A stretch of DNA of 64,000 nt, from the NCBI GenBank assembly GCA_944325145.1, contig CALYDL010000001.1, positions 62,001 through 126,000 of the forward strand. The letters run 5' to 3'. Below are positions 1 through 64,000 of this stretch, in pieces. Origin of the DNA: Candidatus Gastranaerophilales bacterium. GTDB taxonomy: Bacteria > Cyanobacteriota > Vampirovibrionia > Gastranaerophilales > Gastranaerophilaceae. The number at the start of each line of letters is the position of its first letter. Position 1 is the first letter of the stretch. The position numbers were made by a program, and so were the translations under genes. The notes under the pieces were generated by a model. The model was given only the letters and a program-made list of their open reading frames with translations, did no database searches and was not told where the DNA came from.

Positions 1-577
1 AAATAACGGGTTCTTCTTCTTTTTTTTCATTATTTTCAATCAAAGAAGAATCTTGAGAAAAAGTTTCTTCCTCTAATTTAGCGGAATTATCTTCAAAACC
101 GTTTGAAAAACTGTTATTTGAAATAGTTTCAGACTGGCTGCTAAATTCAAATTTTTTCTCTTCAAAATGCGGAAAACTTGAAATATCTGAATTTTGGCCG
201 GCAACATCTTCTTCTTTCGGCTCAACAAAATTACTTGAAGGTTGAACAAAAGGTTCAACTTTTTTATCAACAATTTCTTGAATTTCTTCTTTTTCTGTTT
301 GTTCTTCAGCTGCATAAGAAGATGTTTCAGGTTCTTTATTGTTTAAAATATCAGTAATGGTTTTAATTAAAAGTTCTTTTATATCGTTTGGAATTTGCTG
401 TTCTTCAACATAAGACAAAATTTGCCTTAAATCATCCAACAGTTGAAATTTGTAGCCGGTGTGGTATTTTTCGTGCAATTTGTGTGCACCCATTTGTAAT
501 AGTTGCATGTCATCTCTTTTAAGAGCAACATACAATCTTTTTACGGTCATATCTTCTGCTTCCGGGAATGGCGCCAT
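1..577 (-). CDS. Hypothetical protein downstream of pilT (C-terminus outside window)
   Basis: The frame is open from an ATG at 577 to the window edge, so at least 192 residues are seen and the C-terminus is missing. A strong AGGAG ribosome site lies 8 bases before the ATG. The first 65 or so residues look helical (MAPFPEAEDMTVKRLYVALK at the start). The rest is acidic, Ser/Glu/Asn-rich and probably disordered. No family recognised. It starts 18 bases after the pilT stop on the same strand, so it is probably co-transcribed and could be a type IV pilus accessory protein; that role rests only on position. Confidence 0.75.
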   Translation of the reverse strand, partial: MAPFPEAEDMTVKRLYVALKRDDMQLLQMGAHKLHEKYHTGYKFQLLDDLRQILSYVEEQQIPNDIKELLIKTITDILNNKEPETSSYAAEEQTEKEEIQEIVDKKVEPFVQPSSNFVEPKEEDVAGQNSDISSFPHFEEKKFEFSSQSETISNNSFSNGFEDNSAKLEEETFSQDSSLIENNEKKEEEPVI

Positions 578-595
578 AACAATTTCTCCTTATAC

Positions 596-1693
596 CTAAA
601 TTAAATTGCCGGATGAAGGGTCGTTTAACCCATGGTAAATGCCTCTCATCATTTGATAAAGTTCGGTTGGGTTGTCACTGTATTCAATTGCAGTTTCTTT
701 TTCAACCAAGTGAAGTTTGTATAAATTATAAATAGAAGAATTCATTGTACATAATGTAGAATTGTTTGAACGTGCAATTAATTGGTCAATATCGCTCATT
801 TTATCTTTTGCAATATAATCTGCAATTGCAGGCGTTGCAGACATTATTTCTAAAGCAGGAACAAGCCCGCCGCCGATTTTTGGCAGCAATTTTTGTGCAA
901 TTGTACCTTTAAGAGCAACAGAAAGCCTTTTTCTGATAAAATCTTTTTGGTCAGATTCAAATAAACCTACAATTCTGTTTATTGTTTGAGTTGCAGAATT
1001 AGTGTGAATTGTAGACAAAACAAAGTGGCCTGTTTCGGCTGCGGCAATTGCGGCTTCAACGGTTTCTTTATCTCTGATTTCACCAATTATGATAATGTCG
1101 GGGTCTTGTCTTAAGGCATATTTGATGCCTGACGGAAAATCAGGAACATCAATGCCTAAACCTCTTTGTGTAATTAAACAATTTTTGTCGGAATACAAAA
1201 ATTCAACAGGGTCTTCAATTGTAATAATATGTCTTCTTTGTGTTTTATTAATATTTTCAATCATAGATGCAATTGTTGTAGATTTACCGGAACCCGTTGC
1301 ACCCGTTATTAAAAGAATACCTGAATTGCATTCGGTAAATTGCTGAATTGAAGGCGGGAGCATTAACTGTTCAAATGTTGGAATGTCATATGGAATAAGC
1401 CTCATTGTAATTTTTGGCATTCCTAAATCTTTACAGTAATTAACCCTATACCTTGAAACGCCTTTTAGTTCATAGGTAAAATCAAGGTCGGTTGCATCTT
1501 TTAATTTATATTGAATATCTTTATGTAAAATTGTAGCCAAAATGCCGTCAAAATCTTCTTCTGTTAAAGCAGGGGTATCAAGCCTTTGAATTTCGCCTGA
1601 AATCCTTAAAGAAGGCTGTTTGCCAAGCATTAAGTGAACATCTGACGCTTTTATTTTAGAAATTTTTGCTAAAAAATTGTTAATCTCAAACAT
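596..1693 (-). CDS. pilT: Twitching motility ATPase PilT-like
   Basis: Hexameric secretion ATPase of the PilT/PilU family, which powers type IV pilus retraction from the cytoplasmic face of the inner membrane. The 365 residues show the N-terminal PAS-like domain, Walker A GATGSGKST at residues 131-139, the Asp box IITIEDPVEF, the Walker B region IIIIGEIRD and the His box GHFVLSTIHT. Length fits the family. The C-terminal AIRNLIRE motif typical of PilT is degenerate here (PAIADYIAKDKMSDIDQLIA), so a PilU-like or specialised paralogue is possible. No other pilus gene is in the window except the following partial gene and perhaps the small pilin-like gene at 12252. Confidence 0.93.
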   Translation of the reverse strand: MFEINNFLAKISKIKASDVHLMLGKQPSLRISGEIQRLDTPALTEEDFDGILATILHKDIQYKLKDATDLDFTYELKGVSRYRVNYCKDLGMPKITMRLIPYDIPTFEQLMLPPSIQQFTECNSGILLITGATGSGKSTTIASMIENINKTQRRHIITIEDPVEFLYSDKNCLITQRGLGIDVPDFPSGIKYALRQDPDIIIIGEIRDKETVEAAIAAAETGHFVLSTIHTNSATQTINRIVGLFESDQKDFIRKRLSVALKGTIAQKLLPKIGGGLVPALEIMSATPAIADYIAKDKMSDIDQLIARSNNSTLCTMNSSIYNLYKLHLVEKETAIEYSDNPTELYQMMRGIYHGLNDPSSGNLI

Positions 1694-1903
1694 AAAATAA
1701 AATACTAATCCTCAAATAAACATAGTTAATACACAATTATATAATAACTTATTAAGAAAAAGCAGGCATTTTTTGTTACAAACTTATTATTAAAATATTA
1801 AGAAATGTTAATTAAATTCAAAACCGAAAGCAATTTATGAAAAATTAAAGTTTTTATTAAATTGTAAGGTTAGTATTAGAAAGTATTTCGGAAGGAAGTT
1901 TTT

Positions 1904-2656
1904 ATGGGACTAGCAACAATTAACAGCCAATACACAGGCTTAAACGGTTTATCCGGTTATGGTTCAACTTATTTTACAGGCGGCGGCCTTTATTCTGATT
2001 CTTATGTTGAAAACGCAAAATCAAGCATTGCAAACGGATATGAATTAAGCGCAACATCAAATTCATATTCAAACAAAAACTCTGTTTCATCTTCAAGCTT
2101 TGCTCAACAATGCCAAGCAATAGAATATCTGCTTCAACAAGGAAGAACAGATGATGCAATGGCAAAATACAATGATTTGTATGAAGATATGGCTTCTAAT
2201 TCTTATTATGAAGGCTATACTGAAAACGAAATTAAAACCTTATTGCAAGAAAAATATATGACAGCAACAGGCACAACCCTTGTAAATGATATTACAACAA
2301 ATTCAGCATCTGCCTTTACAAGCGGGCTTGAAAGCTCAATTCCTGTTGTAGGTTTATTATTCAATCAAAATTCATCAGATGATTTTGTAGCTAAAGCAAC
2401 AGGCACAGAAACATCCGGCTGGTCTGAAGTTAAAAAAGGCGCAGGCTTAACTGCAGGTGTAGGCTTAAGTGCAGCAGCAGGTGCAGGGTTAAAAATAGGC
2501 GCAAGCGCACTTAAAAACCTTAAAGCAGGCTCATCAATAACAGAAGCGATTTCAAAAGCAACAACAGGAAAAGGCAAAATAGTTGCAGCATGCATTGCAG
2601 GCGGCGCAGCACTTTTAACCTATATTGGCGGCAAGCTTTTCAAATCAGACAACTAA
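1904..2656 (+). CDS. Orphan protein with C-terminal hydrophobic glycine-rich segments
   Basis: A 250-residue protein with no recognised family. The first 65 residues are rich in Gly, Ser, Tyr and Asn. Residues about 67-130 look helical (AQQCQAIEYLLQQGRTDDAM, resembling one TPR-like hairpin). The C-terminal third holds two Ala/Gly-rich hydrophobic stretches, one around 180-200 and a final membrane-like segment ending GGKLFKSDN. There is no cleavable signal peptide. The ATG has a good ribosome site (GGAAGGAAG, about 5 bases upstream). It stands alone and is followed by a strong terminator. Perhaps a lineage-specific membrane-associated or secreted protein; function unknown. Confidence 0.75.
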   Translation: MGLATINSQYTGLNGLSGYGSTYFTGGGLYSDSYVENAKSSIANGYELSATSNSYSNKNSVSSSSFAQQCQAIEYLLQQGRTDDAMAKYNDLYEDMASNSYYEGYTENEIKTLLQEKYMTATGTTLVNDITTNSASAFTSGLESSIPVVGLLFNQNSSDDFVAKATGTETSGWSEVKKGAGLTAGVGLSAAAGAGLKIGASALKNLKAGSSITEAISKATTGKGKIVAACIAGGAALLTYIGGKLFKSDN

Positions 2657-2686
2657 AAACTATCCGAAAATAAATACTAATCTTAT

Positions 2687-2716
2687 AAAAGGCGCAAAAT
2701 GTTTTTGCGCCTTTTT
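2687..2716 (+). terminator. Rho-independent terminator
   Basis: AAAAGGCGCAAAA and TTTTTGCGCCTTTTT form a GC-centred hairpin followed by a T run, 30 bases after the orphan gene stop. It ends just before the metX promoter. Confidence 0.88.
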
Positions 2717-2728
2717 CATTTAATGTGA

Positions 2729-2734
2729 TAAAAT
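2729..2734 (+). promoter_or_regulatory. -10 element of metX, probable leaderless start
   Basis: TAAAAT preceded by TGTGA (extended -10 like) ends 8 bases before the ATG at 2743. No Shine-Dalgarno sequence fits between them. The same layout precedes rlmN, where TAAAAT also lies 8 bases before an ATG reached through the sequence AGAT. Confidence 0.6.
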
Positions 2735-2742
2735 TCAAAGAT

Positions 2743-3849
2743 ATGGAAAATATCGGAATTGTAAAAACGGAATATTTTGATTTAAATAAAACACTTGAAC
2801 TTGAAAGCGGCAAAAGCCTTCCAAAAGTAACTGTTGCTTATGAAACCTATGGCAAATTAAACGAAAAAGGCGACAATGCAATTTTAATTTGTCATGCCTT
2901 AACAGGTGATGCTCACGCTGCGGGCAAAAACAATGAAGATGACAAAAAACCGGGCTGGTGGGATACCATGATTGGCCCAAATAAAGCCTTTGACACAAAC
3001 AAATTTTTTGTAATCTGCTCAAACGTTTTAGGCGGCTGTAAAGGAACAACGGGGCCATCTTCAATTAACCCTGAAACAGGAAAAGAATATGGGCATTCGT
3101 TTCCCGTTATAACTGTTGAAGATATGGTTAAAGTTCAATATGAACTCATAAACCACCTTGGCGTTAAAAAATTAACGGCAGTAGGCGGCTCTATGGGGGG
3201 CATGCAAGCTATTGAATGGTCTATAAGATACCCTGAGCTCGTAAAATCGGTTATTATTATTGCAGCAGCAGCAAGGCTTTCTGCTCAAGGAATTGCATTC
3301 AACGCAGTTGGCAGAAACGCAATTTTATCTGACCCAGATTTCAATAATGGCGATTATTACGACAAAAAACACCCTGAAACCGGCTTATCTATTGCAAGAA
3401 TGATTGGCCACATTACATATTTGTCGGAAAAATCAATGCACAAAAAATTCGGCAGAAATTTTAAAGATAAACCTATTTTTGATTTTGGTGTTGATTTTGA
3501 AGTTGAATCATATCTTGATCATCAGGGAAGAATTTTTGTAGACAGGTTTGATGCAAACAGCTATCTTTATATTACAAAAGCCGTTGATTATTACGACCCT
3601 ATTTCAAAATATGGAAGTTTAGAAAACGCTTTTTCAAACACAAATGCAAAATTTTTAGTTATTTCATTTACAACAGATTGGCTTTTTTCAACCGCACAAG
3701 CCAAAGAAATTGTAAATGCTTTAATTAAAAAAGATAAAAATGTTTCATTTATTGAAATTGAAAGCCCATGCGGGCATGACGCATTTTTATTGGAATTTGA
3801 TAAACAAACAAGAATTGTAAAAGCATTTTTAACGGAAAATGAGGAATAA
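2743..3849 (+). CDS. metX: Homoserine O-acetyltransferase
   Basis: Transfers an acyl group, normally acetyl from acetyl-CoA, to homoserine in methionine biosynthesis. It is an alpha/beta-hydrolase-fold enzyme of 368 residues. The nucleophile elbow GGSMGGM puts the catalytic Ser near residue 150, the Asp is probably in TTDWLFS and the His is in CGHDAF near residue 345. The family signatures GPSSINPETGKEYG and HALTGDAH are present. A GTG at 2725 would add six residues but overlaps the predicted -10 region and has no ribosome site, so the ATG at 2743 is preferred. metW follows by two bases, the usual metXW arrangement. Acetyl versus succinyl specificity cannot be settled by eye. Confidence 0.93.
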   Translation: MENIGIVKTEYFDLNKTLELESGKSLPKVTVAYETYGKLNEKGDNAILICHALTGDAHAAGKNNEDDKKPGWWDTMIGPNKAFDTNKFFVICSNVLGGCKGTTGPSSINPETGKEYGHSFPVITVEDMVKVQYELINHLGVKKLTAVGGSMGGMQAIEWSIRYPELVKSVIIIAAAARLSAQGIAFNAVGRNAILSDPDFNNGDYYDKKHPETGLSIARMIGHITYLSEKSMHKKFGRNFKDKPIFDFGVDFEVESYLDHQGRIFVDRFDANSYLYITKAVDYYDPISKYGSLENAFSNTNAKFLVISFTTDWLFSTAQAKEIVNALIKKDKNVSFIEIESPCGHDAFLLEFDKQTRIVKAFLTENEE

Positions 3850-3851
3850 TT

Positions 3852-4448
3852 TTGGGAAAAACACTAAACTATTCACAAATAACAAAACTTGTGCCGAAAG
3901 GGGCTAAAATCTTAGATTTAGGCTGCGGTGACGGCTACCTTTTTAAAAAACTTGCAGTTGAAAAAAAGGTAACGGGCGTTGGTATTGAAATTAATGAAGA
4001 TGAAGCTATTAAAGCAATTGAAAGGGGCTTATCAATAATTCAAGGCGATATAGATAAAGGCCTGAAACAATTTTTTGATAAAAGCTTTGATTATGCAATT
4101 TTAAACCAAACCGTTCAATCAACAGACAGGCCGGATTATGTTATAGAAGAAATGCTAAGAGTTTCAAAATGTGCAATTGTATCATTCCCAAATTTTGCCT
4201 ATTGGAGAGTAAGATTTTATCTTTTCTTTAAAGGAAAAATGCCAAAATCAAAAGCGCTTCCTTATGAATGGTATAACACACCAAACATTCACTTAAACAC
4301 AATTAAAGATTTTTATGAATTTTGCAAAAAAAGAGATATAAAAATTTTAGAAGCCGTATATTTAGCCAAAAACAAAGCAAGAAAGAAAATATTTAAACCT
4401 CTTGCAAACTTTTTTAGTGAAGAAGCAATTTTTGTAATTTCAAAATAA
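3852..4448 (+). CDS. metW: Methionine biosynthesis protein MetW
   Basis: SAM-methyltransferase-fold protein of 198 residues that partners MetX in many bacteria. The nucleotide-binding loop ILDLGCGDGYLFKKL is at residues 20-34, and the MetW hallmarks QTVQST, SFPNFAYWRVR and LPYEWYNTPNIH follow. The start is TTG at 3852, supported by GAGGAA seven bases upstream that overlaps the metX stop region, so translation is probably coupled. The exact biochemical role of MetW is less settled than that of MetX; it is thought to stimulate or stabilise MetX. Confidence 0.92.
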   Translation: MGKTLNYSQITKLVPKGAKILDLGCGDGYLFKKLAVEKKVTGVGIEINEDEAIKAIERGLSIIQGDIDKGLKQFFDKSFDYAILNQTVQSTDRPDYVIEEMLRVSKCAIVSFPNFAYWRVRFYLFFKGKMPKSKALPYEWYNTPNIHLNTIKDFYEFCKKRDIKILEAVYLAKNKARKKIFKPLANFFSEEAIFVISK

Positions 4449-4640
4449 TTATTTTTTATTCAAATCTTTCGCTTTTTTAACTAAACCGCATTTTATGCAG
4501 GCAAAAACTTTTTTAGTTGAATCAACGGGCAAAAACGTGTGCTCGCAATTTTGATAATCATCTGAAAAATCTTTTTCAATTTTCTTTTCAGGGTTTTTAA
4601 TTTTGTTTATAATGGTAGAAATTAATTCAAAGATATACAT
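4449..4640 (-). CDS. Small Cys/His-containing (zinc-ribbon-like) protein
   Basis: A 63-residue protein with a possible metal site: Cys-Glu-His at residues 32-34 and CIKC at 48-51, separated by a short beta-like stretch (FLPVDSTKKVFACIKCG). The N-terminal 20 residues are amphipathic or hydrophobic (MYIFELISTIINKIK). It ends one base after metW on the opposite strand. The ATG lies six bases after a -10 TATAAT in a 23-bp gap shared with the divergent gene at 4664. Function unknown. Confidence 0.65.
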   Translation of the reverse strand: MYIFELISTIINKIKNPEKKIEKDFSDDYQNCEHTFLPVDSTKKVFACIKCGLVKKAKDLNKK

Positions 4641-4663
4641 ATTTTAATTATAATAAAATTATT
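4641..4663. promoter_or_regulatory. Symmetric divergent promoter, leaderless on at least one side
   Basis: The whole 23-bp gap between two divergent ATGs contains ATTATAAT (4647-4654). This reads as TATAAT on both strands, the two hexamers sharing the central TATA. Minus strand: TATAAT, then 6 bases, then ATG 4640. Plus strand: TATAAT (4649-4654), then 9 bases, then ATG 4664. There is no room for a ribosome site on the minus strand. Confidence 0.6.
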
Positions 4664-5473
4664 ATGAAAAATAAAATCGAAAAATTTATATCATCAACAG
4701 TTGAATTCCATGATATTTTTAAGGCCGTTGAAGTTGCAAACGAACTTAATATGGGCTTAGAAATCAGCAGGTTTGGCAAATTAAAAGATTTAGACGAATA
4801 TTTTGATGACACATTAAACCGCTATGAAGATGCAATTAAAGATTTAGAAGGCCCCCTAACACTCCATGGCTTTTTTTCAAACCTTTGCCCCACATCAAAA
4901 GACAAAGGAATAAGAGATGTTTCAATTAAAAGGTATTATCAAAGTTTAGAAATTGCTTCAAGGCTTGGGGCAAAAACAGTTGTTTTTCACACTTGTTTTA
5001 ATAATTTATTAAAACAACAGGTATATAGGGAAAATTTCTTTGTAAGTTCGGTTGAATTTTATAATGAAATTATTCCATATTTTGAAGAAAGAAAAATTAC
5101 GGCAACAATTGAAAATGTTCATGAGCCAAACGGGGAATTAATAAGAAATATAATAGCCGCTGTTAATTCACCCTACTTAAAAGCAACAATTGATATAGGC
5201 CACCTTAATTTGCATTCTTTAGTTCCTGCACGTGATTGGATTAAAGATTACGGCATAATGCTTCACCATATGCACTTTCACAACAACTTTGGCGATGAAG
5301 ATGCCCATGGTTCTTTAAAAAAAGGAACAATGGATGTTAAAAAAGTTCTTTTAAGTTTAAAAGAAATGCAAATTTATCCTCAAATAACTTTTGAAATTTT
5401 TGATAAAGAAGAATTAATTGAAAGTATTCAATATCTTGAAGAACTTCAAAATGAAATTGAATATGGAATTTAA
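4664..5473 (+). CDS. Xylose isomerase-like TIM-barrel protein
   Basis: A 269-residue protein of the sugar phosphate isomerase/epimerase and endonuclease IV superfamily (AP endonuclease 2 fold). Probable metal ligands follow the family order: His68 (LTLHGF), His109 (VVFHT), Glu150 (ATIEN), Asp177 and His180 (IDIGH), His204/206 (HMHFH), His215 (DAHG) and Glu244 (TFEIF). Substrate unknown; the two zinc dehydrogenases at 12.4-14.5 kb could in principle act with such an enzyme but are not adjacent. Its stop overlaps the convergent crcB stop. Confidence 0.82.
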   Translation: MKNKIEKFISSTVEFHDIFKAVEVANELNMGLEISRFGKLKDLDEYFDDTLNRYEDAIKDLEGPLTLHGFFSNLCPTSKDKGIRDVSIKRYYQSLEIASRLGAKTVVFHTCFNNLLKQQVYRENFFVSSVEFYNEIIPYFEERKITATIENVHEPNGELIRNIIAAVNSPYLKATIDIGHLNLHSLVPARDWIKDYGIMLHHMHFHNNFGDEDAHGSLKKGTMDVKKVLLSLKEMQIYPQITFEIFDKEELIESIQYLEELQNEIEYGI

Positions 5474-5841
5474 TTTTTAAAAATTAAAAATGCCAAATAT
5501 TGCCCCAAAATAACACCAAGAAGGCAAAATAAGCCGCTAAGAAAAATATACATTCCGCCTTCAAAGTAGTGTTTATTTTGAAATAACATAACAGCTTCAA
5601 GAGAAAAAGTTGAAAATGTTGTAAAACCGCCTAAAAAACCTGTTTTTAAAAGCAATAAAAAATGGGAAGAAACACCCCTTTTAAGTGCAATTGCGGCAAC
5701 AAACCCAATTAAAACACACCCTAATAAATTAACTAAAAAAGTTGCAACGGGAAAAACTCCTTCAAATGTAATTTTTCCTGCTAAGTGTCTAAATATGGCG
5801 CCAATGGCACCCCCTATACCAACAAGTAAAATTTCTGTCAT
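5470..5841 (-). CDS. crcB: Fluoride ion channel FluC/CrcB
   Basis: A 123-residue protein with four predicted membrane helices. The family signature GGFTTFSTFSLE is at residues 71-82, a conserved Asn occurs in FLVNLLG (residue 38), and GGAIGAIFRHL lies in the first helix. It exports fluoride as a dual-topology dimer in the inner membrane. It is the last of three overlapping minus-strand genes; its ATG overlaps the preceding stop by 4 bases. No fluoride riboswitch is recognisable, and the upstream genes leave no leader for one. Confidence 0.93.
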   Translation of the reverse strand: MTEILLVGIGGAIGAIFRHLAGKITFEGVFPVATFLVNLLGCVLIGFVAAIALKRGVSSHFLLLLKTGFLGGFTTFSTFSLEAVMLFQNKHYFEGGMYIFLSGLFCLLGVILGQYLAFLIFKN

Positions 5842-6356
5842 TTTTTAAATCTTTCCCAAAATTTAAGTTTATCTATTCTTTCTTGTTTTTTGGCTCTTTC
5901 GGCCCTTTCCATTAAAACTTTATCTTTATGTTCATTTTCAGCTATCATTTTTTGAATTTTGTAATCTTGTTCTCTTGTTAAAATGTTTCTATATCTTATT
6001 TTATAATAATTTTTCTTTTGATTTATTTTCCTTAAAGCCTCATTATATTCAGCCTGCCTTTGTTCAATATCAAGGTTTAATTTTTTCTTGCACTCAAAAT
6101 CAAAAGTTTTACATTGAAGAGAATTTAAAAGCTCTAACCCCCTTTCTTTAGATTCAATATCTAAAGTTAAAGGTTTTAAAACAAAATTTTCTTCATTTCT
6201 TATTCTTAAAACTTTTTCTCTTTGTTCAGCCGACAAATCAACCATTTCAAGATAATCGGAATATTCATTTCTTTTAATTCCAGCTTTTAAGTTTTCAGCA
6301 TTAGCAAAAGAAAAAGCTAAAAATATAAAAATTACCGAAACAAGAATTTTTTTCAT
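5838..6356 (-). CDS. Periplasmic helical protein with signal peptide
   Basis: 172 residues. A clear type I signal peptide (MKKILVSVIFIFLAFSFANA) is cleaved after Ala-Asn-Ala at residue 20. The mature part is highly charged and alpha-helical, with one Cys pair (LQCKTFDFECKKK) that could form a disulphide. DLSAEQREKVLRIRNE resembles the LTxxQ-type helix of Spy/CpxP-like periplasmic proteins, but the match is loose. Its start overlaps the stop of the upstream membrane protein by four bases. Role unknown, perhaps envelope stress or assembly. Confidence 0.75.
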   Translation of the reverse strand: MKKILVSVIFIFLAFSFANAENLKAGIKRNEYSDYLEMVDLSAEQREKVLRIRNEENFVLKPLTLDIESKERGLELLNSLQCKTFDFECKKKLNLDIEQRQAEYNEALRKINQKKNYYKIRYRNILTREQDYKIQKMIAENEHKDKVLMERAERAKKQERIDKLKFWERFKK

Positions 6357-7924
6357 TTTTTAAGCCAATCAATTTGAGTATTCCATAGAATTTTTTTATA
6401 AAATTCAGGCTCATCCGTTGGAATTCTGGCCGGTTTTTTCATTCTATGGTAAACTTCTTTCCTTATAAATAAGGCAAATGTTCTTGATTCTAAAACCAAA
6501 TAATAATCAGGATGATGCTTTAGATTTTCGTATAAGTTGTAGTGTTTATAAGGAATAATAATGTCATGGTGAACAGAATTTAAAGCTTCCTTCCAGCCAA
6601 CACCGCCCAAAGTAATTAACCTGACATGTTCATCATTTAAATAAGGGCTGTAAACTTCTTCATATCTGCCATCTTGCAAGATAAAATTATTCGGATAAAG
6701 CTTATATGAAGCATAGCTGCCACATTCAAAAGGAACAAAAACATTTCCTTTAACATTATTTTCAATTAAATATTCAATTTCAGACAAAGGAAAAATTGAA
6801 TGGAAATTGCCATATTTTAAGTCACGAACGGTTATATTCAAGAAAAATACAAATAATACAATATAAAAAAGAATTAGTTCTTTCATTTTGTTATATTTTG
6901 GCGCAAGTTTTTTGTTAAATATCGAATAAAAATCATCATAACAAAATGGAACCAAAATAAAGATGAAATATGAAATAAACCTGATGGATTTCATGGTTAA
7001 AAGGAACATAACAAAAACAAGAACAGCTTTTGTTTTATCCATATTATTCCAAATTTCTTTTAATTTGTTTAATTTGCCGCAAGCTTTTGTTTGAAGCCAA
7101 GTTTTATAGAATCTGTAAACAGAAAGCCCCATAAAAAATAAAAGAACAATTTTAAATTTAATAAATTTAGCCATAAAATAAGAACCAAATGGCGGCTGCC
7201 ATTCAACAATGTTTGGCCTGTTCATGGTTGTTGCTTTAACCAAAAATGTCACATATTCAACGCCATAAGGGTTTATAAACATAACTAAAAATGAAGCTAT
7301 GAAAAGATAAATATAAGGCAAAAATGGTTTCTTTCTTAAAAATTCGCCTATAATATAAAGCCCTGTTATGCCAAGCCCCATAAAACAGCCGCCATGCATA
7401 TTTGACCAAACAATCATTAATAATGGCAGCACCCACATTATTCTGTAATTCTTTTCTAATCTTGCTTTTTCCATTACATAAAGCCAAATTGCAAAGAACA
7501 TAAATGTAAAATGGTGACACCTTAGTGAAAACACAAGGTTAGAAATTGGCTGCAGCGCAAAGAAAAAGAACAAAAAGTTAAAAATGGGAAATTCTTTATC
7601 GGGGGTTAAATTTTTTCTCCTTAGCTGAATAATCAAAACAAAGAAAACAAATGTTACAAACAAGCAAATTGCTTTTAAAACCTGCAAACCAACATCTTGA
7701 AAATGGTCTTGCACAAAATAAAAAACAATGCTTGAACCCCACTCATGGTCCCACCAAGGGTGAGTTTTTGAATATGAAAGAAAATCATATTTTAAAATAT
7801 CGCCGGTTTGAAAAAAGGTTTTGCCGACAATTAATCTTGCAAAAAAGTCGTAATCCACATAATCCATGCAGCTTCCAACCAAAAATAAATATAAAAACAG
7901 CGTTATAAAAAAGATAATTAGCAT
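6353..7924 (-). CDS. Polytopic membrane protein, GT-C glycosyltransferase-like
   Basis: 523 residues with about 10-12 predicted membrane helices. After the first helix a periplasmic loop reads DYDFFARLIVGKTFF then YSKTHPWWDHEWGSS (Asp59-His60-Glu61-Trp62). This layout is typical of GT-C-fold proteins related to dolichyl-phosphate-mannose mannosyltransferases, where acidic residues of the first loop are catalytic. The substrate is probably a polyprenyl-phosphate sugar, by family analogy only. The ATG has a GGGGAG ribosome site. It leads the crcB operon and is unlike the four tandem GT-C-like proteins at 47-55 kb in sequence. Confidence 0.65.
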   Translation of the reverse strand: MLIIFFITLFLYLFLVGSCMDYVDYDFFARLIVGKTFFQTGDILKYDFLSYSKTHPWWDHEWGSSIVFYFVQDHFQDVGLQVLKAICLFVTFVFFVLIIQLRRKNLTPDKEFPIFNFLFFFFALQPISNLVFSLRCHHFTFMFFAIWLYVMEKARLEKNYRIMWVLPLLMIVWSNMHGGCFMGLGITGLYIIGEFLRKKPFLPYIYLFIASFLVMFINPYGVEYVTFLVKATTMNRPNIVEWQPPFGSYFMAKFIKFKIVLLFFMGLSVYRFYKTWLQTKACGKLNKLKEIWNNMDKTKAVLVFVMFLLTMKSIRFISYFIFILVPFCYDDFYSIFNKKLAPKYNKMKELILFYIVLFVFFLNITVRDLKYGNFHSIFPLSEIEYLIENNVKGNVFVPFECGSYASYKLYPNNFILQDGRYEEVYSPYLNDEHVRLITLGGVGWKEALNSVHHDIIIPYKHYNLYENLKHHPDYYLVLESRTFALFIRKEVYHRMKKPARIPTDEPEFYKKILWNTQIDWLKK

Positions 7925-8018
7925 ATTCTACTCCCCGTTTAAGAAGGATTATAACAAAAAATTATTCATCTGTGCATTTTTTTGTTATCATAATAAAAGT
8001 TAGAGGTGGAAATTAAAA

Positions 8019-9053
8019 ATGGAAGAAAAAATTTTACAAATCAAAAAAGAAGCATTACAAGAAATTGAACAAATTAAAAGCCAAAAAGAACTTGATGAAA
8101 TAAGAAATAAATATTTATCAAGGGCTTCAGAATTAAACAACCTTAAAAAAGGTTTAAAAGACGTTGCACCGGAATTAAGACCAAAAATAGGCGCACTCAC
8201 AAACGAAGTTTCTAAAGAAATTGAAGTTTTGGTTAACAAAAAAGCGGAAGAATTTTACCAAATAGAATTAAACAAAAAACTTGAAGCAGAAAAAATTGAT
8301 GTAACACTGCCTTCAACCTATGAACCCTTTGGGCATATTCACCCTTTAACAAAAACAACAAATGAAATTGTTGAAATTTTTGAAATGCTTGGTTTTTCAC
8401 TCATCAAAAATGAATACTCACCTGAAGTTGAAGTTGAAAAATATAATTTCGATTTGTTAAATGTTCCAAAAGAACACCCTGCACGTGATGTTCAAGACAC
8501 GTTTTATTCAAAATTGGCTAAAAACGTAATTTTAAGAAGCCAAACATCAAATGCGCAAGTAAGACAAATGCAAAACTCTAAACCGCCGATTAAAATTATA
8601 TCCCCCGGCAGAGTTTATCGTTCAGAATCTGTTTCTGCAAGAAAAAACAACCTTTTTCACCAAATTGAAGGGTTATATGTTGATAAAAACGTAACTTTTG
8701 GCGATCTTAAAGGTGTTTTAAACGAATTTATCAGGTTATATTTTGGCTCAAGCCGCCCAACAAGGTTTAGAAACAGCTTTTTCCCATTCACAGAACCTTC
8801 AGCTGAAGTTGATGTTCAATGTATTATGTGCCAAGGAAAAGGCTGCCCGACATGTTCCGGTACGGGTTGGTTAGAAATTTTGGGTTCGGGCATGGTTGAC
8901 CCGAATGTTTTAAGAGCAGTTAATATAGACCCGGATGTTTACACAGGCTTTGCATTTGGCATGGGAATTGAAAGATTAACCATGCTAAAATATGCAATAG
9001 ATGACATAAGACTATTCTTTAACAACGATGTAAGGTTTTTAAACCAATTCTAA
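8019..9053 (+). CDS. pheS: Phenylalanyl-tRNA synthetase alpha subunit
   Basis: 344 residues, class II aminoacyl-tRNA synthetase. There is an N-terminal coiled coil (residues 1-85), then motif 2 (PGRVYRSE), a Cys-rich insert CIMCQGKGCPTCSGTGW and motif 3 GFAFGMGIERLTML. It charges tRNA-Phe together with PheT. pheT is not adjacent: the next gene is a MATE exporter 18 bases downstream, so the usual pheST operon is split. The ribosome site AGAGGTGG precedes the ATG. Confidence 0.95.
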   Translation: MEEKILQIKKEALQEIEQIKSQKELDEIRNKYLSRASELNNLKKGLKDVAPELRPKIGALTNEVSKEIEVLVNKKAEEFYQIELNKKLEAEKIDVTLPSTYEPFGHIHPLTKTTNEIVEIFEMLGFSLIKNEYSPEVEVEKYNFDLLNVPKEHPARDVQDTFYSKLAKNVILRSQTSNAQVRQMQNSKPPIKIISPGRVYRSESVSARKNNLFHQIEGLYVDKNVTFGDLKGVLNEFIRLYFGSSRPTRFRNSFFPFTEPSAEVDVQCIMCQGKGCPTCSGTGWLEILGSGMVDPNVLRAVNIDPDVYTGFAFGMGIERLTMLKYAIDDIRLFFNNDVRFLNQF

Positions 9054-9071
9054 AAACTGTATAGAGGATAT

Positions 9072-10421
9072 ATGGCAACAAAAGAATTAACGTCGGGCAA
9101 CCCGCTTAAACTGATTTTTCTGTTTATGCTGCCGATGTTTTTCGGAAACTTATTTCAACAAATTTACAACTTGGCTGACGCCTTAATTGTAGGAAGAACA
9201 ATTGGGCTAAAAGCTTTGGCTGCGGTTGGTGCAACATCCCCTATGATTTTTCTTGTAATAAGTTTTATTTTTGCGTCAACTCAAGGGTTTGCCGTTGTAA
9301 CAGCTCAAAGGTTTGGCGCAAGAGATTATGACAATGTAAAAAAATCAGTTGCTGCAGGTTTTATTTTATCTTTCGTTTTAACAATTATAATGACCGCCAT
9401 TTCGCTTCCTTTTGTTCAACAAATGCTTGATATTTTAAGAACGCCTGATGATATTATAAAGTTAGCCCATGATTACCTTTTTATAATGTTCGCCGGAATT
9501 ATTGCAACAGTTTTTTATAACCTTTCATCAAATATAATAAGAGCTTTGGGCGATAGCAAAACACCACTGTATTTTTTAATTTTTGCATCGATTTTAAATA
9601 TATTTTTAGACCTTCTTTTTATTTTAAAATTTAATATGGGAGTAGCAGGTGCCGCTTGGGCAACGGTTATTTCTCAGGCAGTTTCAACCGTTCTTTGTAT
9701 ATTTTTTATGTTCAAAAGGTTTCCAATTTTAAAATTAAAAAAAGAAGATTGGATTGTTTCAAAAGAATTTTTATATGAACACTTAAGAGTGGGCATTCCA
9801 ATGGGTTTTCAAATGTCTGTTTTAACAATTGGAATTATTGCACTTCAATATGTTTTAAACGGGCTTGGTTCCACTGCTATTGCAGCTTTTACAACTGCTA
9901 TGAGGGTTGATCAATTAGTTTCACAAAGTTTATTAGCGCTTGCAGCTGCTGTTGCAACCTATACGGCACAAAATTTTGGTGCAGGAAAATTAAAAAGAAT
10001 TAGAGAAGGCGCAAGGGCAAGTGTTTTAATTGCCTTTATTATAAGCATTTTTTGTGCAGTTTTTGTTTTAACGCTTGGCGAATTTGTAGTCGGCCTTTTT
10101 ATGGATGTACCGAACGAAGAAGTTACAAGGCTTGCAATGGAATATTTGCACATTATTATAATTTTCTTTTTCTTCCTTGGCTTATTGCTAATTTACAGAA
10201 ATATTTTGCAAGGAATGGGAAGCGTTATGGCGCCTTTGTTTTCAGGAATTGCAGAATTAATTATGAGAGCACTTGCCGCATTCAAATTAGGGGAAATTAT
10301 GGGCTACACGGGAATTTGCCTTGCAACACCTGCAGCTTGGATTTCAGCCGCCATTGTTTTATACATTGGCTATAAAATAAGCCTTATTAAAAACTTGAAA
10401 AAATTAAGAAAAACAGCCTAA
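9072..10421 (+). CDS. MATE family efflux transporter
   Basis: 449 residues with about 12 membrane helices in two homologous halves, each starting with a family-like segment (PMFFGNLFQQIYNLADALIV and the later VGIPMGFQMS). This is typical of DinF/NorM-type multidrug or toxin extrusion proteins that use Na+ or H+ gradients in the inner membrane. Ribosome site GAGG before the ATG. It follows pheS by 18 bases, so co-transcription is likely although a functional link is not obvious. Substrate unknown. Confidence 0.92.
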   Translation: MATKELTSGNPLKLIFLFMLPMFFGNLFQQIYNLADALIVGRTIGLKALAAVGATSPMIFLVISFIFASTQGFAVVTAQRFGARDYDNVKKSVAAGFILSFVLTIIMTAISLPFVQQMLDILRTPDDIIKLAHDYLFIMFAGIIATVFYNLSSNIIRALGDSKTPLYFLIFASILNIFLDLLFILKFNMGVAGAAWATVISQAVSTVLCIFFMFKRFPILKLKKEDWIVSKEFLYEHLRVGIPMGFQMSVLTIGIIALQYVLNGLGSTAIAAFTTAMRVDQLVSQSLLALAAAVATYTAQNFGAGKLKRIREGARASVLIAFIISIFCAVFVLTLGEFVVGLFMDVPNEEVTRLAMEYLHIIIIFFFFLGLLLIYRNILQGMGSVMAPLFSGIAELIMRALAAFKLGEIMGYTGICLATPAAWISAAIVLYIGYKISLIKNLKKLRKTA

Positions 10422-11155
10422 ATTAAAGGGGCTTTTGTTTTTAATTTTCTTTTTAAAATTTCAGCCTCGGGCATTAATTTATATAAAAGCTTCCAAAAGC
10501 TTTCTTTATGGTTTTTTTCAACTGTATGGCAAAGTTCATGCAATAAAACATAATCAATAAATTCATCTTCTAAAAGCATTAAATTTATGTTTAAATTAAT
10601 ATTATTTACGTTTGAGCAGCTTCCCCAGCGAGTTTTGTGGGTTTTTAAAGAAAGTTTATTATATTTAAAATTATGTTTATTTGCTAAATCGTCAAGCCTT
10701 TTTGGAAGGTAATTTTTTGCTTCTATATAAAGGGCTTTTTTTACTGCAAGCTTTAATTTATCTTGGTTTTCTTTAGAATAAAAATCAGAATTAAATGGAT
10801 ATAAAAAATAAATTTTGCCTTGTTTTAATTTTATAACAGGTTCTAAAACAAGTGAAGCTTGAATTACAAGGTTATTTGTTTTTGTTTTAAAATTTTCATC
10901 TATTAAATTAAATTCATATTGTTCAAGTGTTTTTTCTATCCAATCTTTCTTTTTAAAAACAAAAGTTTCTGCGTCTTTATAGCTTAAATAATAAGGCATG
11001 GAAACTCTTATATGAAAACGGTCTTTAACGGTAATTTTAAGCGATTTTGAACTTTTTGATTTTACATATTTATATTCAACATCATTAACCAAAATAACCC
11101 TTGAGGCAGTTTTTTTATGCGATATTTTAGGCTTTAAAAAATCAAAAATTCCCAT
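10418..11155 (-). CDS. YgjP-type (DUF45) zinc metallopeptidase-like protein
   Basis: 245 residues. The zinc site HELCH is at 206-210 with a further His216 in NHKESFW, the pattern of the YgjP/WLM family. RWGSC (176-180) is also conserved in that family. Cytoplasmic, no signal peptide. YgjP has been linked to proteolysis or nucleotide hydrolysis, so the activity is uncertain. Its stop overlaps the convergent MATE stop by four bases. The ATG follows a TATAAT -10 (11165-11170, minus strand) by nine bases with no ribosome site. Confidence 0.87.
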   Translation of the reverse strand: MGIFDFLKPKISHKKTASRVILVNDVEYKYVKSKSSKSLKITVKDRFHIRVSMPYYLSYKDAETFVFKKKDWIEKTLEQYEFNLIDENFKTKTNNLVIQASLVLEPVIKLKQGKIYFLYPFNSDFYSKENQDKLKLAVKKALYIEAKNYLPKRLDDLANKHNFKYNKLSLKTHKTRWGSCSNVNNINLNINLMLLEDEFIDYVLLHELCHTVEKNHKESFWKLLYKLMPEAEILKRKLKTKAPLI

Positions 11156-11164
11156 AACAAAAGA

Positions 11165-11170
11165 ATTATA
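11165..11170 (-). promoter_or_regulatory. -10 element TATAAT, probable very short leader
   Basis: On the minus strand TGCTATAAT is an extended -10, followed by nine bases and the ATG at 11155. There is no Shine-Dalgarno sequence. Confidence 0.6.
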
Positions 11171-11175
11171 GCATA

Positions 11176-12228
11176 TTAATCTTCAATAATTTCAACAAAA
11201 TTATGAAGAAAATCAGCTAAATCAAACGCTTTTATTTTTGCACCTTCCGGTTTAATTCCATATTTTAAACTCCAAAGGCAAGTGGGGCATGTGGTTAAAA
11301 CGGTATCAGAATTTGTTTTTAAAACGTTTTGAATTTTTTCTTTTGATAAAATTGTTGCAGTTTTTATATGCCTTGTGAAAAAATCACCGCCAAAGCCGCA
11401 GCAATCATCAAATTTATTAAGCCTTTCATAAGAAATATTTTCAATATGAGATAAAATTTCTTCAATTTCTAAAAATTTATTCATATCAAGATGGCACGGC
11501 TTATGAAATGTGAGCTTAAAAGGCTTAATTGCCCTTAATTTTTTGTTTTTGTAAAAATCCGTAAAATAGACAATCTTTTCTTTATTAACACCTTCATAGT
11601 TTAAAACGGTGTCATAGCAAGTGGCGCAATCAAAAACAATTTTGTCAAAATTTTCAAACTTTTTTAGGTTTCTTTTTTTATATTTTTCATAAACGTCAAG
11701 CCTTCCCTTAACAAAAAAAGGAAGCCCGCAGCAATCAAATTTTTCTTTTTTGAATTTAAAAGGAATTTCAAATTTGTTATTAATCGATTTTGTTGCACAG
11801 CCATTAAAATGCGCTATTTTTAAGGGCGTTTCACCCATTTTTATTTTTTTATAATATCTTCTTCCTAAAGGATATTTAACCTTATACAATGCCCAAAGAC
11901 AAAACATTTTAACTTTAAAAATAATGGAAGAATTTAAAAAATTATCTAGGGGCGAATTAAATTCCTTTTTTATTTCAGCAAAAATTTTAACCGCATCAAT
12001 ATTTGATGGGCAAGCGGTTTTGCATTTTTTGCAATTTAAACAAAGGTCTAAATTGTATTTAATTTTTTTATCGAATTTCAAATGTTTTTTAATTAACCCT
12101 AAAAGCTGCAAGAATTTACCCCTTGAAACGGATGTTTCGGTTTTTTTTGCCTTATAAACAGGGCAAACATCCATGCAAAGGCCGCAGCGAGAGCAATTAA
12201 CTATATTTTTAACAAGTTCTTTATCCAT
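11176..12228 (-). CDS. Fe-S oxidoreductase, GlcF/LutA-like
   Basis: 350 residues. Two 4Fe-4S ferredoxin motifs (Cys12/15/18/22 and Cys63/66/69/73) are followed by two CCG domains (FNGCA ... DCCGLPF ... DCATC and FHKPCH ... DCCGFGGDF ... TTCPTCLWS). This is the architecture of the glycolate oxidase iron-sulphur subunit and of related lactate or anaerobic glycerol-3-phosphate dehydrogenase electron-transfer subunits. No flavin subunit lies next to it, so the substrate is unknown. Its ATG shares a 23-bp gap with the divergent gene at 12252. Confidence 0.85.
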   Translation of the reverse strand: MDKELVKNIVNCSRCGLCMDVCPVYKAKKTETSVSRGKFLQLLGLIKKHLKFDKKIKYNLDLCLNCKKCKTACPSNIDAVKIFAEIKKEFNSPLDNFLNSSIIFKVKMFCLWALYKVKYPLGRRYYKKIKMGETPLKIAHFNGCATKSINNKFEIPFKFKKEKFDCCGLPFFVKGRLDVYEKYKKRNLKKFENFDKIVFDCATCYDTVLNYEGVNKEKIVYFTDFYKNKKLRAIKPFKLTFHKPCHLDMNKFLEIEEILSHIENISYERLNKFDDCCGFGGDFFTRHIKTATILSKEKIQNVLKTNSDTVLTTCPTCLWSLKYGIKPEGAKIKAFDLADFLHNFVEIIED

Positions 12229-12251
12229 AAATTTTGTAGTATAATTCTAGC
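12229..12251. promoter_or_regulatory. Overlapping divergent -10 elements between two genes
   Basis: AGTATAAT (12238-12245) gives TATAAT on the plus strand (12240-12245), six bases before the ATG at 12252. It also gives TATACT on the minus strand (12243-12238), nine bases before the ATG at 12228. The hexamers share the central TATA. The plus-strand spacing puts the A of ATG at the expected +1. Confidence 0.6.
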
Positions 12252-12419
12252 ATGAAAAAAGCGCAGATAATGTTAGAATATTTATTGTTTTTTCTTATAG
12301 TAACGGTGCTTTGTGTGCTAATTTCGACATTGTGGAACAGAAGCGCAATAATAAGAGGCAGCACTTTTGGGGTGGAAGATCAGAATAATTCTGTACATGT
12401 AAGGCCCCTTACGGAATAA
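12252..12419 (+). CDS. Small pilin-like single-span membrane protein
   Basis: 55 residues, starting MKKAQIMLEYLLFFLIVTVL and ending RPLTE. A short basic start and Ala-Gln are followed by a Glu five residues after the possible processing point, then about 20 hydrophobic residues. This resembles the N-terminus of Flp/class III-type pilins, where a prepilin peptidase cuts before Q-x-x-x-E. The rest is short and polar. The gene is too small for routine calling. Support comes from a perfectly placed TATAAT six bases before its ATG and its stop four bases before the next gene. It could instead be a small membrane peptide or an upstream coupling ORF. Confidence 0.6.
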   Translation: MKKAQIMLEYLLFFLIVTVLCVLISTLWNRSAIIRGSTFGVEDQNNSVHVRPLTE

Positions 12420-12423
12420 AAAT

Positions 12424-13434
12424 ATGAAGAGCGCAATTTTAAAAAACGGCAAAATAGTTATCACAGAAAAAGAAATCCCGACACTAAAAAACGCTGAAGG
12501 TGCAATTATAAAAGTAAAAGCTTGCGGCCTTTGCGGTTCTGATATTGTTAAAATTAACCATGCAACACCTGAAAATGAAGACAAAATAAGCCTTGGTCAT
12601 GAAATTGTGGGCGAAATTGTTGATATAAATGTTAAAATTAAAGGAATAGGAGCAAAAGAGCCCTTCAAAAAAGGCGATATTATTGCAATGGGGCACCATT
12701 ACCCCTGCTTTAAATGCAAATATTGCGCCCATGGGAACTATTCCATGTGCGAAACCTTTAAAAACTCAAACATTCACCCGGGCGGCTTTAGTGAATATAT
12801 TTATGCAAACTCAAACCACTTAAAAAACACGGTTTTTAAAAAACCTGAAAATTTAACCGAGGAAGAATTTTCATTTTTAGAGCCTTTATCTTGCTGCATA
12901 AGAGCAGTAAAACGTTCAGGGCTTGTATTTGATAATAAAGAATTAAATAAAACCTATAATGCGCTTGTTTTGGGCTTAGGTTCAATCGGAATTTTAATGG
13001 CACAAGCAATAAAAGCCTTTGGTGCAAATACATTCGGGGTTGATATTAATGAAAAAAGGCAAGAATTTATAAAAAACTATGGAATAAGTTTTAATGAAAA
13101 TATTAAATATGACCTTATTTTTATGACATCAGGCGCAAACAAAGCAATAGATTCAGCTATGAAATTAATTGACAAAGGCGGCAAAATCATTGTGTTTTCA
13201 TCAATTCCTGATGATTTTAAAGGCTATTTTAACAATGAAATTTATTATAAAGAGCTGGATGTTTTAGGAAGCTATTCGCCATCGCCCGATGATCTAAAAA
13301 TGTCTTATGAATTTTTGAAATTAGGCTTTGTTAATGTTAAAAATATATCTGCAAAGTATAGTCTGGAAAATTTAGAAAATGCAATTAACGACACAAAACA
13401 AGGAAAAATTTTAAAGGGGTATATTGAACTATGA
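12424..13434 (+). CDS. Zinc-dependent alcohol (polyol) dehydrogenase
   Basis: 336 residues, medium-chain dehydrogenase/reductase. Catalytic zinc ligands are Cys37 and His59-Glu60 (LGHEIVGE). The structural zinc Cys are 95, 98, 101 and 109 with the canonical CX2CX2CX7C spacing. The Rossmann segment LVLGLGSIGILMAQA binds NAD(P). The closest recognisable group is sorbitol/threonine dehydrogenase-like; the substrate cannot be told. It starts four bases after the small pilin-like gene and overlaps the next dehydrogenase by four bases (ATGA), so the three genes probably form one transcript. Confidence 0.88.
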   Translation: MKSAILKNGKIVITEKEIPTLKNAEGAIIKVKACGLCGSDIVKINHATPENEDKISLGHEIVGEIVDINVKIKGIGAKEPFKKGDIIAMGHHYPCFKCKYCAHGNYSMCETFKNSNIHPGGFSEYIYANSNHLKNTVFKKPENLTEEEFSFLEPLSCCIRAVKRSGLVFDNKELNKTYNALVLGLGSIGILMAQAIKAFGANTFGVDINEKRQEFIKNYGISFNENIKYDLIFMTSGANKAIDSAMKLIDKGGKIIVFSSIPDDFKGYFNNEIYYKELDVLGSYSPSPDDLKMSYEFLKLGFVNVKNISAKYSLENLENAINDTKQGKILKGYIEL

Positions 13435-14468
13435 AAATGAAAGCTGTCATGTTTTATGCCCCAAAAGATATAAGATTTGAAGAAGTTAATGTCCCTGAAC
13501 CAAATGAAGGTGAAGTTTTAGTTAAAGTTGAAGCAGCCCTCACTTGCGGAACAGATGTTAAAACCTTCAGGCGCGGCCACCCTGTTTTAATTAAAAAAAC
13601 ACCATCCGGTTTTGGGCATGAATTTTCAGGAACGATTGCCAAATTAGGCGAAAATGTTGAAGGTTTTAACATTGGCGATAGAGTAGTTGCCGCCAATTCT
13701 GCTCCTTGCGGAGAATGTTTTTTTTGCAGAAAAGGCGAAGAAAATTTATGCGAAAATTTGGAGCTTTTAAATGGTGCATACGCGCAATATATTTTAATTC
13801 CAAAAAATATCGTTCAAAAAAACTTGATTAAAATTCCTGATAATCTGCCTTTTAAATTGGCAGCATTTACAGAACCCTTATCAAATGTTGTTCATGGCAT
13901 TTCAAGAACACCTATAAACAAAGGCGATACTGTTGGCGTTATCGGCATTGGCCCTATTGGCCTAATGTTTTGTGCGCTTGCAAAATTAAAAGGTGCAAAA
14001 GTTATTGCAATGGGAAGAAACCCCTTAAAATTAAAACTTGCAAAAGAATTTGCCCATGCAGATGAAGTTATAGATTTAAAAAAATATGATGACCCGACAG
14101 AAATAATTCTTTCCATGACCGAAGAAAAAAGAGGGCTGGATGTTGCAATTGAATGCGTGGGCTTGCCTGAAATTTGGGAATCAATGTTCAAACTTGTTCG
14201 CCGTGGCGGGTGTGTTCACCTGTTTGGGGGCTGTGCTTCAGGCACAAGCGTAAACATTGACACAAAAAGGCTTCATTACGATGAAGTAAACATTATAAGC
14301 GTATTTCACCACACGCCAAAATATTTTAGAGAAGCTCTAAATCTTATTGCTACAAAACAAGTAGATGTCGAAAAATTAATTACAAAAACAATGCCCTTAA
14401 AATATACAAAACGTGCGCTTGAAATGCAGCAAAACGGCGAAGCCATAAAGGTTTTAATTGAACCATAG
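13431..14468 (+). CDS. Second zinc-dependent alcohol (polyol) dehydrogenase
   Basis: 345 residues, same superfamily as the preceding gene but clearly divergent. Zinc ligands are Cys39 and His63-Glu64 (GFGHEFSG), with structural Cys 93/96/99/107 (APCGECFFC). The nucleotide-binding motif is GVIGIGPIGLMF. The ATG overlaps the previous stop (ATGA). Tandem MDR genes with overlapping ends suggest two steps of one polyol or sugar-alcohol route, or a heteromeric enzyme; this is inference. The transcript ends before the tRNA promoter at 14477. Confidence 0.88.
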   Translation: MKMKAVMFYAPKDIRFEEVNVPEPNEGEVLVKVEAALTCGTDVKTFRRGHPVLIKKTPSGFGHEFSGTIAKLGENVEGFNIGDRVVAANSAPCGECFFCRKGEENLCENLELLNGAYAQYILIPKNIVQKNLIKIPDNLPFKLAAFTEPLSNVVHGISRTPINKGDTVGVIGIGPIGLMFCALAKLKGAKVIAMGRNPLKLKLAKEFAHADEVIDLKKYDDPTEIILSMTEEKRGLDVAIECVGLPEIWESMFKLVRRGGCVHLFGGCASGTSVNIDTKRLHYDEVNIISVFHHTPKYFREALNLIATKQVDVEKLITKTMPLKYTKRALEMQQNGEAIKVLIEP

Positions 14469-14476
14469 ATTTTTTC

Positions 14477-14504
14477 TTGACTTCACATCTTGAATTGATA
14501 TTAT
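14477..14504 (+). promoter_or_regulatory. Promoter of tRNA-Phe
   Basis: TTGACT (14477-14482) and TATTAT (14499-14504) with a 16-base spacer, about 54 bases before the tRNA. This is one of the few clear -35/-10 pairs in the window, as expected for a stable RNA gene. Confidence 0.65.
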
Positions 14505-14557
14505 AAAGAAGTTCGGAAGGGCAAACAGCCATTCCAACAAAAAAAATTAAATAATAT

Positions 14558-14630
14558 GCCGCAATAGCTCAGTTGGTAGAGCAAGGGACTGAAAATCCCT
14601 GTGTCCTTGGTTCGATTCCGAGTTGCGGCA
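14558..14630 (+). tRNA. tRNA-Phe (GAA)
   Basis: 73-base cloverleaf. The acceptor arm GCCGCAA pairs with TTGCGGC. The D arm begins AGCTCAGTTGGTAGAGC, the anticodon arm AGGGA-CTGAAAA-TCCCT has GAA at 14591-14593, and the T arm contains GGTTCGATTCC. The discriminator base is A. The 3' CCA is not encoded (TAT follows), so it must be added by CCA nucleotidyltransferase. Confidence 0.97.
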
Positions 14631-14703
14631 TATTTTTTACATATATTTTATTGGCATAAAAACAATAATATGCTAAAATAAGTACGATTGGATAGTAAGT
14701 TTT

Positions 14704-14716
14704 GGCTAAATTAGCC
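14704..14716. promoter_or_regulatory. Palindrome in the autotransporter leader
   Basis: GGCTAAATTAGCC is a perfect inverted repeat (six-base arms around one A) lying between a -10-like TGCTAAAAT and the ribosome site GGAG. It could be a repressor operator or a small mRNA hairpin affecting translation of the autotransporter. Confidence 0.35.
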
Positions 14717-14731
14717 TTTGGAGTTAAGAAA

Positions 14732-17700
14732 ATGAGAAACAAACGAAAAAAAGGCGGTTTGCTCACCGTTGCTATGATTTGGGCAGCATTTGCAACAACA
14801 AACTATAACCCTACAATTGCAGTTGAATATACCATAAATAATTTTAATGATTTAAATAATGCACTTTCAGGGCATGAATTTGGAGATATTTTAAACCCTT
14901 CACAATTACAAGCAAGCGACACCGTAATTTTAGAAGGAAACATAGCTTCAACATCACCTATAACAACCGCTGTTAATAACGTAACATTAAATGGCGGCGG
15001 GGGTGCATACAGCGCAGATAATTCATCCATAGATGGTTTTGTTATTAATACAGAAAACCAAACAATAGAAAATATAACAATTAGTGGCTTTAATAACGCA
15101 ATAAATGTAGGAAGCAACGGCTCATTAACTCTAACAAATACAATTTTTAACAATAATGCAGCAGACATTATAAATTCAGGAAATATAACATTAACAGGCG
15201 ATAACACAATAGGAACAATAACAGGAACAGGAAGCCTCACAAATTCAGGTAATTTAACCCTAAATAATAATGCAAACATTACAAACATTAGCCAATCATC
15301 AGGTTCCATTACAACAAGCGGCAATGCAACGATTTCAAATTCAAACATTTCAAACGGAAGTATTAATGTTAATGGTAATGGTAATCTAGATTTTAACGGC
15401 GGCACTTTGGGCGGAGATACCCAATTAACAATTAATAACGGCTCAACTTTTACAAATTCAGGCAATGTAACATTAAGTAACAATGACACCTTGAATGGCT
15501 CGTTCAAACAATCAACAGGAAGCCTAAGCCTTGCAGGTGCAACAACAAATGGCAAACTTTCTTTAGATGGTGGAGAAGTTAATGTTACAGGAAACCAAAC
15601 CTTAACAGGCGATGACACAATAGGTTCAGGCGGTGACACAATAGGTTCAGACGTTGATTTAACAGTTGGTGCAACTCTTACAAATGAAGGCGGCACAATT
15701 AATTTAAATAATGGCGACAAAATTGAAAGCACAGGTTCAATTTCTCAAACTTCAGGAACAATTGATGCTAATAATTTTGCAACTGCCGCAGATGGCGGAA
15801 GTTTAAAAGTTAATGGCGGTTCATTAAAAATTTCATCAGACGGCCTAACTTTAAATAACACGGGAGATACAATTTCGGCTGCAGTTGATGCTGAAATAGA
15901 CGGCAAATTAACAATAAACAATGGTTCAATAACGCTAAATACAGGCGACGAATTAAATAATTCAACCATAACACAAAACGGCGGCAGCTTAACAATAAGC
16001 GAGATTTCAACAGGTTCTGCAACTCTTAACTCAACAAGCGGAAACCTTACTTTAGATGGCGCAACAATAGAAGGAAACGACACAATTGCAGGCACCGTTA
16101 ACACAACAATAGGTGTAAACGGTGTCACAATTTCAAACACAAGTAGTGATGGCATTATATTAAACAATGGTGACGAAATAAACGGAACTGTTAATCAGCA
16201 AGGCGGGAACTTAAGCCTTGCAGGCGTTACAACAAACGGCAAATTAAATTCAACAGGCGGAAAGCTTAATATTACAGGCGACCAAACCTTAACAAGTGGC
16301 GACACAATAGGTTCAGGTGCTAATTTAACTGTTGATGCAACCCTTACAAATGATGGCGGCACAATTAATTTAAATAATAATGATTCAATTTCAAACAGTG
16401 GTTCAATTTCTCAAACTTCAGGAACAATTAATGCTAATGATTTTGCAACAACTGCAGATGGCGGAAATTTAAAAGTTAATGGTGGTTCATTAATTATTTC
16501 ATCAGACGGCCTTACTTTAAATAATGAAAATGATAACATTGCAGATGGCGCAACCGTTAATATGCAAGGTAATTTAACCATAGATAACGGTTCAATCACT
16601 TTAAATACAGGTGATAGTTTAGGAAACGGAACAATTACACAAAATGGCGGCAGCTTAACAATAAGCGAGATTTCAACAGGTTCTGCAACTCTTAATTCAA
16701 CAAGCGGAAACCTTACTTTAGATGGCGCAACAATAGAAGGAAACGACACAATTGCAGGCACCGTTAATACAACAATAGACGGTAATTTAACCATTAATAA
16801 CGGTTCAATTGTCCTAAATAAAAGTGACAATTTAGGAAACGGAACAATTGAACAAAACGGCGGCAGCTTAACAATAAGCGAGATTTCAACAGGCAACTCA
16901 ACACTGGATGCAAACAGCGGCAATTTAACCCTAAATGGTGCTACATTAACAGGTAACGACACAATTGCAGGCACCGTTAATACAACAATAGGTGTAAACG
17001 GTATTAATATTCAAGGCACGGGAACAGAAGGCGTTAAATTAACAAATCAAGATAGAATTAACGGCCAAATTAAACAAACAGGGGGCATATTAAACTTAAA
17101 TAATGCTATTACGGATGGCCACCTTTATTCTGAAAGCGGCAACTTAAACATAGAAAACAGCCAAACTCTTCTTCAGGGTGATTTTATAGATACTGATACA
17201 ATAGTAACTTTAGATGGCAACTTAAATGTTAATGGGGCAAATGTTACAATAAATGACAATGATAAACTTAAATCAGGCTCAATGAACCTGACAAACGGCA
17301 ATTTAAATTTAAATAATATTACAACAGAAAAGACAAATATAAATGCAACCGGCGGTAATCTTCAATTAAGCGGCGTTACATTGGATAACCAAAAAGATAA
17401 CATTGAATTTGGTTCAAAAGTTACATTTGATGGCGATGTAAATATAACAAAAGGTAATGTTGAAATAGATTCAGGCGATACCCTAACAACAGGCGAAATC
17501 ACTTTAAACCAAGCAAATGGGGCAACCGCAACTCTTGGTGTTGACGGCCTTAAAACAGACGTTGTAACTCTTAATTTACAAAAGGGTACATTGAATATCA
17601 TAAATAATGGCCTGGAATTGAACAATACATCAGATGTTATTCAAAAAGAAATTATCACAAATGTTGACGGCAATTTAACCATAAATGAAGGCAAGGTTTT

Positions 17701-19420
17701 ATTAAACGAAGATGACAGCTGGAAATCAGGCATGATTTCTGTTTCAAGCAACGGAAAACTTCAATTTGAAAATTTTGAAGCAACTTCAAATTCAGATACC
17801 ACACTTAAAATGGATGGGGAAAAATCCATTACTGAATTAATAAGTTCAACCGTAACATTTGGAAATGCAGAAAACATTTCAGATGGCACAATTGCCATAG
17901 ATTATGATTCAGGCATTCTAATTCAATCAGGTTCATATAACCTTTCTGATATGAAAACATCAGGCAGCATAAGCACAATAAATGGCGGCTATGAAAACCA
18001 CATTGCAAACACAATGACAATTTTAAACAACACAACACAAAGCACCATTTCAGGTGACGACATTACAGGTGACGGACTTGCCGCATTCGGAATTGACCTT
18101 TATGCAAGAAATGCTGATAAAATACAAAATTCAGATGTATTTTCAGGCAAAAATTTAACTTTATCAGATGCGAATGAAGCAGGTGAAATTTACGTTGCAG
18201 ATTACGTTTTAAACGGCAATTTACATAGGGGTGATGCACCAATTGACAGATATTATAATTTCAAAATATTCGATTATGAAAATGTTGATCCAAACATTGT
18301 ATTTTCTTCAACCGATAAAGAAACTTTCACCCCGATTGGCTACTACAAATTAACCTCTAATGGCGATGGAAGCTACACATTGGGTCTTGCAAGATATAAT
18401 AAACAAGTATTCAGATTGCAAGCAACTACATTAGCACAATATAACAACCAACTTGCAATTAACGACATAGTTACAAGCCACCACATTCTCCATGGCGAAA
18501 GACAGCTTGCAAATGCAAACTCAAACAGGTTTGCAGCTGCCACACCAAATCTGGGGCCATACCAATACGGCCAGCAAGAAGGCGGCTTATGGTTTAAATC
18601 ATATGCAGATATTGAAAGACTTTCAATGACTCAAGATTTAAATGTTCACAACACCGCCTACGGCGCAATTATTGGTGCAGATTTTCCGATTGTAAACCTT
18701 AAAAAAGGCTGGAAATTTATTCCAACTCCATATATAGGCTACAATGGCGCACACCAATCATTTAACGATGTGAGCGCATATCAAACAGGCGGCCAATTAG
18801 GCTTTATGGGAACATTTATGAAAAACAACTACATCAGTTCTCACACAATCTATGGTGGCGGCTACTATAACGAAATGCACGTTGATAATGTTCTGGATAA
18901 TACAGGCAACTGGTTCTGGGGCACAGCGCACAGGTTTGCATATAATTGGAATATTAAACGCAACTTTATAATTCAACCAAACTTCCTTGCATCATACAAC
19001 ATGTTTGGCGAACAAAACCTTCACTCAGATTTTGGTGCAATGGGAATGAGATCGGGCATGTTAAACGGTGTTAATATTGCCCCCGGTTTGAATTTCATAT
19101 ATGCAAAAGATGATTGGAGCTTATATTTAGGCGCACAATATTTATACAACATAAATGAACAAGTTTCAGGCAGAGCAGGAAACGTTTATCTTCCAAATCT
19201 TAATATGCGTCATGGTTACATCCAATACGGTATAGGTGCAACCAAAAACATTAAAGATGACCTTTCTACATACGCCCAAGTAATGATAAGAAACGGCGGA
19301 AGAACAGGTATAGCATTCCAATTGGGCCTTCAATATTACTTTGATATCCATGAAATTGGTTCAAAAATTAAAAATGGCTACAATATAGCGGCAGAAAAAA
19401 TAAAAAATATCAAAAAATAA
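14732..19420 (+). CDS. Large repeat-rich autotransporter (type Va-like)
   Basis: 1562 residues. A basic, hydrophobic signal region covers about residues 1-32 (RNKRKKGG then LLTVAMIWAAFA). A very long Asn/Thr/Ser/Gly-rich passenger of short beta-helix-like repeats (GNLTLNGA, GTINLNN, NGGSLTI) follows. From about residue 1283 comes an autotransporter-type beta-barrel of some 280 residues (GGLWFKSYADIERLS ... IAFQLGLQYYFDI). After the last strand there is an unusual polar tail of about 24 residues instead of a terminal aromatic. The ATG at 14732 has GGAG eight bases upstream and is preferred to a TTG ten codons earlier. The passenger contains nearly identical internal duplications. Probably a surface adhesin; ligand unknown. 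Confidence 0.87.
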   Translation: MRNKRKKGGLLTVAMIWAAFATTNYNPTIAVEYTINNFNDLNNALSGHEFGDILNPSQLQASDTVILEGNIASTSPITTAVNNVTLNGGGGAYSADNSSIDGFVINTENQTIENITISGFNNAINVGSNGSLTLTNTIFNNNAADIINSGNITLTGDNTIGTITGTGSLTNSGNLTLNNNANITNISQSSGSITTSGNATISNSNISNGSINVNGNGNLDFNGGTLGGDTQLTINNGSTFTNSGNVTLSNNDTLNGSFKQSTGSLSLAGATTNGKLSLDGGEVNVTGNQTLTGDDTIGSGGDTIGSDVDLTVGATLTNEGGTINLNNGDKIESTGSISQTSGTIDANNFATAADGGSLKVNGGSLKISSDGLTLNNTGDTISAAVDAEIDGKLTINNGSITLNTGDELNNSTITQNGGSLTISEISTGSATLNSTSGNLTLDGATIEGNDTIAGTVNTTIGVNGVTISNTSSDGIILNNGDEINGTVNQQGGNLSLAGVTTNGKLNSTGGKLNITGDQTLTSGDTIGSGANLTVDATLTNDGGTINLNNNDSISNSGSISQTSGTINANDFATTADGGNLKVNGGSLIISSDGLTLNNENDNIADGATVNMQGNLTIDNGSITLNTGDSLGNGTITQNGGSLTISEISTGSATLNSTSGNLTLDGATIEGNDTIAGTVNTTIDGNLTINNGSIVLNKSDNLGNGTIEQNGGSLTISEISTGNSTLDANSGNLTLNGATLTGNDTIAGTVNTTIGVNGINIQGTGTEGVKLTNQDRINGQIKQTGGILNLNNAITDGHLYSESGNLNIENSQTLLQGDFIDTDTIVTLDGNLNVNGANVTINDNDKLKSGSMNLTNGNLNLNNITTEKTNINATGGNLQLSGVTLDNQKDNIEFGSKVTFDGDVNITKGNVEIDSGDTLTTGEITLNQANGATATLGVDGLKTDVVTLNLQKGTLNIINNGLELNNTSDVIQKEIITNVDGNLTINEGKVLLNEDDSWKSGMISVSSNGKLQFENFEATSNSDTTLKMDGEKSITELISSTVTFGNAENISDGTIAIDYDSGILIQSGSYNLSDMKTSGSISTINGGYENHIANTMTILNNTTQSTISGDDITGDGLAAFGIDLYARNADKIQNSDVFSGKNLTLSDANEAGEIYVADYVLNGNLHRGDAPIDRYYNFKIFDYENVDPNIVFSSTDKETFTPIGYYKLTSNGDGSYTLGLARYNKQVFRLQATTLAQYNNQLAINDIVTSHHILHGERQLANANSNRFAAATPNLGPYQYGQQEGGLWFKSYADIERLSMTQDLNVHNTAYGAIIGADFPIVNLKKGWKFIPTPYIGYNGAHQSFNDVSAYQTGGQLGFMGTFMKNNYISSHTIYGGGYYNEMHVDNVLDNTGNWFWGTAHRFAYNWNIKRNFIIQPNFLASYNMFGEQNLHSDFGAMGMRSGMLNGVNIAPGLNFIYAKDDWSLYLGAQYLYNINEQVSGRAGNVYLPNLNMRHGYIQYGIGATKNIKDDLSTYAQVMIRNGGRTGIAFQLGLQYYFDIHEIGSKIKNGYNIAAEKIKNIKK
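15527..16879 (+). repeat. Large imperfect tandem duplication inside the autotransporter passenger
   Basis: A unit of about 670-687 bases (15527-16213) is repeated at 16214 to about 16879. Matching markers are AGCCTTGCAGG (15527 and 16214) and GGCGGCAGC (15980 and 16646). The segment coding GGSLTISEISTG is nearly base-identical in the two copies and recurs in a third partial copy at 16859. A small GGTTCAG-type slippage insertion near 15630-15650 separates the copy lengths. Confidence 0.8.
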
Positions 19421-19425
19421 TATCT

Positions 19426-19455
19426 TAAGCCCCCTAAAAAAGGGGGCTTATTTTT
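19426..19455 (+). terminator. Rho-independent terminator of the autotransporter gene
   Basis: TAAGCCCCCT and AGGGGGCTTA form a perfect 10-bp stem with an A-rich loop, followed by TTTTT. Confidence 0.92.
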
Positions 19456-19519
19456 GGATTGTTAGCAAAATTTATCATTTAAGGGGTTTAAGCTGGTATA
19501 TTTATTGTTAAGGTGCAAG

Positions 19520-20290
19520 ATGAATATTTCCCCAATAGCGAACGTAAATTTTGGCGCAAGTATTGTCTATAAAGACAGATACATTGAAGACAAACAAGAC
19601 CAAACAACAGATATAATAAGAGCGCATTTAGAAGAACAATTTGGGCCGCAAATTTTTTATTACAATCAATTAGAAAAAGAAAAAACGCTAAAAATTGCTG
19701 CAAAACATTATTTCTTTCCAAGAGAAGCTCAAAGAACAAAAAAGAAAAAGAACGTAAATCTTCCCTTGTTAAAAGAACAAGGAATATATTCATTTTGCGA
19801 AAGAAGAAAAAACGAACTATACACAGGCGCGCAACTGTCTAATGAGCCGGAAAAACTTAAGGCGCTTAAAAAAGCAGGAATTAATTCCGTTGTATCGCTT
19901 GTTATATATCAAGATTACGAACAAAACGCAAAAGAAGCCGGTTTAAACTTTACAGATATTTTTGACCTTGGGAATTCAGGGTTAAATGTGTTTGATATAA
20001 GGGAAAATTTAATTAAACAGCTTATAAATCACCCTGATTTATATGCAGATGAAGATATTAAAGGAAAAATTGCCGGCTTAAAAGAATTTGTTAATGTTCT
20101 AAACGGCAAAAGCAAAGATTTTCCCCCGCCTGTATATTTTGGCTGCCAACTGGGAACAGACAGAACTTTCTTGTGGTATCAACTATACCAGATTTTAAAG
20201 GATGAACCGCAAGATAAGCCATTAAGCCCAGATGTTGTTGAACAGCTTGTAAAATATTCTCAAGAAGTTGAAGAATGTTTCAGATGGTAA
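19520..20290 (+). CDS. Tyrosine/dual-specificity phosphatase-like protein
   Basis: 256 residues. The signature FGCQLGTDRT gives Cys209 and Arg215 in CX5R spacing, the phosphate-binding loop of cysteine phosphatases. Upstream, YTGAQLSNEPEKLKALKKAG and INSVVSL resemble the start of bacterial DSP-like domains. The N-terminus has a motif-like stretch ISPIANVNFGA. The ATG at 19520 has AAGGTG five bases upstream; an earlier TTG is less likely. There is no signal peptide. Substrate unknown; a protein, inositol phosphate or nucleotide are all possible. It lies alone after the autotransporter terminator. Confidence 0.75.
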   Translation: MNISPIANVNFGASIVYKDRYIEDKQDQTTDIIRAHLEEQFGPQIFYYNQLEKEKTLKIAAKHYFFPREAQRTKKKKNVNLPLLKEQGIYSFCERRKNELYTGAQLSNEPEKLKALKKAGINSVVSLVIYQDYEQNAKEAGLNFTDIFDLGNSGLNVFDIRENLIKQLINHPDLYADEDIKGKIAGLKEFVNVLNGKSKDFPPPVYFGCQLGTDRTFLWYQLYQILKDEPQDKPLSPDVVEQLVKYSQEVEECFRW

Positions 20291-20305
20291 CTTCAACTTC
20301 TTGAG
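20259..20305. terminator. Long perfect inverted repeat between convergent genes
   Basis: CTCAAGAAGTTGAAG (20259-20273) and CTTCAACTTCTTGAG (20291-20305) pair perfectly over 15 bp with a 17-base loop. The left arm lies inside the phosphatase coding end. No strong T run follows on either strand, so it may be a weak bidirectional terminator or an mRNA-stabilising hairpin. Confidence 0.5.
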
Positions 20306-20318
20306 ATATTCAATTTAA

Positions 20319-21350
20319 CTATATATTTGAAACCAAAGAACCAATTATATTGCGAACTTGTTGGCTGTTTGCAACAAGATTAATAAATGAAGCAATATCC
20401 AATTCATTTTGATTTTGATTATTTACTTGCTTTTGTTCTTGGCCTGTCATAAGCGAAGAAACATTAGATAACATTTTTGTTTGGAAAGATTTGCTTGTAA
20501 CTGTTGATGTCAACGTGGCAGCTAAAAATACGCCGGGGTTAGAAAGCGATGCGGGGTTTGTAAGCGCCGTTCTTATGCCGCTTGCAATAAAGCTTGAAAC
20601 AAATGTGCCAATCGAGCTTTTTACAAAATCGCCAATTCTGCCTTCAACTTCATCTCGGTTATATCCTGATTCTTCCGCCAGCTGGTCAAGGCCTTCATCG
20701 GTCTTTTCGTTTAAGGTTTTTGTTTCATTTTGAACTGTTTTTATAATTTCTGAAACAGTATCTGATATAGTCTTATTTCCGCTTAATAAATCAATGGAGC
20801 CTGAAATTACGCTTGATAAAACATTTGAAGAAGCGTTTGTCATATTTGAAAATGTATTAACGCCAAAATTCAAAAGGCCGCCTGCGGAAATGCTAATTCC
20901 CATAATGTTAATATTTCCTGTTGTTGCAAGCGATTGCAAATTAGAAGAAAGCGAATTTTTAACTAAATTTGAAAATTCTTCATTTCCCGTTTTAGACAAA
21001 GGCGATTCATCAATTAATTTGCCGGCAAAATTTTCTGCCAAATTTTTAACTGCAGCCTCAATGTTGTTTGCATCTTTAGAAGTAACTGCATCAGAGCCGC
21101 CTAAAACTGTTGAAATAATGTTAGAAACAGAACCTGCCAAATTAACCGCAGTTTGAATTGAATTATCCCCCGAAGAAGATGAAACATCGCCCAAAACACT
21201 AACAAATTCGAGTGCATTCTGCGCAGTATCTGCAAACTGTTCATCAAAAAGAGGTTCTTCGGTTTGATTTGTTTGAATTGAATTTACAAAAGATGAAGCA
21301 ATGTTTGCAATATTGCTTATTGCCTGCTCAAAGTTAATGTTTTGACCCAT
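20319..21350 (-). CDS. Orphan helical protein with hydrophobic stretches
   Basis: 343 residues, no recognised family. It is rich in Ser, Asn, Ala, Val and Ile and looks largely helical. Amphipathic or hydrophobic stretches occur (LLNFGVNTFSNM, VFLAATLTSTVTS, and the C-terminal IIGSLVSNI), and a charged middle contains NEKTDEGLDQLAEESGYNRD. No signal peptide. The ATG has AAAGG about eight bases upstream. It is convergent with the phosphatase gene. The repeated short hydrophobic helices could suit membrane insertion or self-assembly, but no function can be assigned. Confidence 0.7.
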   Translation of the reverse strand: MGQNINFEQAISNIANIASSFVNSIQTNQTEEPLFDEQFADTAQNALEFVSVLGDVSSSSGDNSIQTAVNLAGSVSNIISTVLGGSDAVTSKDANNIEAAVKNLAENFAGKLIDESPLSKTGNEEFSNLVKNSLSSNLQSLATTGNINIMGISISAGGLLNFGVNTFSNMTNASSNVLSSVISGSIDLLSGNKTISDTVSEIIKTVQNETKTLNEKTDEGLDQLAEESGYNRDEVEGRIGDFVKSSIGTFVSSFIASGIRTALTNPASLSNPGVFLAATLTSTVTSKSFQTKMLSNVSSLMTGQEQKQVNNQNQNELDIASFINLVANSQQVRNIIGSLVSNI

Positions 21351-21445
21351 AGTTAGCCTTTCTTTCTATACATATTGTTTAATCGGCAAGCTTTATTCAA
21401 ATATTTACACTATTTTAAGAAATATTTCAAAAATTTATTTTATGA

Positions 21446-21451
21446 TATGAT
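21446..21451 (+). promoter_or_regulatory. -10 element of ffh, probable leaderless start
   Basis: TATGAT, itself part of a TATGATATGAT duplication, ends exactly six bases before the ATG at 21458. There is no Shine-Dalgarno sequence. Confidence 0.6.
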
Positions 21452-21457
21452 TTTTAT

Positions 21458-22852
21458 ATGTTTGATTCACTATCGGAAAAATTACAGGAAATAATAAGAA
21501 AAACATCGGGTGAAGCCAATTTAACCGAAGAAAATATGGCTGATGCCATAAGAGAAATTAGGCGCGCGCTTTTAAATGCCGATGTTTCACTCAACGTTGT
21601 TAAATCTTTTATAACAAATGTTAAAGAAAAAGCCGAAGGCGAAGCTGTTTTAAAAAGCGTTAAACCGGGGGAACAATTAATTAAAATTGTTCATGATGAA
21701 CTTGTTGAATTATTGGGCGGTGAAAACAAGCCTCTTGATTTAACAGGAAACCCCACAATGATTATGATGCTTGGGCTTCAAGGCTCAGGTAAAACAACAT
21801 CATCTGCAAAATTAGCAAAAAAATTAAAGCAAGATGGCGCTTCCCCCTTGCTTGTTGCTTGCGATATATATAGGCCCGCTGCCATAAACCAATTAAAAAC
21901 TTTAGCAAATGAAAACAACATTGATTTTTTCACACTCGATGGCTCCAAAAATGTTGTTGAAATTATTAATGCAGCACTAAATTATGCAAAAGAAAAAAAT
22001 AACACTGTCTTAATTTTAGACACTGCAGGCAGGCTTCAAATAGACCTTGAAATGATGGCGGAATTAATGCTGATTGAAAGAAGCTTCAAATTAAATGAAA
22101 AACTTCTTGTAATAGACTCAATGACAGGGCAAGAAGCAGTTGACATTGCAAGAAACTTCGATGAACAGCTTAATATAACAGGTGTTATTTTAACAAAACT
22201 TGATGGCGACACAAGAGGGGGTGCGGCTTTATCTGTTGTTTATTCAACCCAAAAACCTGTTAAATTGGTTGGTATGGGTGAAAAAATAGACCCGCTTGAG
22301 CCTTTTTACCCCGATAGAATGGCAAACAGAATTTTAGGAATGGGCGATGTTGTAACTTTGGTTGAAAAAGCCCAAAAAGCATTTGATGAGAAAAACGCCA
22401 AAGAGCTTGAAGAATCAATGCTAAAAAATTCATTTTCTTTTGAAGACTTTCTAAAACTTCAAAAACAAATGAAAATGCTGGGCTCAATTGATTCAATATT
22501 GGGAATGTTGCCAATCCCCGGTTTAAACAAAGATACAAGACAAAAAATTTCCCATGAAGGAGAAAAACAATTTAAAAAAATTGAAGTAATGATTTCATCC
22601 ATGACACCAGATGAAAGAAAAAACCCCGACATTTTAAATTCTTCAAGAAAGAAAAGAATTGCAAAAGGGGCGGGCGTTTCAATTGATGAATTTAACAAAT
22701 TTATTCAACAGTTTGAAATGATGAGAAAAATGATGAAAGGTTTTGGCGGCTTGGCACAAAACTTTAAAGGCGGCGGCAAAAACGCCAAAAACGCAAGTTT
22801 AAATATGATGAAACAAGCCCAAGCAATGAAACATAAATATAAGTTCAAATAA
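21458..22852 (+). CDS. ffh: Signal recognition particle protein Ffh
   Basis: 464 residues, SRP54 GTPase that targets membrane proteins co-translationally to FtsY and SecYEG. An N domain is followed by the G domain, with GLQGSGKTT at 106-114, DTAGRLQ and TKLDGDTRGG. The Met-rich M domain binds 4.5S RNA and signal sequences (EMMRKMMKGFGG, SLNMMKQAQAMKHK). Length is typical. It is monocistronic with a terminator at 22908. The start appears leaderless. Confidence 0.97.
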   Translation: MFDSLSEKLQEIIRKTSGEANLTEENMADAIREIRRALLNADVSLNVVKSFITNVKEKAEGEAVLKSVKPGEQLIKIVHDELVELLGGENKPLDLTGNPTMIMMLGLQGSGKTTSSAKLAKKLKQDGASPLLVACDIYRPAAINQLKTLANENNIDFFTLDGSKNVVEIINAALNYAKEKNNTVLILDTAGRLQIDLEMMAELMLIERSFKLNEKLLVIDSMTGQEAVDIARNFDEQLNITGVILTKLDGDTRGGAALSVVYSTQKPVKLVGMGEKIDPLEPFYPDRMANRILGMGDVVTLVEKAQKAFDEKNAKELEESMLKNSFSFEDFLKLQKQMKMLGSIDSILGMLPIPGLNKDTRQKISHEGEKQFKKIEVMISSMTPDERKNPDILNSSRKKRIAKGAGVSIDEFNKFIQQFEMMRKMMKGFGGLAQNFKGGGKNAKNASLNMMKQAQAMKHKYKFK

Positions 22853-22907
22853 AAATTTGATAATTTTATTTTTTAATTATTAAATACAATAAAGTATTTC
22901 TATTAAA

Positions 22908-22937
22908 AAACCTGCCATTTGGCAGGTTTATATTTTT
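22908..22937. terminator. Bidirectional terminator between ffh and serS
   Basis: AAACCTGCC, loop ATTT, GGCAGGTTT, with T-rich sequence to the right and an A run to the left, so it can serve both convergent genes. Confidence 0.85.
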
Positions 22938-22951
22938 ATTTAAATTATAAG

Positions 22952-24217
22952 TTAGATAATATCAAAACCAGTATATTTTCTTAAAACTTCAGGAATTATA
23001 ATGTGTCCGTCTTTTGTTTGGAAGTTTTCAACAATAGCAGCCCAAGTTCTGCCAACAGCAAGGCCTGAACCGTTTAGAGTATGAACATATTCTAATTTAC
23101 CTGTTGTTTTTGAACGATATTTAATATTTGCCCTTCTTGCTTGGAAATCCCCAAAATTGGAGCAGCTTGAAATTTCTTTATAGTTATTATATGAAGGAAG
23201 CCAAACTTCTAAGTCGTAACATTTTCTTGCAGAAAAGCCAAGGTCGCCTGTGCATAAAATAACTCTTCTATATGGAAGGCCCAAAAGTTCAAGAACTCTT
23301 TCTGCGTTTCTTGTTAATTTTTCATGTTCTTCAACAGAAGTTTCAGGGGTTGTTAATTTAACAAGCTCAACTTTGTTGAATTGGTGCTGTCTGATAAGCC
23401 CTCTTGTGTCTTTTCCTGCTGAACCTGCTTCACGCCTGAAACAAGGAGTGTAGGCTGTCATATATTTTGGAAGTTCATCTTCTGACAATACATCGCCGTT
23501 ATAAATGTTTGTAACAGGAACTTCTGCAGTTGGAATTAAATAAAGGTCTTCATCCACGCATTTAAACATATCTTCTTTAAATTTTGGAAGCTGCCCTGTT
23601 CCTGTCATAGCGTTTGAATTAACTAAAACAGGGGGAAGAATTTCTTCATAACCGTGTTCTTGCGTGTGAATATCTAAGAAAAAGTTAATAATAGCTCTTT
23701 CTAGCCTTGCACCTTTGCCTCTATACAAAGTAAACCTTGTGTGAGCAAGTTTAACACCACGTTCAAAATCTAATAAGCCAAGGTTTGTTGCAAGCTCCCA
23801 ATGGGGTTTTAGTTCAAAATCTTTTTTAGTAGGTTCGCCCCAAGTTTTTATAACAGGGTTATGAGAATCATCTTCGCCTGTTGGAACATCTTCACTGGGG
23901 CAGTTTGGAATATTTAATAATAATTCTTTTTGCTTATTATCAAGTTCTGTTTGTTTTTCTTCTAATTCTTTTACTTCATCACCGAGTTTTTTAACTTCTG
24001 CTTGAATAGAATCTGTGTTTTCACCGTTTTTTTTCATAGCGCCAATTTGGTTAGACATTGTTTTTCTTTTTTGTCTTAATTCATCTGCTTGAAACTGAAT
24101 TTGGCGCCTTTCTTTGTCAATTTCAATAACAGAATCTATTGATAAATTTGGGTTTCTTCTTTTTAAAAGTTCATTTACTTTTTCAGGGTTTTCTCTAATA
24201 ATTTTAATGTCCAACAT
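22952..24217 (-). CDS. serS: Seryl-tRNA synthetase
   Basis: 421 residues, class II synthetase. The N-terminal antiparallel coiled coil (about residues 30-105) reads the tRNA long arm. The catalytic domain contains TAEVPVTN, motif 2 ([20 protein letters not shown]) and motif 3 ([19 protein letters not shown]). The ATG is two bases after the upstream pseudouridine synthase gene, with AAGGAAAA as ribosome site. Confidence 0.97.
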
Positions 24218-24219
24218 AT

Positions 24220-24942
24220 CTAATTTTCCTTAATTTTTTCCAAATAACTTTTTAATTCTCTAATTTGCTTCGGCTTCAATGGTTTATATTGACCACGTTT
24301 TAAGCCTATCACATCAACGGTTGCATGTCTAATTCTTTTAAGATTAATAACTCTATGCCCCAAATATTCAAACATTCTTCTAATTTGGCGGTTCATGCCT
24401 TGATATAAAGTGATTTCAAGAAGGGTTGAATTAGAATCTTGTTCTAATATTTCAGAATCACAATATGCAATTTTTCCTTTTTCAAGTTCAATTCCTTTTG
24501 CTAAAATTTCCAATTCTTCATATTTAATTTTAGCATCCGCTTTAACTCTATAAACCTTTGAAACCTTAATTGAAGGGTGGGTTAATTCAAAAATTAAATC
24601 ACCGTCATTTGTTAAAATTAAAAGCCCCGATGAATCTTTATCCAGCCTGCCAACGGGTTTTAAACTTTGCAATTCGGGCGGCAGGTAATCATAAATGGTT
24701 TTTCTGCCTTTTTCATCGTCTTTTGTAGTAATGCAGCCTGTTGGTTTATAGAATTTATAATACAAGAAGTTATTCGCACGAATTGGCTTATTGTCAACGG
24801 TTACTTTGTCTTTGGTTCTAATTTCAAAACCTAACATTGTAACAACTTCGCCATTCACTTTAACTCTGCCTGATAAAACAAGTTCATCGGCTTTTCTTCT
24901 TGAAGCTATTCCTGATTGAGCTATATATTTATTAATTCTCAT
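24220..24942 (-). CDS. RsuA/RluB-family pseudouridine synthase
   Basis: 240 residues. The N-terminal S4 RNA-binding domain ([19 protein letters not shown]) is followed by the catalytic domain with [20 protein letters not shown], catalytic Asp at residue 101. [11 protein letters not shown] is also family-typical. It isomerises a uridine in rRNA; RluB-like (23S) is the more likely group, RsuA-like (16S) is the alternative. It leads serS in a two-gene operon. The ATG is exactly six bases after a TAAAAT -10, with no ribosome site. Confidence 0.92.
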
Positions 24943-24948
24943 AGAAAA

Positions 24949-24954
24949 ATTTTA
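24949..24954 (-). promoter_or_regulatory. -10 element of the pseudouridine synthase-serS operon
   Basis: The minus strand reads TATGTTAAAAT, then six bases, then the ATG at 24942. Same layout as the FlhA-like gene promoter at 40449. Confidence 0.55.
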
Positions 24955-25032
24955 ACATAAAGAATTTATAAACATAATATTATTGCGTGGTAAAATATAG
25001 ATTAACGAGGGATTAGAATAAGGGAGAAATTT

Positions 25033-26151
25033 ATGATACCTATCATTGATTCAAAAAGACAATACGCAACAATAGCAGAAAAAGCCGAAAAAGAAGTTTT
25101 AGAGGTTATGCGCTCCGGCCAATATATTTTAGGCAAACACAACAAAGCTTTTGAAGAAGAAATTGCAAAATATATAGGCGTAAACCATGCAGTTTGTTTA
25201 AATTCAGGAACAGACGCTCTTCATTTAGCCTTAAGAGCTTTAAATATCGGTAAAGGCGATGAAGTTATAACGGTTGCCTTCACTTTTGTTGCAACAACAG
25301 AAGCCATAGGTATCGTTGGCGCAACACCCGTTTTTGTTGATATTGACGAAAACACATTTAATATGGACCCTGATAAAATTGAAGAAAAAATAACCCCAAA
25401 AACAAAGGCAATTCTTCCTGTTCACTTATATGGCCAGCCTTGCGATATGGATAAAATTATGGCAATAGCCAAAAAACACAATTTATACGTTATTGAAGAT
25501 TGCTGCCAAGCAATCGGTGCAGAATATAAAGGCAAAAAAGTCGGTACATTTGGCAACATCGGCTGTTACAGTTTCTACCCAACCAAAAACTTGGGCACAA
25601 TGGGCGATGGCGGCTTAGCAATTACAAACGATGAAAACCTTAAGAATAGAATTATAGCTTTAAGAAACCATGGCGGCGCAATTCGCTATCACCATGATGA
25701 AATTGGCGTAAATTCAAGATTAGATGAAATTCAAGCAGCAATATTAAGAGTTAAATTACCCTATATTGATGAATGGAACAAAGCAAGAAGAGCCCATGCC
25801 GCTTATTACAACGAACTTTTTAAAGGAGTTGAAGGTATTGAAACACCAAAAGAATTAGACAATACATATTGTGTTTATCACCAATACACAATTAAAATTG
25901 AAAATAGGGACGAAATTCATAAAATGCTTCAAGAAAATGGTGTTGGCGCTATGATTTACTACCCGATTCCATTGCATTTACAAAAAGTTCACGAATATTT
26001 AGGCTTCAAAGAAGGCTATCTTCCAAAAACAGAAAAGAATACAAAACTTGTACTTTCGCTTCCTATGTTTGCGGAAATTACAAAAGAAGAACAAGAAACA
26101 GTTGCAAAAACTGTTATTGAATGCGTTAAAAAATGCTTAGTTAAAGCATAA
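25033..26151 (+). CDS. DegT/DnrJ/EryC1 family sugar aminotransferase
   Basis: 372 residues, PLP-dependent transaminase of the group that makes amino-sugar nucleotides for surface glycans. [15 protein letters not shown] binds phosphate, [15 protein letters not shown] carries the PLP-stacking region, and [14 protein letters not shown] contains the Schiff-base Lys185. Length and order are typical; WbpE- or FdtB-like. It is a single gene with a good ribosome site (AAGGGAG) and its own terminator. No other sugar-nucleotide gene adjoins it, but the GT-C-like proteins at 47-55 kb may use such sugars. Confidence 0.92.
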
Positions 26152-26167
26152 ATAACTAAAAAACATT

Positions 26168-26204
26168 AAATGCACCCTTAAAAACAAAGGGTGCATTTAT
26201 TTTT
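26168..26204 (+). terminator. Rho-independent terminator
   Basis: AAATGCACCCTT and AAGGGTGCATTT form a 12-bp stem with a seven-base A-rich loop, followed by a T run. Confidence 0.92.
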
Positions 26205-26222
26205 TAAAAAAATTCGCAAAAA

Positions 26223-26277
26223 AAACCGGCGAACCGGTTAAATTTACCACATATTAGAGAGAGGAATTAGAGAGAGA
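26223..26277. repeat. Small hairpin and 13-base tandem repeat upstream of panD
   Basis: AACCGG-CGAA-CCGGTT (26223-26238) is a six-bp stem with a tetraloop and no T run. It is followed by two copies of ATTAGAGAGAGRA (26252-26264 and 26265-26277). The gap of about 286 bases between the aminotransferase and panD holds these, an isolated TATAAT-like sequence and the panD promoter; no gene is visible. Confidence 0.55.
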
Positions 26278-26420
26278 AACTTTTTATATAATCTAATTTG
26301 ATTAATTATCTTAATTACACTTATAATGTTCCCCGAATTGTAAATTTTATAACAATTTTTTTTCATTTTTTTAACATTTCTTAAAATTTGCCTCAATAAT
26401 TGTTATCGGGGTATGTTTGA

Positions 26421-26428
26421 TATAAAAT
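26421..26428 (+). promoter_or_regulatory. -10 region of panD
   Basis: TATAAAAT after TGTTTGA, nine bases before the ATG at 26438. TTGTTA about 15 bases further upstream may be the -35. No Shine-Dalgarno sequence. Confidence 0.5.
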
Positions 26429-26437
26429 TTTTTTGCT

Positions 26438-26794
26438 ATGTTACAAGAATTTTTATACGCAAAAATCCATAGAGCAACAGTAACAGATGCCAACCTTAAC
26501 TATGTAGGTTCAATTACAATTGACAAGGCATTATTAAAGGCTTCAGGCATTAAAGAAAACCAAAGAGTCGACATCTTAAATATAAATAACGGCGAAAGGT
26601 TTAACACCTATGTTATTGAAGGTGAAGAAAACTCTGGCTGCATTTGCCTAAACGGCGCCGCTGCAAGAAAAGCCGAAAAAGGCGATTTGGTTATAATTGT
26701 TGCATATGCCCTTTTGAATGAAGAAGAGCAGAAAACCTTTGTTCCAAAAGTAATCCACGTTGATAAAGACAATAAAATCACCAATCAAAATTAA
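26438..26794 (+). CDS. panD: Aspartate 1-decarboxylase precursor
   Basis: 118 residues. It makes beta-alanine for pantothenate and coenzyme A. The proenzyme self-cleaves at Gly24-Ser25 (NYVGSITID) to give the pyruvoyl group. [10 protein letters not shown] at residues 11-20 and [20 protein letters not shown] are family hallmarks. Length is slightly below the 126 residues of E. coli PanD. No panB or panC nearby. Confidence 0.95.
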
Positions 26795-26899
26795 AAAATT
26801 ACAAACTTTTGTAAAAAATAGCTTATTAAATAGCAACTTTGAATGTTTAGGGCTCTTTAAAACAATGTCAAATTTTGTAAGCTTACATTCGGAAGGTTT

Positions 26900-28015
26900 A
26901 TGAAGGTTAACAACATACAAAATTATTACATTAATAATACATCTCAAGCTAAAAGTGCAAAACAAAACATACAAAAAAATGGTTCTGCTCCTTCTTTTGG
27001 CGGCGCTTTAGCTATTAATTTTTGGGATGCAGTTGCGAGAGGAGGCTTTGCAGCTTCTTTTACCCTTCAAGATATGACAGGAACAAACTTCCCGAGAACT
27101 TGGCAAGCGCTACAAAGAAACAAAGAAATAACGGGCGAAAACAACTATAAAGCAGCTGCAGAAGTTGCAATAAGAGAATTTGTGACAGGCCCATCCATGA
27201 CATTAATTCCAATGGCAGTTTTAGCAATAGCCAAAAAAGCAGGCGGAAGCGCAAATGAAGTTCCCATGGAAAACATAGCCCCATTTGCAGACCAAATGAA
27301 ATCAATTTTAGAAAAAACGGAATTTCACAGAACAGACTTAGATTTTGTTAAAAACTTCCCGCAAGAATATTCTCAAAGGATAAAAGGCAACTTCTACCAA
27401 AGAATGTTTGCACTTGCTTTGGGCGAAGATATTGGCGAAAACGGCAAAAACATTTCAGATCATGCCAAAGAACTTGCTAAAATGCTTGAACAATACGATG
27501 ATGCGCCCAAAAGAGGCTTTATGAAGCAGCTCTTAAATCAAGATTTGAGAGAAAAAGTTGATAAAACGGGAACAGAGGCAAAAGGCGCTGTTATTGAAGC
27601 AAAAGACCAAATATTCGGAAAAATTATAACAAAATTTACAGATGTTAGAAAACAAAGCGCAACAGACTATTCAGACCTTTTAAAAACCAATATGAATGGC
27701 TTGCTGGATAAAGAAAATTCAATTACAACGCTTGTTAAAGATTTCTCAAACTTTGGTTGCGATGTTCAAAATGTTATGAAAAAACAAACGGCAAAAAATG
27801 GCGCTATCACAGATGTTAGCGTGAGAAAAGGTTCATTTATGGATCATTTCAAAGCACAAAGAACCGGCTCTAAATTCATAACAAACATTTTGATGGTTGT
27901 TGCAACAGGTTTATTTATGATGAATATTCCAAAGCTTTACACATTATATAAAACAAACCCTGAAACAGACGCATTTAGAAATAAAGAAGGCGAGGTAATA
28001 CGTGCAAATAAATAG
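26900..28015 (+). CDS. Orphan protein with FGG motif and C-terminal membrane segment
   Basis: 371 residues, no recognised family. A polar, Asn-rich N-terminus (MKVNNIQNYYINNTSQ) leads to APSFGGAL at about residues 30-37, like the NFGA stretch of the phosphatase at 19520. The middle is charged and helical. Near the C-terminus one hydrophobic helix (FITNILMVVATGLFMMNIPK) is followed by a short tail. CGGAAGG precedes the ATG. It overlaps the next gene by 14 bases, so the two are probably translated together. Confidence 0.78.
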   Translation: MKVNNIQNYYINNTSQAKSAKQNIQKNGSAPSFGGALAINFWDAVARGGFAASFTLQDMTGTNFPRTWQALQRNKEITGENNYKAAAEVAIREFVTGPSMTLIPMAVLAIAKKAGGSANEVPMENIAPFADQMKSILEKTEFHRTDLDFVKNFPQEYSQRIKGNFYQRMFALALGEDIGENGKNISDHAKELAKMLEQYDDAPKRGFMKQLLNQDLREKVDKTGTEAKGAVIEAKDQIFGKIITKFTDVRKQSATDYSDLLKTNMNGLLDKENSITTLVKDFSNFGCDVQNVMKKQTAKNGAITDVSVRKGSFMDHFKAQRTGSKFITNILMVVATGLFMMNIPKLYTLYKTNPETDAFRNKEGEVIRANK

Positions 28016-29252
28016 TGTTAAATCCGCCATCTCTAAAGGCGCAACAAAATTAGGTAATGCAATTTTAGATAACAAGCCCGAAGGTGCAAAATTAAGCAAC
28101 GGCCTTAGAAAAGTTAACGATTTTATTCAAGGCGAAAGCTTTAACCCCGGCAGAGGCGCATATTATTTCTTAATGGGCGGCTGTGTTATAGCGCCAAGGC
28201 TTATTCAAGCAAGAGAGCCTGATGAATTCAGAGAAATTTTAACAAGGGATATAGTAACCGTTTTAACAATTCTTTTTGCAATGAAAGGGTTGAAATCCGG
28301 CATGTGCACAGCTGCACAGAAAAAAGCAGGCATTCCTTTGGTTGAAGATTTAGTTGGCAAAAATGCCTCAAAATTGAAACGTTTAAAAGGCTATCTAAAC
28401 CCAAACGGCGGCATCACCGCATTAGATTCGCATGAAATAAATTCAAGATATTCAAGAATTTTTACAAAAGATGAATTGGTAAACACCTTAAAAACCGTAG
28501 ATAAAAAAGGCGGAAAAATTGCAGATATGTTTTCCGTTGAAACAAAAGGCGGTTTTATATCTAAATTATTAGGCAAAGAAAAGAAAACACCGCTTTTAGA
28601 CGCCGCTAAACAAATGCTTGGCGAAGATTTTGCCACAAAATCAAATCAAGAATTAATCGAAATTGTTCAAAATATCACCCCTGAAAACAAAACAGCAATG
28701 GCAGGCTTAGAAGCCATTGTAGGTTCAAAACCTTTTGGAGAACAAGCTTTCTGCGAAAAATTAGCAAAAGATGCAGATGAATTTTACAGAAGTATCTTCC
28801 AAAAATCAATCGGCACGCAAATAGTTGATATCAAAGCAAATGCTGCAAGCGCAATAGGCAAGTTAAAAAAACAGCCGCACTCGGATGACACTTTCATAAA
28901 AGCTCAAAAAACCGCAAAAGAAGCAACTGATAAGTTCAGACAAGAAAGGATGAGCTCATTAAAAGAAGGTATTTTAAACGGCGAAAACAACCCTATTACA
29001 TATTATGCAAGAAATATTGCAGCAAACTTTGAAACACTGTCTCTTGCCTTAACTGCAGGCTTCCTTGGTTTTGGGCTTCCAAAATTCAATGAACAATTTA
29101 CTATGAAAAAACACTTAAATAAGCCGGGCACAAACCCGACAAGAGAACCAATTCCAACAACAGCTTGCCCTGTTGAAAACAAAGGCGTTATCTATGGCAG
29201 CATCAAAAAAAGAAACAATGATGCATTCAACGCTTTTATGGGCAATAAATAA
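28002..29252 (+). CDS. Orphan protein, partner of the preceding gene
   Basis: 416 residues, no recognised family. The start is GTG at 28002 with GAGG seven bases upstream inside the preceding gene. There are hydrophobic segments near residues 50-65 (AYYFLMGGCVIAPRL) and 85-95 (VTVLTILFAMKGL), a long charged helical middle, and another hydrophobic stretch near 345-360 (LSLALTAGFLGFGLPKF). It resembles its neighbour in style (membrane segment followed by a polar tail), and the tight overlap suggests a two-protein complex. Function unknown. Confidence 0.75.
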   Translation: MQINSVKSAISKGATKLGNAILDNKPEGAKLSNGLRKVNDFIQGESFNPGRGAYYFLMGGCVIAPRLIQAREPDEFREILTRDIVTVLTILFAMKGLKSGMCTAAQKKAGIPLVEDLVGKNASKLKRLKGYLNPNGGITALDSHEINSRYSRIFTKDELVNTLKTVDKKGGKIADMFSVETKGGFISKLLGKEKKTPLLDAAKQMLGEDFATKSNQELIEIVQNITPENKTAMAGLEAIVGSKPFGEQAFCEKLAKDADEFYRSIFQKSIGTQIVDIKANAASAIGKLKKQPHSDDTFIKAQKTAKEATDKFRQERMSSLKEGILNGENNPITYYARNIAANFETLSLALTAGFLGFGLPKFNEQFTMKKHLNKPGTNPTREPIPTTACPVENKGVIYGSIKKRNNDAFNAFMGNK

Positions 29253-29254
29253 TT

Positions 29255-29992
29255 TTACTTAGCCAAATAAAGCGGGCAATCATTTCTTTCTTTAACAACC
29301 GATAAAATATCAATAACTCTCGAAGCAATTGATTTTGTTGTTTCGTTATTTGGGTTTGCTGCAATGTATTTTTTATAAAACCTAACAGCTTGAGTATATT
29401 TTTCTGTTTTATCAAAACAAATTCCAAGCCCTAAATATGCTCTTGAATATGTATCATCAATTCTTAGAATATCAAAAAATATTCTTGCAGCTTCTTCAAA
29501 ATTGCCCAGGCTCATTAATAAACCGGCTTTATGGTTATGAGCAATAATAAAATCAGGTTTTTCTTCAATAATTTTTTCATAAATTTTATAAGCCATTTCA
29601 GGCTCATCCATTAGCTCATGAGAAATTGCAAGCTGAATTTGTGCACTTAAAAAATCGGGGTTTAACTTAATTGTCTTTCTGAAATTCTTGGTAGCAGCTT
29701 CAAATTCCGTATTTAAAAGGTGGTTTAGCCCAAGTTCATAATAAATTTCATAATCAAAAGTATCAATGGTTTTTGCTTTTTCTAAGTGCTTAATAGCTTT
29801 ATCATATTGCTGCAATTCTTTATAAGCACGTGAAGCGCCAAGATATGTTTTAATATTTCTGTTTTCTTTCATGATTGATTTTAGATATTCACTAACTGCT
29901 TCTCTTGGCATGGATTTTTCCATATATTCATCGCCCTTTTTAAGAGAAGCGTTAACATTTTTACTATTATTTAATTTCTCAATCAACCTCAT
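29255..29992 (-). CDS. Tetratricopeptide repeat protein
   Basis: 245 residues containing about six TPR units (for example AIKHLEKAKTIDTFDYEIYY, EAATKNFRKTIKLNPDFLSA, EEAARIFFDILRIDDTYSRA, QAVRFYKKYIAANPNNETTK). No signal peptide or membrane segment, so a cytoplasmic protein-protein scaffold. GAGGATTAG precedes the ATG. It is convergent with the orphan pair, two bases apart. Partner unknown. Confidence 0.88.
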   Translation of the reverse strand: MRLIEKLNNSKNVNASLKKGDEYMEKSMPREAVSEYLKSIMKENRNIKTYLGASRAYKELQQYDKAIKHLEKAKTIDTFDYEIYYELGLNHLLNTEFEAATKNFRKTIKLNPDFLSAQIQLAISHELMDEPEMAYKIYEKIIEEKPDFIIAHNHKAGLLMSLGNFEEAARIFFDILRIDDTYSRAYLGLGICFDKTEKYTQAVRFYKKYIAANPNNETTKSIASRVIDILSVVKERNDCPLYLAK

Positions 29993-30122
29993 AAACTAAT
30001 CCTCAATCTACATAAATAGTTTATAAAGATTTAGAGTTTTTTTTATTAATCCAAAGGTTGAAAAAAGAATTATCTTCAGATTTATATTTAGATGGTATAA
30101 TTGAAAAACAAAAGGGGGAAAG

Positions 30123-30980
30123 ATGGTAACAATAAACGATTTCACAAGTTTTGAAGCATTCATGAGCAAGGTTGATTTAGGGCTTATTACAAAACTTTGT
30201 TTGGAAGTAATATTTTATTTTGTCGTTCTTTTCTTAGTAAAAAAGCTTATAGGGATATTTTTTACAAAAATTGTTACCAAAATTAAAGACCACGAAATTA
30301 AAAGGCAATACGCCACAATTCAATATTTATGCATTTCAATTGCAAATGTAGTTGTTTTCCTTTTCTTTGCAACAAATATTTTAGGCGACCTTGGAGTTGA
30401 TATGAAGCCAATTTTGGCAACAGCAGGCGTGTTTGGTGTTGCAATAGGTTTTGGCGGCAAAAGGTTTGTAGAAGATATAATTTCAGGGCTTATGATTTTA
30501 TTATCGGGCCAATTAAGAGCCGGTGATTACATTACAATAGATAATTCAACAGGAACGGTTGAATCCATTAACCTTGTTATGATTAAATTAAGAGCCTACA
30601 ATGGCGATGTGCATTTTGTCAGAAACGGACTTGTTGAAAAAGTTATTAACCATACAAGAGATTTTTCGCACCCCATTGTAGATATTCCCGTCGCCTACAA
30701 CACAAATATTCCTTATGTAATTGAAGTTTTAAAAGAATTAGGTAAAGAAATTAGAAATAACCCCGATTTTTCACAATATATTTTAGATGAGCCTGAAATT
30801 GTTGCTATTGATAAATTTGACGATTCTGCAATTTTATTAAGAGTAAGATTTAAAACAAGAGCCCTTCAACAATGGGCAGTTCAAAGATATTTTAGAATTA
30901 TGGTAAAAGAAAAATTTGATAAATTAAATATAACAATTCCATTCAATCAAATGGAAGTTACAATTAAAGATAAAGCGTAA
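30123..30980 (+). CDS. Small-conductance mechanosensitive channel MscS family
   Basis: 285 residues. Three membrane helices are followed by the MscS beta domain. The pore helix TM3 reads ILATAGVFGVAIGFGGKR, then FVEDIISGLMILLSGQLRAGDYITI is typical of the family. The C-terminal cytosolic vestibule domain is present. Opens under membrane tension to release osmolytes. Ribosome site AAGGGGGAAAG before the ATG; monocistronic. Confidence 0.94.
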   Translation: MVTINDFTSFEAFMSKVDLGLITKLCLEVIFYFVVLFLVKKLIGIFFTKIVTKIKDHEIKRQYATIQYLCISIANVVVFLFFATNILGDLGVDMKPILATAGVFGVAIGFGGKRFVEDIISGLMILLSGQLRAGDYITIDNSTGTVESINLVMIKLRAYNGDVHFVRNGLVEKVINHTRDFSHPIVDIPVAYNTNIPYVIEVLKELGKEIRNNPDFSQYILDEPEIVAIDKFDDSAILLRVRFKTRALQQWAVQRYFRIMVKEKFDKLNITIPFNQMEVTIKDKA

Positions 30981-31006
30981 TTGTTTAAATTTGTTTATCA
31001 AAAACT

Positions 31007-31804
31007 TTAATTCTTGTCGGTGTTAACCTGAGCGGTAGTTCTTGGAGTGCGGCTATTGCCACCTTTATGCGTATTAACTTCAGATGTTGTTCTGCTCAAG
31101 GCAGGTCTGCGTTTTTTCTCTGTCATAGTCATATGAGATTTGTCTTCAGCTGCTTCATCTAAAATATTTTCTTTTGGAATAGCGCCAGCTACAGAATCAG
31201 CTTCTTCTGTTGAATTGGGAAGCGTTTTTGGTTCATTAGCAGTTTGATTTTTTATAGAATCAGGGTTCAGTTTTCTTGTTGCTACTTCTTTAATTGCACA
31301 AGCACCAATTGCACCCAACAAAACTGCTGCAGAAACAGCCAGAATGTTTTGCAATTTATTTACGTTTTTAAATGATTTAAAAATATCTTTTGAAAGATAT
31401 TTATTTGAAAGCTCGGAAACTCCTTTTTTAAGGCTTTCACCTTCTAATGTTGTGCCAATTTTTCTTGCAGCTTTATTTCTATAACCATCAATTAAATCTG
31501 AACTTGATTTTTTAACGGTATCTGCAATTTCATCTGGATTAGATAAACCCTTTAGAGATTTATTAATTTTTCCAAAAAAACCTTTTTTAGCTTCAACTGC
31601 ACGAGTTAGAAATTCATTATTCTTTTTAACAAATTGGTCGCATTCAGTTGGAGTTGAATTAAAAGCTTTAACTGTTTTATCTGCCAAATTTTTTAATTTT
31701 AAATGGTTAGCACCTGCAACCGAAGCGCCTGAAACAACGGCACCTGCTGCAGCTGTTAAATAAGAATCTGTTGAAATTTTATTATTTGTTGAATTTACAG
31801 ACAT
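31007..31804 (-). CDS. Orphan single-span membrane protein with repeated C-terminal tail
   Basis: 265 residues if started at ATG 31804 (MSVNSTNNKISTD). A longer frame reaches 31870 but would run through the pepA terminator hairpin, so it is rejected. An Ala/Gly-rich hydrophobic stretch lies near residues 16-32, a charged helical region follows, and a clear membrane helix occurs near 155-175 (ILAVSAAVLLGAIGACAI). The basic tail repeats TTSEVNT and TTAQVNT. No family recognised. TATTAT lies nine bases before the ATG. Confidence 0.65.
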   Translation of the reverse strand: MSVNSTNNKISTDSYLTAAAGAVVSGASVAGANHLKLKNLADKTVKAFNSTPTECDQFVKKNNEFLTRAVEAKKGFFGKINKSLKGLSNPDEIADTVKKSSSDLIDGYRNKAARKIGTTLEGESLKKGVSELSNKYLSKDIFKSFKNVNKLQNILAVSAAVLLGAIGACAIKEVATRKLNPDSIKNQTANEPKTLPNSTEEADSVAGAIPKENILDEAAEDKSHMTMTEKKRRPALSRTTSEVNTHKGGNSRTPRTTAQVNTDKN

Positions 31805-31840
31805 TTTTATACAATAATACTTTCTAACTTCACAAGATAA

Positions 31841-31878
31841 TAAAAAAGCGCAAACGGTAAAAATTGCCATTTGCGCTT
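31841..31878 (-). terminator. Rho-independent terminator of pepA
   Basis: On the minus strand AAGCGCAAA and TTTGCGCTT form the stem, followed by a T run (AAAAAA at 31842-31847 on the plus strand). It lies 25 bases after the pepA stop. Confidence 0.88.
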
Positions 31879-31902
31879 TATAATTGTTAAATTATGTTAA
31901 TA

Positions 31903-33360
31903 TTACTTGGTTAAATATTTAACAAGGCTTCTGACCATAACACCTGTTGCTCCTTTTTGAAGCTCTGAATATGGTTTATCAATATATGCTGTTCCTGCAA
32001 TATCAATATGAAGCCATTTTTTAGATTTAGTGAAGTTTTCTAAAAATCTGCCTGCAACAGATGAACCTGCGTATCTTGGGCCTGTGTTTTTCATATCTGC
32101 AATATCTGATTTTAGATTATCTTGCATATCATCAAAAATAGGCAATTGCCAAACAGGTTCGCCTGTTAATTTGCAAGTTTCAATAAATTCATCAATCATT
32201 TCTTGGTTATTTCCCATAATGCCTGTTATGTTATTTCCAAGCGCCACAATAACAGCACCTGTTAGGGTTGCAATATCAATAACTTCATCAGGGTTAATTG
32301 AATCAGCATATGTTAAAACATCTGCTAAAGTTAACCTTCCTTCAGCGTCTGTATTATCAACTTCAATTGTTTTACCTGATTTTGAAATTAAAACATCGCC
32401 AACTTTATAACTTGAACCTGACGGCATATTTTCACATAATGCAGACATCACGTGGAGTTCAATTTCAGGTTTTAATTCGCAAATTGCCTTCATAACCCCT
32501 AAAACAGTGGCACAGCCTGTCATATCTGTTTTCATGGTAAGCATTGAGCTTGGGGGTTTAATATCTAAGCCGCCTGAATCAAAAGTGATACCCTTGCCAA
32601 TGAGGGCAACTTTTTTCTTCGGGTTTTCGCTTTTATATGTCAGGTGAATAAATTTAGGTTCTTGCACGCTTCCTTGCCCAACTGCAAGAAAGGCATTAAA
32701 GCCCATTTCTTTTAATTTATTTTTATTATAAACCTTAATTTCAATACCGTAGTTTTTAGCTAAATCTGTTGCAATTTCTGAAACTTTATTTGGTGTCATA
32801 ATTTCAGCAGATTCAAAAACTAAATCTTTAGTAAAATTCATTGAATTTGAAATAATTTCTGCCATATTAATAGCTTCATCCAAATCAGAATCATCAGTTA
32901 AGGTTAAAAGTTCAATATTTTCAACTTTTTTATCTTGTTTTTTGGTTTTGTATTTGTCAAATTTGTAATTTCCAAGGTTAATTCCTAATGGAACTGATGA
33001 AATAAGGCATTTTTTGCAAACGTTATCATTTAAAATGTGTTCAAATGAAATAACCCCATCAGCTGCCAATTTTTGAATAGAAGAATAATTTTTAACAATT
33101 AATTCTCTTAATTTTTTAGATGTAAATTCATTGTATTTACCTAACCCTAAAGCAACAATTTTAACGCCGTTTTCTAATGGAAAGGTTAAAATTTCATTGA
33201 ATTTACCGGTAAAATTTTTTAAAATGTTGGATGAAATAACGCCTAAGAACTTTTTATCAAGTTCTGTTTGAATTTCGCTTAATTCTTTCTTGTCTTCATA
33301 AAACCCTAAAACAATAAGCTTTGAATTTGTTTCAAGGGGCTTAATTTTAACTGTTTTCAT
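31903..33360 (-). CDS. pepA: Leucyl aminopeptidase (M17)
   Basis: 485 residues. The C-terminal catalytic domain has the M17 signature NTDAEGRLTLADVL and metal-binding KGITFDSGGLDIKP and KTDMTGCATVLG segments. The variable N-terminal domain covers about residues 1-165. It releases N-terminal amino acids from peptides as a cytosolic di-metal hexamer. AAGGAG precedes the ATG. It is followed by its own terminator. Confidence 0.95.
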   Translation of the reverse strand: MKTVKIKPLETNSKLIVLGFYEDKKELSEIQTELDKKFLGVISSNILKNFTGKFNEILTFPLENGVKIVALGLGKYNEFTSKKLRELIVKNYSSIQKLAADGVISFEHILNDNVCKKCLISSVPLGINLGNYKFDKYKTKKQDKKVENIELLTLTDDSDLDEAINMAEIISNSMNFTKDLVFESAEIMTPNKVSEIATDLAKNYGIEIKVYNKNKLKEMGFNAFLAVGQGSVQEPKFIHLTYKSENPKKKVALIGKGITFDSGGLDIKPPSSMLTMKTDMTGCATVLGVMKAICELKPEIELHVMSALCENMPSGSSYKVGDVLISKSGKTIEVDNTDAEGRLTLADVLTYADSINPDEVIDIATLTGAVIVALGNNITGIMGNNQEMIDEFIETCKLTGEPVWQLPIFDDMQDNLKSDIADMKNTGPRYAGSSVAGRFLENFTKSKKWLHIDIAGTAYIDKPYSELQKGATGVMVRSLVKYLTK

Positions 33361-33397
33361 AAAGCTAAAAACTCCTTTTTATTATTTATAAATTGAG

Positions 33398-34723
33398 TTA
33401 TAGCACATTTTTTAATTCTTGAATACAACTAATTGAGCGATTTGCAAGAATTGAATTTTTCAATTTTTTATCTTTCCTTATTTTTTTATCAAGTTCAATT
33501 GGAGCTACAATTCCCCAATTTGAATTAACAGGCTGCAAATTTTTATGCCCAACAAATGTTATATAATCAATTAAAGCGCCAAGCATTGTTTTATTATCAA
33601 GTTCAATTAAAGGTTTATTTTTGATTAAACGGTATACATTAATTGCAGCAAAAAGCCCCGTTGCAATTGATTCATTATACCCTTCAACACCTGTAATTTG
33701 CCCTGCAAAAAATAAATTGGGGTTAAATTTAGCTTGAAGAGTTTTATTTAAAAGTTTTGGGCTGTTTATAAAGCAATTAGCATGCATAACGCCATAGCGA
33801 ACAATTTCAGCATTTTCCAGCCCCGGGATTGCTTGAATCATTTTCTTTTGTTCGCCCCATTTTAAATTGGTTTGAAAACCAACTAAATTGTATAGTTCAG
33901 CTTCTTTATCATCTTGCCTTAGTTGAACAACCGCATAGAATTGCTGTTTTTTAAATTGAGTAGGTATTCTTTTATCAAACAAGCCAACAGGCTTCATTGG
34001 CCCAAACCTTAGGGTGTCTATTCCTCTTTTTGCCATAACTTCAACAGGCATGCACCCTTCAAAAAATTTGGCTTCAAAATTTTTAAGTTCAATTGTTTCA
34101 GCTGTTGTTAAAATTTCATAAAAATTTTCATATTCTTCTTTTGTCATGGGGCAATTAATAAAATCGGCATCCCCCTTATCCCACCTTGAAGCATAAAAAG
34201 CTTTATCAAAATTAATTGAACTTTTTTTCACAATTGGGGCAATGGCATCATAAAAGCTGAAATTATTTGAACCTGTTTTTTTAATAATATCATCTGCTAA
34301 ATTTTTACTTGTTAGGGGCCCCGTTGCAATAATATTAATGCCTTCATCAGGCAATTTTGTAATTTCATCTTCAATAAAATTAATGTTGGGGTGATTTTTT
34401 ATAATATCTGTTATTTTTTTAGAAAACCCGAACCTGTCTATTGACAAGCTGCTGCCTGATGGAACGGAATTTAAAAATGCTTCTTTTATTAAAGTGGAAC
34501 CCAAAAGTTTCATTTCTTCTTTTAATAAGCCTGAAGCACTTGTTATATCAACTGCACCCAAAGAATTTGAACAAACAAATTCTGCACAATAGCCTGTTTT
34601 ATGCGCACCTGTTGTTTTATTTGGGCGCATTTCAATTAAATCTACTTTAATTCCTTTATCTGCAAGATATATTGCAGATTCTGAGCCTGCAAGCCCCGCA
34701 CCAATTATTGTAACTTTTTCCAT
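33398..34723 (-). CDS. trmFO: Folate/FAD-dependent tRNA (uracil-54-C5)-methyltransferase TrmFO
   Basis: 441 residues. The N-terminal FAD-binding motif IIGAGLAGSESAIYLAD is followed by VDLIEMRP and the family stretches TGYCAEFVCSNS and FAGQITGVEGYNESIATGL. It makes ribothymidine at position 54 of tRNA using methylenetetrahydrofolate. It is divergent from rlmN with only 29 bases between the two ATGs; both are RNA methylation genes. The ATG lies exactly six bases after a TAAAAT -10, without a ribosome site. Confidence 0.96.
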   Translation of the reverse strand: MEKVTIIGAGLAGSESAIYLADKGIKVDLIEMRPNKTTGAHKTGYCAEFVCSNSLGAVDITSASGLLKEEMKLLGSTLIKEAFLNSVPSGSSLSIDRFGFSKKITDIIKNHPNINFIEDEITKLPDEGINIIATGPLTSKNLADDIIKKTGSNNFSFYDAIAPIVKKSSINFDKAFYASRWDKGDADFINCPMTKEEYENFYEILTTAETIELKNFEAKFFEGCMPVEVMAKRGIDTLRFGPMKPVGLFDKRIPTQFKKQQFYAVVQLRQDDKEAELYNLVGFQTNLKWGEQKKMIQAIPGLENAEIVRYGVMHANCFINSPKLLNKTLQAKFNPNLFFAGQITGVEGYNESIATGLFAAINVYRLIKNKPLIELDNKTMLGALIDYITFVGHKNLQPVNSNWGIVAPIELDKKIRKDKKLKNSILANRSISCIQELKNVL

Positions 34724-34752
34724 AAAAATATTTTATGTTAAAATCACAAGAT
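34724..34752. promoter_or_regulatory. Palindromic divergent promoter trmFO/rlmN
   Basis: ATTTTA-TGT-TAAAAT (34730-34744) is a perfect inverted repeat giving TAAAAT on each strand. It lies six bases before the trmFO ATG (minus) and eight bases before the rlmN ATG at 34753 (plus). The -35 regions would fall inside the opposite gene. Confidence 0.6.
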
Positions 34753-35790
34753 ATGGAAGAAAAAATTGTTTTAGCAAAATTAAATAAAGAAGAACTTATG
34801 AATTTTTTGTTATCACTTGATGACAAAAAGTTTAGAGCAGAACAAATTATAAATTGGATTTATAATAAATCAGCATCAACTTTTGATGAAATGACTGATG
34901 TTAAAAAAGAATTAAGAGAAAAATTAAATGAAATTGCCAAAATAACGGATGTTAAAATTAAAACAAAACAAATAAGCAAAGATGGCACCATTAAATATCT
35001 TCTTGAATATACTGACGGAAACGTTGCAGAATGTGTTTTAATGAGGTTTGATAACAGAGGCAATTTAACCGCTTGTGTTAGCTCTCAAATAGGCTGCCCT
35101 ATGGGCTGTATTTTCTGTGCAACAGGAAAAAGAGGGTTTATAAGGAATATGGCGCCTTATGAAATTATAGAACAAATTTTAACCATTCAAAGAGACACAA
35201 AATTAAAAGTTACAAACGTTGTTTTTATGGGGCAAGGCGAACCCTTTTTAAATTTTGAAAACGTTAATAAAGCAATTAAAATTTTAAATGATAAATTGCA
35301 AATCGGAATTAGAAGAATAACCGTTTCAACTTGCGGCATAGTTCCAAAAATAAAAGAAATTGCGCAAAAAGAATTAATTCCAACCCTTGCAATTTCTCTC
35401 CATGCGCCAAACAGCTTATTAAGGCAAAAGATCATGCCTGTTGAAAAAAAATATAATTTAGAAGAACTAAAAAATGCTCTTAAATTTTATATTGAAAAAA
35501 CAGGCAAAAGGGTTACCTTGGAATACATTTTAATTGGCAAAATGACAGATACAAAAGAATGCGCTTTGGAACTTTCAAAATATATAAAAGATATTAAATG
35601 CAATATAAATTTAATTCCCTATAACCCTGTTGAAAACTTGGGGGCGGAATATAAAAAATCAACCAAAAAAGATATGATGCTATTTAAGTATATTTTGGAA
35701 GCCTCCGGCAAAAAGGTGACAATTCGCCTTGAAAGGGGAGCAGATATAGACGCTGCCTGCGGGCAATTGGCAGGAAAAAACAAAAATTAA
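34753..35790 (+). CDS. rlmN: Dual-specificity 23S rRNA/tRNA methyltransferase RlmN
   Basis: 345 residues from ATG 34753 (MEEKIVLAKLN). Radical SAM enzyme that methylates adenosine C2 in 23S rRNA and tRNA. The CX3CX2C cluster is in GCPMGCIFCATGKRGF, and VVFMGQGEPFLNFENV and the C-terminal GADIDAACGQL (with a methyl-carrying Cys) are family-typical. An ATG at 34735 would add six residues but its codon overlaps the palindromic -10 region and has no ribosome site, so the later ATG is preferred. Confidence 0.95.
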   Translation: MEEKIVLAKLNKEELMNFLLSLDDKKFRAEQIINWIYNKSASTFDEMTDVKKELREKLNEIAKITDVKIKTKQISKDGTIKYLLEYTDGNVAECVLMRFDNRGNLTACVSSQIGCPMGCIFCATGKRGFIRNMAPYEIIEQILTIQRDTKLKVTNVVFMGQGEPFLNFENVNKAIKILNDKLQIGIRRITVSTCGIVPKIKEIAQKELIPTLAISLHAPNSLLRQKIMPVEKKYNLEELKNALKFYIEKTGKRVTLEYILIGKMTDTKECALELSKYIKDIKCNINLIPYNPVENLGAEYKKSTKKDMMLFKYILEASGKKVTIRLERGADIDAACGQLAGKNKN

Positions 35791-35816
35791 AGGGGGTTTA
35801 ATTAACCCCCCTTTTT
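35789..35816. terminator. Bidirectional terminator between rlmN and glgA
   Basis: AAAGGGGGTT, short loop, AACCCCCCTTTTT. The A/T flanks suit termination of both convergent genes; the left arm overlaps the rlmN stop. Confidence 0.88.
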
Positions 35817-35820
35817 AATT

Positions 35821-37380
35821 TTATCTATTTAAAAGTTTTTTGAATAAATCAACATATTCTTTAGCAGAATCATCCCAAGTGAATTTTGAATTTATCGCAT
35901 TTTTTCTTAATAGTTCAAAATCATCTTTTCTGTCGTAATATGTCCAAACGCCGTTTTTAATTTCATCCACCATAGATTTTGCATCATAAGTTAAGAATTT
36001 AAAGCCGTTCGCTTTTTCATTTGGATATGAAATAACAGTATCATCAAGTCCGCCTGTTGCACGAACAATTGGAATTGAACCATATTTCATTGCAATCATT
36101 TGGCTGATTCCGCAAGGTTCAAATAAAGAAGGCATTAAGAATAAATCTGACCCTTTATAAATTGTATCAGATAATTCAGGTTTAAAATCAATCCATGCTC
36201 TCATATTGCTTGAATTATTCGAACACCAAATAAGCATATTTTGATACCCGTCTTCGCCTGTTCCTAAGAAAACAAAATCAGCGGGGATATTCATTAAATC
36301 AAACTTTGCAAAATCAATTAAATCAAGCCCTTTTTGATAAACAAGCCTTGATATAAAGGCAACCAAAGGCCTATCAGGGTTATTTGGCAAACCAAAAAGT
36401 TTTTGAACTTCTTTTTTATATTTTGCCTTATCTTTTAAATTGAATTTTTTATCATAATAAGTGCCATTTAAAATGCCTTTTATTTTATGAGTTTGCCCCC
36501 TTAGGGTATAATCCATTCCTTCACCCATTTCAGACCCCAGAATTTCATTTGCATATCTTGGGGAAACCGTTGTAATAAAATCGGAACAATAAATTGCGCC
36601 TTTTACCCAGTTCACTTTACCATAATGTTCAATACAATTATCATACCAAACATTGTCCCATCTCATATTTGCAAAATCTATTATGGCTTTATCGCATGAG
36701 CCTTGATAAGCTAAATTATGGATTGTAAAAACGGATTTTGTATTTTTATAAAATTCATCATATTTATAATTTGTTTTAAGATAAACGGGAATCATGGCTG
36801 TGTGCCAATCGTTTGCTTGAATGATATCGGGCTTAAAGTTTAAAAGTTTTGCATACTCTAAAATTGCAAGCGAAAATGAAACATACCTTTGTTGTTCATA
36901 CATTTCATCCACCCACATAGGGTAAACCACATTAAAGCAAGAAAAATATTTGGGGTTATCAACAAAGAAAATGTTTATATTTTTTGATTTCGGGTGTTTT
37001 GCCATTTTTAATTTAAAAATGTGTTCTGTATGCCCCATTGAAATTTTTAATTCAGAATTTGGAAGCTCAACTATCCCCCATTTTTCTTGGTCAATGCATC
37101 CATATAAAGGAGTGAAAACTGCAACCTCACACCCTTCTTTTTCTAAAAAGGGAGGTAATTCCCCAACAACATCGGCTAAACCCCCAACTTTTGAAAAAGG
37201 CGCGACTTCGCTTGATGCCATTAAAACTTTAATTTTTGAATTTTTCTTATCTTCTTTTACAATTGTTTTTTTAACAGAAGTTTTTTTAACAGGTTCTTTT
37301 TTTACATCAGCTTTTTTAGTTGTTGCCTTTTTAACTGTTTTCTTTTCGCTTTCTTTTTCTTTTTTAATGGTGGCTGCCAT
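35821..37380 (-). CDS. glgA: Glycogen/starch synthase with Lys-rich N-terminal extension
   Basis: 519 residues, GT5 GT-B enzyme that adds glucose from ADP- or UDP-glucose to glycogen. The ADP-glucose-binding KVGGLADVVGELP starts at Lys64, ANDWHTAMIPVYLK lies mid-domain, and PSLFEPCGISQMIAM and RATGGLDDTV are in the C-terminal domain. Residues 1-48 are an added, highly basic tract of KK-x repeats (VKKATTKK, VKKTSVKK) not found in typical GlgA, which starts at about KVLMASSEVAPF. The ATG has AAGGAGG, so the extension is probably translated. It precedes nothing obviously related; ruvA is upstream by nine bases. Confidence 0.94.
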   Translation of the reverse strand: MAATIKKEKESEKKTVKKATTKKADVKKEPVKKTSVKKTIVKEDKKNSKIKVLMASSEVAPFSKVGGLADVVGELPPFLEKEGCEVAVFTPLYGCIDQEKWGIVELPNSELKISMGHTEHIFKLKMAKHPKSKNINIFFVDNPKYFSCFNVVYPMWVDEMYEQQRYVSFSLAILEYAKLLNFKPDIIQANDWHTAMIPVYLKTNYKYDEFYKNTKSVFTIHNLAYQGSCDKAIIDFANMRWDNVWYDNCIEHYGKVNWVKGAIYCSDFITTVSPRYANEILGSEMGEGMDYTLRGQTHKIKGILNGTYYDKKFNLKDKAKYKKEVQKLFGLPNNPDRPLVAFISRLVYQKGLDLIDFAKFDLMNIPADFVFLGTGEDGYQNMLIWCSNNSSNMRAWIDFKPELSDTIYKGSDLFLMPSLFEPCGISQMIAMKYGSIPIVRATGGLDDTVISYPNEKANGFKFLTYDAKSMVDEIKNGVWTYYDRKDDFELLRKNAINSKFTWDDSAKEYVDLFKKLLNR

Positions 37381-37389
37381 AGTTCCTCC

Positions 37390-38001
37390 TTATATATTTG
37401 ATAACATTGATAATGCTTCCTTTAATATATCTTCTGATGTTTTGGCATTTTTATTTTTTAGTGCAAATTCAATTGCTTTTGTATATTCATTGGGGTTATA
37501 ACCCAGTGATTGAAGAATTGTTTGAACATCTTCAATAATATCAGGGGCTATATCTTGAGCATTAATTTTGCCCCTTACAATTTCAGATACCGTTTGTTTT
37601 TGGGTTAATTTACCTTTTAATTCTAAAATTATTTTCTGTGCTAATTTCGGCCCGACGCCTTTTGCTCTTGAAATGGATTTATAATCTTCACTTATTACAT
37701 AATCAACAAGTTCAGAACCAGAAAATTCATCTAATAAAGTTAAGGCAACCTTTGTGCCGATGCCTGAAACTGAAGTTAGAATATCAAAAATGGTTCTATC
37801 TTCTTTTTGTTTAAAACCGGCTAAAAGCATAACATCTTCTTTGTGGATTAATTTTGTATAAATTGTAACTTTAGCGCCAATTTCACCAAAAAGAGAGATT
37901 GTTCTTTTATTTGTTAAAATGGAATAACCAATGCCGTTATTTTCAACAACAATTGTGTTTTCCCCCGTATAAACCAATTCGCCTTTAATATAATCAAACA
38001 T
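37390..38001 (-). CDS. ruvA: Holliday junction DNA helicase subunit RuvA
   Basis: 203 residues. OB-fold N-terminus (MFDYIKGELVYTGENTIVVE), helix-hairpin-helix region (SVSGIGTKVALTLL and AKGVGPKLAQKIILELKGK), and a C-terminal domain (DVQTILQSLGYNPNEYTKAI) that contacts RuvB. It binds four-way junctions and loads RuvB. ruvB and ruvC are not adjacent, while ruvX is far away at 60 kb. The ATG is six bases after a perfect TATAAT. glgA follows after nine bases, so the two may share a transcript. Confidence 0.95.
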   Translation of the reverse strand: MFDYIKGELVYTGENTIVVENNGIGYSILTNKRTISLFGEIGAKVTIYTKLIHKEDVMLLAGFKQKEDRTIFDILTSVSGIGTKVALTLLDEFSGSELVDYVISEDYKSISRAKGVGPKLAQKIILELKGKLTQKQTVSEIVRGKINAQDIAPDIIEDVQTILQSLGYNPNEYTKAIEFALKNKNAKTSEDILKEALSMLSNI

Positions 38002-38007
38002 AAAATG

Positions 38008-38013
38008 ATTATA
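38008..38013 (-). promoter_or_regulatory. -10 element of ruvA, probable leaderless start
   Basis: Minus-strand TATAAT ends exactly six bases before the ATG at 38001. No ribosome site fits. Confidence 0.6.
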
Positions 38014-38076
38014 ATATAAAATTTACAACTAAGGTAAAAAAGAATAAAATTAAATTAACAAATTTTGGAGAACATT

Positions 38077-38997
38077 ATGAAAGTTTATAATAATTTATTG
38101 GAATTAATTGGAAATACACCCCTTGTTGAATTACATAATTTTGAAAAAAGTTTTAACTTAAATTCTAAAATAATTGCAAAAATTGAAAAATTTAACCCCG
38201 CAGGGTCTTCTAAAGATAGAGTTGCGCTCAAAATGGTAGAAGAAGCAGAAAAAGAAGGCTTAATTAAAAAAGGCGGCACAATAATTGAACCCACAAGCGG
38301 AAACACAGGAATAGGCCTTGCTATGGTTGCTGCAATTAAAGGATATAAGGTTATTTTAACCATGCCGGATACCATGAGCGAAGAAAGAAGAAAACTTTTA
38401 AAAGCTTATGGAGCAGAACTTATTTTAACGGATGGCAAACTTGGAATGCAAGGGGCGGTTGAAAAAGCAAATGAACTTCTAAAAACAACGGAAAACGCTT
38501 TTATTCCATCTCAATTTACAAACCAAGATAACCCAAAAAGCCACTTTGAAACAACGGGCCCCGAAATTTGGCAAGATATGGATGGCAAAATTGATATTTT
38601 TATAGCAAGTATAGGAACAGGCGGCACGCTTTCAGGAGTTGGCAAATTTTTAAAATCAAAAAACCCTGAAATTAAAATTATAGGCGTTGAACCATATTCA
38701 TCCCCCCTATTAACCAAAAATATTGCAGGCCCTCATAAAATTCAAGGAATAGGGGCAAATTTTATTCCTAAAACCCTAGATAAAACAATTTACGATGAAA
38801 TTGTTGATATAAAAGATGAAGATGCAATTAAAACGGGAAATTTTATTGCAAAAAACGAAGGGCTTCTTGTTGGTATTTCAAGCGGGGCAGTTTTAGCTGC
38901 TTCAATTGAAATTGCAAAAAAATATGAAAATAAAAACATTGTAATTCTTTTGCCCGATACAGGCGAAAGATATTTAACAAGCGAGATGTTCAGCTAA
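38077..38997 (+). CDS. cysK: Cysteine synthase (O-acetylserine sulfhydrylase)
   Basis: 306 residues. PLP enzyme making cysteine from O-acetylserine and sulphide. NPAGSSKDRVA holds the Schiff-base Lys46; EPTSGNTGIGLAM binds substrate; ISSGAVLAAS closes the PLP phosphate site. The ATG at 38077 has GGAG seven bases upstream; an upstream TTG would overlap that site. Stop overlaps the convergent FlhA-like gene by four bases. Could be CysM-like, but length and motifs fit CysK. Confidence 0.94.
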   Translation: MKVYNNLLELIGNTPLVELHNFEKSFNLNSKIIAKIEKFNPAGSSKDRVALKMVEEAEKEGLIKKGGTIIEPTSGNTGIGLAMVAAIKGYKVILTMPDTMSEERRKLLKAYGAELILTDGKLGMQGAVEKANELLKTTENAFIPSQFTNQDNPKSHFETTGPEIWQDMDGKIDIFIASIGTGGTLSGVGKFLKSKNPEIKIIGVEPYSSPLLTKNIAGPHKIQGIGANFIPKTLDKTIYDEIVDIKDEDAIKTGNFIAKNEGLLVGISSGAVLAASIEIAKKYENKNIVILLPDTGERYLTSEMFS

Positions 38998-40442
38998 ATT
39001 TTTCCTAAAATTTTAAGTTCAAATTCAGGTGCAATTTCATCAAAGCTAATAGTTGGAATATCCATATAAAGTTGAGAAACAAGCGCAAAAACAACCGCTC
39101 TTAAATGGCTTGGCACAACCAAAACAACAGGTTTTTCATAAGATAATTCGGCTATTTTTTTCACCATTTCTTCAAATTGAAGCCCGTCAATTTTTACAAT
39201 GGAATCACCTTCATCGGGTTCAACTGCGTTTTCTTCCAATGCTGAAATTAATTCATCTGAAAGTTCATAAGCTTCAATTTCTTTGTCTTTATTGCTAATA
39301 GACCAGCAAATTTGGCGAGAAAGTGAAATTCTTAATTTTTCAAGTAAATCTGCTTTTGAATTATCATCAGCAAAATCGTTTATTTTTTCAAAAACATAGA
39401 TAACATCTTTAACGCTTATTCTTTCTCTTATTAAAGAACAAAAGATGTATTTTAATTCACTGATTGAAATAAAATCACCCAAAATTGTATCTATTATTAA
39501 AGGGTTATTATCTGAAACTATTTCAATATAGCGGTTCATATCGGAATAATTGAAAATTTCATTAACATGCTTAATTGAAAAATATTTCAAACATTTTGCA
39601 ATGTATTCATTAGGATCCAGCCCTTGTGTCCAATAATCTTTTGTATATTCATCTTTTATCCAAATAATTGGCCTTGTTGTTGCGGGGTCAACATCTGTTA
39701 TAGATTCAGGGGGAAATTCATCCATATTTAAGTCATCTTCATAAAATGCTTTGTAATTTGGATATGCAAAACCCGATACAACAGGAACGCCATGGACATT
39801 AATTGTAAAAACATTATCTTCAAGATCAGAATTTTCAACAAATTGAACTTTTGGAATAATATAACCTAATTCTTTTGTTAATTCCTGCCTTGTTTTAATC
39901 GTTTGGGATAAAAGATTTTTTTCACGGTACGGGTCATTTAGTGAATAGTTTTCTTCGCTTAATGAAATAGAAAGCCTTTCTTCACCCAAATTAGAGGCCA
40001 TTTTAGATGGCGACAACAAGCTTTTTAATTGCTTTTTAAGAGAATTAAGCCTGTCTACTTCTTTTGCAATTTCTTCGTTTAAAACGGCGCGTTCATCTTC
40101 TTTTGCGCCATCTAAGAAATTTTTAATTTCGTCAATTTTTTCTCTTTTTTCTTTAATTTTCTTTTGAAAATTTAGGCAAAGCTCATAAGGCTCTTCTTTT
40201 GATGAAAACATTTTTTCCATCATTGTTTTGTAGCCTTGAATGTCAACATCATCATTATCTTCAATTTCAATTTCACGAGTAAAAATGATGTTATAAACAA
40301 CTTTGTTGTTTAATTCGCTTTCATAAATAGAATATAAATCCCACCCGTCTTTAGACATTGAATTCAAAACAGCTTCAACCGAAGGAATGTCATCTGTGGG
40401 CGCTGATTTAATACAAAATTCTTGTCGTTGTCCTCTAATCAT
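38994..40442 (-). CDS. Membrane-free FlhA (FHIPEP) C-domain protein with DUF4177-like N-terminus
   Basis: 482 residues without a membrane helix. Residues 1-57 resemble DUF4177 (MSKDGWDLYSIYE, then a beta strand YNIIFTRE). Residues about 85-148 are a charged coiled coil. From about 155 to the end it follows the cytoplasmic domain of FlhA/FHIPEP in order: an ELGYIIPKVQFVE and VHGVPVVSG region, VDPATTRPIIWIKD, the cluster ECLKYFSIKHVNEIFNYSD-like helix (here AKCLKYFSIKHVNEIF), LKYIFCSLIRERISVKDVIYV, and PVVLVVPSHLRAVVFALVSQ. The usual 300-residue membrane channel is absent, and no flagellar or type III secretion gene is in the window. The ATG is six bases after a TAAAAT -10. Function unknown. 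Confidence 0.78.
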   Translation of the reverse strand: MIRGQRQEFCIKSAPTDDIPSVEAVLNSMSKDGWDLYSIYESELNNKVVYNIIFTREIEIEDNDDVDIQGYKTMMEKMFSSKEEPYELCLNFQKKIKEKREKIDEIKNFLDGAKEDERAVLNEEIAKEVDRLNSLKKQLKSLLSPSKMASNLGEERLSISLSEENYSLNDPYREKNLLSQTIKTRQELTKELGYIIPKVQFVENSDLEDNVFTINVHGVPVVSGFAYPNYKAFYEDDLNMDEFPPESITDVDPATTRPIIWIKDEYTKDYWTQGLDPNEYIAKCLKYFSIKHVNEIFNYSDMNRYIEIVSDNNPLIIDTILGDFISISELKYIFCSLIRERISVKDVIYVFEKINDFADDNSKADLLEKLRISLSRQICWSISNKDKEIEAYELSDELISALEENAVEPDEGDSIVKIDGLQFEEMVKKIAELSYEKPVVLVVPSHLRAVVFALVSQLYMDIPTISFDEIAPEFELKILGKI

Positions 40443-40499
40443 ATTCTAATTTTAACATATAAATTATATTTTTTTATAATTTTATGATAGAATTTTTTT
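40443..40499. promoter_or_regulatory. Divergent promoters for the FlhA-like gene and queD
   Basis: Minus strand: TATGTTAAAAT (TAAAAT 40454-40449), six bases, ATG 40442. Plus strand: TATGATAGAAT (TAGAAT 40488-40493), six T bases, ATG 40500. Neither gene has a ribosome site. Confidence 0.6.
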
Positions 40500-40859
40500 A
40501 TGTTTGAAGTCAGAATTGAAACAAGTTTTTCATCAGCACACCACCTTTTAAATTACAAAGGCAAATGCGAAAATATGCATGGCCACAACTGGAAAGTTGA
40601 AGTAACTTTAAGAGGTAATGAACTTGATAAATCAAACATTTTAGTTGATTTTAAGGTTCTGAAAAAATGTGTTAATGAAATAATAGATTACCTAGACCAC
40701 AAAGATATAAACGAGCTTGAAGAATTTAGAGGGGTTTCACCAAGTTCTGAAATTATTGCAAAATATATTTTTGAAGAAGTTGAAAAAAAACTCCCCATAG
40801 TTTCAAGAGTAAACGTTTATGAAACACCAACATCTTGTGCAAGCTATTTTAAGGAATAA
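40500..40859 (+). CDS. queD: 6-carboxy-5,6,7,8-tetrahydropterin synthase
   Basis: 119 residues, 6-pyruvoyltetrahydropterin synthase fold. Probable zinc His14, His27 and His29 (SAHHLLNYKG and MHGHNW), catalytic Cys23 (KCENMHGH) and the late Glu in NVYETPTSCASYF. Queuosine precursor pathway, step after folE; a pterin role is the alternative. uppP follows after three bases. No other queuosine gene nearby. Confidence 0.92.
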   Translation: MFEVRIETSFSSAHHLLNYKGKCENMHGHNWKVEVTLRGNELDKSNILVDFKVLKKCVNEIIDYLDHKDINELEEFRGVSPSSEIIAKYIFEEVEKKLPIVSRVNVYETPTSCASYFKE

Positions 40860-40862
40860 AAA

Positions 40863-41714
40863 ATGCAAACTTTGCAAGCGGTTATTATGGGGGCAGTTCA
40901 AGGCTTAACGGAATTTTTGCCCGTTTCAAGCTCAGGCCATATTGTTTTATCTTCAGCTTTTTATAAAATGTTTACAGGGGCTGAAATTGTTGTTACCAAT
41001 GAAGAAATATTTTTTGATATTTTAATTCACTTATCAACGCTTTTTGCGGTTATAATTTATTTTTTAGGTGATATTAAAAATATTCTGTCAAATTTTTATA
41101 CAGCCGCAAAAGAAAAAAATTATAAAAGCGACAATTTTTTATTTGTAATCTACATTTTAGTTGCAACTTTTGTAACAGCTTTATTTGGCTTAGTTACAAA
41201 AGAAGCTGCGCATAACTTAACCGAAAACCCCTTTGTTGTAAGCATTTTCATTATTATGACAGGGTGTGTTCTTTTAATATCAGAAAAAATTAAAAAAGAC
41301 GAAATTAAAAAAGACGAAAATAAAAAAATAGATATAAAAACTGCGCTTGTTGTAGGGCTTTTTCAAGGCTTTGCCGTTATGCCGGGGTTATCAAGATCGG
41401 GCATGACAATTTCATCAGCTATGTTTATGGGGCTAAAAAGGTTTGATGCAGCGAAGTTTTCATTCATTTTAAGCATTCCGATTATTTTGCTTGCATCTTT
41501 TGTTTACCCTATATTAACATTTGACCTTAAAGATGTTAGCAATTTTAATTTTTTAGCGCTTATTTCAGGCATGGTAACATCTTTTATAACAGGGTATCTT
41601 TGTATTAAATATTTTATGAACTTTTTGAAAAATAACAATTTAAGATGCTTTGCATATTATTGTTTCATTATGGGGGCTATTAGCGCCACATTTTTTTATA
41701 TAACAGGAGTTTAA
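40863..41714 (+). CDS. uppP: Undecaprenyl-diphosphatase
   Basis: 283 residues, BacA family integral membrane enzyme that recycles undecaprenyl diphosphate for peptidoglycan and surface glycan synthesis. QGLTEFLPVSSSGH holds Glu17, Ser22-24 and His26; PGLSRSGMTISSAM is the second signature with the essential Arg. About seven to eight membrane helices. A charged loop DEIKKDENKKID sits mid-protein. Also gives bacitracin tolerance. Convergent with rqcP, one base apart. Confidence 0.95.
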   Translation: MQTLQAVIMGAVQGLTEFLPVSSSGHIVLSSAFYKMFTGAEIVVTNEEIFFDILIHLSTLFAVIIYFLGDIKNILSNFYTAAKEKNYKSDNFLFVIYILVATFVTALFGLVTKEAAHNLTENPFVVSIFIIMTGCVLLISEKIKKDEIKKDENKKIDIKTALVVGLFQGFAVMPGLSRSGMTISSAMFMGLKRFDAAKFSFILSIPIILLASFVYPILTFDLKDVSNFNFLALISGMVTSFITGYLCIKYFMNFLKNNNLRCFAYYCFIMGAISATFFYITGV

Positions 41715-41963
41715 TTATTCTGATATAACTTCATAAAGGCTATCTGCTTCATTAACAGAAACATTCCCTGTTGGAATTTTTAAAACTTTTACAACCAAAG
41801 TTTTAACTTTATATTCAATTGTTATTATATCGCCAACTTTCAATTGTTTTGCAGGTTTACTGGGGTTAGAATTAACAAACACCCTTGCCATATCACAAAC
41901 TTCATTTGCAACGGTTCTTCTTTTTATAATTCTTGAAACTTTTAAAAATTTATCTAGGCGCAT
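41715..41963 (-). CDS. rqcP: S4-domain RNA-binding protein RqcP/YabO
   Basis: 82 residues. MRLDKFLKVSRIIKRRTVAN and VFVNSNPSKPAKQLKVGDII match the single-S4-domain RqcP (YabO) family, which stabilises stalled 50S subunits during C-terminal tailing. Hsp15 is a related alternative. It overlaps the upstream PfkB gene by ten bases, suggesting translational coupling. Confidence 0.88.
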   Translation of the reverse strand: MRLDKFLKVSRIIKRRTVANEVCDMARVFVNSNPSKPAKQLKVGDIITIEYKVKTLVVKVLKIPTGNVSVNEADSLYEVISE

Positions 41964-43003
41964 ATAATTTCAACCTTATAATCAGGGTTCATTTTCAATT
42001 TTTCTTCAATTAAAGGAAAAGGAATTAACCCTTCTTGGGCACCAAAAACTTCAACACAAGAGGCAGAATTAACCGAAGCCATTTTAATCGATTTTTCAAT
42101 ATCGCCATCAGTTTTTTCCATTGAAGCTACAAAAGTGGATGAAAAAGCATCTCCTGCGCCCAATGTACTTCTAACTTCAGCAGGAAATTCGGGAGCCTTA
42201 TAAAATTTATTGCCGTCATAAGCAATAGCGCCATTTTTGCCATCTGTAATTATAATAATGGAATCATTGTTGTTTCTTAATTTTTTAAACATTGAAACCA
42301 TATCGGGGTGAATTTTTTCTTTTGAGAAAAATTCTGTTTTTGTATCAGGGCGAACTTGAATTTTGGTGAGCATAGAAGCTTCTTCTTTATTTAAAATTAA
42401 AATATCGCAAGCATCTATAATTTTTGCAAAATATTTTTCGCCTTTTTTAATCGCTGTTGTGCCTGCGTTAATTGCAAGTTTTATTTTGTTTTCTTTTGCA
42501 AATTCTGCAATTTTATCCATAAGTTTGTTTGAACCGCCTGCAAGTGGCGCCATATAAATCCATTTTGTGTTTTTAAGCTTTTCAAAATCTATGTCGCTTT
42601 CATTTATACAAGCGTTTTCACCCCTGTGGGCAAGAACGGTTCTATCACCTTGGAAGCTTACCAAAATTATTGAAAAACCTGTTAAGCCTTTATTGGAATG
42701 AATTATATTTGATGTATCAATTTTATGAGATTTAATTTTATCTTCAACAACAGGGGCAGTTTCATCGCAGCCAAGTTTCACGACAACTGATGTTTTTAGG
42801 CCTAAATTTTGAAAATTTATTGCGCTGTTAACAGCACCCCCGCCAAAATTTCTTGAAAAATCAGTTATTTCAATTTTAGAGCCATATGGAAATGACATAA
42901 ACTCACTGCATTTATTCTTGGATATAACAGAAACAATATTTGCATCATCCGATTCAATAAAAACGTCTAAAGTTGCAGAGCCGATTGTTATAACATCAAA
43001 CAT
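41954..43003 (-). CDS. PfkB/ribokinase family carbohydrate kinase
   Basis: 349 residues. An N-terminal ITIGSATLDVFIESD and FGGGAVNSAINFQNLG (substrate side) and the C-terminal signature STLGAGDAFSSTFVA (anion hole, catalytic Asp) define the family. It phosphorylates a sugar or nucleoside; substrate cannot be told. Ribosome site AAGG eight to nine bases before the ATG. Overlaps rqcP. Confidence 0.92.
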   Translation of the reverse strand: MFDVITIGSATLDVFIESDDANIVSVISKNKCSEFMSFPYGSKIEITDFSRNFGGGAVNSAINFQNLGLKTSVVVKLGCDETAPVVEDKIKSHKIDTSNIIHSNKGLTGFSIILVSFQGDRTVLAHRGENACINESDIDFEKLKNTKWIYMAPLAGGSNKLMDKIAEFAKENKIKLAINAGTTAIKKGEKYFAKIIDACDILILNKEEASMLTKIQVRPDTKTEFFSKEKIHPDMVSMFKKLRNNNDSIIIITDGKNGAIAYDGNKFYKAPEFPAEVRSTLGAGDAFSSTFVASMEKTDGDIEKSIKMASVNSASCVEVFGAQEGLIPFPLIEEKLKMNPDYKVEIICA

Positions 43004-43066
43004 AATATTTACCTTTTAATGTATCAAATTTTATTATAATATAAATTTAGCAAACAGGGTTAAATT

Positions 43067-44161
43067 ATGTTTTTGAAAAAAATTCAATTAAAAAATTTCA
43101 GAAATTATTCTTCTCTTGAATTCGAATTCAAGAAAAATAAAACCTTGTTCACGGGCAAAAACGCCCAAGGAAAAACAAACCTTTTAGAAGCTGTTTATTA
43201 TTTATCTGCGCTTGATTCAACAAGAATTAAAAAGGATTCCGAATTAATTAAATTTGGCGAAAGTATAACAAATATTAAAGGAACAGTTAACAAATCAGAT
43301 TTAGACATAGATTTAGAAGTTTTAATAAACCCGCCAAAAAACAAAATTATTAAAGTTAACGGCATTAAAAAAAACAAACATAAAGAATTTATAAGAGTTT
43401 TATCTGTTGTAAGCTTTAGTTCGCAGGATTTATCGCTTTTAAGAGGCGAACCAAGTGATAGAAGAAAATGGCTTGATTTAGCAATATCTCAAGTTTACCC
43501 TCAATATTTTGAAAAGCTTGCAAAATTTAACAAAATTAGGCTTCAAAAGGCAAACTACCTTTCAAATTTCAATATTTCAAAAGAAATGTTAGATGTTTTT
43601 AACGAACAATTTGCAATTGCAAATTCCAACATAGTTTATTTAAGAATGAAATATATAAATGAAATTAAAGAAATAGCAAAAGAAAAACACAAAAATATAT
43701 CTGAAAACGAACTTTTAGATATTAAATATGAATCTGAAACAATAAAAGAATTAACCCCGATTAATGAAATGACGGAAATTTTCAAAAAAGCATTATATGA
43801 AAACAAAGAAAAAGAAATGCAAAGAGGAACTTGCTTAATTGGTGCTCATAGAGATGATATTTGTTTCACAATTAATAATAACGACGCAAGAAAATTTGCA
43901 TCTCAAGGCCAGCAAAGAACGTTAATTTTAGCGCTAAAACTTGCGGAATTAGACATAATTTCAAATAAAACCGGTGAAAACCCGCTTCTTTTATTGGATG
44001 ATGTTTTGGCAGAATTGGATGATAAAAGGCAAAATTACCTTTTAAAAGCAATTAAAGAAGATATTCAAACAATTATAACAAGTGTTGATACTTTCTTTTT
44101 TGACGAAGAATTTTTAAAAGATGTTGATATTGTAAATATTAAAAATGGTGAAATAATTTAA
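43067..44161 (+). CDS. recF: DNA replication and repair protein RecF
   Basis: 364 residues, SMC-like ABC ATPase. Walker A GKNAQGKT at 30-37, signature FASQGQQRTLILALKLAE, and Walker B LLLLDDVLAELDDKRQ. It loads RecA at gaps with RecO and RecR. It is not next to dnaA, dnaN or gyrB here, unlike many bacteria. TATAAT precedes the gene at a normal leader distance and AGGG may serve as ribosome site. Confidence 0.95.
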   Translation: MFLKKIQLKNFRNYSSLEFEFKKNKTLFTGKNAQGKTNLLEAVYYLSALDSTRIKKDSELIKFGESITNIKGTVNKSDLDIDLEVLINPPKNKIIKVNGIKKNKHKEFIRVLSVVSFSSQDLSLLRGEPSDRRKWLDLAISQVYPQYFEKLAKFNKIRLQKANYLSNFNISKEMLDVFNEQFAIANSNIVYLRMKYINEIKEIAKEKHKNISENELLDIKYESETIKELTPINEMTEIFKKALYENKEKEMQRGTCLIGAHRDDICFTINNNDARKFASQGQQRTLILALKLAELDIISNKTGENPLLLLDDVLAELDDKRQNYLLKAIKEDIQTIITSVDTFFFDEEFLKDVDIVNIKNGEII

Positions 44162-44190
44162 AACCCCCTTCTTTTTATAAAAGGGGGTTT
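44161..44190. terminator. Bidirectional terminator after recF
   Basis: AAACCCCCTT and AAGGGGGTTT form a ten-bp stem, with A/T-rich flanks on both sides. It serves recF and the convergent 800-residue gene. Confidence 0.88.
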
Positions 44191-44219
44191 TAAAATTTTA
44201 TGACTGCCTATTTTTTATT

Positions 44220-46622
44220 TTATTCTTCTTCTTCTTTCTTTTTGGCTTCTTCAGTAGCTTTTATGTCAGCTTCTTCTTTGCCTTTGGTATCATTGATGTG
44301 TTCATCCCAATATTCATTAACTGCATCTTCAGCAGCATCTGAAGCCGCAAAGTCATCGTTCATGTTTCTTTCAGCAGCTTTCCTTGCAGCATCTCTAATG
44401 CCTGTTAAGTATGCAAGGCCTGTAATTTCGTGGATGTCATCTGCATCAATAACAACGTCGCCATATTCATAATCATCGGTTGGTTTGTTTTGTTCTTGAA
44501 TTTCTTCCAATCTGTCTTTAACGTTTTCGATAACATCAGATTTAGGAGCATTTGCATAAGCATCTTCAACATCTTCATCGGTTGCATGGATTAACGCTTG
44601 TCCTGCGTTGTCATCTTTTGCAATTTGTCCATAGAAGGTTTCAAGGTTATCTGCGGTATTCAAGGTTTCTTTACCTGTTATTTCTTTGCCGCCTTTATTT
44701 ACGGTGAAGGTGTTAATAACACTTGAACCATTGATATCATCATAAGCTTCTTGGAAGTTATCGCCTCTTGTTGAATCAGCGATGTCATCACCTTGGCCTG
44801 TGCCCATCATGCCGCTGACATCAATTGATGTAATGCCTGCATCTCTGGCGCTTGAGTATGAAACTTTAAAATCAACAGAGTTTGTATAGCTTGGGCCTTT
44901 TTTGTAAGCATCAACATCTGCTTTTGAACCAACGGATTCATCTTGATTATTTGCCATAAGCATTAAGTTATCAAGAGCTTTGTTGCCGTCTGCATCAACG
45001 TCATTATCGTCAATTACACCATCGCCGTTGTAGTCATAGGCAAGAAGTTCTTCAGCGCCTTTTTCTGAGCCCAACAAGTCATTTTCTTTGCCGTTAGCAT
45101 AATCAAATGAGCCGTCTTCCATTTTTTCTGCATTTAAGAAGGTATATGTTGTATTGCCGTCTTGGAAGGTCATTGGGTCAAATCTGTCAACTTCGCCTGA
45201 GGTTGAATCATCGCCTTCTGTTGCAGCAGAGCCGCCAACATTCCAGTAATTGAGAATTTGTTCGCCAATTGTTTTATACAATGTGCCGCTTGCTTCGTTA
45301 TCGGCAACTTTTGAATAAGTTCTTGTGCCGTTTTGTGCACTCAAATCATATTGAACGCCTGCATCAGGGAACAATTGAGTAAAGGTGTACATTGCTTCTT
45401 TAAATGTGAAGCCTGCTTCATACATTTTAGTTAAAATGCCGTCTTCTTCAACAGCTTTTTTCATTTCAGCCATTTGTGTTTGGTTAACAGAATCTGCAGT
45501 TACACTCTTTTGTGATTTTGTAATTAATTCAGACAATGCTGCATAAGCAGGTTCTTTAACCCAAGCGTCTGATGAGTGGCCGTATGGAATTTTCCAGTTG
45601 TCGCCGCTTTTTGAAAGGCCGACAGCCCAGTTAGATTGAACAAATGTCATAATTTCATCTACATTCATGCCGGAAGCTTGAAGGTCTTCAATCATGCCAT
45701 TTGCAACAAGGTTTCTTAGGTTCATTAATTCAGGGTTTTGTTGTGCTGAATATCTATCGCCTGATTTATAAACGCCTTGTTTTTGGCCAAGCCATTCTGT
45801 TTTTGTAGCTTCAATGTTTTCAGCGTTTGCACCTGCATTTTGTACTGCAGCCAAATCGCCTTCTGCCGTATATCTTGATTGATATTGAGATAATAAAGAG
45901 TTTGCAACTTCTGCTTTTGCGCCTGAGAAAATAGGAACTTCCGTGTTTGTATCAATGTTTTTGTAAGCATCTTCAATTGTGCTTTGTTCCATAATATTTT
46001 TCGTTCTTGTAAGCAAGCTTATTGTTGCATTAACGTTTTGTAATTGAGCTTCTAAGCCCGAAACTTTATCCAAAGCATTTTGAATTTCATCTGCGATTGA
46101 ATTAATTCCTGCTTTGTTTGCATCATATATTTCATATAATCTTTGAATTTCAGCTTGGTTAGCTTGCAAGCCGCCTAAACGTTTTGTGAAAGCTTGGTTG
46201 AAGCATTCAGCAAAGCTTGCATCACCTTTGCCGCGTTTATAACTTAAAATAGCGTCTTTTGCAGCCAATCTGGCAGCTTCAACTGTTGCATCCTGAAATT
46301 CAGAAGTTGCATCAGTTAAATTAGCAGCTGAATCAGCAAGAGCATCGCTTTTTTTGTTAACATCTTCGTTGCTTTCTTCAATGTCGGCTAAGATTTTTTG
46401 AGCTTCGTCTTCCAAATCTTTAATTTTGCCTTGAAGAGTTGCAATTTGTTTGTCTAATTTTTTTGCACCTTCTTCACCTTCATTGTAGGTTTGCATGTCG
46501 GTAAACAAGGTTTCAATTTGGTCTTTAACTTGAGCTGCACCGGCTTCGCTTGCACCTGTCATGTTAAGCTTGTTAATGTTTTCAAGCAAGGTGTCAACAT
46601 TTTGTTTGTTAATGGCAGTCAT
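44220..46622 (-). CDS. Large coiled-coil protein with an EF-hand-like motif
   Basis: 800 residues, no recognised family and no signal peptide. Residues 1-230 form predicted coiled coils (IATLQGKIKDLEDEAQKIL, LEAQLQNVNATISLL). The middle is Asn/Ser/Thr-rich. Around residues 527-544 is DYNGDGVIDDNDVDADG, matching the DxDxDG calcium loop of EF-hand or dockerin repeats. The C-terminus is strongly acidic and ends in a KKEEEE tail. The ATG has GGAAAGG upstream. Such features suit an exported or surface-associated structural protein, but no export route is visible. A small gene (46730-46939) precedes it on the same strand. Confidence 0.78.
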   Translation of the reverse strand: MTAINKQNVDTLLENINKLNMTGASEAGAAQVKDQIETLFTDMQTYNEGEEGAKKLDKQIATLQGKIKDLEDEAQKILADIEESNEDVNKKSDALADSAANLTDATSEFQDATVEAARLAAKDAILSYKRGKGDASFAECFNQAFTKRLGGLQANQAEIQRLYEIYDANKAGINSIADEIQNALDKVSGLEAQLQNVNATISLLTRTKNIMEQSTIEDAYKNIDTNTEVPIFSGAKAEVANSLLSQYQSRYTAEGDLAAVQNAGANAENIEATKTEWLGQKQGVYKSGDRYSAQQNPELMNLRNLVANGMIEDLQASGMNVDEIMTFVQSNWAVGLSKSGDNWKIPYGHSSDAWVKEPAYAALSELITKSQKSVTADSVNQTQMAEMKKAVEEDGILTKMYEAGFTFKEAMYTFTQLFPDAGVQYDLSAQNGTRTYSKVADNEASGTLYKTIGEQILNYWNVGGSAATEGDDSTSGEVDRFDPMTFQDGNTTYTFLNAEKMEDGSFDYANGKENDLLGSEKGAEELLAYDYNGDGVIDDNDVDADGNKALDNLMLMANNQDESVGSKADVDAYKKGPSYTNSVDFKVSYSSARDAGITSIDVSGMMGTGQGDDIADSTRGDNFQEAYDDINGSSVINTFTVNKGGKEITGKETLNTADNLETFYGQIAKDDNAGQALIHATDEDVEDAYANAPKSDVIENVKDRLEEIQEQNKPTDDYEYGDVVIDADDIHEITGLAYLTGIRDAARKAAERNMNDDFAASDAAEDAVNEYWDEHINDTKGKEEADIKATEEAKKKEEEE

Positions 46623-46729
46623 ACTTTTTCCTTTCCGCTGTTAAGCTTATTATATGTACATTAAATTCGTCATTAAATAGCAAAAACTTTAGTTAAATAA
46701 ATGTAAAATTAACATTTATTAACAAAAGT

Positions 46730-46939
46730 TTAAACTCCGTTTGAATCTCTTGCAGATTCTTTGTATAAAATCAAAAAGTCATCCATGTTGTTAAATGCTT
46801 TGCTTACCGCATCTGCCGCATTGTCTGACCAAGAATCATCAAAACAATTCAAATTTTTTTCCTCATGCGGTAGTTCGTTTTCTTTTGAAACACCTAAATT
46901 TTGGGGAGAGCGGTTGTTGAAATTAACAAGGTTGTCCAC
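46730..46939 (-). CDS. Small acidic hypothetical protein
   Basis: 69 residues, GTG start with AAGGAG about 11 bases upstream. Polar and acidic, with a helical end (DAVSKAFNNMDDFLILYKES). No family. It lies 107 bases upstream of the 800-residue gene on the same strand, so it may be its co-transcribed partner or chaperone; this is inference from position and acidity. Coding status is moderately supported by the ribosome site. Confidence 0.5.
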   Translation of the reverse strand: MDNLVNFNNRSPQNLGVSKENELPHEEKNLNCFDDSWSDNAADAVSKAFNNMDDFLILYKESARDSNGV

Positions 46940-47038
46940 TTTTATAAGTTCTCCTTTTATTTTCCTAAAAATAGTATCGGAGATTTTAATTTTATCTTTA
47001 GTTAATAAAAGGAAGTATTAATAAAATGTTACAAAGAA

Positions 47039-49042
47039 TTAATATCTTTTATATATATAAAAGGTTTTATCTTCATCATTTCCGGTTTTTTTCAAAAAAT
47101 TGTCTGCTTCATAAAAAGCTTTTTTAAAAGGAAGAAAGCCTGAATTAATAAAATAGTTTTCATTAATCAAACAAACTTTTCCGGTTTCTCTATTCATATA
47201 GTTTGTAATTTTGCAATCATTTGTTTCAATAAAATCTTTCACTGTTGAAATTGATTGAATAAAACCATCTAAAACAATGTAGTCATAGTTTATAAGGTTT
47301 GGTTTTTTATCATAGGTTAAAAAATCAATATGCAATTGGTTTTTAAAATCTAAATATTTAATAGGATAAGCCATAAAACTTTCGCTCACAAATAGGGCTA
47401 CTTTGCTATTTTTTGGCAATTTTTGAATTTCATTTTTTAAGAAAATGTGGCTTTTGCTTATAAAATATGTTTTCAAATTAACATCTCTAATATTGTTCAT
47501 AAGATAAGCCAAATTCGGCTTCTTTAAAAATTCTGAAAAAATAGCAGCAAAAGGCCTTTGAACCATAAACAAAGGAACAAATAAAAGGTATAAAAAAGCA
47601 ATTATGCTAACAAAACTTTTATAATGGCCTTTTTTATAAAAAATTGAAAAAATTGGAATTAAAAATGTTAAAAAGGCAACAAAAAACCTGATAGATGTTG
47701 GAAAATAAACAATTGCAAATGAAAGAAGAACCGTTTGAAAAACAAAAATAATTACAAAAGGCCTTAATTTTTTATTGAATAAAGCAACAATTGAAGAAGG
47801 CAAAACATGAAGAAAACTTAAAAGCCCTAACCCCATAGTGTGTTCAAAAAGTGCTGCGTTTAATTTTGGAATTTCACCGTTTGAATTAAATAATGGGTTT
47901 ATATTCAATAAATTAAAAATAAAATGCACTAAATTATCATAAATTGGGCTGAATAAATAAAATATGGCAACGCCTGAAAAATCAAAAATAGAAAAAATGT
48001 ATCTGATTAAATTTGAAACCCCGCCCATAATAAACGTTTGAAAACTGTTAAAATAAAGCGAATGCTCATTTATGGCACTTTTAGCACTAATGGGCGAAGA
48101 ATAATTAATTAAATTTAAAATATAGTTATAGCTTGAAAAAATTGAAAAGTTTAGAATTAAAAAAAGAAAATACTTAATAAATTCCTTTCTTAAAATAAAA
48201 ATATACCAAATTAAAAGGGGAATTGAAGCTATAACGCCTGTTGATTTAACGCCAAAGCTTATTGCCATAGAAAGTGAAGCAAAATATAGAAAGCTTAGTT
48301 TGTTTTGTTTTTTAAATTCTAAAATTAAATAAAAAGATGTTGCTAAAAGTGAACCAACTAAAAGGTCTGTTTGTGTGCTTGAAATTTGAGATATAACCCC
48401 TGCAAGAGATGAAAAAATTAAGATAGACCAAATTCTTTTATTAAAATCTATTTCATAAAATTCCATTATTTTAAAAGAAGATATTATTAAAAGAAAATAT
48501 GAAAAAAATTGCAATAAGCCAAAGCCAAGGTCGTTTTTAGATAAAGATAAAATCCAAACGTAAAAAAGTTCAGAATTAATTGGCATTGAATGGCACCTGA
48601 TATCTGCAACTTCAAAGTGAGATATAAACCCGTCAGATGCCCAAAATAAGGAACGAAGACAATGATAACTTGAAGCATCTGCTTCATTTGGCGGCATAAA
48701 AGAAAGAAGAAAACTTATAAAAAGCATAAATATGAGTGCAAGGGTTAAAAGCAATAAGCTTTTATCACTTTTAAAAGCATTTTTTAATTCAAGCAAAAAC
48801 CCTTTGAATTTTAAAACAGATGGAAGGTTTTTCTTTTTTAACCAGATAAAAGAAATAATTAAAAGCTCAACAAATGTTAAAATTAAAATGTTTTGCCCTG
48901 AAATTACTTTAAATAAAGATAAAATTTCAATGTTTAATATAACAAAAGAAAAAAATGAAATGAAAAATAAAACTGACAAATTAAAAATTGAAGCTAAAAA
49001 GAAACTTATTAAACTTTGAAAAACTACCCCTAAAAAAAGCAT
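47039..49042 (-). CDS. GT-C-like polytopic membrane protein A
   Basis: 667 residues, about 10-12 membrane helices, then a soluble C-terminal part. The first periplasmic loop reads MPPNEADASSYHCLRSLFW and DIRCHSMPINSELFY, followed by ISSTQTDLLVGSLLATS. This is the pattern of bacterial protein/lipid mannosyltransferase-like GT-C proteins with acidic catalytic residues in loop one. It is the last of four tandem paralogues after lepA. Residues 1-317 are identical at DNA level to protein B (49042-51111); the C-terminal half differs entirely in detail. Its start overlaps the previous stop by one base (TAATG). Confidence 0.75.
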   Translation of the reverse strand: MLFLGVVFQSLISFFLASIFNLSVLFFISFFSFVILNIEILSLFKVISGQNILILTFVELLIISFIWLKKKNLPSVLKFKGFLLELKNAFKSDKSLLLLTLALIFMLFISFLLSFMPPNEADASSYHCLRSLFWASDGFISHFEVADIRCHSMPINSELFYVWILSLSKNDLGFGLLQFFSYFLLIISSFKIMEFYEIDFNKRIWSILIFSSLAGVISQISSTQTDLLVGSLLATSFYLILEFKKQNKLSFLYFASLSMAISFGVKSTGVIASIPLLIWYIFILRKEFIKYFLFLILNFSIFSSYNYILNLINYSSPISAKSAINEHSLYFNSFQTFIMGGVSNLIRYIFSIFDFSGVAIFYLFSPIYDNLVHFIFNLLNINPLFNSNGEIPKLNAALFEHTMGLGLLSFLHVLPSSIVALFNKKLRPFVIIFVFQTVLLSFAIVYFPTSIRFFVAFLTFLIPIFSIFYKKGHYKSFVSIIAFLYLLFVPLFMVQRPFAAIFSEFLKKPNLAYLMNNIRDVNLKTYFISKSHIFLKNEIQKLPKNSKVALFVSESFMAYPIKYLDFKNQLHIDFLTYDKKPNLINYDYIVLDGFIQSISTVKDFIETNDCKITNYMNRETGKVCLINENYFINSGFLPFKKAFYEADNFLKKTGNDEDKTFYIYKRY

Positions 49043-49048
49043 TATTTT
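48092..49048 (+). repeat. 957-bp exact direct repeat, copy 1
   Basis: Identical to 50161-51117 (offset 2069 bases). Covers the first 317 codons of protein A and six bases upstream of its ATG. Outside these limits the first mismatches are T versus G (48091/50160) and T versus C (49049/51118). Confidence 0.92.
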
Positions 49049-51111
49049 TTACTCCAAATTAAAAAATCTTTAACTGTTTCATCTTCTCTATCTTGTAAAT
49101 ATTTTGGAAGCTTAGCTTCAATTTCCCCGGAAACATTAAAGCCAATTTCAGCTAAAAATTCATCATTAATTTTGCAGCTTGCGCTAAGCGCTTTATCTAA
49201 TTCATTAAAATTCAAAAGCCTTGGCCTTCTTTGATAATCAAACCCTTCATAATAACAAATAGCTTTATTTGAAGGGGTTAAAGGGTTTTTAATGTCGTTT
49301 GCATTAATCACTTCAACATGCTGCGGCAAGTTTTTTTGCGTGATTATGTAATCATATTTTGATAAATCATATTCTCTTATGTGCAAAATATTTAAAGTAT
49401 CAATTTTGCAATTGTTGTTAAATTCTAAAAACTTTGTGCTATATAGCATATAACCGTTTGAAGCAAAAATTGCAATTTTAGAATTATTTTTGCAAATTGA
49501 CTGAACAGCACTTTTCATTGTGTATGCTTCATTAAAGCTTGGGTAAAATTTATAGTTTAAATCTCTCATTTTGTTTTGAATTAATTTAATATCAGGTGTT
49601 TTTTGAAATTCTTTTTTCAAGTGATACATTGGCCTTTGAGAAAGAAAAAGTGAAGCATACCCCAAATAAAAAATTGCAAATAAAATTATTAAAAATTTAT
49701 AGGGGTTCATTTTTTTAAAATATGTAAGAGAAATTAATGGAATAGAAAACGCAACAAAAGTTACAATAAATCGAATGCTATATATCATATAAGCAATTGA
49801 AAAGCTTAAACAAAAAATCATTGCCCAAAAAATAATTGAAAAAATTCTAAGTTTTTTATTAAAAAAGCCAACAATACTTGCGGGCAAGAAAACTAAAAAC
49901 CCTAAAATTCCAAAGCCTAAAACTTGTTCTGTCATGCTTATATTTGTAAAATTAAGCCCGACATTTTCGCCTAAATCTCTTTCAATTCCTAAAAATTCAA
50001 TAGCACCCGCTTGAGCAGAAAGCAAGAATTTATTAATATAAAACCCAATAGTAAACCCTGAAAAATCAAAAAATTGGAAAATATATCTTATGAAATTTGC
50101 TATTATTGCGCCAAAACCACCCCAAAACCCATGACCTAAAAGCGCACTTTTAGCACCAAGGGGCGAAGAATAATTAATTAAATTTAAAATATAGTTATAG
50201 CTTGAAAAAATTGAAAAGTTTAGAATTAAAAAAAGAAAATACTTAATAAATTCCTTTCTTAAAATAAAAATATACCAAATTAAAAGGGGAATTGAAGCTA
50301 TAACGCCTGTTGATTTAACGCCAAAGCTTATTGCCATAGAAAGTGAAGCAAAATATAGAAAGCTTAGTTTGTTTTGTTTTTTAAATTCTAAAATTAAATA
50401 AAAAGATGTTGCTAAAAGTGAACCAACTAAAAGGTCTGTTTGTGTGCTTGAAATTTGAGATATAACCCCTGCAAGAGATGAAAAAATTAAGATAGACCAA
50501 ATTCTTTTATTAAAATCTATTTCATAAAATTCCATTATTTTAAAAGAAGATATTATTAAAAGAAAATATGAAAAAAATTGCAATAAGCCAAAGCCAAGGT
50601 CGTTTTTAGATAAAGATAAAATCCAAACGTAAAAAAGTTCAGAATTAATTGGCATTGAATGGCACCTGATATCTGCAACTTCAAAGTGAGATATAAACCC
50701 GTCAGATGCCCAAAATAAGGAACGAAGACAATGATAACTTGAAGCATCTGCTTCATTTGGCGGCATAAAAGAAAGAAGAAAACTTATAAAAAGCATAAAT
50801 ATGAGTGCAAGGGTTAAAAGCAATAAGCTTTTATCACTTTTAAAAGCATTTTTTAATTCAAGCAAAAACCCTTTGAATTTTAAAACAGATGGAAGGTTTT
50901 TCTTTTTTAACCAGATAAAAGAAATAATTAAAAGCTCAACAAATGTTAAAATTAAAATGTTTTGCCCTGAAATTACTTTAAATAAAGATAAAATTTCAAT
51001 GTTTAATATAACAAAAGAAAAAAATGAAATGAAAAATAAAACTGACAAATTAAAAATTGAAGCTAAAAAGAAACTTATTAAACTTTGAAAAACTACCCCT
51101 AAAAAAAGCAT
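49042..51111 (-). CDS. GT-C-like polytopic membrane protein B
   Basis: 689 residues, same family and fold as A. The first 317 residues are identical to A, then the sequence diverges from SSPLGAKSALLGHGFWGG on. C-terminal soluble region contains CYYEGFDYQRRPRLLN and a stretch on DYIITQKNLPQHVEVINAND. The ATG overlaps the stop of protein C by one base. Probable acceptor or sugar specificity differs in the C-terminal half. Sugar donor likely polyprenyl-linked; unproven. Confidence 0.75.
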   Translation of the reverse strand: MLFLGVVFQSLISFFLASIFNLSVLFFISFFSFVILNIEILSLFKVISGQNILILTFVELLIISFIWLKKKNLPSVLKFKGFLLELKNAFKSDKSLLLLTLALIFMLFISFLLSFMPPNEADASSYHCLRSLFWASDGFISHFEVADIRCHSMPINSELFYVWILSLSKNDLGFGLLQFFSYFLLIISSFKIMEFYEIDFNKRIWSILIFSSLAGVISQISSTQTDLLVGSLLATSFYLILEFKKQNKLSFLYFASLSMAISFGVKSTGVIASIPLLIWYIFILRKEFIKYFLFLILNFSIFSSYNYILNLINYSSPLGAKSALLGHGFWGGFGAIIANFIRYIFQFFDFSGFTIGFYINKFLLSAQAGAIEFLGIERDLGENVGLNFTNISMTEQVLGFGILGFLVFLPASIVGFFNKKLRIFSIIFWAMIFCLSFSIAYMIYSIRFIVTFVAFSIPLISLTYFKKMNPYKFLIILFAIFYLGYASLFLSQRPMYHLKKEFQKTPDIKLIQNKMRDLNYKFYPSFNEAYTMKSAVQSICKNNSKIAIFASNGYMLYSTKFLEFNNNCKIDTLNILHIREYDLSKYDYIITQKNLPQHVEVINANDIKNPLTPSNKAICYYEGFDYQRRPRLLNFNELDKALSASCKINDEFLAEIGFNVSGEIEAKLPKYLQDREDETVKDFLIWSKK

Positions 51112-51117
51112 TATTTT
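50161..51117 (+). repeat. 957-bp exact direct repeat, copy 2
   Basis: Second copy, in protein B. No inverted repeats, target-site duplication or transposase borders it, so it is a segmental duplication or gene conversion tract rather than a mobile element. Confidence 0.92.
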
Positions 51118-53144
51118 CTCTCCAATACTATAAATTTAGCCAAATTCCCCGCATCATGCAATTTTATTTCAAATTGTTTAAGATATGAAAAATTATTTTC
51201 AAAAAAATGTTGAGGGCGAATTTTACAAAGCGCCATATCGGCATTTTTTAAATTGTTTGTTGAAAAAGAATAGCTTCTGCCTTCTTTATTTGCAAAAATG
51301 CAGGCTGCATTTTTAATTTTTCCCTCTTTTTTAATGTCGGATAAATTAATTGTATCAGCAGAATTCATAAAATCTAAAGGCAAAATAAAATAATCATAGT
51401 AAGAAGGTTCAACATCATCAAAATGCAAAATTGTTAGAACATCAATTTTACAATTATTTTCATATTCTAAATATTTTGTATTGTAAATTTCCACCCCTTT
51501 TGCTTGAATTAAACCAATTTTAGAAGAATTTTTACAATAAGGCTCAATATTATTTTTTAATTGAACCTCAGGCGAAATTTTATTTTTAAAATAATAAGTT
51601 TTATTTCTTAAATTATCTTGAAAAGCTTTTAAATTCTTAGTTTTCAAAAATTCATCAAAATAAAATTTTCTCTCGTTTACATTAAATGGAAAATAAAGAA
51701 AAGAAATAAAAACAATAAATGCAACAATATATTTAAAAATTTTATTATATGAAAGCGAAAATAAAGGTGCAGCAATTAAAACAGCTGTTAAAAGGAACCT
51801 TATATTATACATCATATAAGCAATAGAAAAACTTAAAATTAAAATAAAAGAAAAAAGAAAAATTGAAAAAAGCCTCAATTTTTTATCAAAAAAGCCTTTT
51901 ATAAAACAAGGAATAAAAACAAAAAAACCTAAAATTCCAAACCCTGAAATTTGTTCCGTTAATAAAACAGGGTAATTAATTCTTTTAATGTTAACCCCCA
52001 AATCAGGCGAAATTCCAAGAAACGAAATAAAGGCGTTTTCAAAACGAATTATTCTATCTTGAACAGAATATAAGAATTTAAACCCCGAAAAATCAAAAAA
52101 TAAAAAAAAGTGCCTTATAACATTTGAAAAATATCCTTTAATTCCGCCCCAAAAGCCGTTTTCAGAAAAAGAAGCATAATTTCCCAAAAAATTGGCATAG
52201 TTTATAAAATTTGAAATATATACACTGCTTGAAAAAATTAAAAAGTTTAAAATAAAAAAGGCAAAAAATTTAAAAATATCTTTTTTCAGGTAAAAAAGAA
52301 GCCATACAAAAATTGGGGTAAAAACAAAAAATGCTGTTGTTTTCACACCAAACATTAAAGCAAAAGCAAGGGATGAAAAATAAATTGAATTGATTTTACC
52401 TTCTTTTTTAAATTCAAGAACCATATAAATTGCAAAAGAAGCCAAAGAAGCAACCAAAAGGTCTGATTGCAGGCTTGAAATTTCACAAACAAGCAAAGGC
52501 AAAGAAGAAGCAAGAAAAATTGCCCAAATTCTTTTTTTAAAATCAATGTTTAAAAATTCCATAATTTTATAAATGGAACCTATATAAAAGAAAAAAGAAA
52601 AAAACTGCAAAAGCCCAAAACCAATGTCTTTTTTTGTAAGCGCCAAAACCCAAGTATAAAAAATTTCAGAATTCATTGGCATTATATGGCATCTTATATC
52701 CGCTATATCAAAATTAAAAATTTTACCTTCAGATAACCAAAATAAAGACCTTAGGCCATGGTAGCTTATGGCATCACCTTCTGTTGGCGGGTAAAATGCA
52801 GCCAATAAAAAAGAAGCAAAAATAAAAACCAAAAAACCAATTGAAAGAAAAATAAAAAGCTTATCTTCAAAAAATAGTTTTTTGAATTGCTCAAATATTT
52901 CTTTATAGTTAAAAATTAAAAATTTAGAGTTATTTTTTTTAAAAAAAATAAAAAATAAAATACATTCAATAAATATAATAAATAAAATGCTTAAAGAATT
53001 TATTGATGAAAACATTGATAAAAAAGTAATATTTAAAACAACAGAAGCAAAAAATATAATGAAAAATAAAAGCGGCTTTTTAAAATAAGAAGCAACTAAA
53101 AATGAGAAAAAAGAATGAAAAATTACTCCCAAAAACATAGACAT
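51111..53144 (-). CDS. GT-C-like polytopic membrane protein C
   Basis: 677 residues. Loop one reads YPPTEGDAISYHGLRSLFW and DIADIRCHIMPMNSEIFY. Moderately similar to A and B over the N-terminal half (not identical), and with similar C-terminal layout ending in a polar domain that holds CKNSSKIGLIQAKGVEIYNT. A second ATG two codons in would also fit. One-base overlap with D upstream and B downstream. Function as for A. Confidence 0.75.
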   Translation of the reverse strand: MSMFLGVIFHSFFSFLVASYFKKPLLFFIIFFASVVLNITFLSMFSSINSLSILFIIFIECILFFIFFKKNNSKFLIFNYKEIFEQFKKLFFEDKLFIFLSIGFLVFIFASFLLAAFYPPTEGDAISYHGLRSLFWLSEGKIFNFDIADIRCHIMPMNSEIFYTWVLALTKKDIGFGLLQFFSFFFYIGSIYKIMEFLNIDFKKRIWAIFLASSLPLLVCEISSLQSDLLVASLASFAIYMVLEFKKEGKINSIYFSSLAFALMFGVKTTAFFVFTPIFVWLLFYLKKDIFKFFAFFILNFLIFSSSVYISNFINYANFLGNYASFSENGFWGGIKGYFSNVIRHFFLFFDFSGFKFLYSVQDRIIRFENAFISFLGISPDLGVNIKRINYPVLLTEQISGFGILGFFVFIPCFIKGFFDKKLRLFSIFLFSFILILSFSIAYMMYNIRFLLTAVLIAAPLFSLSYNKIFKYIVAFIVFISFLYFPFNVNERKFYFDEFLKTKNLKAFQDNLRNKTYYFKNKISPEVQLKNNIEPYCKNSSKIGLIQAKGVEIYNTKYLEYENNCKIDVLTILHFDDVEPSYYDYFILPLDFMNSADTINLSDIKKEGKIKNAACIFANKEGRSYSFSTNNLKNADMALCKIRPQHFFENNFSYLKQFEIKLHDAGNLAKFIVLERK

Positions 53145-55201
53145 TACTTGGAATAAACCTCCAATGCTCTAACTTCAATTTCATCTTCCACTTTATCTAA
53201 AAAGGGAAATTCAGCCCTGATTTTAAAATCAAAATTTTTCAAATAATCTTTATTCATAGAACATGAAACATACATTGCAGCTTCCGGCCCATTGCTTTTT
53301 TTGTTTGTTCTATCTGAAACAAAAAATGCACAAATTGCCTTATCGGGCGAATTTATCGGGTTTTTTACGTCTTCTTTTGTGATAACATTTAACTGTTGCA
53401 TATTGTCTTTTAATAAAACAATAGAATCATATTCATCTAAATTATATTTTTCAATATGCAATAAATTTAAAACATCAATTCTGCAATCGTTTTCAATTTC
53501 TAAATATTTTGCACTGTAATAAACATGGGTATATGGAGCAAAAACACCAATTTTTGCGCCATTTTTGCAATATGGTTCAATTGCATTTTTATACGCAGAA
53601 CTTTGCGAAAAAATAGCAGGGCCAAAAAATTTATATCCCAAATTGCGCATTGTATCTTGAACAACAGAAAAAGAAGAAGCCTTTAATACATTTGGAATTA
53701 AATATGCAATAGGCCTTGCGGTTACAAACAAAGAGGCGTAGCAAAAATAAAAAACCGCATATAAAATAGAAATTACTTTTATAATATGAATCTTTTCAAA
53801 ATAACTAAAACAAAGAACAGGAAAAGAAAGTGCAACAAATGCCACAATATACCTTATTCCATAAACAGTATAAAGCATTGAGCCGGATAAAATTAAAAAA
53901 GGAACAAAAAAGAATAATGAAAATATTCTAAATTTTTTCTTGAATAAAGAAATGAATAAACAAGGAAGATAAATTAAAAACCCCAAAATTCCAAAAGCCC
54001 CAACTTGCTCATCCATTCCAAAATTCACCCTTTTTATAGGGTCAATTTCAACATTTGTATCAGGTATTGAAAACAAATTAAATAAGAAATCTTTAAATTG
54101 CAGAATATATTCATTCAAACATTTTCCCAAATTAAGGCCGCTAAAATCAATAAATTGAATAAAATAGTTAATTATATTTGCGATATAAGTCTTCATTCCG
54201 CCAAAAAATTTGTTATACAAAATAAAAGCATTATTTGAAAGAAAAGAACCGTAATCTATAAAATTTAAAATATAGTTATAGCTGGAAAAAATTAAGAAAT
54301 TCAAAACAAAAAACGCAAAGAATTTGAAAAAATTTCTGCCTAAAAGCTTAATAAACCAAACAAAAAGCAAAGGAGCAATAAAAAATGCCGTTGTTTTAAC
54401 ACCAAAAGAAAGCGCCAAAGCTAAAGATGAGAAAAATAAAGAAGAAATAGTTTTTTCTTTTGTAAAATTTAAGATAAGAAAAATAGAATATGAAAATAAT
54501 GCAGCAACAATTAAATCTGTTTGCGTGCTTGAAATTTGAATTACTATTGCAGGCAAAGATGTAAAAATTAAAATTGCCCAAATAATTCTTTTAACATCAA
54601 TTTCATAAAATTCCATTATTTTAAAACTTGAAAAAATTAAAAGAAAATATGAAAAAAATTCTAAAAGCCCAAAACCAATGTCTTTTTTAGATAATGCCAA
54701 AATCCAAGTATAAAAAAGTTCTGAATTAATAGGCATACAAAGCGCTCTCATATCGGTTGCTTCAAAATGAGAAATAAAGCCGTCTTTTAGCCAAAATAAA
54801 ACCCTCAAACAATGGTAGCTTTGAGCATCAGGTTCCGTTGGGGGAACTAGAAGCGCCAAAAAAAATGTGGTCAAAATAAAAATGCCCCAAGCTAAAAGAG
54901 GCAAAATTAAAAGCCCGTCAGCTTTTAGCGCCATTTTTATTTTTTCAAAATAATTTAAAATGTTTGAAATCGGGTTTAATATGGGTTTATTTTTCTTAAG
55001 CCAAACCAAAAAAACAAAAACTAAAAATAAAAAAGAAAAAATTAAAATATTTTGTCCGTTTATTGCCCTAAACAAAGATAAAATTTCAAGGTTTAAAACA
55101 ATAAAAGCAAAAAAGATGACAGGGAAATAAAAAAGCCTTCCAAAAATTGAAGATAGAAAATAGCTTATAAAGGCATTTAAAACTACGCCCGTTAATAACA
55201 A
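53144..55201 (-). CDS. GT-C-like polytopic membrane protein D
   Basis: 685 residues. First gene of the tandem set. Loop one reads VPPTEPDAQSYHCLRVLFW and DMRALCMPINSELFY. Start is TTG at 55201, supported by GGAG nine bases upstream inside the lepA end; the paralogues also begin MLxxGVV. Only one base separates it from the lepA stop, so it is co-transcribed with lepA. The C-terminal region has CKNGAKIGVFAPYTHVYYS, which aligns in position with protein C. Confidence 0.75.
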   Translation of the reverse strand: MLLTGVVLNAFISYFLSSIFGRLFYFPVIFFAFIVLNLEILSLFRAINGQNILIFSFLFLVFVFLVWLKKNKPILNPISNILNYFEKIKMALKADGLLILPLLAWGIFILTTFFLALLVPPTEPDAQSYHCLRVLFWLKDGFISHFEATDMRALCMPINSELFYTWILALSKKDIGFGLLEFFSYFLLIFSSFKIMEFYEIDVKRIIWAILIFTSLPAIVIQISSTQTDLIVAALFSYSIFLILNFTKEKTISSLFFSSLALALSFGVKTTAFFIAPLLFVWFIKLLGRNFFKFFAFFVLNFLIFSSYNYILNFIDYGSFLSNNAFILYNKFFGGMKTYIANIINYFIQFIDFSGLNLGKCLNEYILQFKDFLFNLFSIPDTNVEIDPIKRVNFGMDEQVGAFGILGFLIYLPCLFISLFKKKFRIFSLFFFVPFLILSGSMLYTVYGIRYIVAFVALSFPVLCFSYFEKIHIIKVISILYAVFYFCYASLFVTARPIAYLIPNVLKASSFSVVQDTMRNLGYKFFGPAIFSQSSAYKNAIEPYCKNGAKIGVFAPYTHVYYSAKYLEIENDCRIDVLNLLHIEKYNLDEYDSIVLLKDNMQQLNVITKEDVKNPINSPDKAICAFFVSDRTNKKSNGPEAAMYVSCSMNKDYLKNFDFKIRAEFPFLDKVEDEIEVRALEVYSK

Positions 55202-55202
55202 T

Positions 55203-57005
55203 TTATTCTTCTCCTAAGCTTAATACAGCCATAAACGCTTCTTGTGGAATATCCACCCTTCCCACAGATTTCATGCGTTTTTTACCCTTCTTTTGTTTTT
55301 CCAAAAGTTTTCTTTTACGGGAAATATCGCCCCCGTAACATTTATCTAAAACGTTTTTCCTCATTGCCTTAATTGTAGTTCTTGCAATAACTCTGCCGCC
55401 GATTGCAGCTTGAATTGCAACTTCAAACATTTGTTTCGGAATAATTTCTTTTAATTTTGTTGTCAATTTTTGCCCGATGCCATAAGCTGAATCTCTGTGG
55501 CAAATTACAGATAAAGCATCGACTGCTTCGCCTGAAAGTAAAATATCCATTTTAACCAAATCAGACCTTTTATATGAATGAAATTCATAATCTAAGCTTG
55601 CATACCCTTTGGTTCTTGATTTTAGTTGGTCATAAAAATCAGTAATAACTTCTGATAACGGGATATGATATTCTAAATTAACGCGCTTTTTATCAATATA
55701 TTGCATATTAATAAAATCGCCCCTTTTAGATTCGCACAAATCCATTAAAGCGCCCACATAATCGTTTGGGGTAAACAAATTAACTTTTACATAAGGTTCT
55801 TCAATGTAATCTCTATATTGGGCATCCGGCAAATTAGCGGGGTTATCAATTTCAACCATTGTGCCGTCTGTTTTATAAACCTTATAAATAACGCTTGGTG
55901 CAGTTGTAATTAAATTTAGGTTATATTCCCTCTCAAGCCTTTCTTGCGCAATTTCCATATGAAGCATGCCAAGAAAACCGCATCTGAAACCAAACCCAAG
56001 GGCAGATGAAGTTTCAGGTTCAAATGTTATGGATGAATCATTTAATTTTAACTTTTCAAGCGCTTCTTTTAAGTCATGGTATTGATCATTATCAACGGGA
56101 TACAACCCTGAAAATACCATTGGTTTTGCTTCTTTATAACCTTCCAAAGGTTCGTCGGCCGGGGCATTTGCATTTGTTATGGTGTCGCCTACAAATCTTG
56201 TAATTTCTTTAATAGAACATGCCATATACCCTACTTCGCCTGTTTTAAGTTCACCAACAGGGTTTCTTAAAGGGTTTAAAAAGCCCAATTCTACAACTTC
56301 AAACTTTTTGCCTGTTGCCATAAATTGAATGGTATCGCCAAGCTTAATTGAGCCGTCCATAACCTTAAAAAAGCAGATTGTACCCAAATATTGGTCATAT
56401 GCACTGTCAAAAACAAGTGCTCTTAAAGGTTTATCGGATGTATCAACAGGCGGCGGAATAAATTTAACAACAGCCTCTAATACATCTTCAATTCCGGTTC
56501 CTTCTTTAGCGCTTACAGGAATTGCATAGCTTGAATCTATCCCTAAAACTTCTTCAATTTCTTGCTTAACTCTTTCAACATCGGCAGATGGAAGGTCAAT
56601 TTTATTGATAACGGGAATAATTTCCAAATTTTGTTCCATTGCAAGGTAAACATTAGCTAATGTTTGCGCTTCAACGCCTTGGGTGGCATCAACAATTAAT
56701 AAAGCCCCTTCACAAGCAGCCAAAGACCTTGAAACTTCATAAGAAAAATCCACATGCCCCGGGGTATCAATTAAATTTAAAATGTAATCTTTGCCATCTT
56801 GAGCTTTATAGTTCATTTTGGCAGCATTTAATTTAATTGTAATGCCGCGTTCACGTTCAATATCCATGGTATCTAAAAGCTGGTCTTGCATGTCACGTTT
56901 ATCAATGGTTCCTGTTTTTTCAAGAAGCCTGTCTGCAAGCGTTGATTTGCCATGGTCTATATGCGCAATAATACTAAAGTTTCTTATGTTCTCAATTCTT
57001 TGCAT
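55203..57005 (-). CDS. lepA: Elongation factor 4
   Basis: 600 residues, ribosomal back-translocase GTPase. G1 AHIDHGKST near residue 14, G2/G3 in [10 protein letters not shown] and [17 protein letters not shown] (G4), and the LepA-specific C-terminal [17 protein letters not shown]. The ATG is six bases after a TATACT -10, with no ribosome site. It heads the operon with the four GT-C-like genes. Confidence 0.97.
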
Positions 57006-57011
57006 AAGAAA

Positions 57012-57017
57012 AGTATA
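57012..57017 (-). promoter_or_regulatory. -10 element of lepA operon, probable leaderless start
   Basis: Minus-strand TATACT (in a TATACTATACT duplication) ends exactly six bases before the ATG at 57005. Confidence 0.6.
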
Positions 57018-57083
57018 GTATAAAAATGAAAATATTTATTATATTTTCAAAAACAAAAAGCAGTAGCAAACTTTAAAACAAAA

Positions 57084-57374
57084 TTAATATTTGTTTTGGT
57101 TTAATCTGTTGTTGAGTTCTACTTTTTGATTGTAAGAATTCAATTTTGTTACTGCACTGCTTTTGTTTAGCGCAAAGCCTGCCATAGCGCTATAATAAAC
57201 AGCTTTGTTTAAATTGTTGCTTAAAACTGCAGATTGGTTAGCTGTTGAAACATAGCCTTGAAGTGCAGTTTCATTAGCGCCTGTTGTTTGGCTTTCTTTG
57301 ATTGGTGAAGAAACGTGTAATTGTTCCCCTGCTCTTGCTGTGTAATAGTAGCTTCCTACTTGGTTACTGCTCAT
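57084..57374 (-). CDS. Small orphan protein
   Basis: 96 residues, no recognised family. Polar, Tyr/Asn/Ser/Gln-rich start (SNQVGSYYYTARAGEQLHVS), then a helical middle (LSNNLNKAVYYSAMAGFALN) and an Asn/Gln-rich end. No signal peptide. CGAGGATTA precedes the ATG at good distance, which supports it as coding. Single gene, followed by lepA on the same strand 78 bases later. Confidence 0.7.
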   Translation of the reverse strand: MSSNQVGSYYYTARAGEQLHVSSPIKESQTTGANETALQGYVSTANQSAVLSNNLNKAVYYSAMAGFALNKSSAVTKLNSYNQKVELNNRLNQNKY

Positions 57375-57514
57375 TTTAATCCTCGTTTAGTTTTTCTATA
57401 TTTTATCTCTCTTGTATATATAAAAACGATATACTTTTAAAAAGTGCTTTTTTATTTTTAAATTATTAAGTTTTGTTAACAATGTAAAAACAAATTTAAA
57501 AAAAAGTAAAAAAA

Positions 57515-57543
57515 TTGCTTTAGACAAATATTCTTTGTATAAT
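57515..57543 (+). promoter_or_regulatory. Promoter of the dciA-ruvX operon
   Basis: TTGCTT (57515-57520), a 17-base spacer and TATAAT (57538-57543). About 37 bases before the start codon, with a ribosome site AAGGA, so this operon has a normal leader. Confidence 0.65.
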
Positions 57544-57580
57544 CAGACAAAGTTTAACTTTTTTTTAAAAGGAAGTTTTG

Positions 57581-58105
57581 GTGGGCGAATTCAATAAAAT
57601 ATCAGAAATTTTAGATGAACAGGTTTTTAACAAAAATGCCTGCCTTGCTTCGGTTAAAAAAGCTGTTGCATTTGGCTTTTGGAAAAATATAACAGGGCCT
57701 AAATTTGCAAAATTTTCAAAGCCTTATGATATTAAAGGGAAAACTCTTTTAGTTGCGGTTAAAAACCCTGCCGTTATGCAGGAATTGATATTTTATAAAG
57801 CAACGCTTCTTGAAAAAATTAAAAACTATTTCTCGCCAATAAACATTGAAATTGAAGAAATAAGGTATGATTATAAAAATTGGCAGCAAGTTTCAGTTGG
57901 AACATCTTACCTCAAAGGCGATGAAAGTTTAGAATATTATTCAAAAGAAGAAATTGAAGAAGTTAAGCTCGGCAAATATGAAGAAGAAGAACTTCAAAAA
58001 GTTACAAATACAATTTCAAATTTAACTTTCTTAGATGAAAAATTAAGAAATTCTATGAAAAAAAATATAATTAATTCGGCAAAAGCAAAGAAAATAAGAA
58101 ATTAA
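57581..58105 (+). CDS. DUF721/DciA-like protein
   Basis: 174 residues from the GTG at 57581 (AAGGA seven bases upstream); a TTG three bases earlier is also possible. Residues about 20-100 resemble DUF721 (AFGFWKNITGPKFAKFSKPY, GKTLLVAVKNPAVMQELIFY), the family of DciA that loads the replicative helicase in many bacteria. The remainder is charged and helical. First gene of a five-gene operon with the ZBD protein, the helical-repeat protein, ruvX and a DUF1292 protein. Confidence 0.72.
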   Translation: MGEFNKISEILDEQVFNKNACLASVKKAVAFGFWKNITGPKFAKFSKPYDIKGKTLLVAVKNPAVMQELIFYKATLLEKIKNYFSPINIEIEEIRYDYKNWQQVSVGTSYLKGDESLEYYSKEEIEEVKLGKYEEEELQKVTNTISNLTFLDEKLRNSMKKNIINSAKAKKIRN

Positions 58106-58117
58106 AGGTAAAAAAAA

Positions 58118-58372
58118 GTGACAGAAAAAGAACACAAAGTTTTATCATTTGGAAAAAAACAAAAATCAGAAAAAAAAGAAGTTAAAAATATTGAATATTG
58201 CAGCTTCTGCAAACGCCCCAACACGGAAGTGCCAAAAATGGTAAAAGGCCCCGATGTTAATATTTGCTCGGAATGCACATTAATTGCCGTTCAATATTTA
58301 ATCTTGCAAGATGGTGTTTTATCTAAAGAAGCTCAAAAAATTCTTGATTTATTCTGGGGAGCAAAAAACTAA
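58118..58372 (+). CDS. Stand-alone ClpX-type C4 zinc finger protein
   Basis: 84 residues, GTG start with AAAGG upstream. Cys28, Cys31, Cys50 and Cys53 have the CX2C-X18-CX2C spacing of the ClpX N-terminal zinc-binding domain, and the surrounding residues (GPDVNICSECTL) match it. The AAA+ ATPase part is absent. A basic N-terminal 20 residues precedes the finger. ATG of the next gene directly follows the stop. Perhaps a ClpP/ClpX adaptor or a zinc-dependent scaffold for its operon partners. Confidence 0.8.
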   Translation: MTEKEHKVLSFGKKQKSEKKEVKNIEYCSFCKRPNTEVPKMVKGPDVNICSECTLIAVQYLILQDGVLSKEAQKILDLFWGAKN

Positions 58373-59998
58373 ATGCCGTTGAATAAACTTCAAATAAAGG
58401 CCAAGGTTTTTGAAATAATAAACCCCTTAAGAGATTTAGACGCAATTGATGATAAAATTATTTCAAAAGCAATAAAAGAAATTAAAGCAATTAAAGAGGC
58501 TGATTTTGAATTTATTGCAAGAATTTTAATTAAAGAAGCCGATGTAAAAACAACAAAAAGCGCAGGTGCTTTTTTGTATATGGCAGAAAACTTAGCGCCT
58601 GAATCTTTTATTGAATTAATTTTAAAAGAATTAAATTCCAACAAAATTCCCGATTCAAGAAAAATGTTTTTCTTAAACATTTTATCAGGGCTTGGAATTA
58701 AATTTAATGCAGATGATATAAACAGCTACTTAAAAAACCCCGATGAAGCAATTAACAAAGAAACTTCAAGGTTTTTGGAATGCGCCAAAATAGACCCTGA
58801 AGCGCAAATAGACTTTTTAGATTTTTATTTTTCATCTGACGCCTTGGATAAAAAAGAACTTATAAATTCCGTTATAAAAGATTTCGAAGGCGACAGGCTT
58901 ATTAACATTTTATCGCCCCTTGCGCTTAGTGCCGATGACAAAGAAGCCATTGAATTATGCCTGAATATTATGGAAAAACAAAAATCTTTAATTTCAATAA
59001 AACCTCTTAAGTATTTATCAAATTTAAAAACAAGCGCAAAAATTCAAAACAAAGCTTTTAAAATTTTGCAAAAAATGAAAATGTCGGGCTTTTACAGTGA
59101 AAGCAAACTCTATAATTTTTATAAAACCCTTTTAAGAGATTTTGAAGAGCCAAAAGCGGCAATAACAACACCTGATGGCAACTCAAACTTTTCTGTTTTA
59201 ATTTCAAGAAAAACCCGCCAAGGAAGCTGTTTTTTATTTTTTGTTGCAATAAACATTGAACTTGGCCCTTTTTCTTGTTTCGGGTTTTCTTCTTTAACAG
59301 AAAACGACCACGACACAATTATAAAAAGGTTTTTTAATTCAAGAGAAAGGTTTTTTATACCAATAGAAGAAGCAAAAGCCATTTTAAATACATTAACCCT
59401 AAGAAGAATTTCTTTGAATAAAATAATTCCTTATGAATATTTTTGCTGGGAAAGGCTTTTAGATGATGTTGAGCCCAAAGATGGCGAGCTTTTTCAAATT
59501 TTAGAAAAAAACCTTACAAAAAAAGAATTGACAAGTGAAGTTCAAAATCTTACAGATAATTCGCCATATTTTGAAAATTGGTTTTTCAGGTACTCAAAAA
59601 ATATACCTTGGTTTTCAAAAATGATGGATAAAATTTTAGAATTAAAAGATGAAGAACTTTATAAAATAAACGGTTTAATTGAAGAATATTCAAAAAATGA
59701 AGACCTTAAAGAAGCAATTAAAAAAAGGTTAAAGTTTTTGGCATATTGCCTTAATAAAAACAACAAAAAAGAACTTGCAGATACATATTATTCTTTAATT
59801 TTTAATGAAAAAGAACTAAAAACATTTTTAGAAAACATTTTAAAAAGAAGCGTATATGAATTTGCACTAACACTAAACCTTCCAAGAAAAGAAGAAGCAG
59901 GCCTATTTAAAAAACCTGAGAACAAAAAAGACAACAAAAAAGCAAAACTAATTATAGATTTTGTTGAAAAAGAATGGATAGATAAAAATGGAAATTAA
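58373..59998 (+). CDS. Helical-repeat protein of unknown function
   Basis: 541 residues. The first 240 residues are repeated alpha-hairpins of HEAT/ARM-like style (ADFEFIARILIKEADVKTTK, SFIELILKELNSNKIPDSRK, NILSPLALSADDKEAIELC). Residues about 265-345 look like an alpha/beta domain (FSVLISRKTRQGSCFLFFVA). The C-terminal part is helical and Lys-rich. No membrane segment or signal peptide. Overlaps ruvX by 11 bases. Probably a cytosolic scaffold; function unknown. Confidence 0.78.
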   Translation: MPLNKLQIKAKVFEIINPLRDLDAIDDKIISKAIKEIKAIKEADFEFIARILIKEADVKTTKSAGAFLYMAENLAPESFIELILKELNSNKIPDSRKMFFLNILSGLGIKFNADDINSYLKNPDEAINKETSRFLECAKIDPEAQIDFLDFYFSSDALDKKELINSVIKDFEGDRLINILSPLALSADDKEAIELCLNIMEKQKSLISIKPLKYLSNLKTSAKIQNKAFKILQKMKMSGFYSESKLYNFYKTLLRDFEEPKAAITTPDGNSNFSVLISRKTRQGSCFLFFVAINIELGPFSCFGFSSLTENDHDTIIKRFFNSRERFFIPIEEAKAILNTLTLRRISLNKIIPYEYFCWERLLDDVEPKDGELFQILEKNLTKKELTSEVQNLTDNSPYFENWFFRYSKNIPWFSKMMDKILELKDEELYKINGLIEEYSKNEDLKEAIKKRLKFLAYCLNKNNKKELADTYYSLIFNEKELKTFLENILKRSVYEFALTLNLPRKEEAGLFKKPENKKDNKKAKLIIDFVEKEWIDKNGN

Positions 59999-60407
59999 AG
60001 AAAGAGTTTTAGCGCTTGATGTTGGCGATAAAAGAATAGGAGTTGCCGTTTCAGACCCTTTCTTTCTTTTTGCGACAGGCTTGAAGGTTATAATTCGTGA
60101 AAATGACAACAAGGCACTTGAAGAAATTAAAGAAATCTGTCAAACTTATAAAATAAAAAAAATCATTGTAGGGCTTCCTTATAATATGGATGGTTCTATT
60201 GGCGCTCAAGCCAAAAAAACCGTTAAATTTACGGAAAAACTTGAAAGTGATTTTGAAATAATATATAGAGATGAAAGGCTAACTTCTTTTGAAGCGGAAG
60301 AAATGCTAAAAAAAGAAAACAAAAAATACACAAAAAATAAAGGCCTTGTTGATATTAAAGCAGCGTGTATCATTTTACAATCATATATAGGAGAACAAAA
60401 TGGATAA
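59988..60407 (+). CDS. ruvX: Holliday junction resolvase-like RuvX/YqgF
   Basis: 139 residues, RNase H-like fold. ALDVGDKRIGVAVSDP carries the first catalytic Asp, IIVGLPYNMDGS and YRDERLTSFEAEEML the later acidic residues. Processes the 5' end of pre-16S rRNA and has been linked to junction resolution. Overlaps the previous gene by 11 bases and the next by eight. Confidence 0.93.
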   Translation: MEIKERVLALDVGDKRIGVAVSDPFFLFATGLKVIIRENDNKALEEIKEICQTYKIKKIIVGLPYNMDGSIGAQAKKTVKFTEKLESDFEIIYRDERLTSFEAEEMLKKENKKYTKNKGLVDIKAACIILQSYIGEQNG

Positions 60408-60711
60408 CAATACAGAAGAATTGCAAGTTATTAAAACAGTCGGCGAAAACGGCGAAGAAGTTGAATTAAAACTTTTAGACATAGTAACGGTAGATGACAC
60501 TGATTATGCACTTTTATTGCCCGTTGATGAAGAAGCAAATGAAGATAGCGAAGTTGTTTTAATGAGATTAAAAAAAGAAGGCGATGAATATCTTTTTGAA
60601 ACAATTGAAGATGACGATGAATTTAATGAAGTTGCAAAACTGTTGGCAGAAGATGACGAATGCGACTGCGATTGTGACGAAGGCTGCAATTGCGGCTGCC
60701 ATAACCATTAA
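60400..60711 (+). CDS. DUF1292 protein with Cys/His-rich tail
   Basis: 103 residues. The body matches DUF1292 (VELKLLDIVTVDDTDYALLL, EVVLMRLKKEGDEYLFETI). The last 18 residues (DECDCDCDEGCNCGCHNH) add six Cys and two His, a probable metal-binding tail that many DUF1292 proteins lack. Last gene of its operon, followed by a terminator. It overlaps ruvX by eight bases, and ruvX-DUF1292 neighbours are common in Firmicutes. Confidence 0.85.
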   Translation: MDNNTEELQVIKTVGENGEEVELKLLDIVTVDDTDYALLLPVDEEANEDSEVVLMRLKKEGDEYLFETIEDDDEFNEVAKLLAEDDECDCDCDEGCNCGCHNH

Positions 60712-60725
60712 TTTTAAAAAAATTT

Positions 60726-60755
60726 AAGGGGGCTTAATTGCCCCCTATTTTTTTA
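60726..60755. terminator. Bidirectional terminator between the DUF1292 gene and glyA
   Basis: GGGGGC (60728-60733) pairs with GCCCCC (60740-60745), followed by a T run. The right flank overlaps the glyA stop. Confidence 0.85.
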
Positions 60756-62006
60756 TGCTTCACATTTTTCTAAAAGTTCAGGATACAAAGGAAAATCATC
60801 GCAAAGTTTTTGAGTTCTTTTTCTTAAATTTTCCTTTTCATCTCTTTTTAAAATGCAATCTGCAATAATTTTGCCGATTTCAATCATTTCTTTTTCCTTA
60901 AACCCTCTTGTGGTTACAGCAGGAACGCCTATTCTGACACCGGATGTTACAAAGGGCGATTTAGGGTCATTTGGAACGGTGTTTTTATTTGCAGTTATGC
61001 CGATTTCTTCCAATTCATTTGCAACGTCTTTGCCTGTTTTATCAAGTTTTATAAGGTTAACTGTCATAAGGTGGTTTTCTGTGCCGTTTCCAACAATATC
61101 AATGCCTTCATTCATTAAAGTTTCGGCTAAAACTTTTGCATTTTTTATAATTTGGTTTGCATAATCAATAAATTCCGGTTTAAGAGCTTCTAATAATGCA
61201 ACTGCTTTTGCTGCAATCACATGTTCTAAAGGCCCGCCTTGAATTCCCGGGAAAACCGCTTTGTCTATTCCTTGGGCGTGTTCTTCTTTGCACATAATAA
61301 TGCCGCCTCTTGGGCCTCTTAAAGTTTTATGGGTTGTTGTTGTAATAAAATCTGCATAAGGAACAGGGCTTGGGTGAACTCCGCCTGCAACAAGCGCTGC
61401 AATGTGGGCAATATCTGCCATTAAATATGCACCAACTTTATCTGCAATTTCTCTAAATCTTCTAAAATCAATAATTTTAGAATAGTTGCTTGCACCTGCA
61501 ATAATTAATTTCGGTTTGCATTCAAGAGCAGTTTTTTCAAGCTCATCATAATCAATTTCACCGTTTTCATTAACGCCATAGCTTACAATGTTAAAATAAA
61601 GCCCTGAAAAATTAACGGGTGAACCGTGGGTTAAGTGGCCGCCATTTGATAAATCCATTCCCATAACGGTATCGCCATATTTAAGAGCGTATAAAAAAAC
61701 AGCCATATTAGCTTGTGCACCTGAATGAGGCTGAACATTAGCGTGGTCGCAGCCAAAAAGTTTTTTACACCTTTCAACAGCTAATTCTTCAATTTTATCT
61801 ACATTTTCGCAACCGTTATAAAACCTTTTATAAGGCTTTCCTTCAGCATATTTATTTGTTAAAACGCTTCCTTGAGCTGCCATAACGGCGGTTGATGTAA
61901 AGTTTTCAGATGCTATTAATTCAATTGTGTTTTGCTGCCTTTTTAATTCAGCTTCAATTAAATTGGCAACTTCGATATCTTCTTTTCTTATAACGTCAAG
62001 TTCCAT
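60753..62006 (-). CDS. glyA: Serine hydroxymethyltransferase
   Basis: 417 residues, PLP enzyme converting serine and tetrahydrofolate to glycine and methylenetetrahydrofolate, the cofactor TrmFO uses. [14 protein letters not shown] holds the Schiff-base Lys; [14 protein letters not shown] and [13 protein letters not shown] are typical. AAGGGGGG ribosome site. Divergent from typA. Confidence 0.97.
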
Positions 62007-62130
62007 TAAAACTTACCCCCCTTAAAAATAACAATTTATTAAATTTTACTTTCAAATAGAATAATAGTAAAGTTAAGTTTTTTTGTTATAAAATAATTTA
62101 GTAAACAATAACTATCAGGATTAACAACAT

Positions 62131-63921
62131 ATGAAAAAGAAAAATATCAGAAATATTGCAATTATTGCCCATGTTGACCATGGCAAAACAACACTTGTAG
62201 ATTGCATTTTGCAGCAAACAGGTGTTTTTAAAGAACACCAAGAAGCAGGTGTTTGTGTTTTAGACAATAACGACATTGAACGTGAACGCGGCATTACTAT
62301 TTTATCAAAGAATGTTTCAGTTAATTATAAGGGTGTAAAAATTAATGTTGTAGACACCCCCGGCCACGCAGATTTTGGCGGCGAAGTTGAAAGGGTTCTT
62401 GGTATGGTAGATGGCGCCCTTTTAATCGTAGATGCTCAAGAAGGCCCAATGCCGCAAACAAGGTTTGTTCTATCAAAAGCACTTGAAATGGGCTTAAAAA
62501 TAATTCTTGTTGTAAATAAAATCGACAAACAAGGGGCAGACCCAAACGGCACAATAGATAAAGTTTTTGACCTTTTTACGGAATTAACCGACAACGAAGA
62601 ATTAATTGATTTTCCAATCATCTATGCAAGTTCTCTTCATAAATTTGCAAAAAAAGAATTAGAAGATGAATCAGACAATATAATTCCATTGTTAGATTGC
62701 ATTTTAGAAAACATTAAACCCCCAAAAGGCGATGAAGAAGCCACCTTGCAATTCCAAGCAACAACATTGGATTACAATGAATATGTTGGAAGAATTGCAA
62801 TCGGAAGAATTATAAACGGCAAGATTAAATCACAAGATACGGTAACTTTAATTAAATCGGATGGAACTTTCCAAAAAGGCAAAATTACCAAACTGTTTGG
62901 TTTTAAAGACCTTGGCAGAGTTGAAATTCAAGAAGCGGAAGCAGGCGACATTGTTGGTGTTGCAGGCTTTCCTGAAATTCAAATCGGCGAAACCTTATCA
63001 AGCGTTGTAAACCCGATTGCACTCCCTTTAATTCATATCGATGAACCAACTTTGCAGATGAATTTTTCCGTTAACGATTCACCTTTTGCAGGGCAAGAGG
63101 GCAAATTTGTAACAAGCCGTCAATTAAGAAAAAGACTTTATTTGGAACTTGAAAAAAACGTATCTTTGAGGGTTGAAGACACGGATTCCACAGATGTTTT
63201 CAGAGTATCAGGCAGGGGCGAGCTTCATTTATCAATTTTAATTGAACAAATGAGAAGAGAAGGTTATGAATTTCAAGTTTCAAAGCCCGAAGTTATCTTT
63301 AAAAAGGATGAAGAAGGCGAAATTTTAGAACCTTATGAAAATTTAATTATAGATGTTCCCGATGAATATACAGGCTCTGTTATTGAAAGAATTTCAAACA
63401 GAAAAGGCCAAATGTTAAATATGGAAACGGGTCTAAAAAGAACAAACATTGATTTTTCAATTCCCGCAAGAGGGTTAATCGGCTTTAGGTCTGAATTTAT
63501 AAGAATGACCAAAGGCGAAGGCATTATGTATCATACATTTGAAAAATATGCACCATACGCCGGCGATATGCAACGCCACAGAAATGGTTCTCTGATTGCT
63601 TTTGAAGATGGCGAAGCAATTCCTTATGCACTTCACCAATTTGAAGATAGGGGCGTATTTTTTGTAACTCCAAAAACAAAGGTTTACAAAGGAATGATTA
63701 TAGGCGAATGCAACAGGCCTCAAGATATTGCGGTTAACATTTGCAAAACCAAAAAATTAACCAATATGAGATCAGCAACGGCAGATGTTATGGTAACTTT
63801 GCAATCTCCAAGAATCATGAGCTTGGAAGATTCGCTTGAATATATAGCAGATGATGAATTGGTTGAAGTAACTCCTGAAAATATAAGAATAAGAAAAGCA
63901 AACTTAACTAAAATAAGATAA
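62131..63921 (+). CDS. typA: Ribosome-associated GTPase TypA/BipA
   Basis: 596 residues. G1 [12 protein letters not shown] near residue 13, [11 protein letters not shown] (G2 region), [15 protein letters not shown] (G3) and [10 protein letters not shown] (G4). C-terminal TypA-specific EALHLSI-like stretch ([20 protein letters not shown]) and the conserved [13 protein letters not shown]. Helps 50S assembly and stress adaptation. AGGA ten bases before the ATG. Confidence 0.96.
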
Positions 63922-63934
63922 ATAGCTAAACCAT

Positions 63935-63972
63935 AATAAATGCGCCTTAAAAATAGGGCGCATTTATTTTTC
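63935..63972 (+). terminator. Rho-independent terminator of typA
   Basis: AATAAATGCGCC and GGCGCATTTATT form a 12-bp stem with a ten-base loop, followed by a T run at the right. Confidence 0.9.
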
Positions 63973-64000
63973 AAAAAATTCTTTTAAATTTATATTAAAT

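Follow-up and report, generated by a model that had tools for sequence, protein, structure and literature searches.

The DNA analysed here is a stretch of 64,000 nucleotides (hereafter, the window) from a member of the Gastranaerophilales, gut relatives of cyanobacteria. At positions 4641–4663, a segment of 23 bp, ATTTTAATTATAATAAAATTATT, consisting of A/T throughout, separates the start codons of two divergent genes. The rightward gene (4664–5473, + strand) encodes a 269-residue AP_endonuc_2 protein (xylose-isomerase-like TIM barrel; Pfam E-value 2.9e-23), which shows weak similarity to MJ1311 in the PDB and, at 54 bits and so below the cut-off of 105, to the CbiR model. Among named relatives, the closest is the MAG Candidatus Galligastranaerophilus intestinigallinarum, whose + protein is 99% identical. 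The leftward gene (4449–4640, − strand) encodes a protein of 63 residues with a CxH..CxxC motif that appears zinc-ribbon-like by eye; it has no match in Pfam or NCBIfam, and relatives of it (MYI.EL..., CxH...CxxC) are present in 53 of 58 related genomes. Both open reading frames are real genes. ATG 4664 on the + strand and ATG 4640 on the − strand are each the first possible start of their frame, the − frame being closed one codon upstream by a TAA (4646–4644). In several other genera the small-protein gene seems to lie close behind an upstream gene and is not divergent.

The gap has the features of a compact promoter core, putatively bidirectional (4641–4663), centred on the palindrome ATTATAAT at 4647–4654, which supplies a −10 hexamer to both strands. 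On the + strand, TATAAT (4649–4654) stands 9 nt before ATG 4664 and predicts a start at A4661 with a 3-nt leader; on the − strand, TATAAT (4647–4652) stands 6 nt before ATG 4640 and predicts a start at the A of the ATG itself, with a leader of 0 nt. The initial annotation had given this same arrangement, a 23-bp gap with TATAAT on both strands at 6 and 9 nt from the ATGs, and the coordinates bear it out. The − gene has two possible registers, because A4655 creates a second − hexamer, TATTAT (4650–4655), which lies 9 nt before ATG 4640 and predicts a start at 4643 with a 3-nt leader. The segment ATTATAATA (4647–4655) can accordingly be read as TATAAT on the + strand and as TATAAT or TATTAT on the − strand; it retains A at −11 and T at −7 on both strands, and all three predicted start positions (4661 on +; 4640 and 4643 on −) are occupied by A. 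No SD sequence is found on either strand of the gap, and G and C are absent from 4641–4663. A scan of the window sequence detected no good −35 element on either strand of the gap promoter. A weak −35-like TTCAAA (4626–4631, + strand) lies 17 bp upstream of the + −10, inside the − gene; this match, seen in a single sequence, overlaps the MYIFEL codons of that gene. The idea of a conserved −35 was dropped for both strands, as no hexamer at that distance is kept across genera.

By itself, ATTATAAT is not rare in such AT-rich DNA: the window contains 8 copies where 5.75 would be expected, a count equalled or exceeded in 17 of 100 shuffles. Its placement is more demanding. In simulated 23-bp intergenic DNA the palindrome is present with P = 0.0046, and TATAAT on both strands at spacers of 5–9 occurs with P = 0.0014. 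Conservation across genera is stronger evidence than these chance figures.

A search of 383 genomes of the family yielded a homologue of the + protein in 106, and 60 loci were read, comprising 53 at 53–100% identity from five Gastranaerophilales genera and 7 at 42–46%. No small gene is seen upstream in the seven lower-identity homologues (L119–L125), which are excluded from the counts over 52–53 loci given below. Among the 53 orthologous loci, across the five genera, the small gene is divergent with an ATG in 52; at L108, scored as a miss because the script finds no − ATG, the sequence reads CAC (GTG), and the gene seems to start with GTG. These counts are not independent events, since the loci are phylogenetically redundant and the window's own locus (L001) is almost identical to L002 from genome G004.

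Across this set the + box is strictly maintained, with TATAAT at 5–9 nt from the + ATG in 49 of 52 loci. Three loci depart from this: the gap of L007 lacks a + TATAAT, and in the two loci of genus g55 the hexamer is 21 nt away. A purine occupies the position seven after the box, where the + start is predicted, in 48 of the 49 loci, and does so alike at spacers of 6, 7, 8 and 9; the + start therefore seems to move with the box. A constant interval between box and start would produce this pattern and leave a leader of 0–3 nt. When 51 loci are aligned on the + TATAAT, most other positions of the gap diverge, and a T-run just upstream of the box is nearly constant.

The − side is kept less evenly. 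The exact palindrome is found at 34 of 52 loci: 8/9 in genus g1, 14/14 in g52, 2/2 in g53, 10/25 in g22 and 0/2 in g55. In g22, 15 of 25 loci have kept the + box and lost the palindrome, and the − half is thus less constrained than the + half. This disparity (a + box at 5–9 nt in 49 loci versus a palindrome in 34) is what would be expected if the box served the + gene only, its − half reflecting AT-rich composition, with the small gene hardly transcribed or transcribed from some other weak start. Such a reading also fits the abundance of ATTATAAT in the window and the fact that g22 loci often carry ACTATAAT or TTTATAAT instead of the palindrome. However, ACTATAAT retains A at −11 and T at −7 on the − strand (TATAGT), and indeed any TATAAT leaves a − hexamer with these two bases in the 18-bp register. 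Moreover, in g1, g52 and g53 the palindrome is complete in 24 of 24 loci that have a + TATAAT, the gap of the window's species offers no second − TATAAT, and the small protein is conserved. We consider service of the + gene alone to be unlikely.

Close spacing on both sides is the exception: both ATGs lie 5–9 nt from one exact palindromic box at only 6 of 52 loci. A − TATAAT at 5–8 nt from the − ATG occurs in 9 of 52 and is the shared palindrome in six of these (L001–L004, L008 and L010); a near − TATAAT is, at this frequency, not a constant trait of the small gene. Four further g22 loci have TATAAA 6 nt from the − ATG, and in the remaining relatives the − ATG is mostly 13–23 nt from the shared box. 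A − TATAAT of their own, 6–7 nt from the − ATG, is carried by three loci (L007, L104 and L115); in L006, inspection by eye shows a TATAAC-like box close to the − ATG. Going by their sequences, L006, L007 and the two g55 loci (L104 and L115) appear to use separate −10 elements, so sharing is not obligatory. As far as the compared gaps indicate, the arrangement in the window is the most compact version of a gene pair in which the + side is held strictly and the − side drifts.

Two further explanations were weighed. The initial annotation had named promoters inside the flanking genes as the arrangement that would count against a shared box, and one sequence candidate of this kind exists: TTTTCA-17-TATAAT (4585–4613), inside the − gene, could serve the + gene with a leader of ~44 nt. 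It scores 10/12, equal to the gap promoter. By eye, though, this box is present only in L001–L004, that is, the window copy and its three nearest relatives, and not in L005–L010, whereas conservation of the gap box extends across genera; a clear SD sequence is also absent, by eye, from the ~44-nt leader. We regard this upstream promoter as improbable. Least probable of all is an operator role, in which the dyad would chiefly bind a dimeric regulator acting on both genes. The flank symmetry does exceed the control (matches of 0.53–0.88 at distances of 3–8 from the centre in 51 loci, against 0.30–0.40 at 148 control TATAAT sites) and by eye extends to a 16-bp palindrome, TTAAATTATAATTTAA, in L010. 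We rejected this reading because that symmetry varies by genus, the arms are made entirely of A/T and the 51 loci are related; what stays constant is the −10 hexamer with its spacing from the ATG.

Short distances between a −10 box and a start codon are a wider property of the family. They were surveyed in 720 non-overlapping genes from ten genomes with an upstream gap of at least 20 bp, a restriction that cleared the TATAAT signal, which is noisy when all ATGs of open reading frames of at least 60 residues are taken. Exact TATAAT is found at a spacer of 6 in 2.4% of these genes and at a spacer of 7 in 1.4%, compared with ~0.5% at most of the other spacers; when one mismatch is allowed, the figure at a spacer of 6 is 8.2%, against ~2–3% at most other spacers. 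In total, 38 of the 720 genes have an exact TATAAT at 5–10 nt. On this positional signal, the family has a class of predicted leaderless genes with a peak spacer of 6–7. An SD sequence accompanies 1 of the 38 TATAAT-near genes versus 332 of the 682 others, a deficit that is partly forced because the box sits in the SD region and on which we do not lean. The spacer-6 signal is the one that Zheng et al. (2011; PMC3160421) describe for TA-led genes, in the portion of that paper available to us a TANNNT/TATAAT ~12 bp before the start codon. Both genes of the pair carry it: the − gene has TATAAT at a spacer of 6, and the + gene has TATAAT at a spacer of 9, with a predicted leader of 0–3 nt across 49 loci. 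Relative to the TA-led genes as described there, the − gene lies at the typical distance, whilst that of the + gene is at the upper limit of the range.

Taken together, the gap probably represents a −10-symmetric, bidirectional, sigma-70-type promoter, of the kind mapped in E. coli, with near-leaderless initiation of both genes. The start sites, the use of the box by the − gene, the mode of translation and the exclusion between polymerases are what we infer, as follows. RNA polymerase holoenzyme would bind the one symmetric −10 in either orientation. Rightward transcription would begin at about A4661 and give an mRNA with a 3-nt leader (AUU-AUG); leftward transcription would begin at 4640, yielding a leaderless message, or at 4643, yielding a 3-nt leader. 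In the first register, TATAAT is paired with TATAAT and the predicted starts at 4661 and 4640 are 21 bp apart; in the second, TATAAT is paired with TATTAT, the predicted starts at 4661 and 4643 are 18 bp apart, and each side would have a 3-nt leader. We think that one or both of these registers may operate. Both messages, lacking an SD sequence, would be translated by leaderless-type initiation, and a gap that needs no ribosome-binding site could in consequence shrink to scarcely more than a −10 and its start points. The two polymerase orientations would be mutually exclusive on the DNA.

Two proposals of the initial annotation stand in modified form. That one −10 serves both genes is partly supported by the reality of the two genes and by a shared, conserved box, and would not extend to L006, L007 and both g55 loci, where separate −10 elements are likely. 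That both sides are nearly leaderless agrees with the lack of an SD sequence and with a leaderless class in the family that has the same box-to-ATG distance; as a property of the pair it is limited, the doubly short form occurring at only 6 of 52 loci.

Other compact divergent pairs were sought among gene calls in sampled DNA of the family, with the other-family set G045 left out. A symmetric −10 is present in 3 of 13 other divergent gaps of 10–45 bp, against 0.46 expected (P = 0.011), an enrichment that is post hoc because the patterns were chosen after the gaps had been seen and that is weakened by the inclusion among the three of kdsA/recA (L085), whose start is doubtful. The kdsA/recA pair is itself probably not doubly leaderless, as the recA start is, by eye, likely to be a later Met. 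The nadD/rqcH pair is divergent across a 23–24-bp gap around GTATTATA in five of five members of the genus among 30 loci read (L080:17442-17464, from the window's own genome, and L207–L211; Pfam CTP_transf_like and NFACT). From its sequence, this gap is likely to be a second two-way, near-leaderless promoter; in several other genera nadD has, by eye, a similar box ~6 nt from its start. It is conceivable, and we suggest it tentatively, that leaderless initiation repeatedly packs divergent Gastranaerophilales genes around a single symmetric −10, the entire gap then forming one two-way promoter rimmed by the two start codons, that the members of each such pair compete for one polymerase site, and that the present pair and nadD/rqcH are conserved examples.

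Further short divergent gaps were noted in passing. Symmetric or overlapping −10 boxes are found in the 22-bp gap of a TPR protein/BioB-like pair in g52 (L162:2714-2735) and in the 28-bp gap of a ComF-like/QueA pair in G002 (L145:7757-7784). The names BioB, ComF, QueA, NadD, KdsA and RqcH are our own assignments, guided by Pfam matches. Two divergent gaps of 30–31 bp from the same genus (L078:3909-3938 and L141:12827-12857) have AAAGAGGGGG in common and are of a leadered compact type. Within the window, first-ATG calls place another two divergent open reading frames 11 bp apart (34724–34734).

If the proposed promoter is real, it would be a near-minimal unit for two genes, with ~23 bp between start codons and almost no leaders. 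It would provide a natural test, free of leader effects, of how polymerase chooses its orientation at a perfect −10 palindrome, and it would imply that divergent genes can sit closer together than the usual lower limit when translation is leaderless. For bacteria known chiefly through metagenomes, as these are, promoter rules that can be read from sequence are useful in themselves.

That bidirectional promoters with a symmetric −10 are known in bacteria, as the initial annotation held, is confirmed by published work on E. coli (PMC12825309 and PMC10268837). According to the sections of these papers available to us, −10 symmetry makes many bacterial promoters bidirectional, the figure given being 19% of E. 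coli RNAs; divergent starts are usually 18 bp apart (PMC10268837), and the two orientations compete only at high activity (PMC12825309). The gap resembles the promoters described there by Warman, Grainger and colleagues in E. coli and Salmonella in that one near-symmetric −10 is read on both strands, and in its location, as those promoters are found on chromosomes most often between divergent genes. It also allows either their commonest spacing of 18 bp or one of 21 bp, the starts here being predicted. By contrast with those promoters, as far as they are described in these sections, both start codons of the present pair are at most 9 nt from the box and both messages are predicted to be leaderless or nearly so; the word ‘leaderless’ does not occur in PMC12825309 or PMC10268837.

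The survey of TA-led genes handles single genes, and ‘divergent’ was not found in the text of PMC3160421 as searched. In the cyanobacterium Anabaena, the available part of PMC9938897 describes cvkR and cas12k as neighbours that, like the window pair as predicted, both have leaderless mRNAs; 82 nt separate the two start codons, the locus names (alr3614 and all3613) point to opposite strands, and a shared −10 is not stated in that part. Back-to-back, overlapping divergent promoters have been mapped in Mesoplasma florum (PMC7745072), and the portion of that report available to us describes neither a single shared palindromic −10 nor leaderless messages in both directions. Among the open-access papers listed on leaderless together with bidirectional or divergent promoters, we recognised no bacterial case in which both start codons lie within one shared −10, nor did we recognise one among those on leaderless genes in Melainabacteria/Vampirovibrionia. 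Shared −10 elements and leaderless genes are each already known; a gap in which a single shared −10 takes in both start codons seems to be a compact variant built from these parts.

Follow-up and report, generated by a model that had tools for sequence, protein, structure and literature searches.

Half-gene identity in a tandem pair of predicted GT-C glycosyltransferase genes of Gastranaerophilales: a probable case of domain-restricted concerted evolution

Two neighbouring genes of a Candidatus Gastranaerophilales bacterium, which we call A and B, share every base of their first 317 codons and then part company. We asked whether so sharp a change is the mark of a very recent duplication, of an error of assembly, of a locus that switches the ends of its proteins, or of continuing exchange between old paralogues; the comparisons set out below point to the last of these.

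An exact half-gene repeat in a four-gene array

Self-comparison of the window (the whole stretch of 64,000 nucleotides analysed) found the longest exact run at an offset of 2069 to be 957 nt, positions 48092-49048 (copy in A) being identical to positions 50161-51117 (copy in B), both on the minus strand. This confirms the exact 957-bp duplication over the 5' halves of A and B that had been reported in the preliminary description: each copy consists of nt 1-951 of its gene (codons 1-317) and six bases upstream of the start. First mismatches appear from nt 952, and past either end of the repeat identity drops to background (about 25-40%, ungapped) inside 50 nt. The window contains no second exact repeat of about this size, and in the whole genome the block has two copies at 100%, those of A and B, the only other matches being to genes C and D at 67-69% in local alignments.

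A and B belong to a four-gene tandem array (A-B-C-D), the end of which adjoins lepA (55203-57005, minus strand), a conserved flank that anchors the synteny of the array. Gene A (47039-49042, minus strand) encodes 667 amino acids and gene B (49042-51111, minus strand) 689, both predicted to be membrane glycosyltransferases of the GT-C fold, and both genes are intact and full-length. Genes C (51111-53144, minus strand) and D (53144-55201, minus strand, next to lepA) are paralogues that show no homogenisation with A/B in the source genome, their N-halves being 64% identical to those of A/B at the nucleotide level. Stop and start codons overlap between several neighbouring array genes (by one base between A and B), and the GGAG of the likely ribosome-binding site of A sits within the final codons of B, which suggests a single operon with translational coupling.

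The homology of the block ends in A at about codons 318-327 (48062-48091, minus strand), where identity drops to about 50%. From there each gene has a C-half of its own, at 47039-48091 in A and at 49042-50160 in B (both minus strand). The two genes had been described as unrelated after codon 317, which proved too strong: their C-halves are still homologous, with about 50% nucleotide identity and the same fold, and their divergence equals that among the other members of the array.

Directly downstream of the array, in a position conserved throughout the genus, lies a gene (44220-46622, minus strand) for an 800-aa coiled-coil-like protein with a calcium-binding-like DxDxD stretch (YDYNGDGVIDDNDVDADGNK), for which no family was found above cut-off. 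Elsewhere in the window, a 1572-aa open reading frame (14702-19420, plus strand) without a Pfam match contains internal exact repeats spaced 213, 666 and 879 nt apart, and a gene at 38994-40442 (minus strand) encodes a protein resembling the C-terminal part of FHIPEP (FlhA/type III export gate), the match covering the cytoplasmic part only (profile positions 321-656).

Predicted fold and position of the identical block

All four array genes encode membrane proteins of one uncurated family. None of A-D reaches the cut-off of any Pfam or NCBIfam model, and searches of PHROGs and of PDB sequences for a family name gave nothing above cut-off. Gene C alone matches PMT_2 / GT87, with scores below the curated cut-offs (23.5 versus 25 bits, 18.1 versus 26.1 bits), and an assignment to these Pfam families was therefore dropped.

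Structure prediction was more informative. AlphaFold2 models of B (built on 45 relatives) and of A reached pLDDT values of 90.4 and 92.3, and a Foldseek search of the PDB with the B model returned ArnT, ALG12, ALG9, OST/STT3, PglB and PMT4 with probability 1.00 and E-values from 1.9e-5. On the strength of these models, the family is one of GT-C-type, ArnT-like predicted membrane glycosyltransferases. B resembles ArnT and other GT-C enzymes (PDB 5ezm/5f15, ALG12, STT3/PglB, PMT) by fold over about 630 columns (probability 1.00), and A and B have in common with them a first periplasmic loop of the catalytic type, in which Pro, Asp, Tyr and Arg are invariant, a second large loop (EL4) and a periplasmic C-terminal domain. 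They differ from these structures in that identity is 9-14% and TM-scores are 0.3-0.5, in having three extra N-terminal helices, and in reaching no curated Pfam or NCBIfam family.

In ArnT-type enzymes, both catalysis and the binding of substrate involve the first of the large periplasmic loops (PMC7801869). In the A/B family this loop holds residues P117, D122, Y126, R130 and R149, invariant in 45 homologues, of which D122 is presumably catalytic; both enzymes are presumably active. Counted on the model, the canonical helices start after three additional N-terminal ones, TM1 spanning residues 94-113 and TM2 residues 176-195. We read TM6 and TM7 as the two parts of residues 267-302, predicted as one continuous helix with an RKEF turn, and in the model EL4, the loop between TM7 and TM8, starts at about residue 303. 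From this helix map, the identical block would run from the additional helices through canonical TM1-TM7, taking in the first large loop, and on into EL4 for some 14 residues, so that in this genus the homogenised block stops just past the seventh canonical GT-C helix of the model. The part that each protein keeps to itself would be the remainder of EL4, the later membrane helices and a periplasmic alpha/beta domain.

The two halves in related species

The genus of the source genome (g1) is represented by nine species (G000, the source, to G008), all of which carry members of the family. A scan of GTDB contigs returned two records only, Candidatus Gastranaerophilales BRZ_GD__bin71 and Candidatus Galligastranaerophilus intestinigallinarum, which belong to relatives that the set already included. 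G007, G001 and G006 have A and B intact, on a single contig and in the same order, and the order lepA-D-(C)-B-A-800-aa gene is kept in g1, which excludes independent duplications.

Within each of these four genomes, the source included, the N-halves of A and B are 99-100% identical (dS 0.00, 0.00, 0.01 and 0.02); between the same four species, N-halves differ with dS of 0.75-2.4 and pS of 0.48-0.72. The C-halves behave the other way round: A and B are 49-52% identical within each species, while identity between species is 58-69% for A to A and 69-83% for B to B. The C-half of A in the source genome is orthologous to those of G007, G001 and G006, and the C-half of B to those of the same three species and of G003. 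G005 has a single gene, with a B-type C-half. Average pairwise dN/dS is low throughout and thus gives no pointer to diversifying selection.

Phylogenies of the two halves contradict each other. A pairs with B by species in the N-half tree (100/100, 100/99 or identical), whereas in the C-half tree the four A genes form one clade (100/100) and the B genes another (99/97). Approximately unbiased (AU) tests rejected an A clade forced upon the N-half (p 8e-37, at a cost of 1276 log units) as well as the grouping of each A with its own B forced upon the C-half (p 5e-10, 310 log units). Together with the conserved gene order, the half-gene trees exclude repeated fresh duplication. As A lies closer to C than to B in the C-half tree (88/84), A may once have had an N-half of its own. 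With two halves of opposite history, trees of whole A/B-family proteins would mislead.

The 3' boundary of the N-half tract falls within codons 301-324 in the four g1 species. Past the identical tract, A and B first differ at nt 901 in G007, nt 945 in G001 and nt 969 in G006, and in G006 the tract begins only past nt 84. We read this stable end as the point at which the C-halves become too diverged for recombination. In G006 (locus L037), gene D has exact runs of 50, 45 and 38 nt in common with A/B, longer than any A-D or B-D run across species, and these are likely to be small conversion patches involving a third paralogue. The idea that g1 homogenises its tandem genes in general was considered and rejected: the neighbouring 800-aa gene is tandemly duplicated in G002 and G003, and its copies are only 67-80% identical.

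A second genus (g6) has a tandem pair of its own, with other neighbours and in a separate clade. In five g6 species the N-halves are 96-100% identical within a genome, the order of the pair is constant (Y-X), and the final ~170 columns of the alignment, which correspond roughly to the periplasmic domain, form cross-species X and Y clades (100/100 each). The ends of the identical tract vary in g6, some of them lying well inside the C-half; in G137 the pattern is that of a patchwork. A boundary that always coincides with a domain junction thus holds in g1 and fails in g6. Nor is homogenisation universal, since tandem pairs of the same family in g11 remain at 54-57% identity in the N-half. In g50, a same-family tandem pair (locus L101, G088:C54, 48-3655) is identical over about 485 codons and both genes end at the same early stop, which may represent pseudogenisation spread by conversion or a collapse of the assembly.

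RecA was found in eight of the nine g1 genomes, the ninth being 85% complete. MutL (PF01119, TIGR00585) was not detected above cut-off in any of the nine g1 species and was detected in 27 of 29 other relatives; PF01119 was likewise not detected in either of the two g50 genomes sampled. MutS1 of g1 is divergent and about 100 aa shorter, its full-length hits scoring 407-498 bits versus 913-950 in most relatives, and G010 (g3) is similar, with PF01119 absent and MutS1 at 563 bits. These profiles suggest an old loss of mismatch repair. Such a loss would relax the barrier to exchange between diverged copies. As the cause of homogenisation it was rejected: the g6 pairs are homogenised in genomes with MutL and an intact-scoring MutS1, and loss of mismatch repair is therefore not required.

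Gene conversion, rival explanations and known systems

The comparisons establish identity within species, divergence between species, opposite topologies, conserved order and repetition in a second genus, and we consider it very probable that A and B undergo domain-restricted concerted evolution by gene conversion, an old pair of genes having had its first half repeatedly overwritten. Paralogues are closer to each other within a species than to their orthologues in four g1 and five g6 species, synteny is shared (lepA-D-(C)-B-A in g1, Y-X in g6), and the unconverted flank, the C-half in g1 and the tail in g6, keeps the gene-wise phylogeny. Its presence in several species of g1, and its independent occurrence in g6, mark the pattern as a long-lived feature of evolution and not as a newly made duplication or a switch.

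As for the molecular route, we infer RecA-type recombination between the copies, by gene conversion or by an equivalent unequal exchange with restoration. A and B would be ancient tandem paralogues whose C-halves have been distinct since before the genus radiated. Exchange would overwrite the first half of one copy with that of the other, again and again. The overwritten half includes the catalytic first loop on the periplasmic side as well as both sets of helices, the additional N-terminal ones and the canonical seven of the GT-C fold. The C-halves, with the second periplasmic loop (EL4), the helices that follow and the domain in the periplasm, would be too diverged for recombination and so stay distinct. 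GC-biased conversion was rejected, the N-halves being no GC-richer than the C-halves.

It had also been proposed that recombination at the locus changes the C-half that is expressed, and the geometry does permit a deletion: crossing-over would delete 2069 bp, in agreement with the offset, and leave the A C-terminus, while A and B, overlapping by one base, look co-transcribed. However, crossing-over between N-halves can only delete or multiply the C-half of B, so that nothing alternates and deletion is one-way. No silent cassette was found when the whole genome was checked for copies of the block, B precedes A wherever both are read in one contig, and an array reduced to the N-half with the A C-half occurs in none of the nine species, the single-gene G005 having kept the B type. 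Both genes are intact under low dN/dS. With neither alternative arrangements between species nor cassettes to suggest phase or antigenic variation, a switch of C-terminal domains is unsupported, and we regard it as very unlikely.

A tandem exact repeat forms a loop in the assembly graph, and a loop unrolled once yields letter-identical copies and hides the true copy number. The source genome is a metagenome-assembled genome (MAG) in 63 contigs, and fragmentation seems to be common to every assembly used (20-250 contigs). Graph collapse may therefore have sharpened the exact identity of A and B, and the genome may hold more B-type units than were assembled. A single N-half written twice by an assembler, which can unroll such a repeat without read support, or a merger of strain variants would nevertheless be a very unlikely source of the entire pattern. 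Contigs of relatives do break at the repeat, in G003 77 bp into the exact repeat of B and in G004 within the last ~50 bp of the N-half, as would be expected of a real branching repeat. Independent assemblies of nine species and two genera carry the same structure, its boundaries vary from one species to the next, and a few differences persist inside it (nt 901, 915 and 960 in G007, ten in G006, the patchwork of G137); we argue from these boundaries and differences that homogenisation is real. Large hidden divergence between A and B is excluded, because a divergent copy would assemble as a separate sequence. In this gut lineage, loci of this kind are places where MAGs built from short reads can be broken or blurred.

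The preliminary description had left open a very recent duplication or gene conversion, and of these conversion stands. A partial tandem duplication in this lineage, one that placed a copy of half of B ahead of an unrelated C-half, would account for exact identity that includes synonymous sites, but is highly improbable: G007, G001 and G006 show the same half-gene identity in different sequence and conserved order, five g6 species repeat it, and the age of the C-half orthologues of A matches that of the genus, every one of them being part of a full-length gene. Nucleotide-level purifying selection, for instance on an overlapping signal, could keep all synonymous sites identical within a genome without exchange, but is scarcely credible when these sites vary freely from one species to another (pS 0.48-0.72).

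If conversion does maintain the pair, the common half would presumably confer a shared core chemistry and the separate halves different acceptors or products. Going further, one may speculate, with considerable doubt, that the arrangement is maintained by selection as well as by chance recombination: conversion would keep the catalytic GT-C core of both enzymes in step and leave their EL4 loops and periplasmic domains distinct, so that two enzymes with one donor chemistry and two acceptors would evolve jointly, and the module junction between TM7 and EL4 would fix where the tract ends. On this view the arrangement arose at least twice in the Gastranaerophilaceae.

The kind of process is already known. 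A search of the literature found no report of half-gene homogenisation for GT-C enzymes or for this lineage, which does not amount to proof of absence, and neither GT-C glycosyltransferases nor Melainabacteria appear in the main-text tables of 26 genes in a study of concerted evolution of prokaryotic protein genes, among them tuf, psbA/psbD, amo/hao, fla and mtrA (PMC6053082). The cases tabulated there resemble A/B in that paralogues within a species are closer than orthologues, with conserved synteny, in at least five species, and are attributed to gene conversion; unlike them, A/B are homogenised only over the first half of a tandem pair, the second half remaining orthologous by gene. A second known system is that of babA/babB/babC of Helicobacter pylori, which combine near-identical terminal parts with a gene-specific variable part and undergo gene conversion (PMC4552749). 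The bab genes are adhesin genes at separate loci, with CT-repeat phase variation and chimeras between strains, none of which is seen here, whereas A and B are a tandem pair of predicted enzymes in fixed order. Half-gene concerted evolution in two genera would offer a natural experiment in which conversion couples some modules of a protein and spares others.
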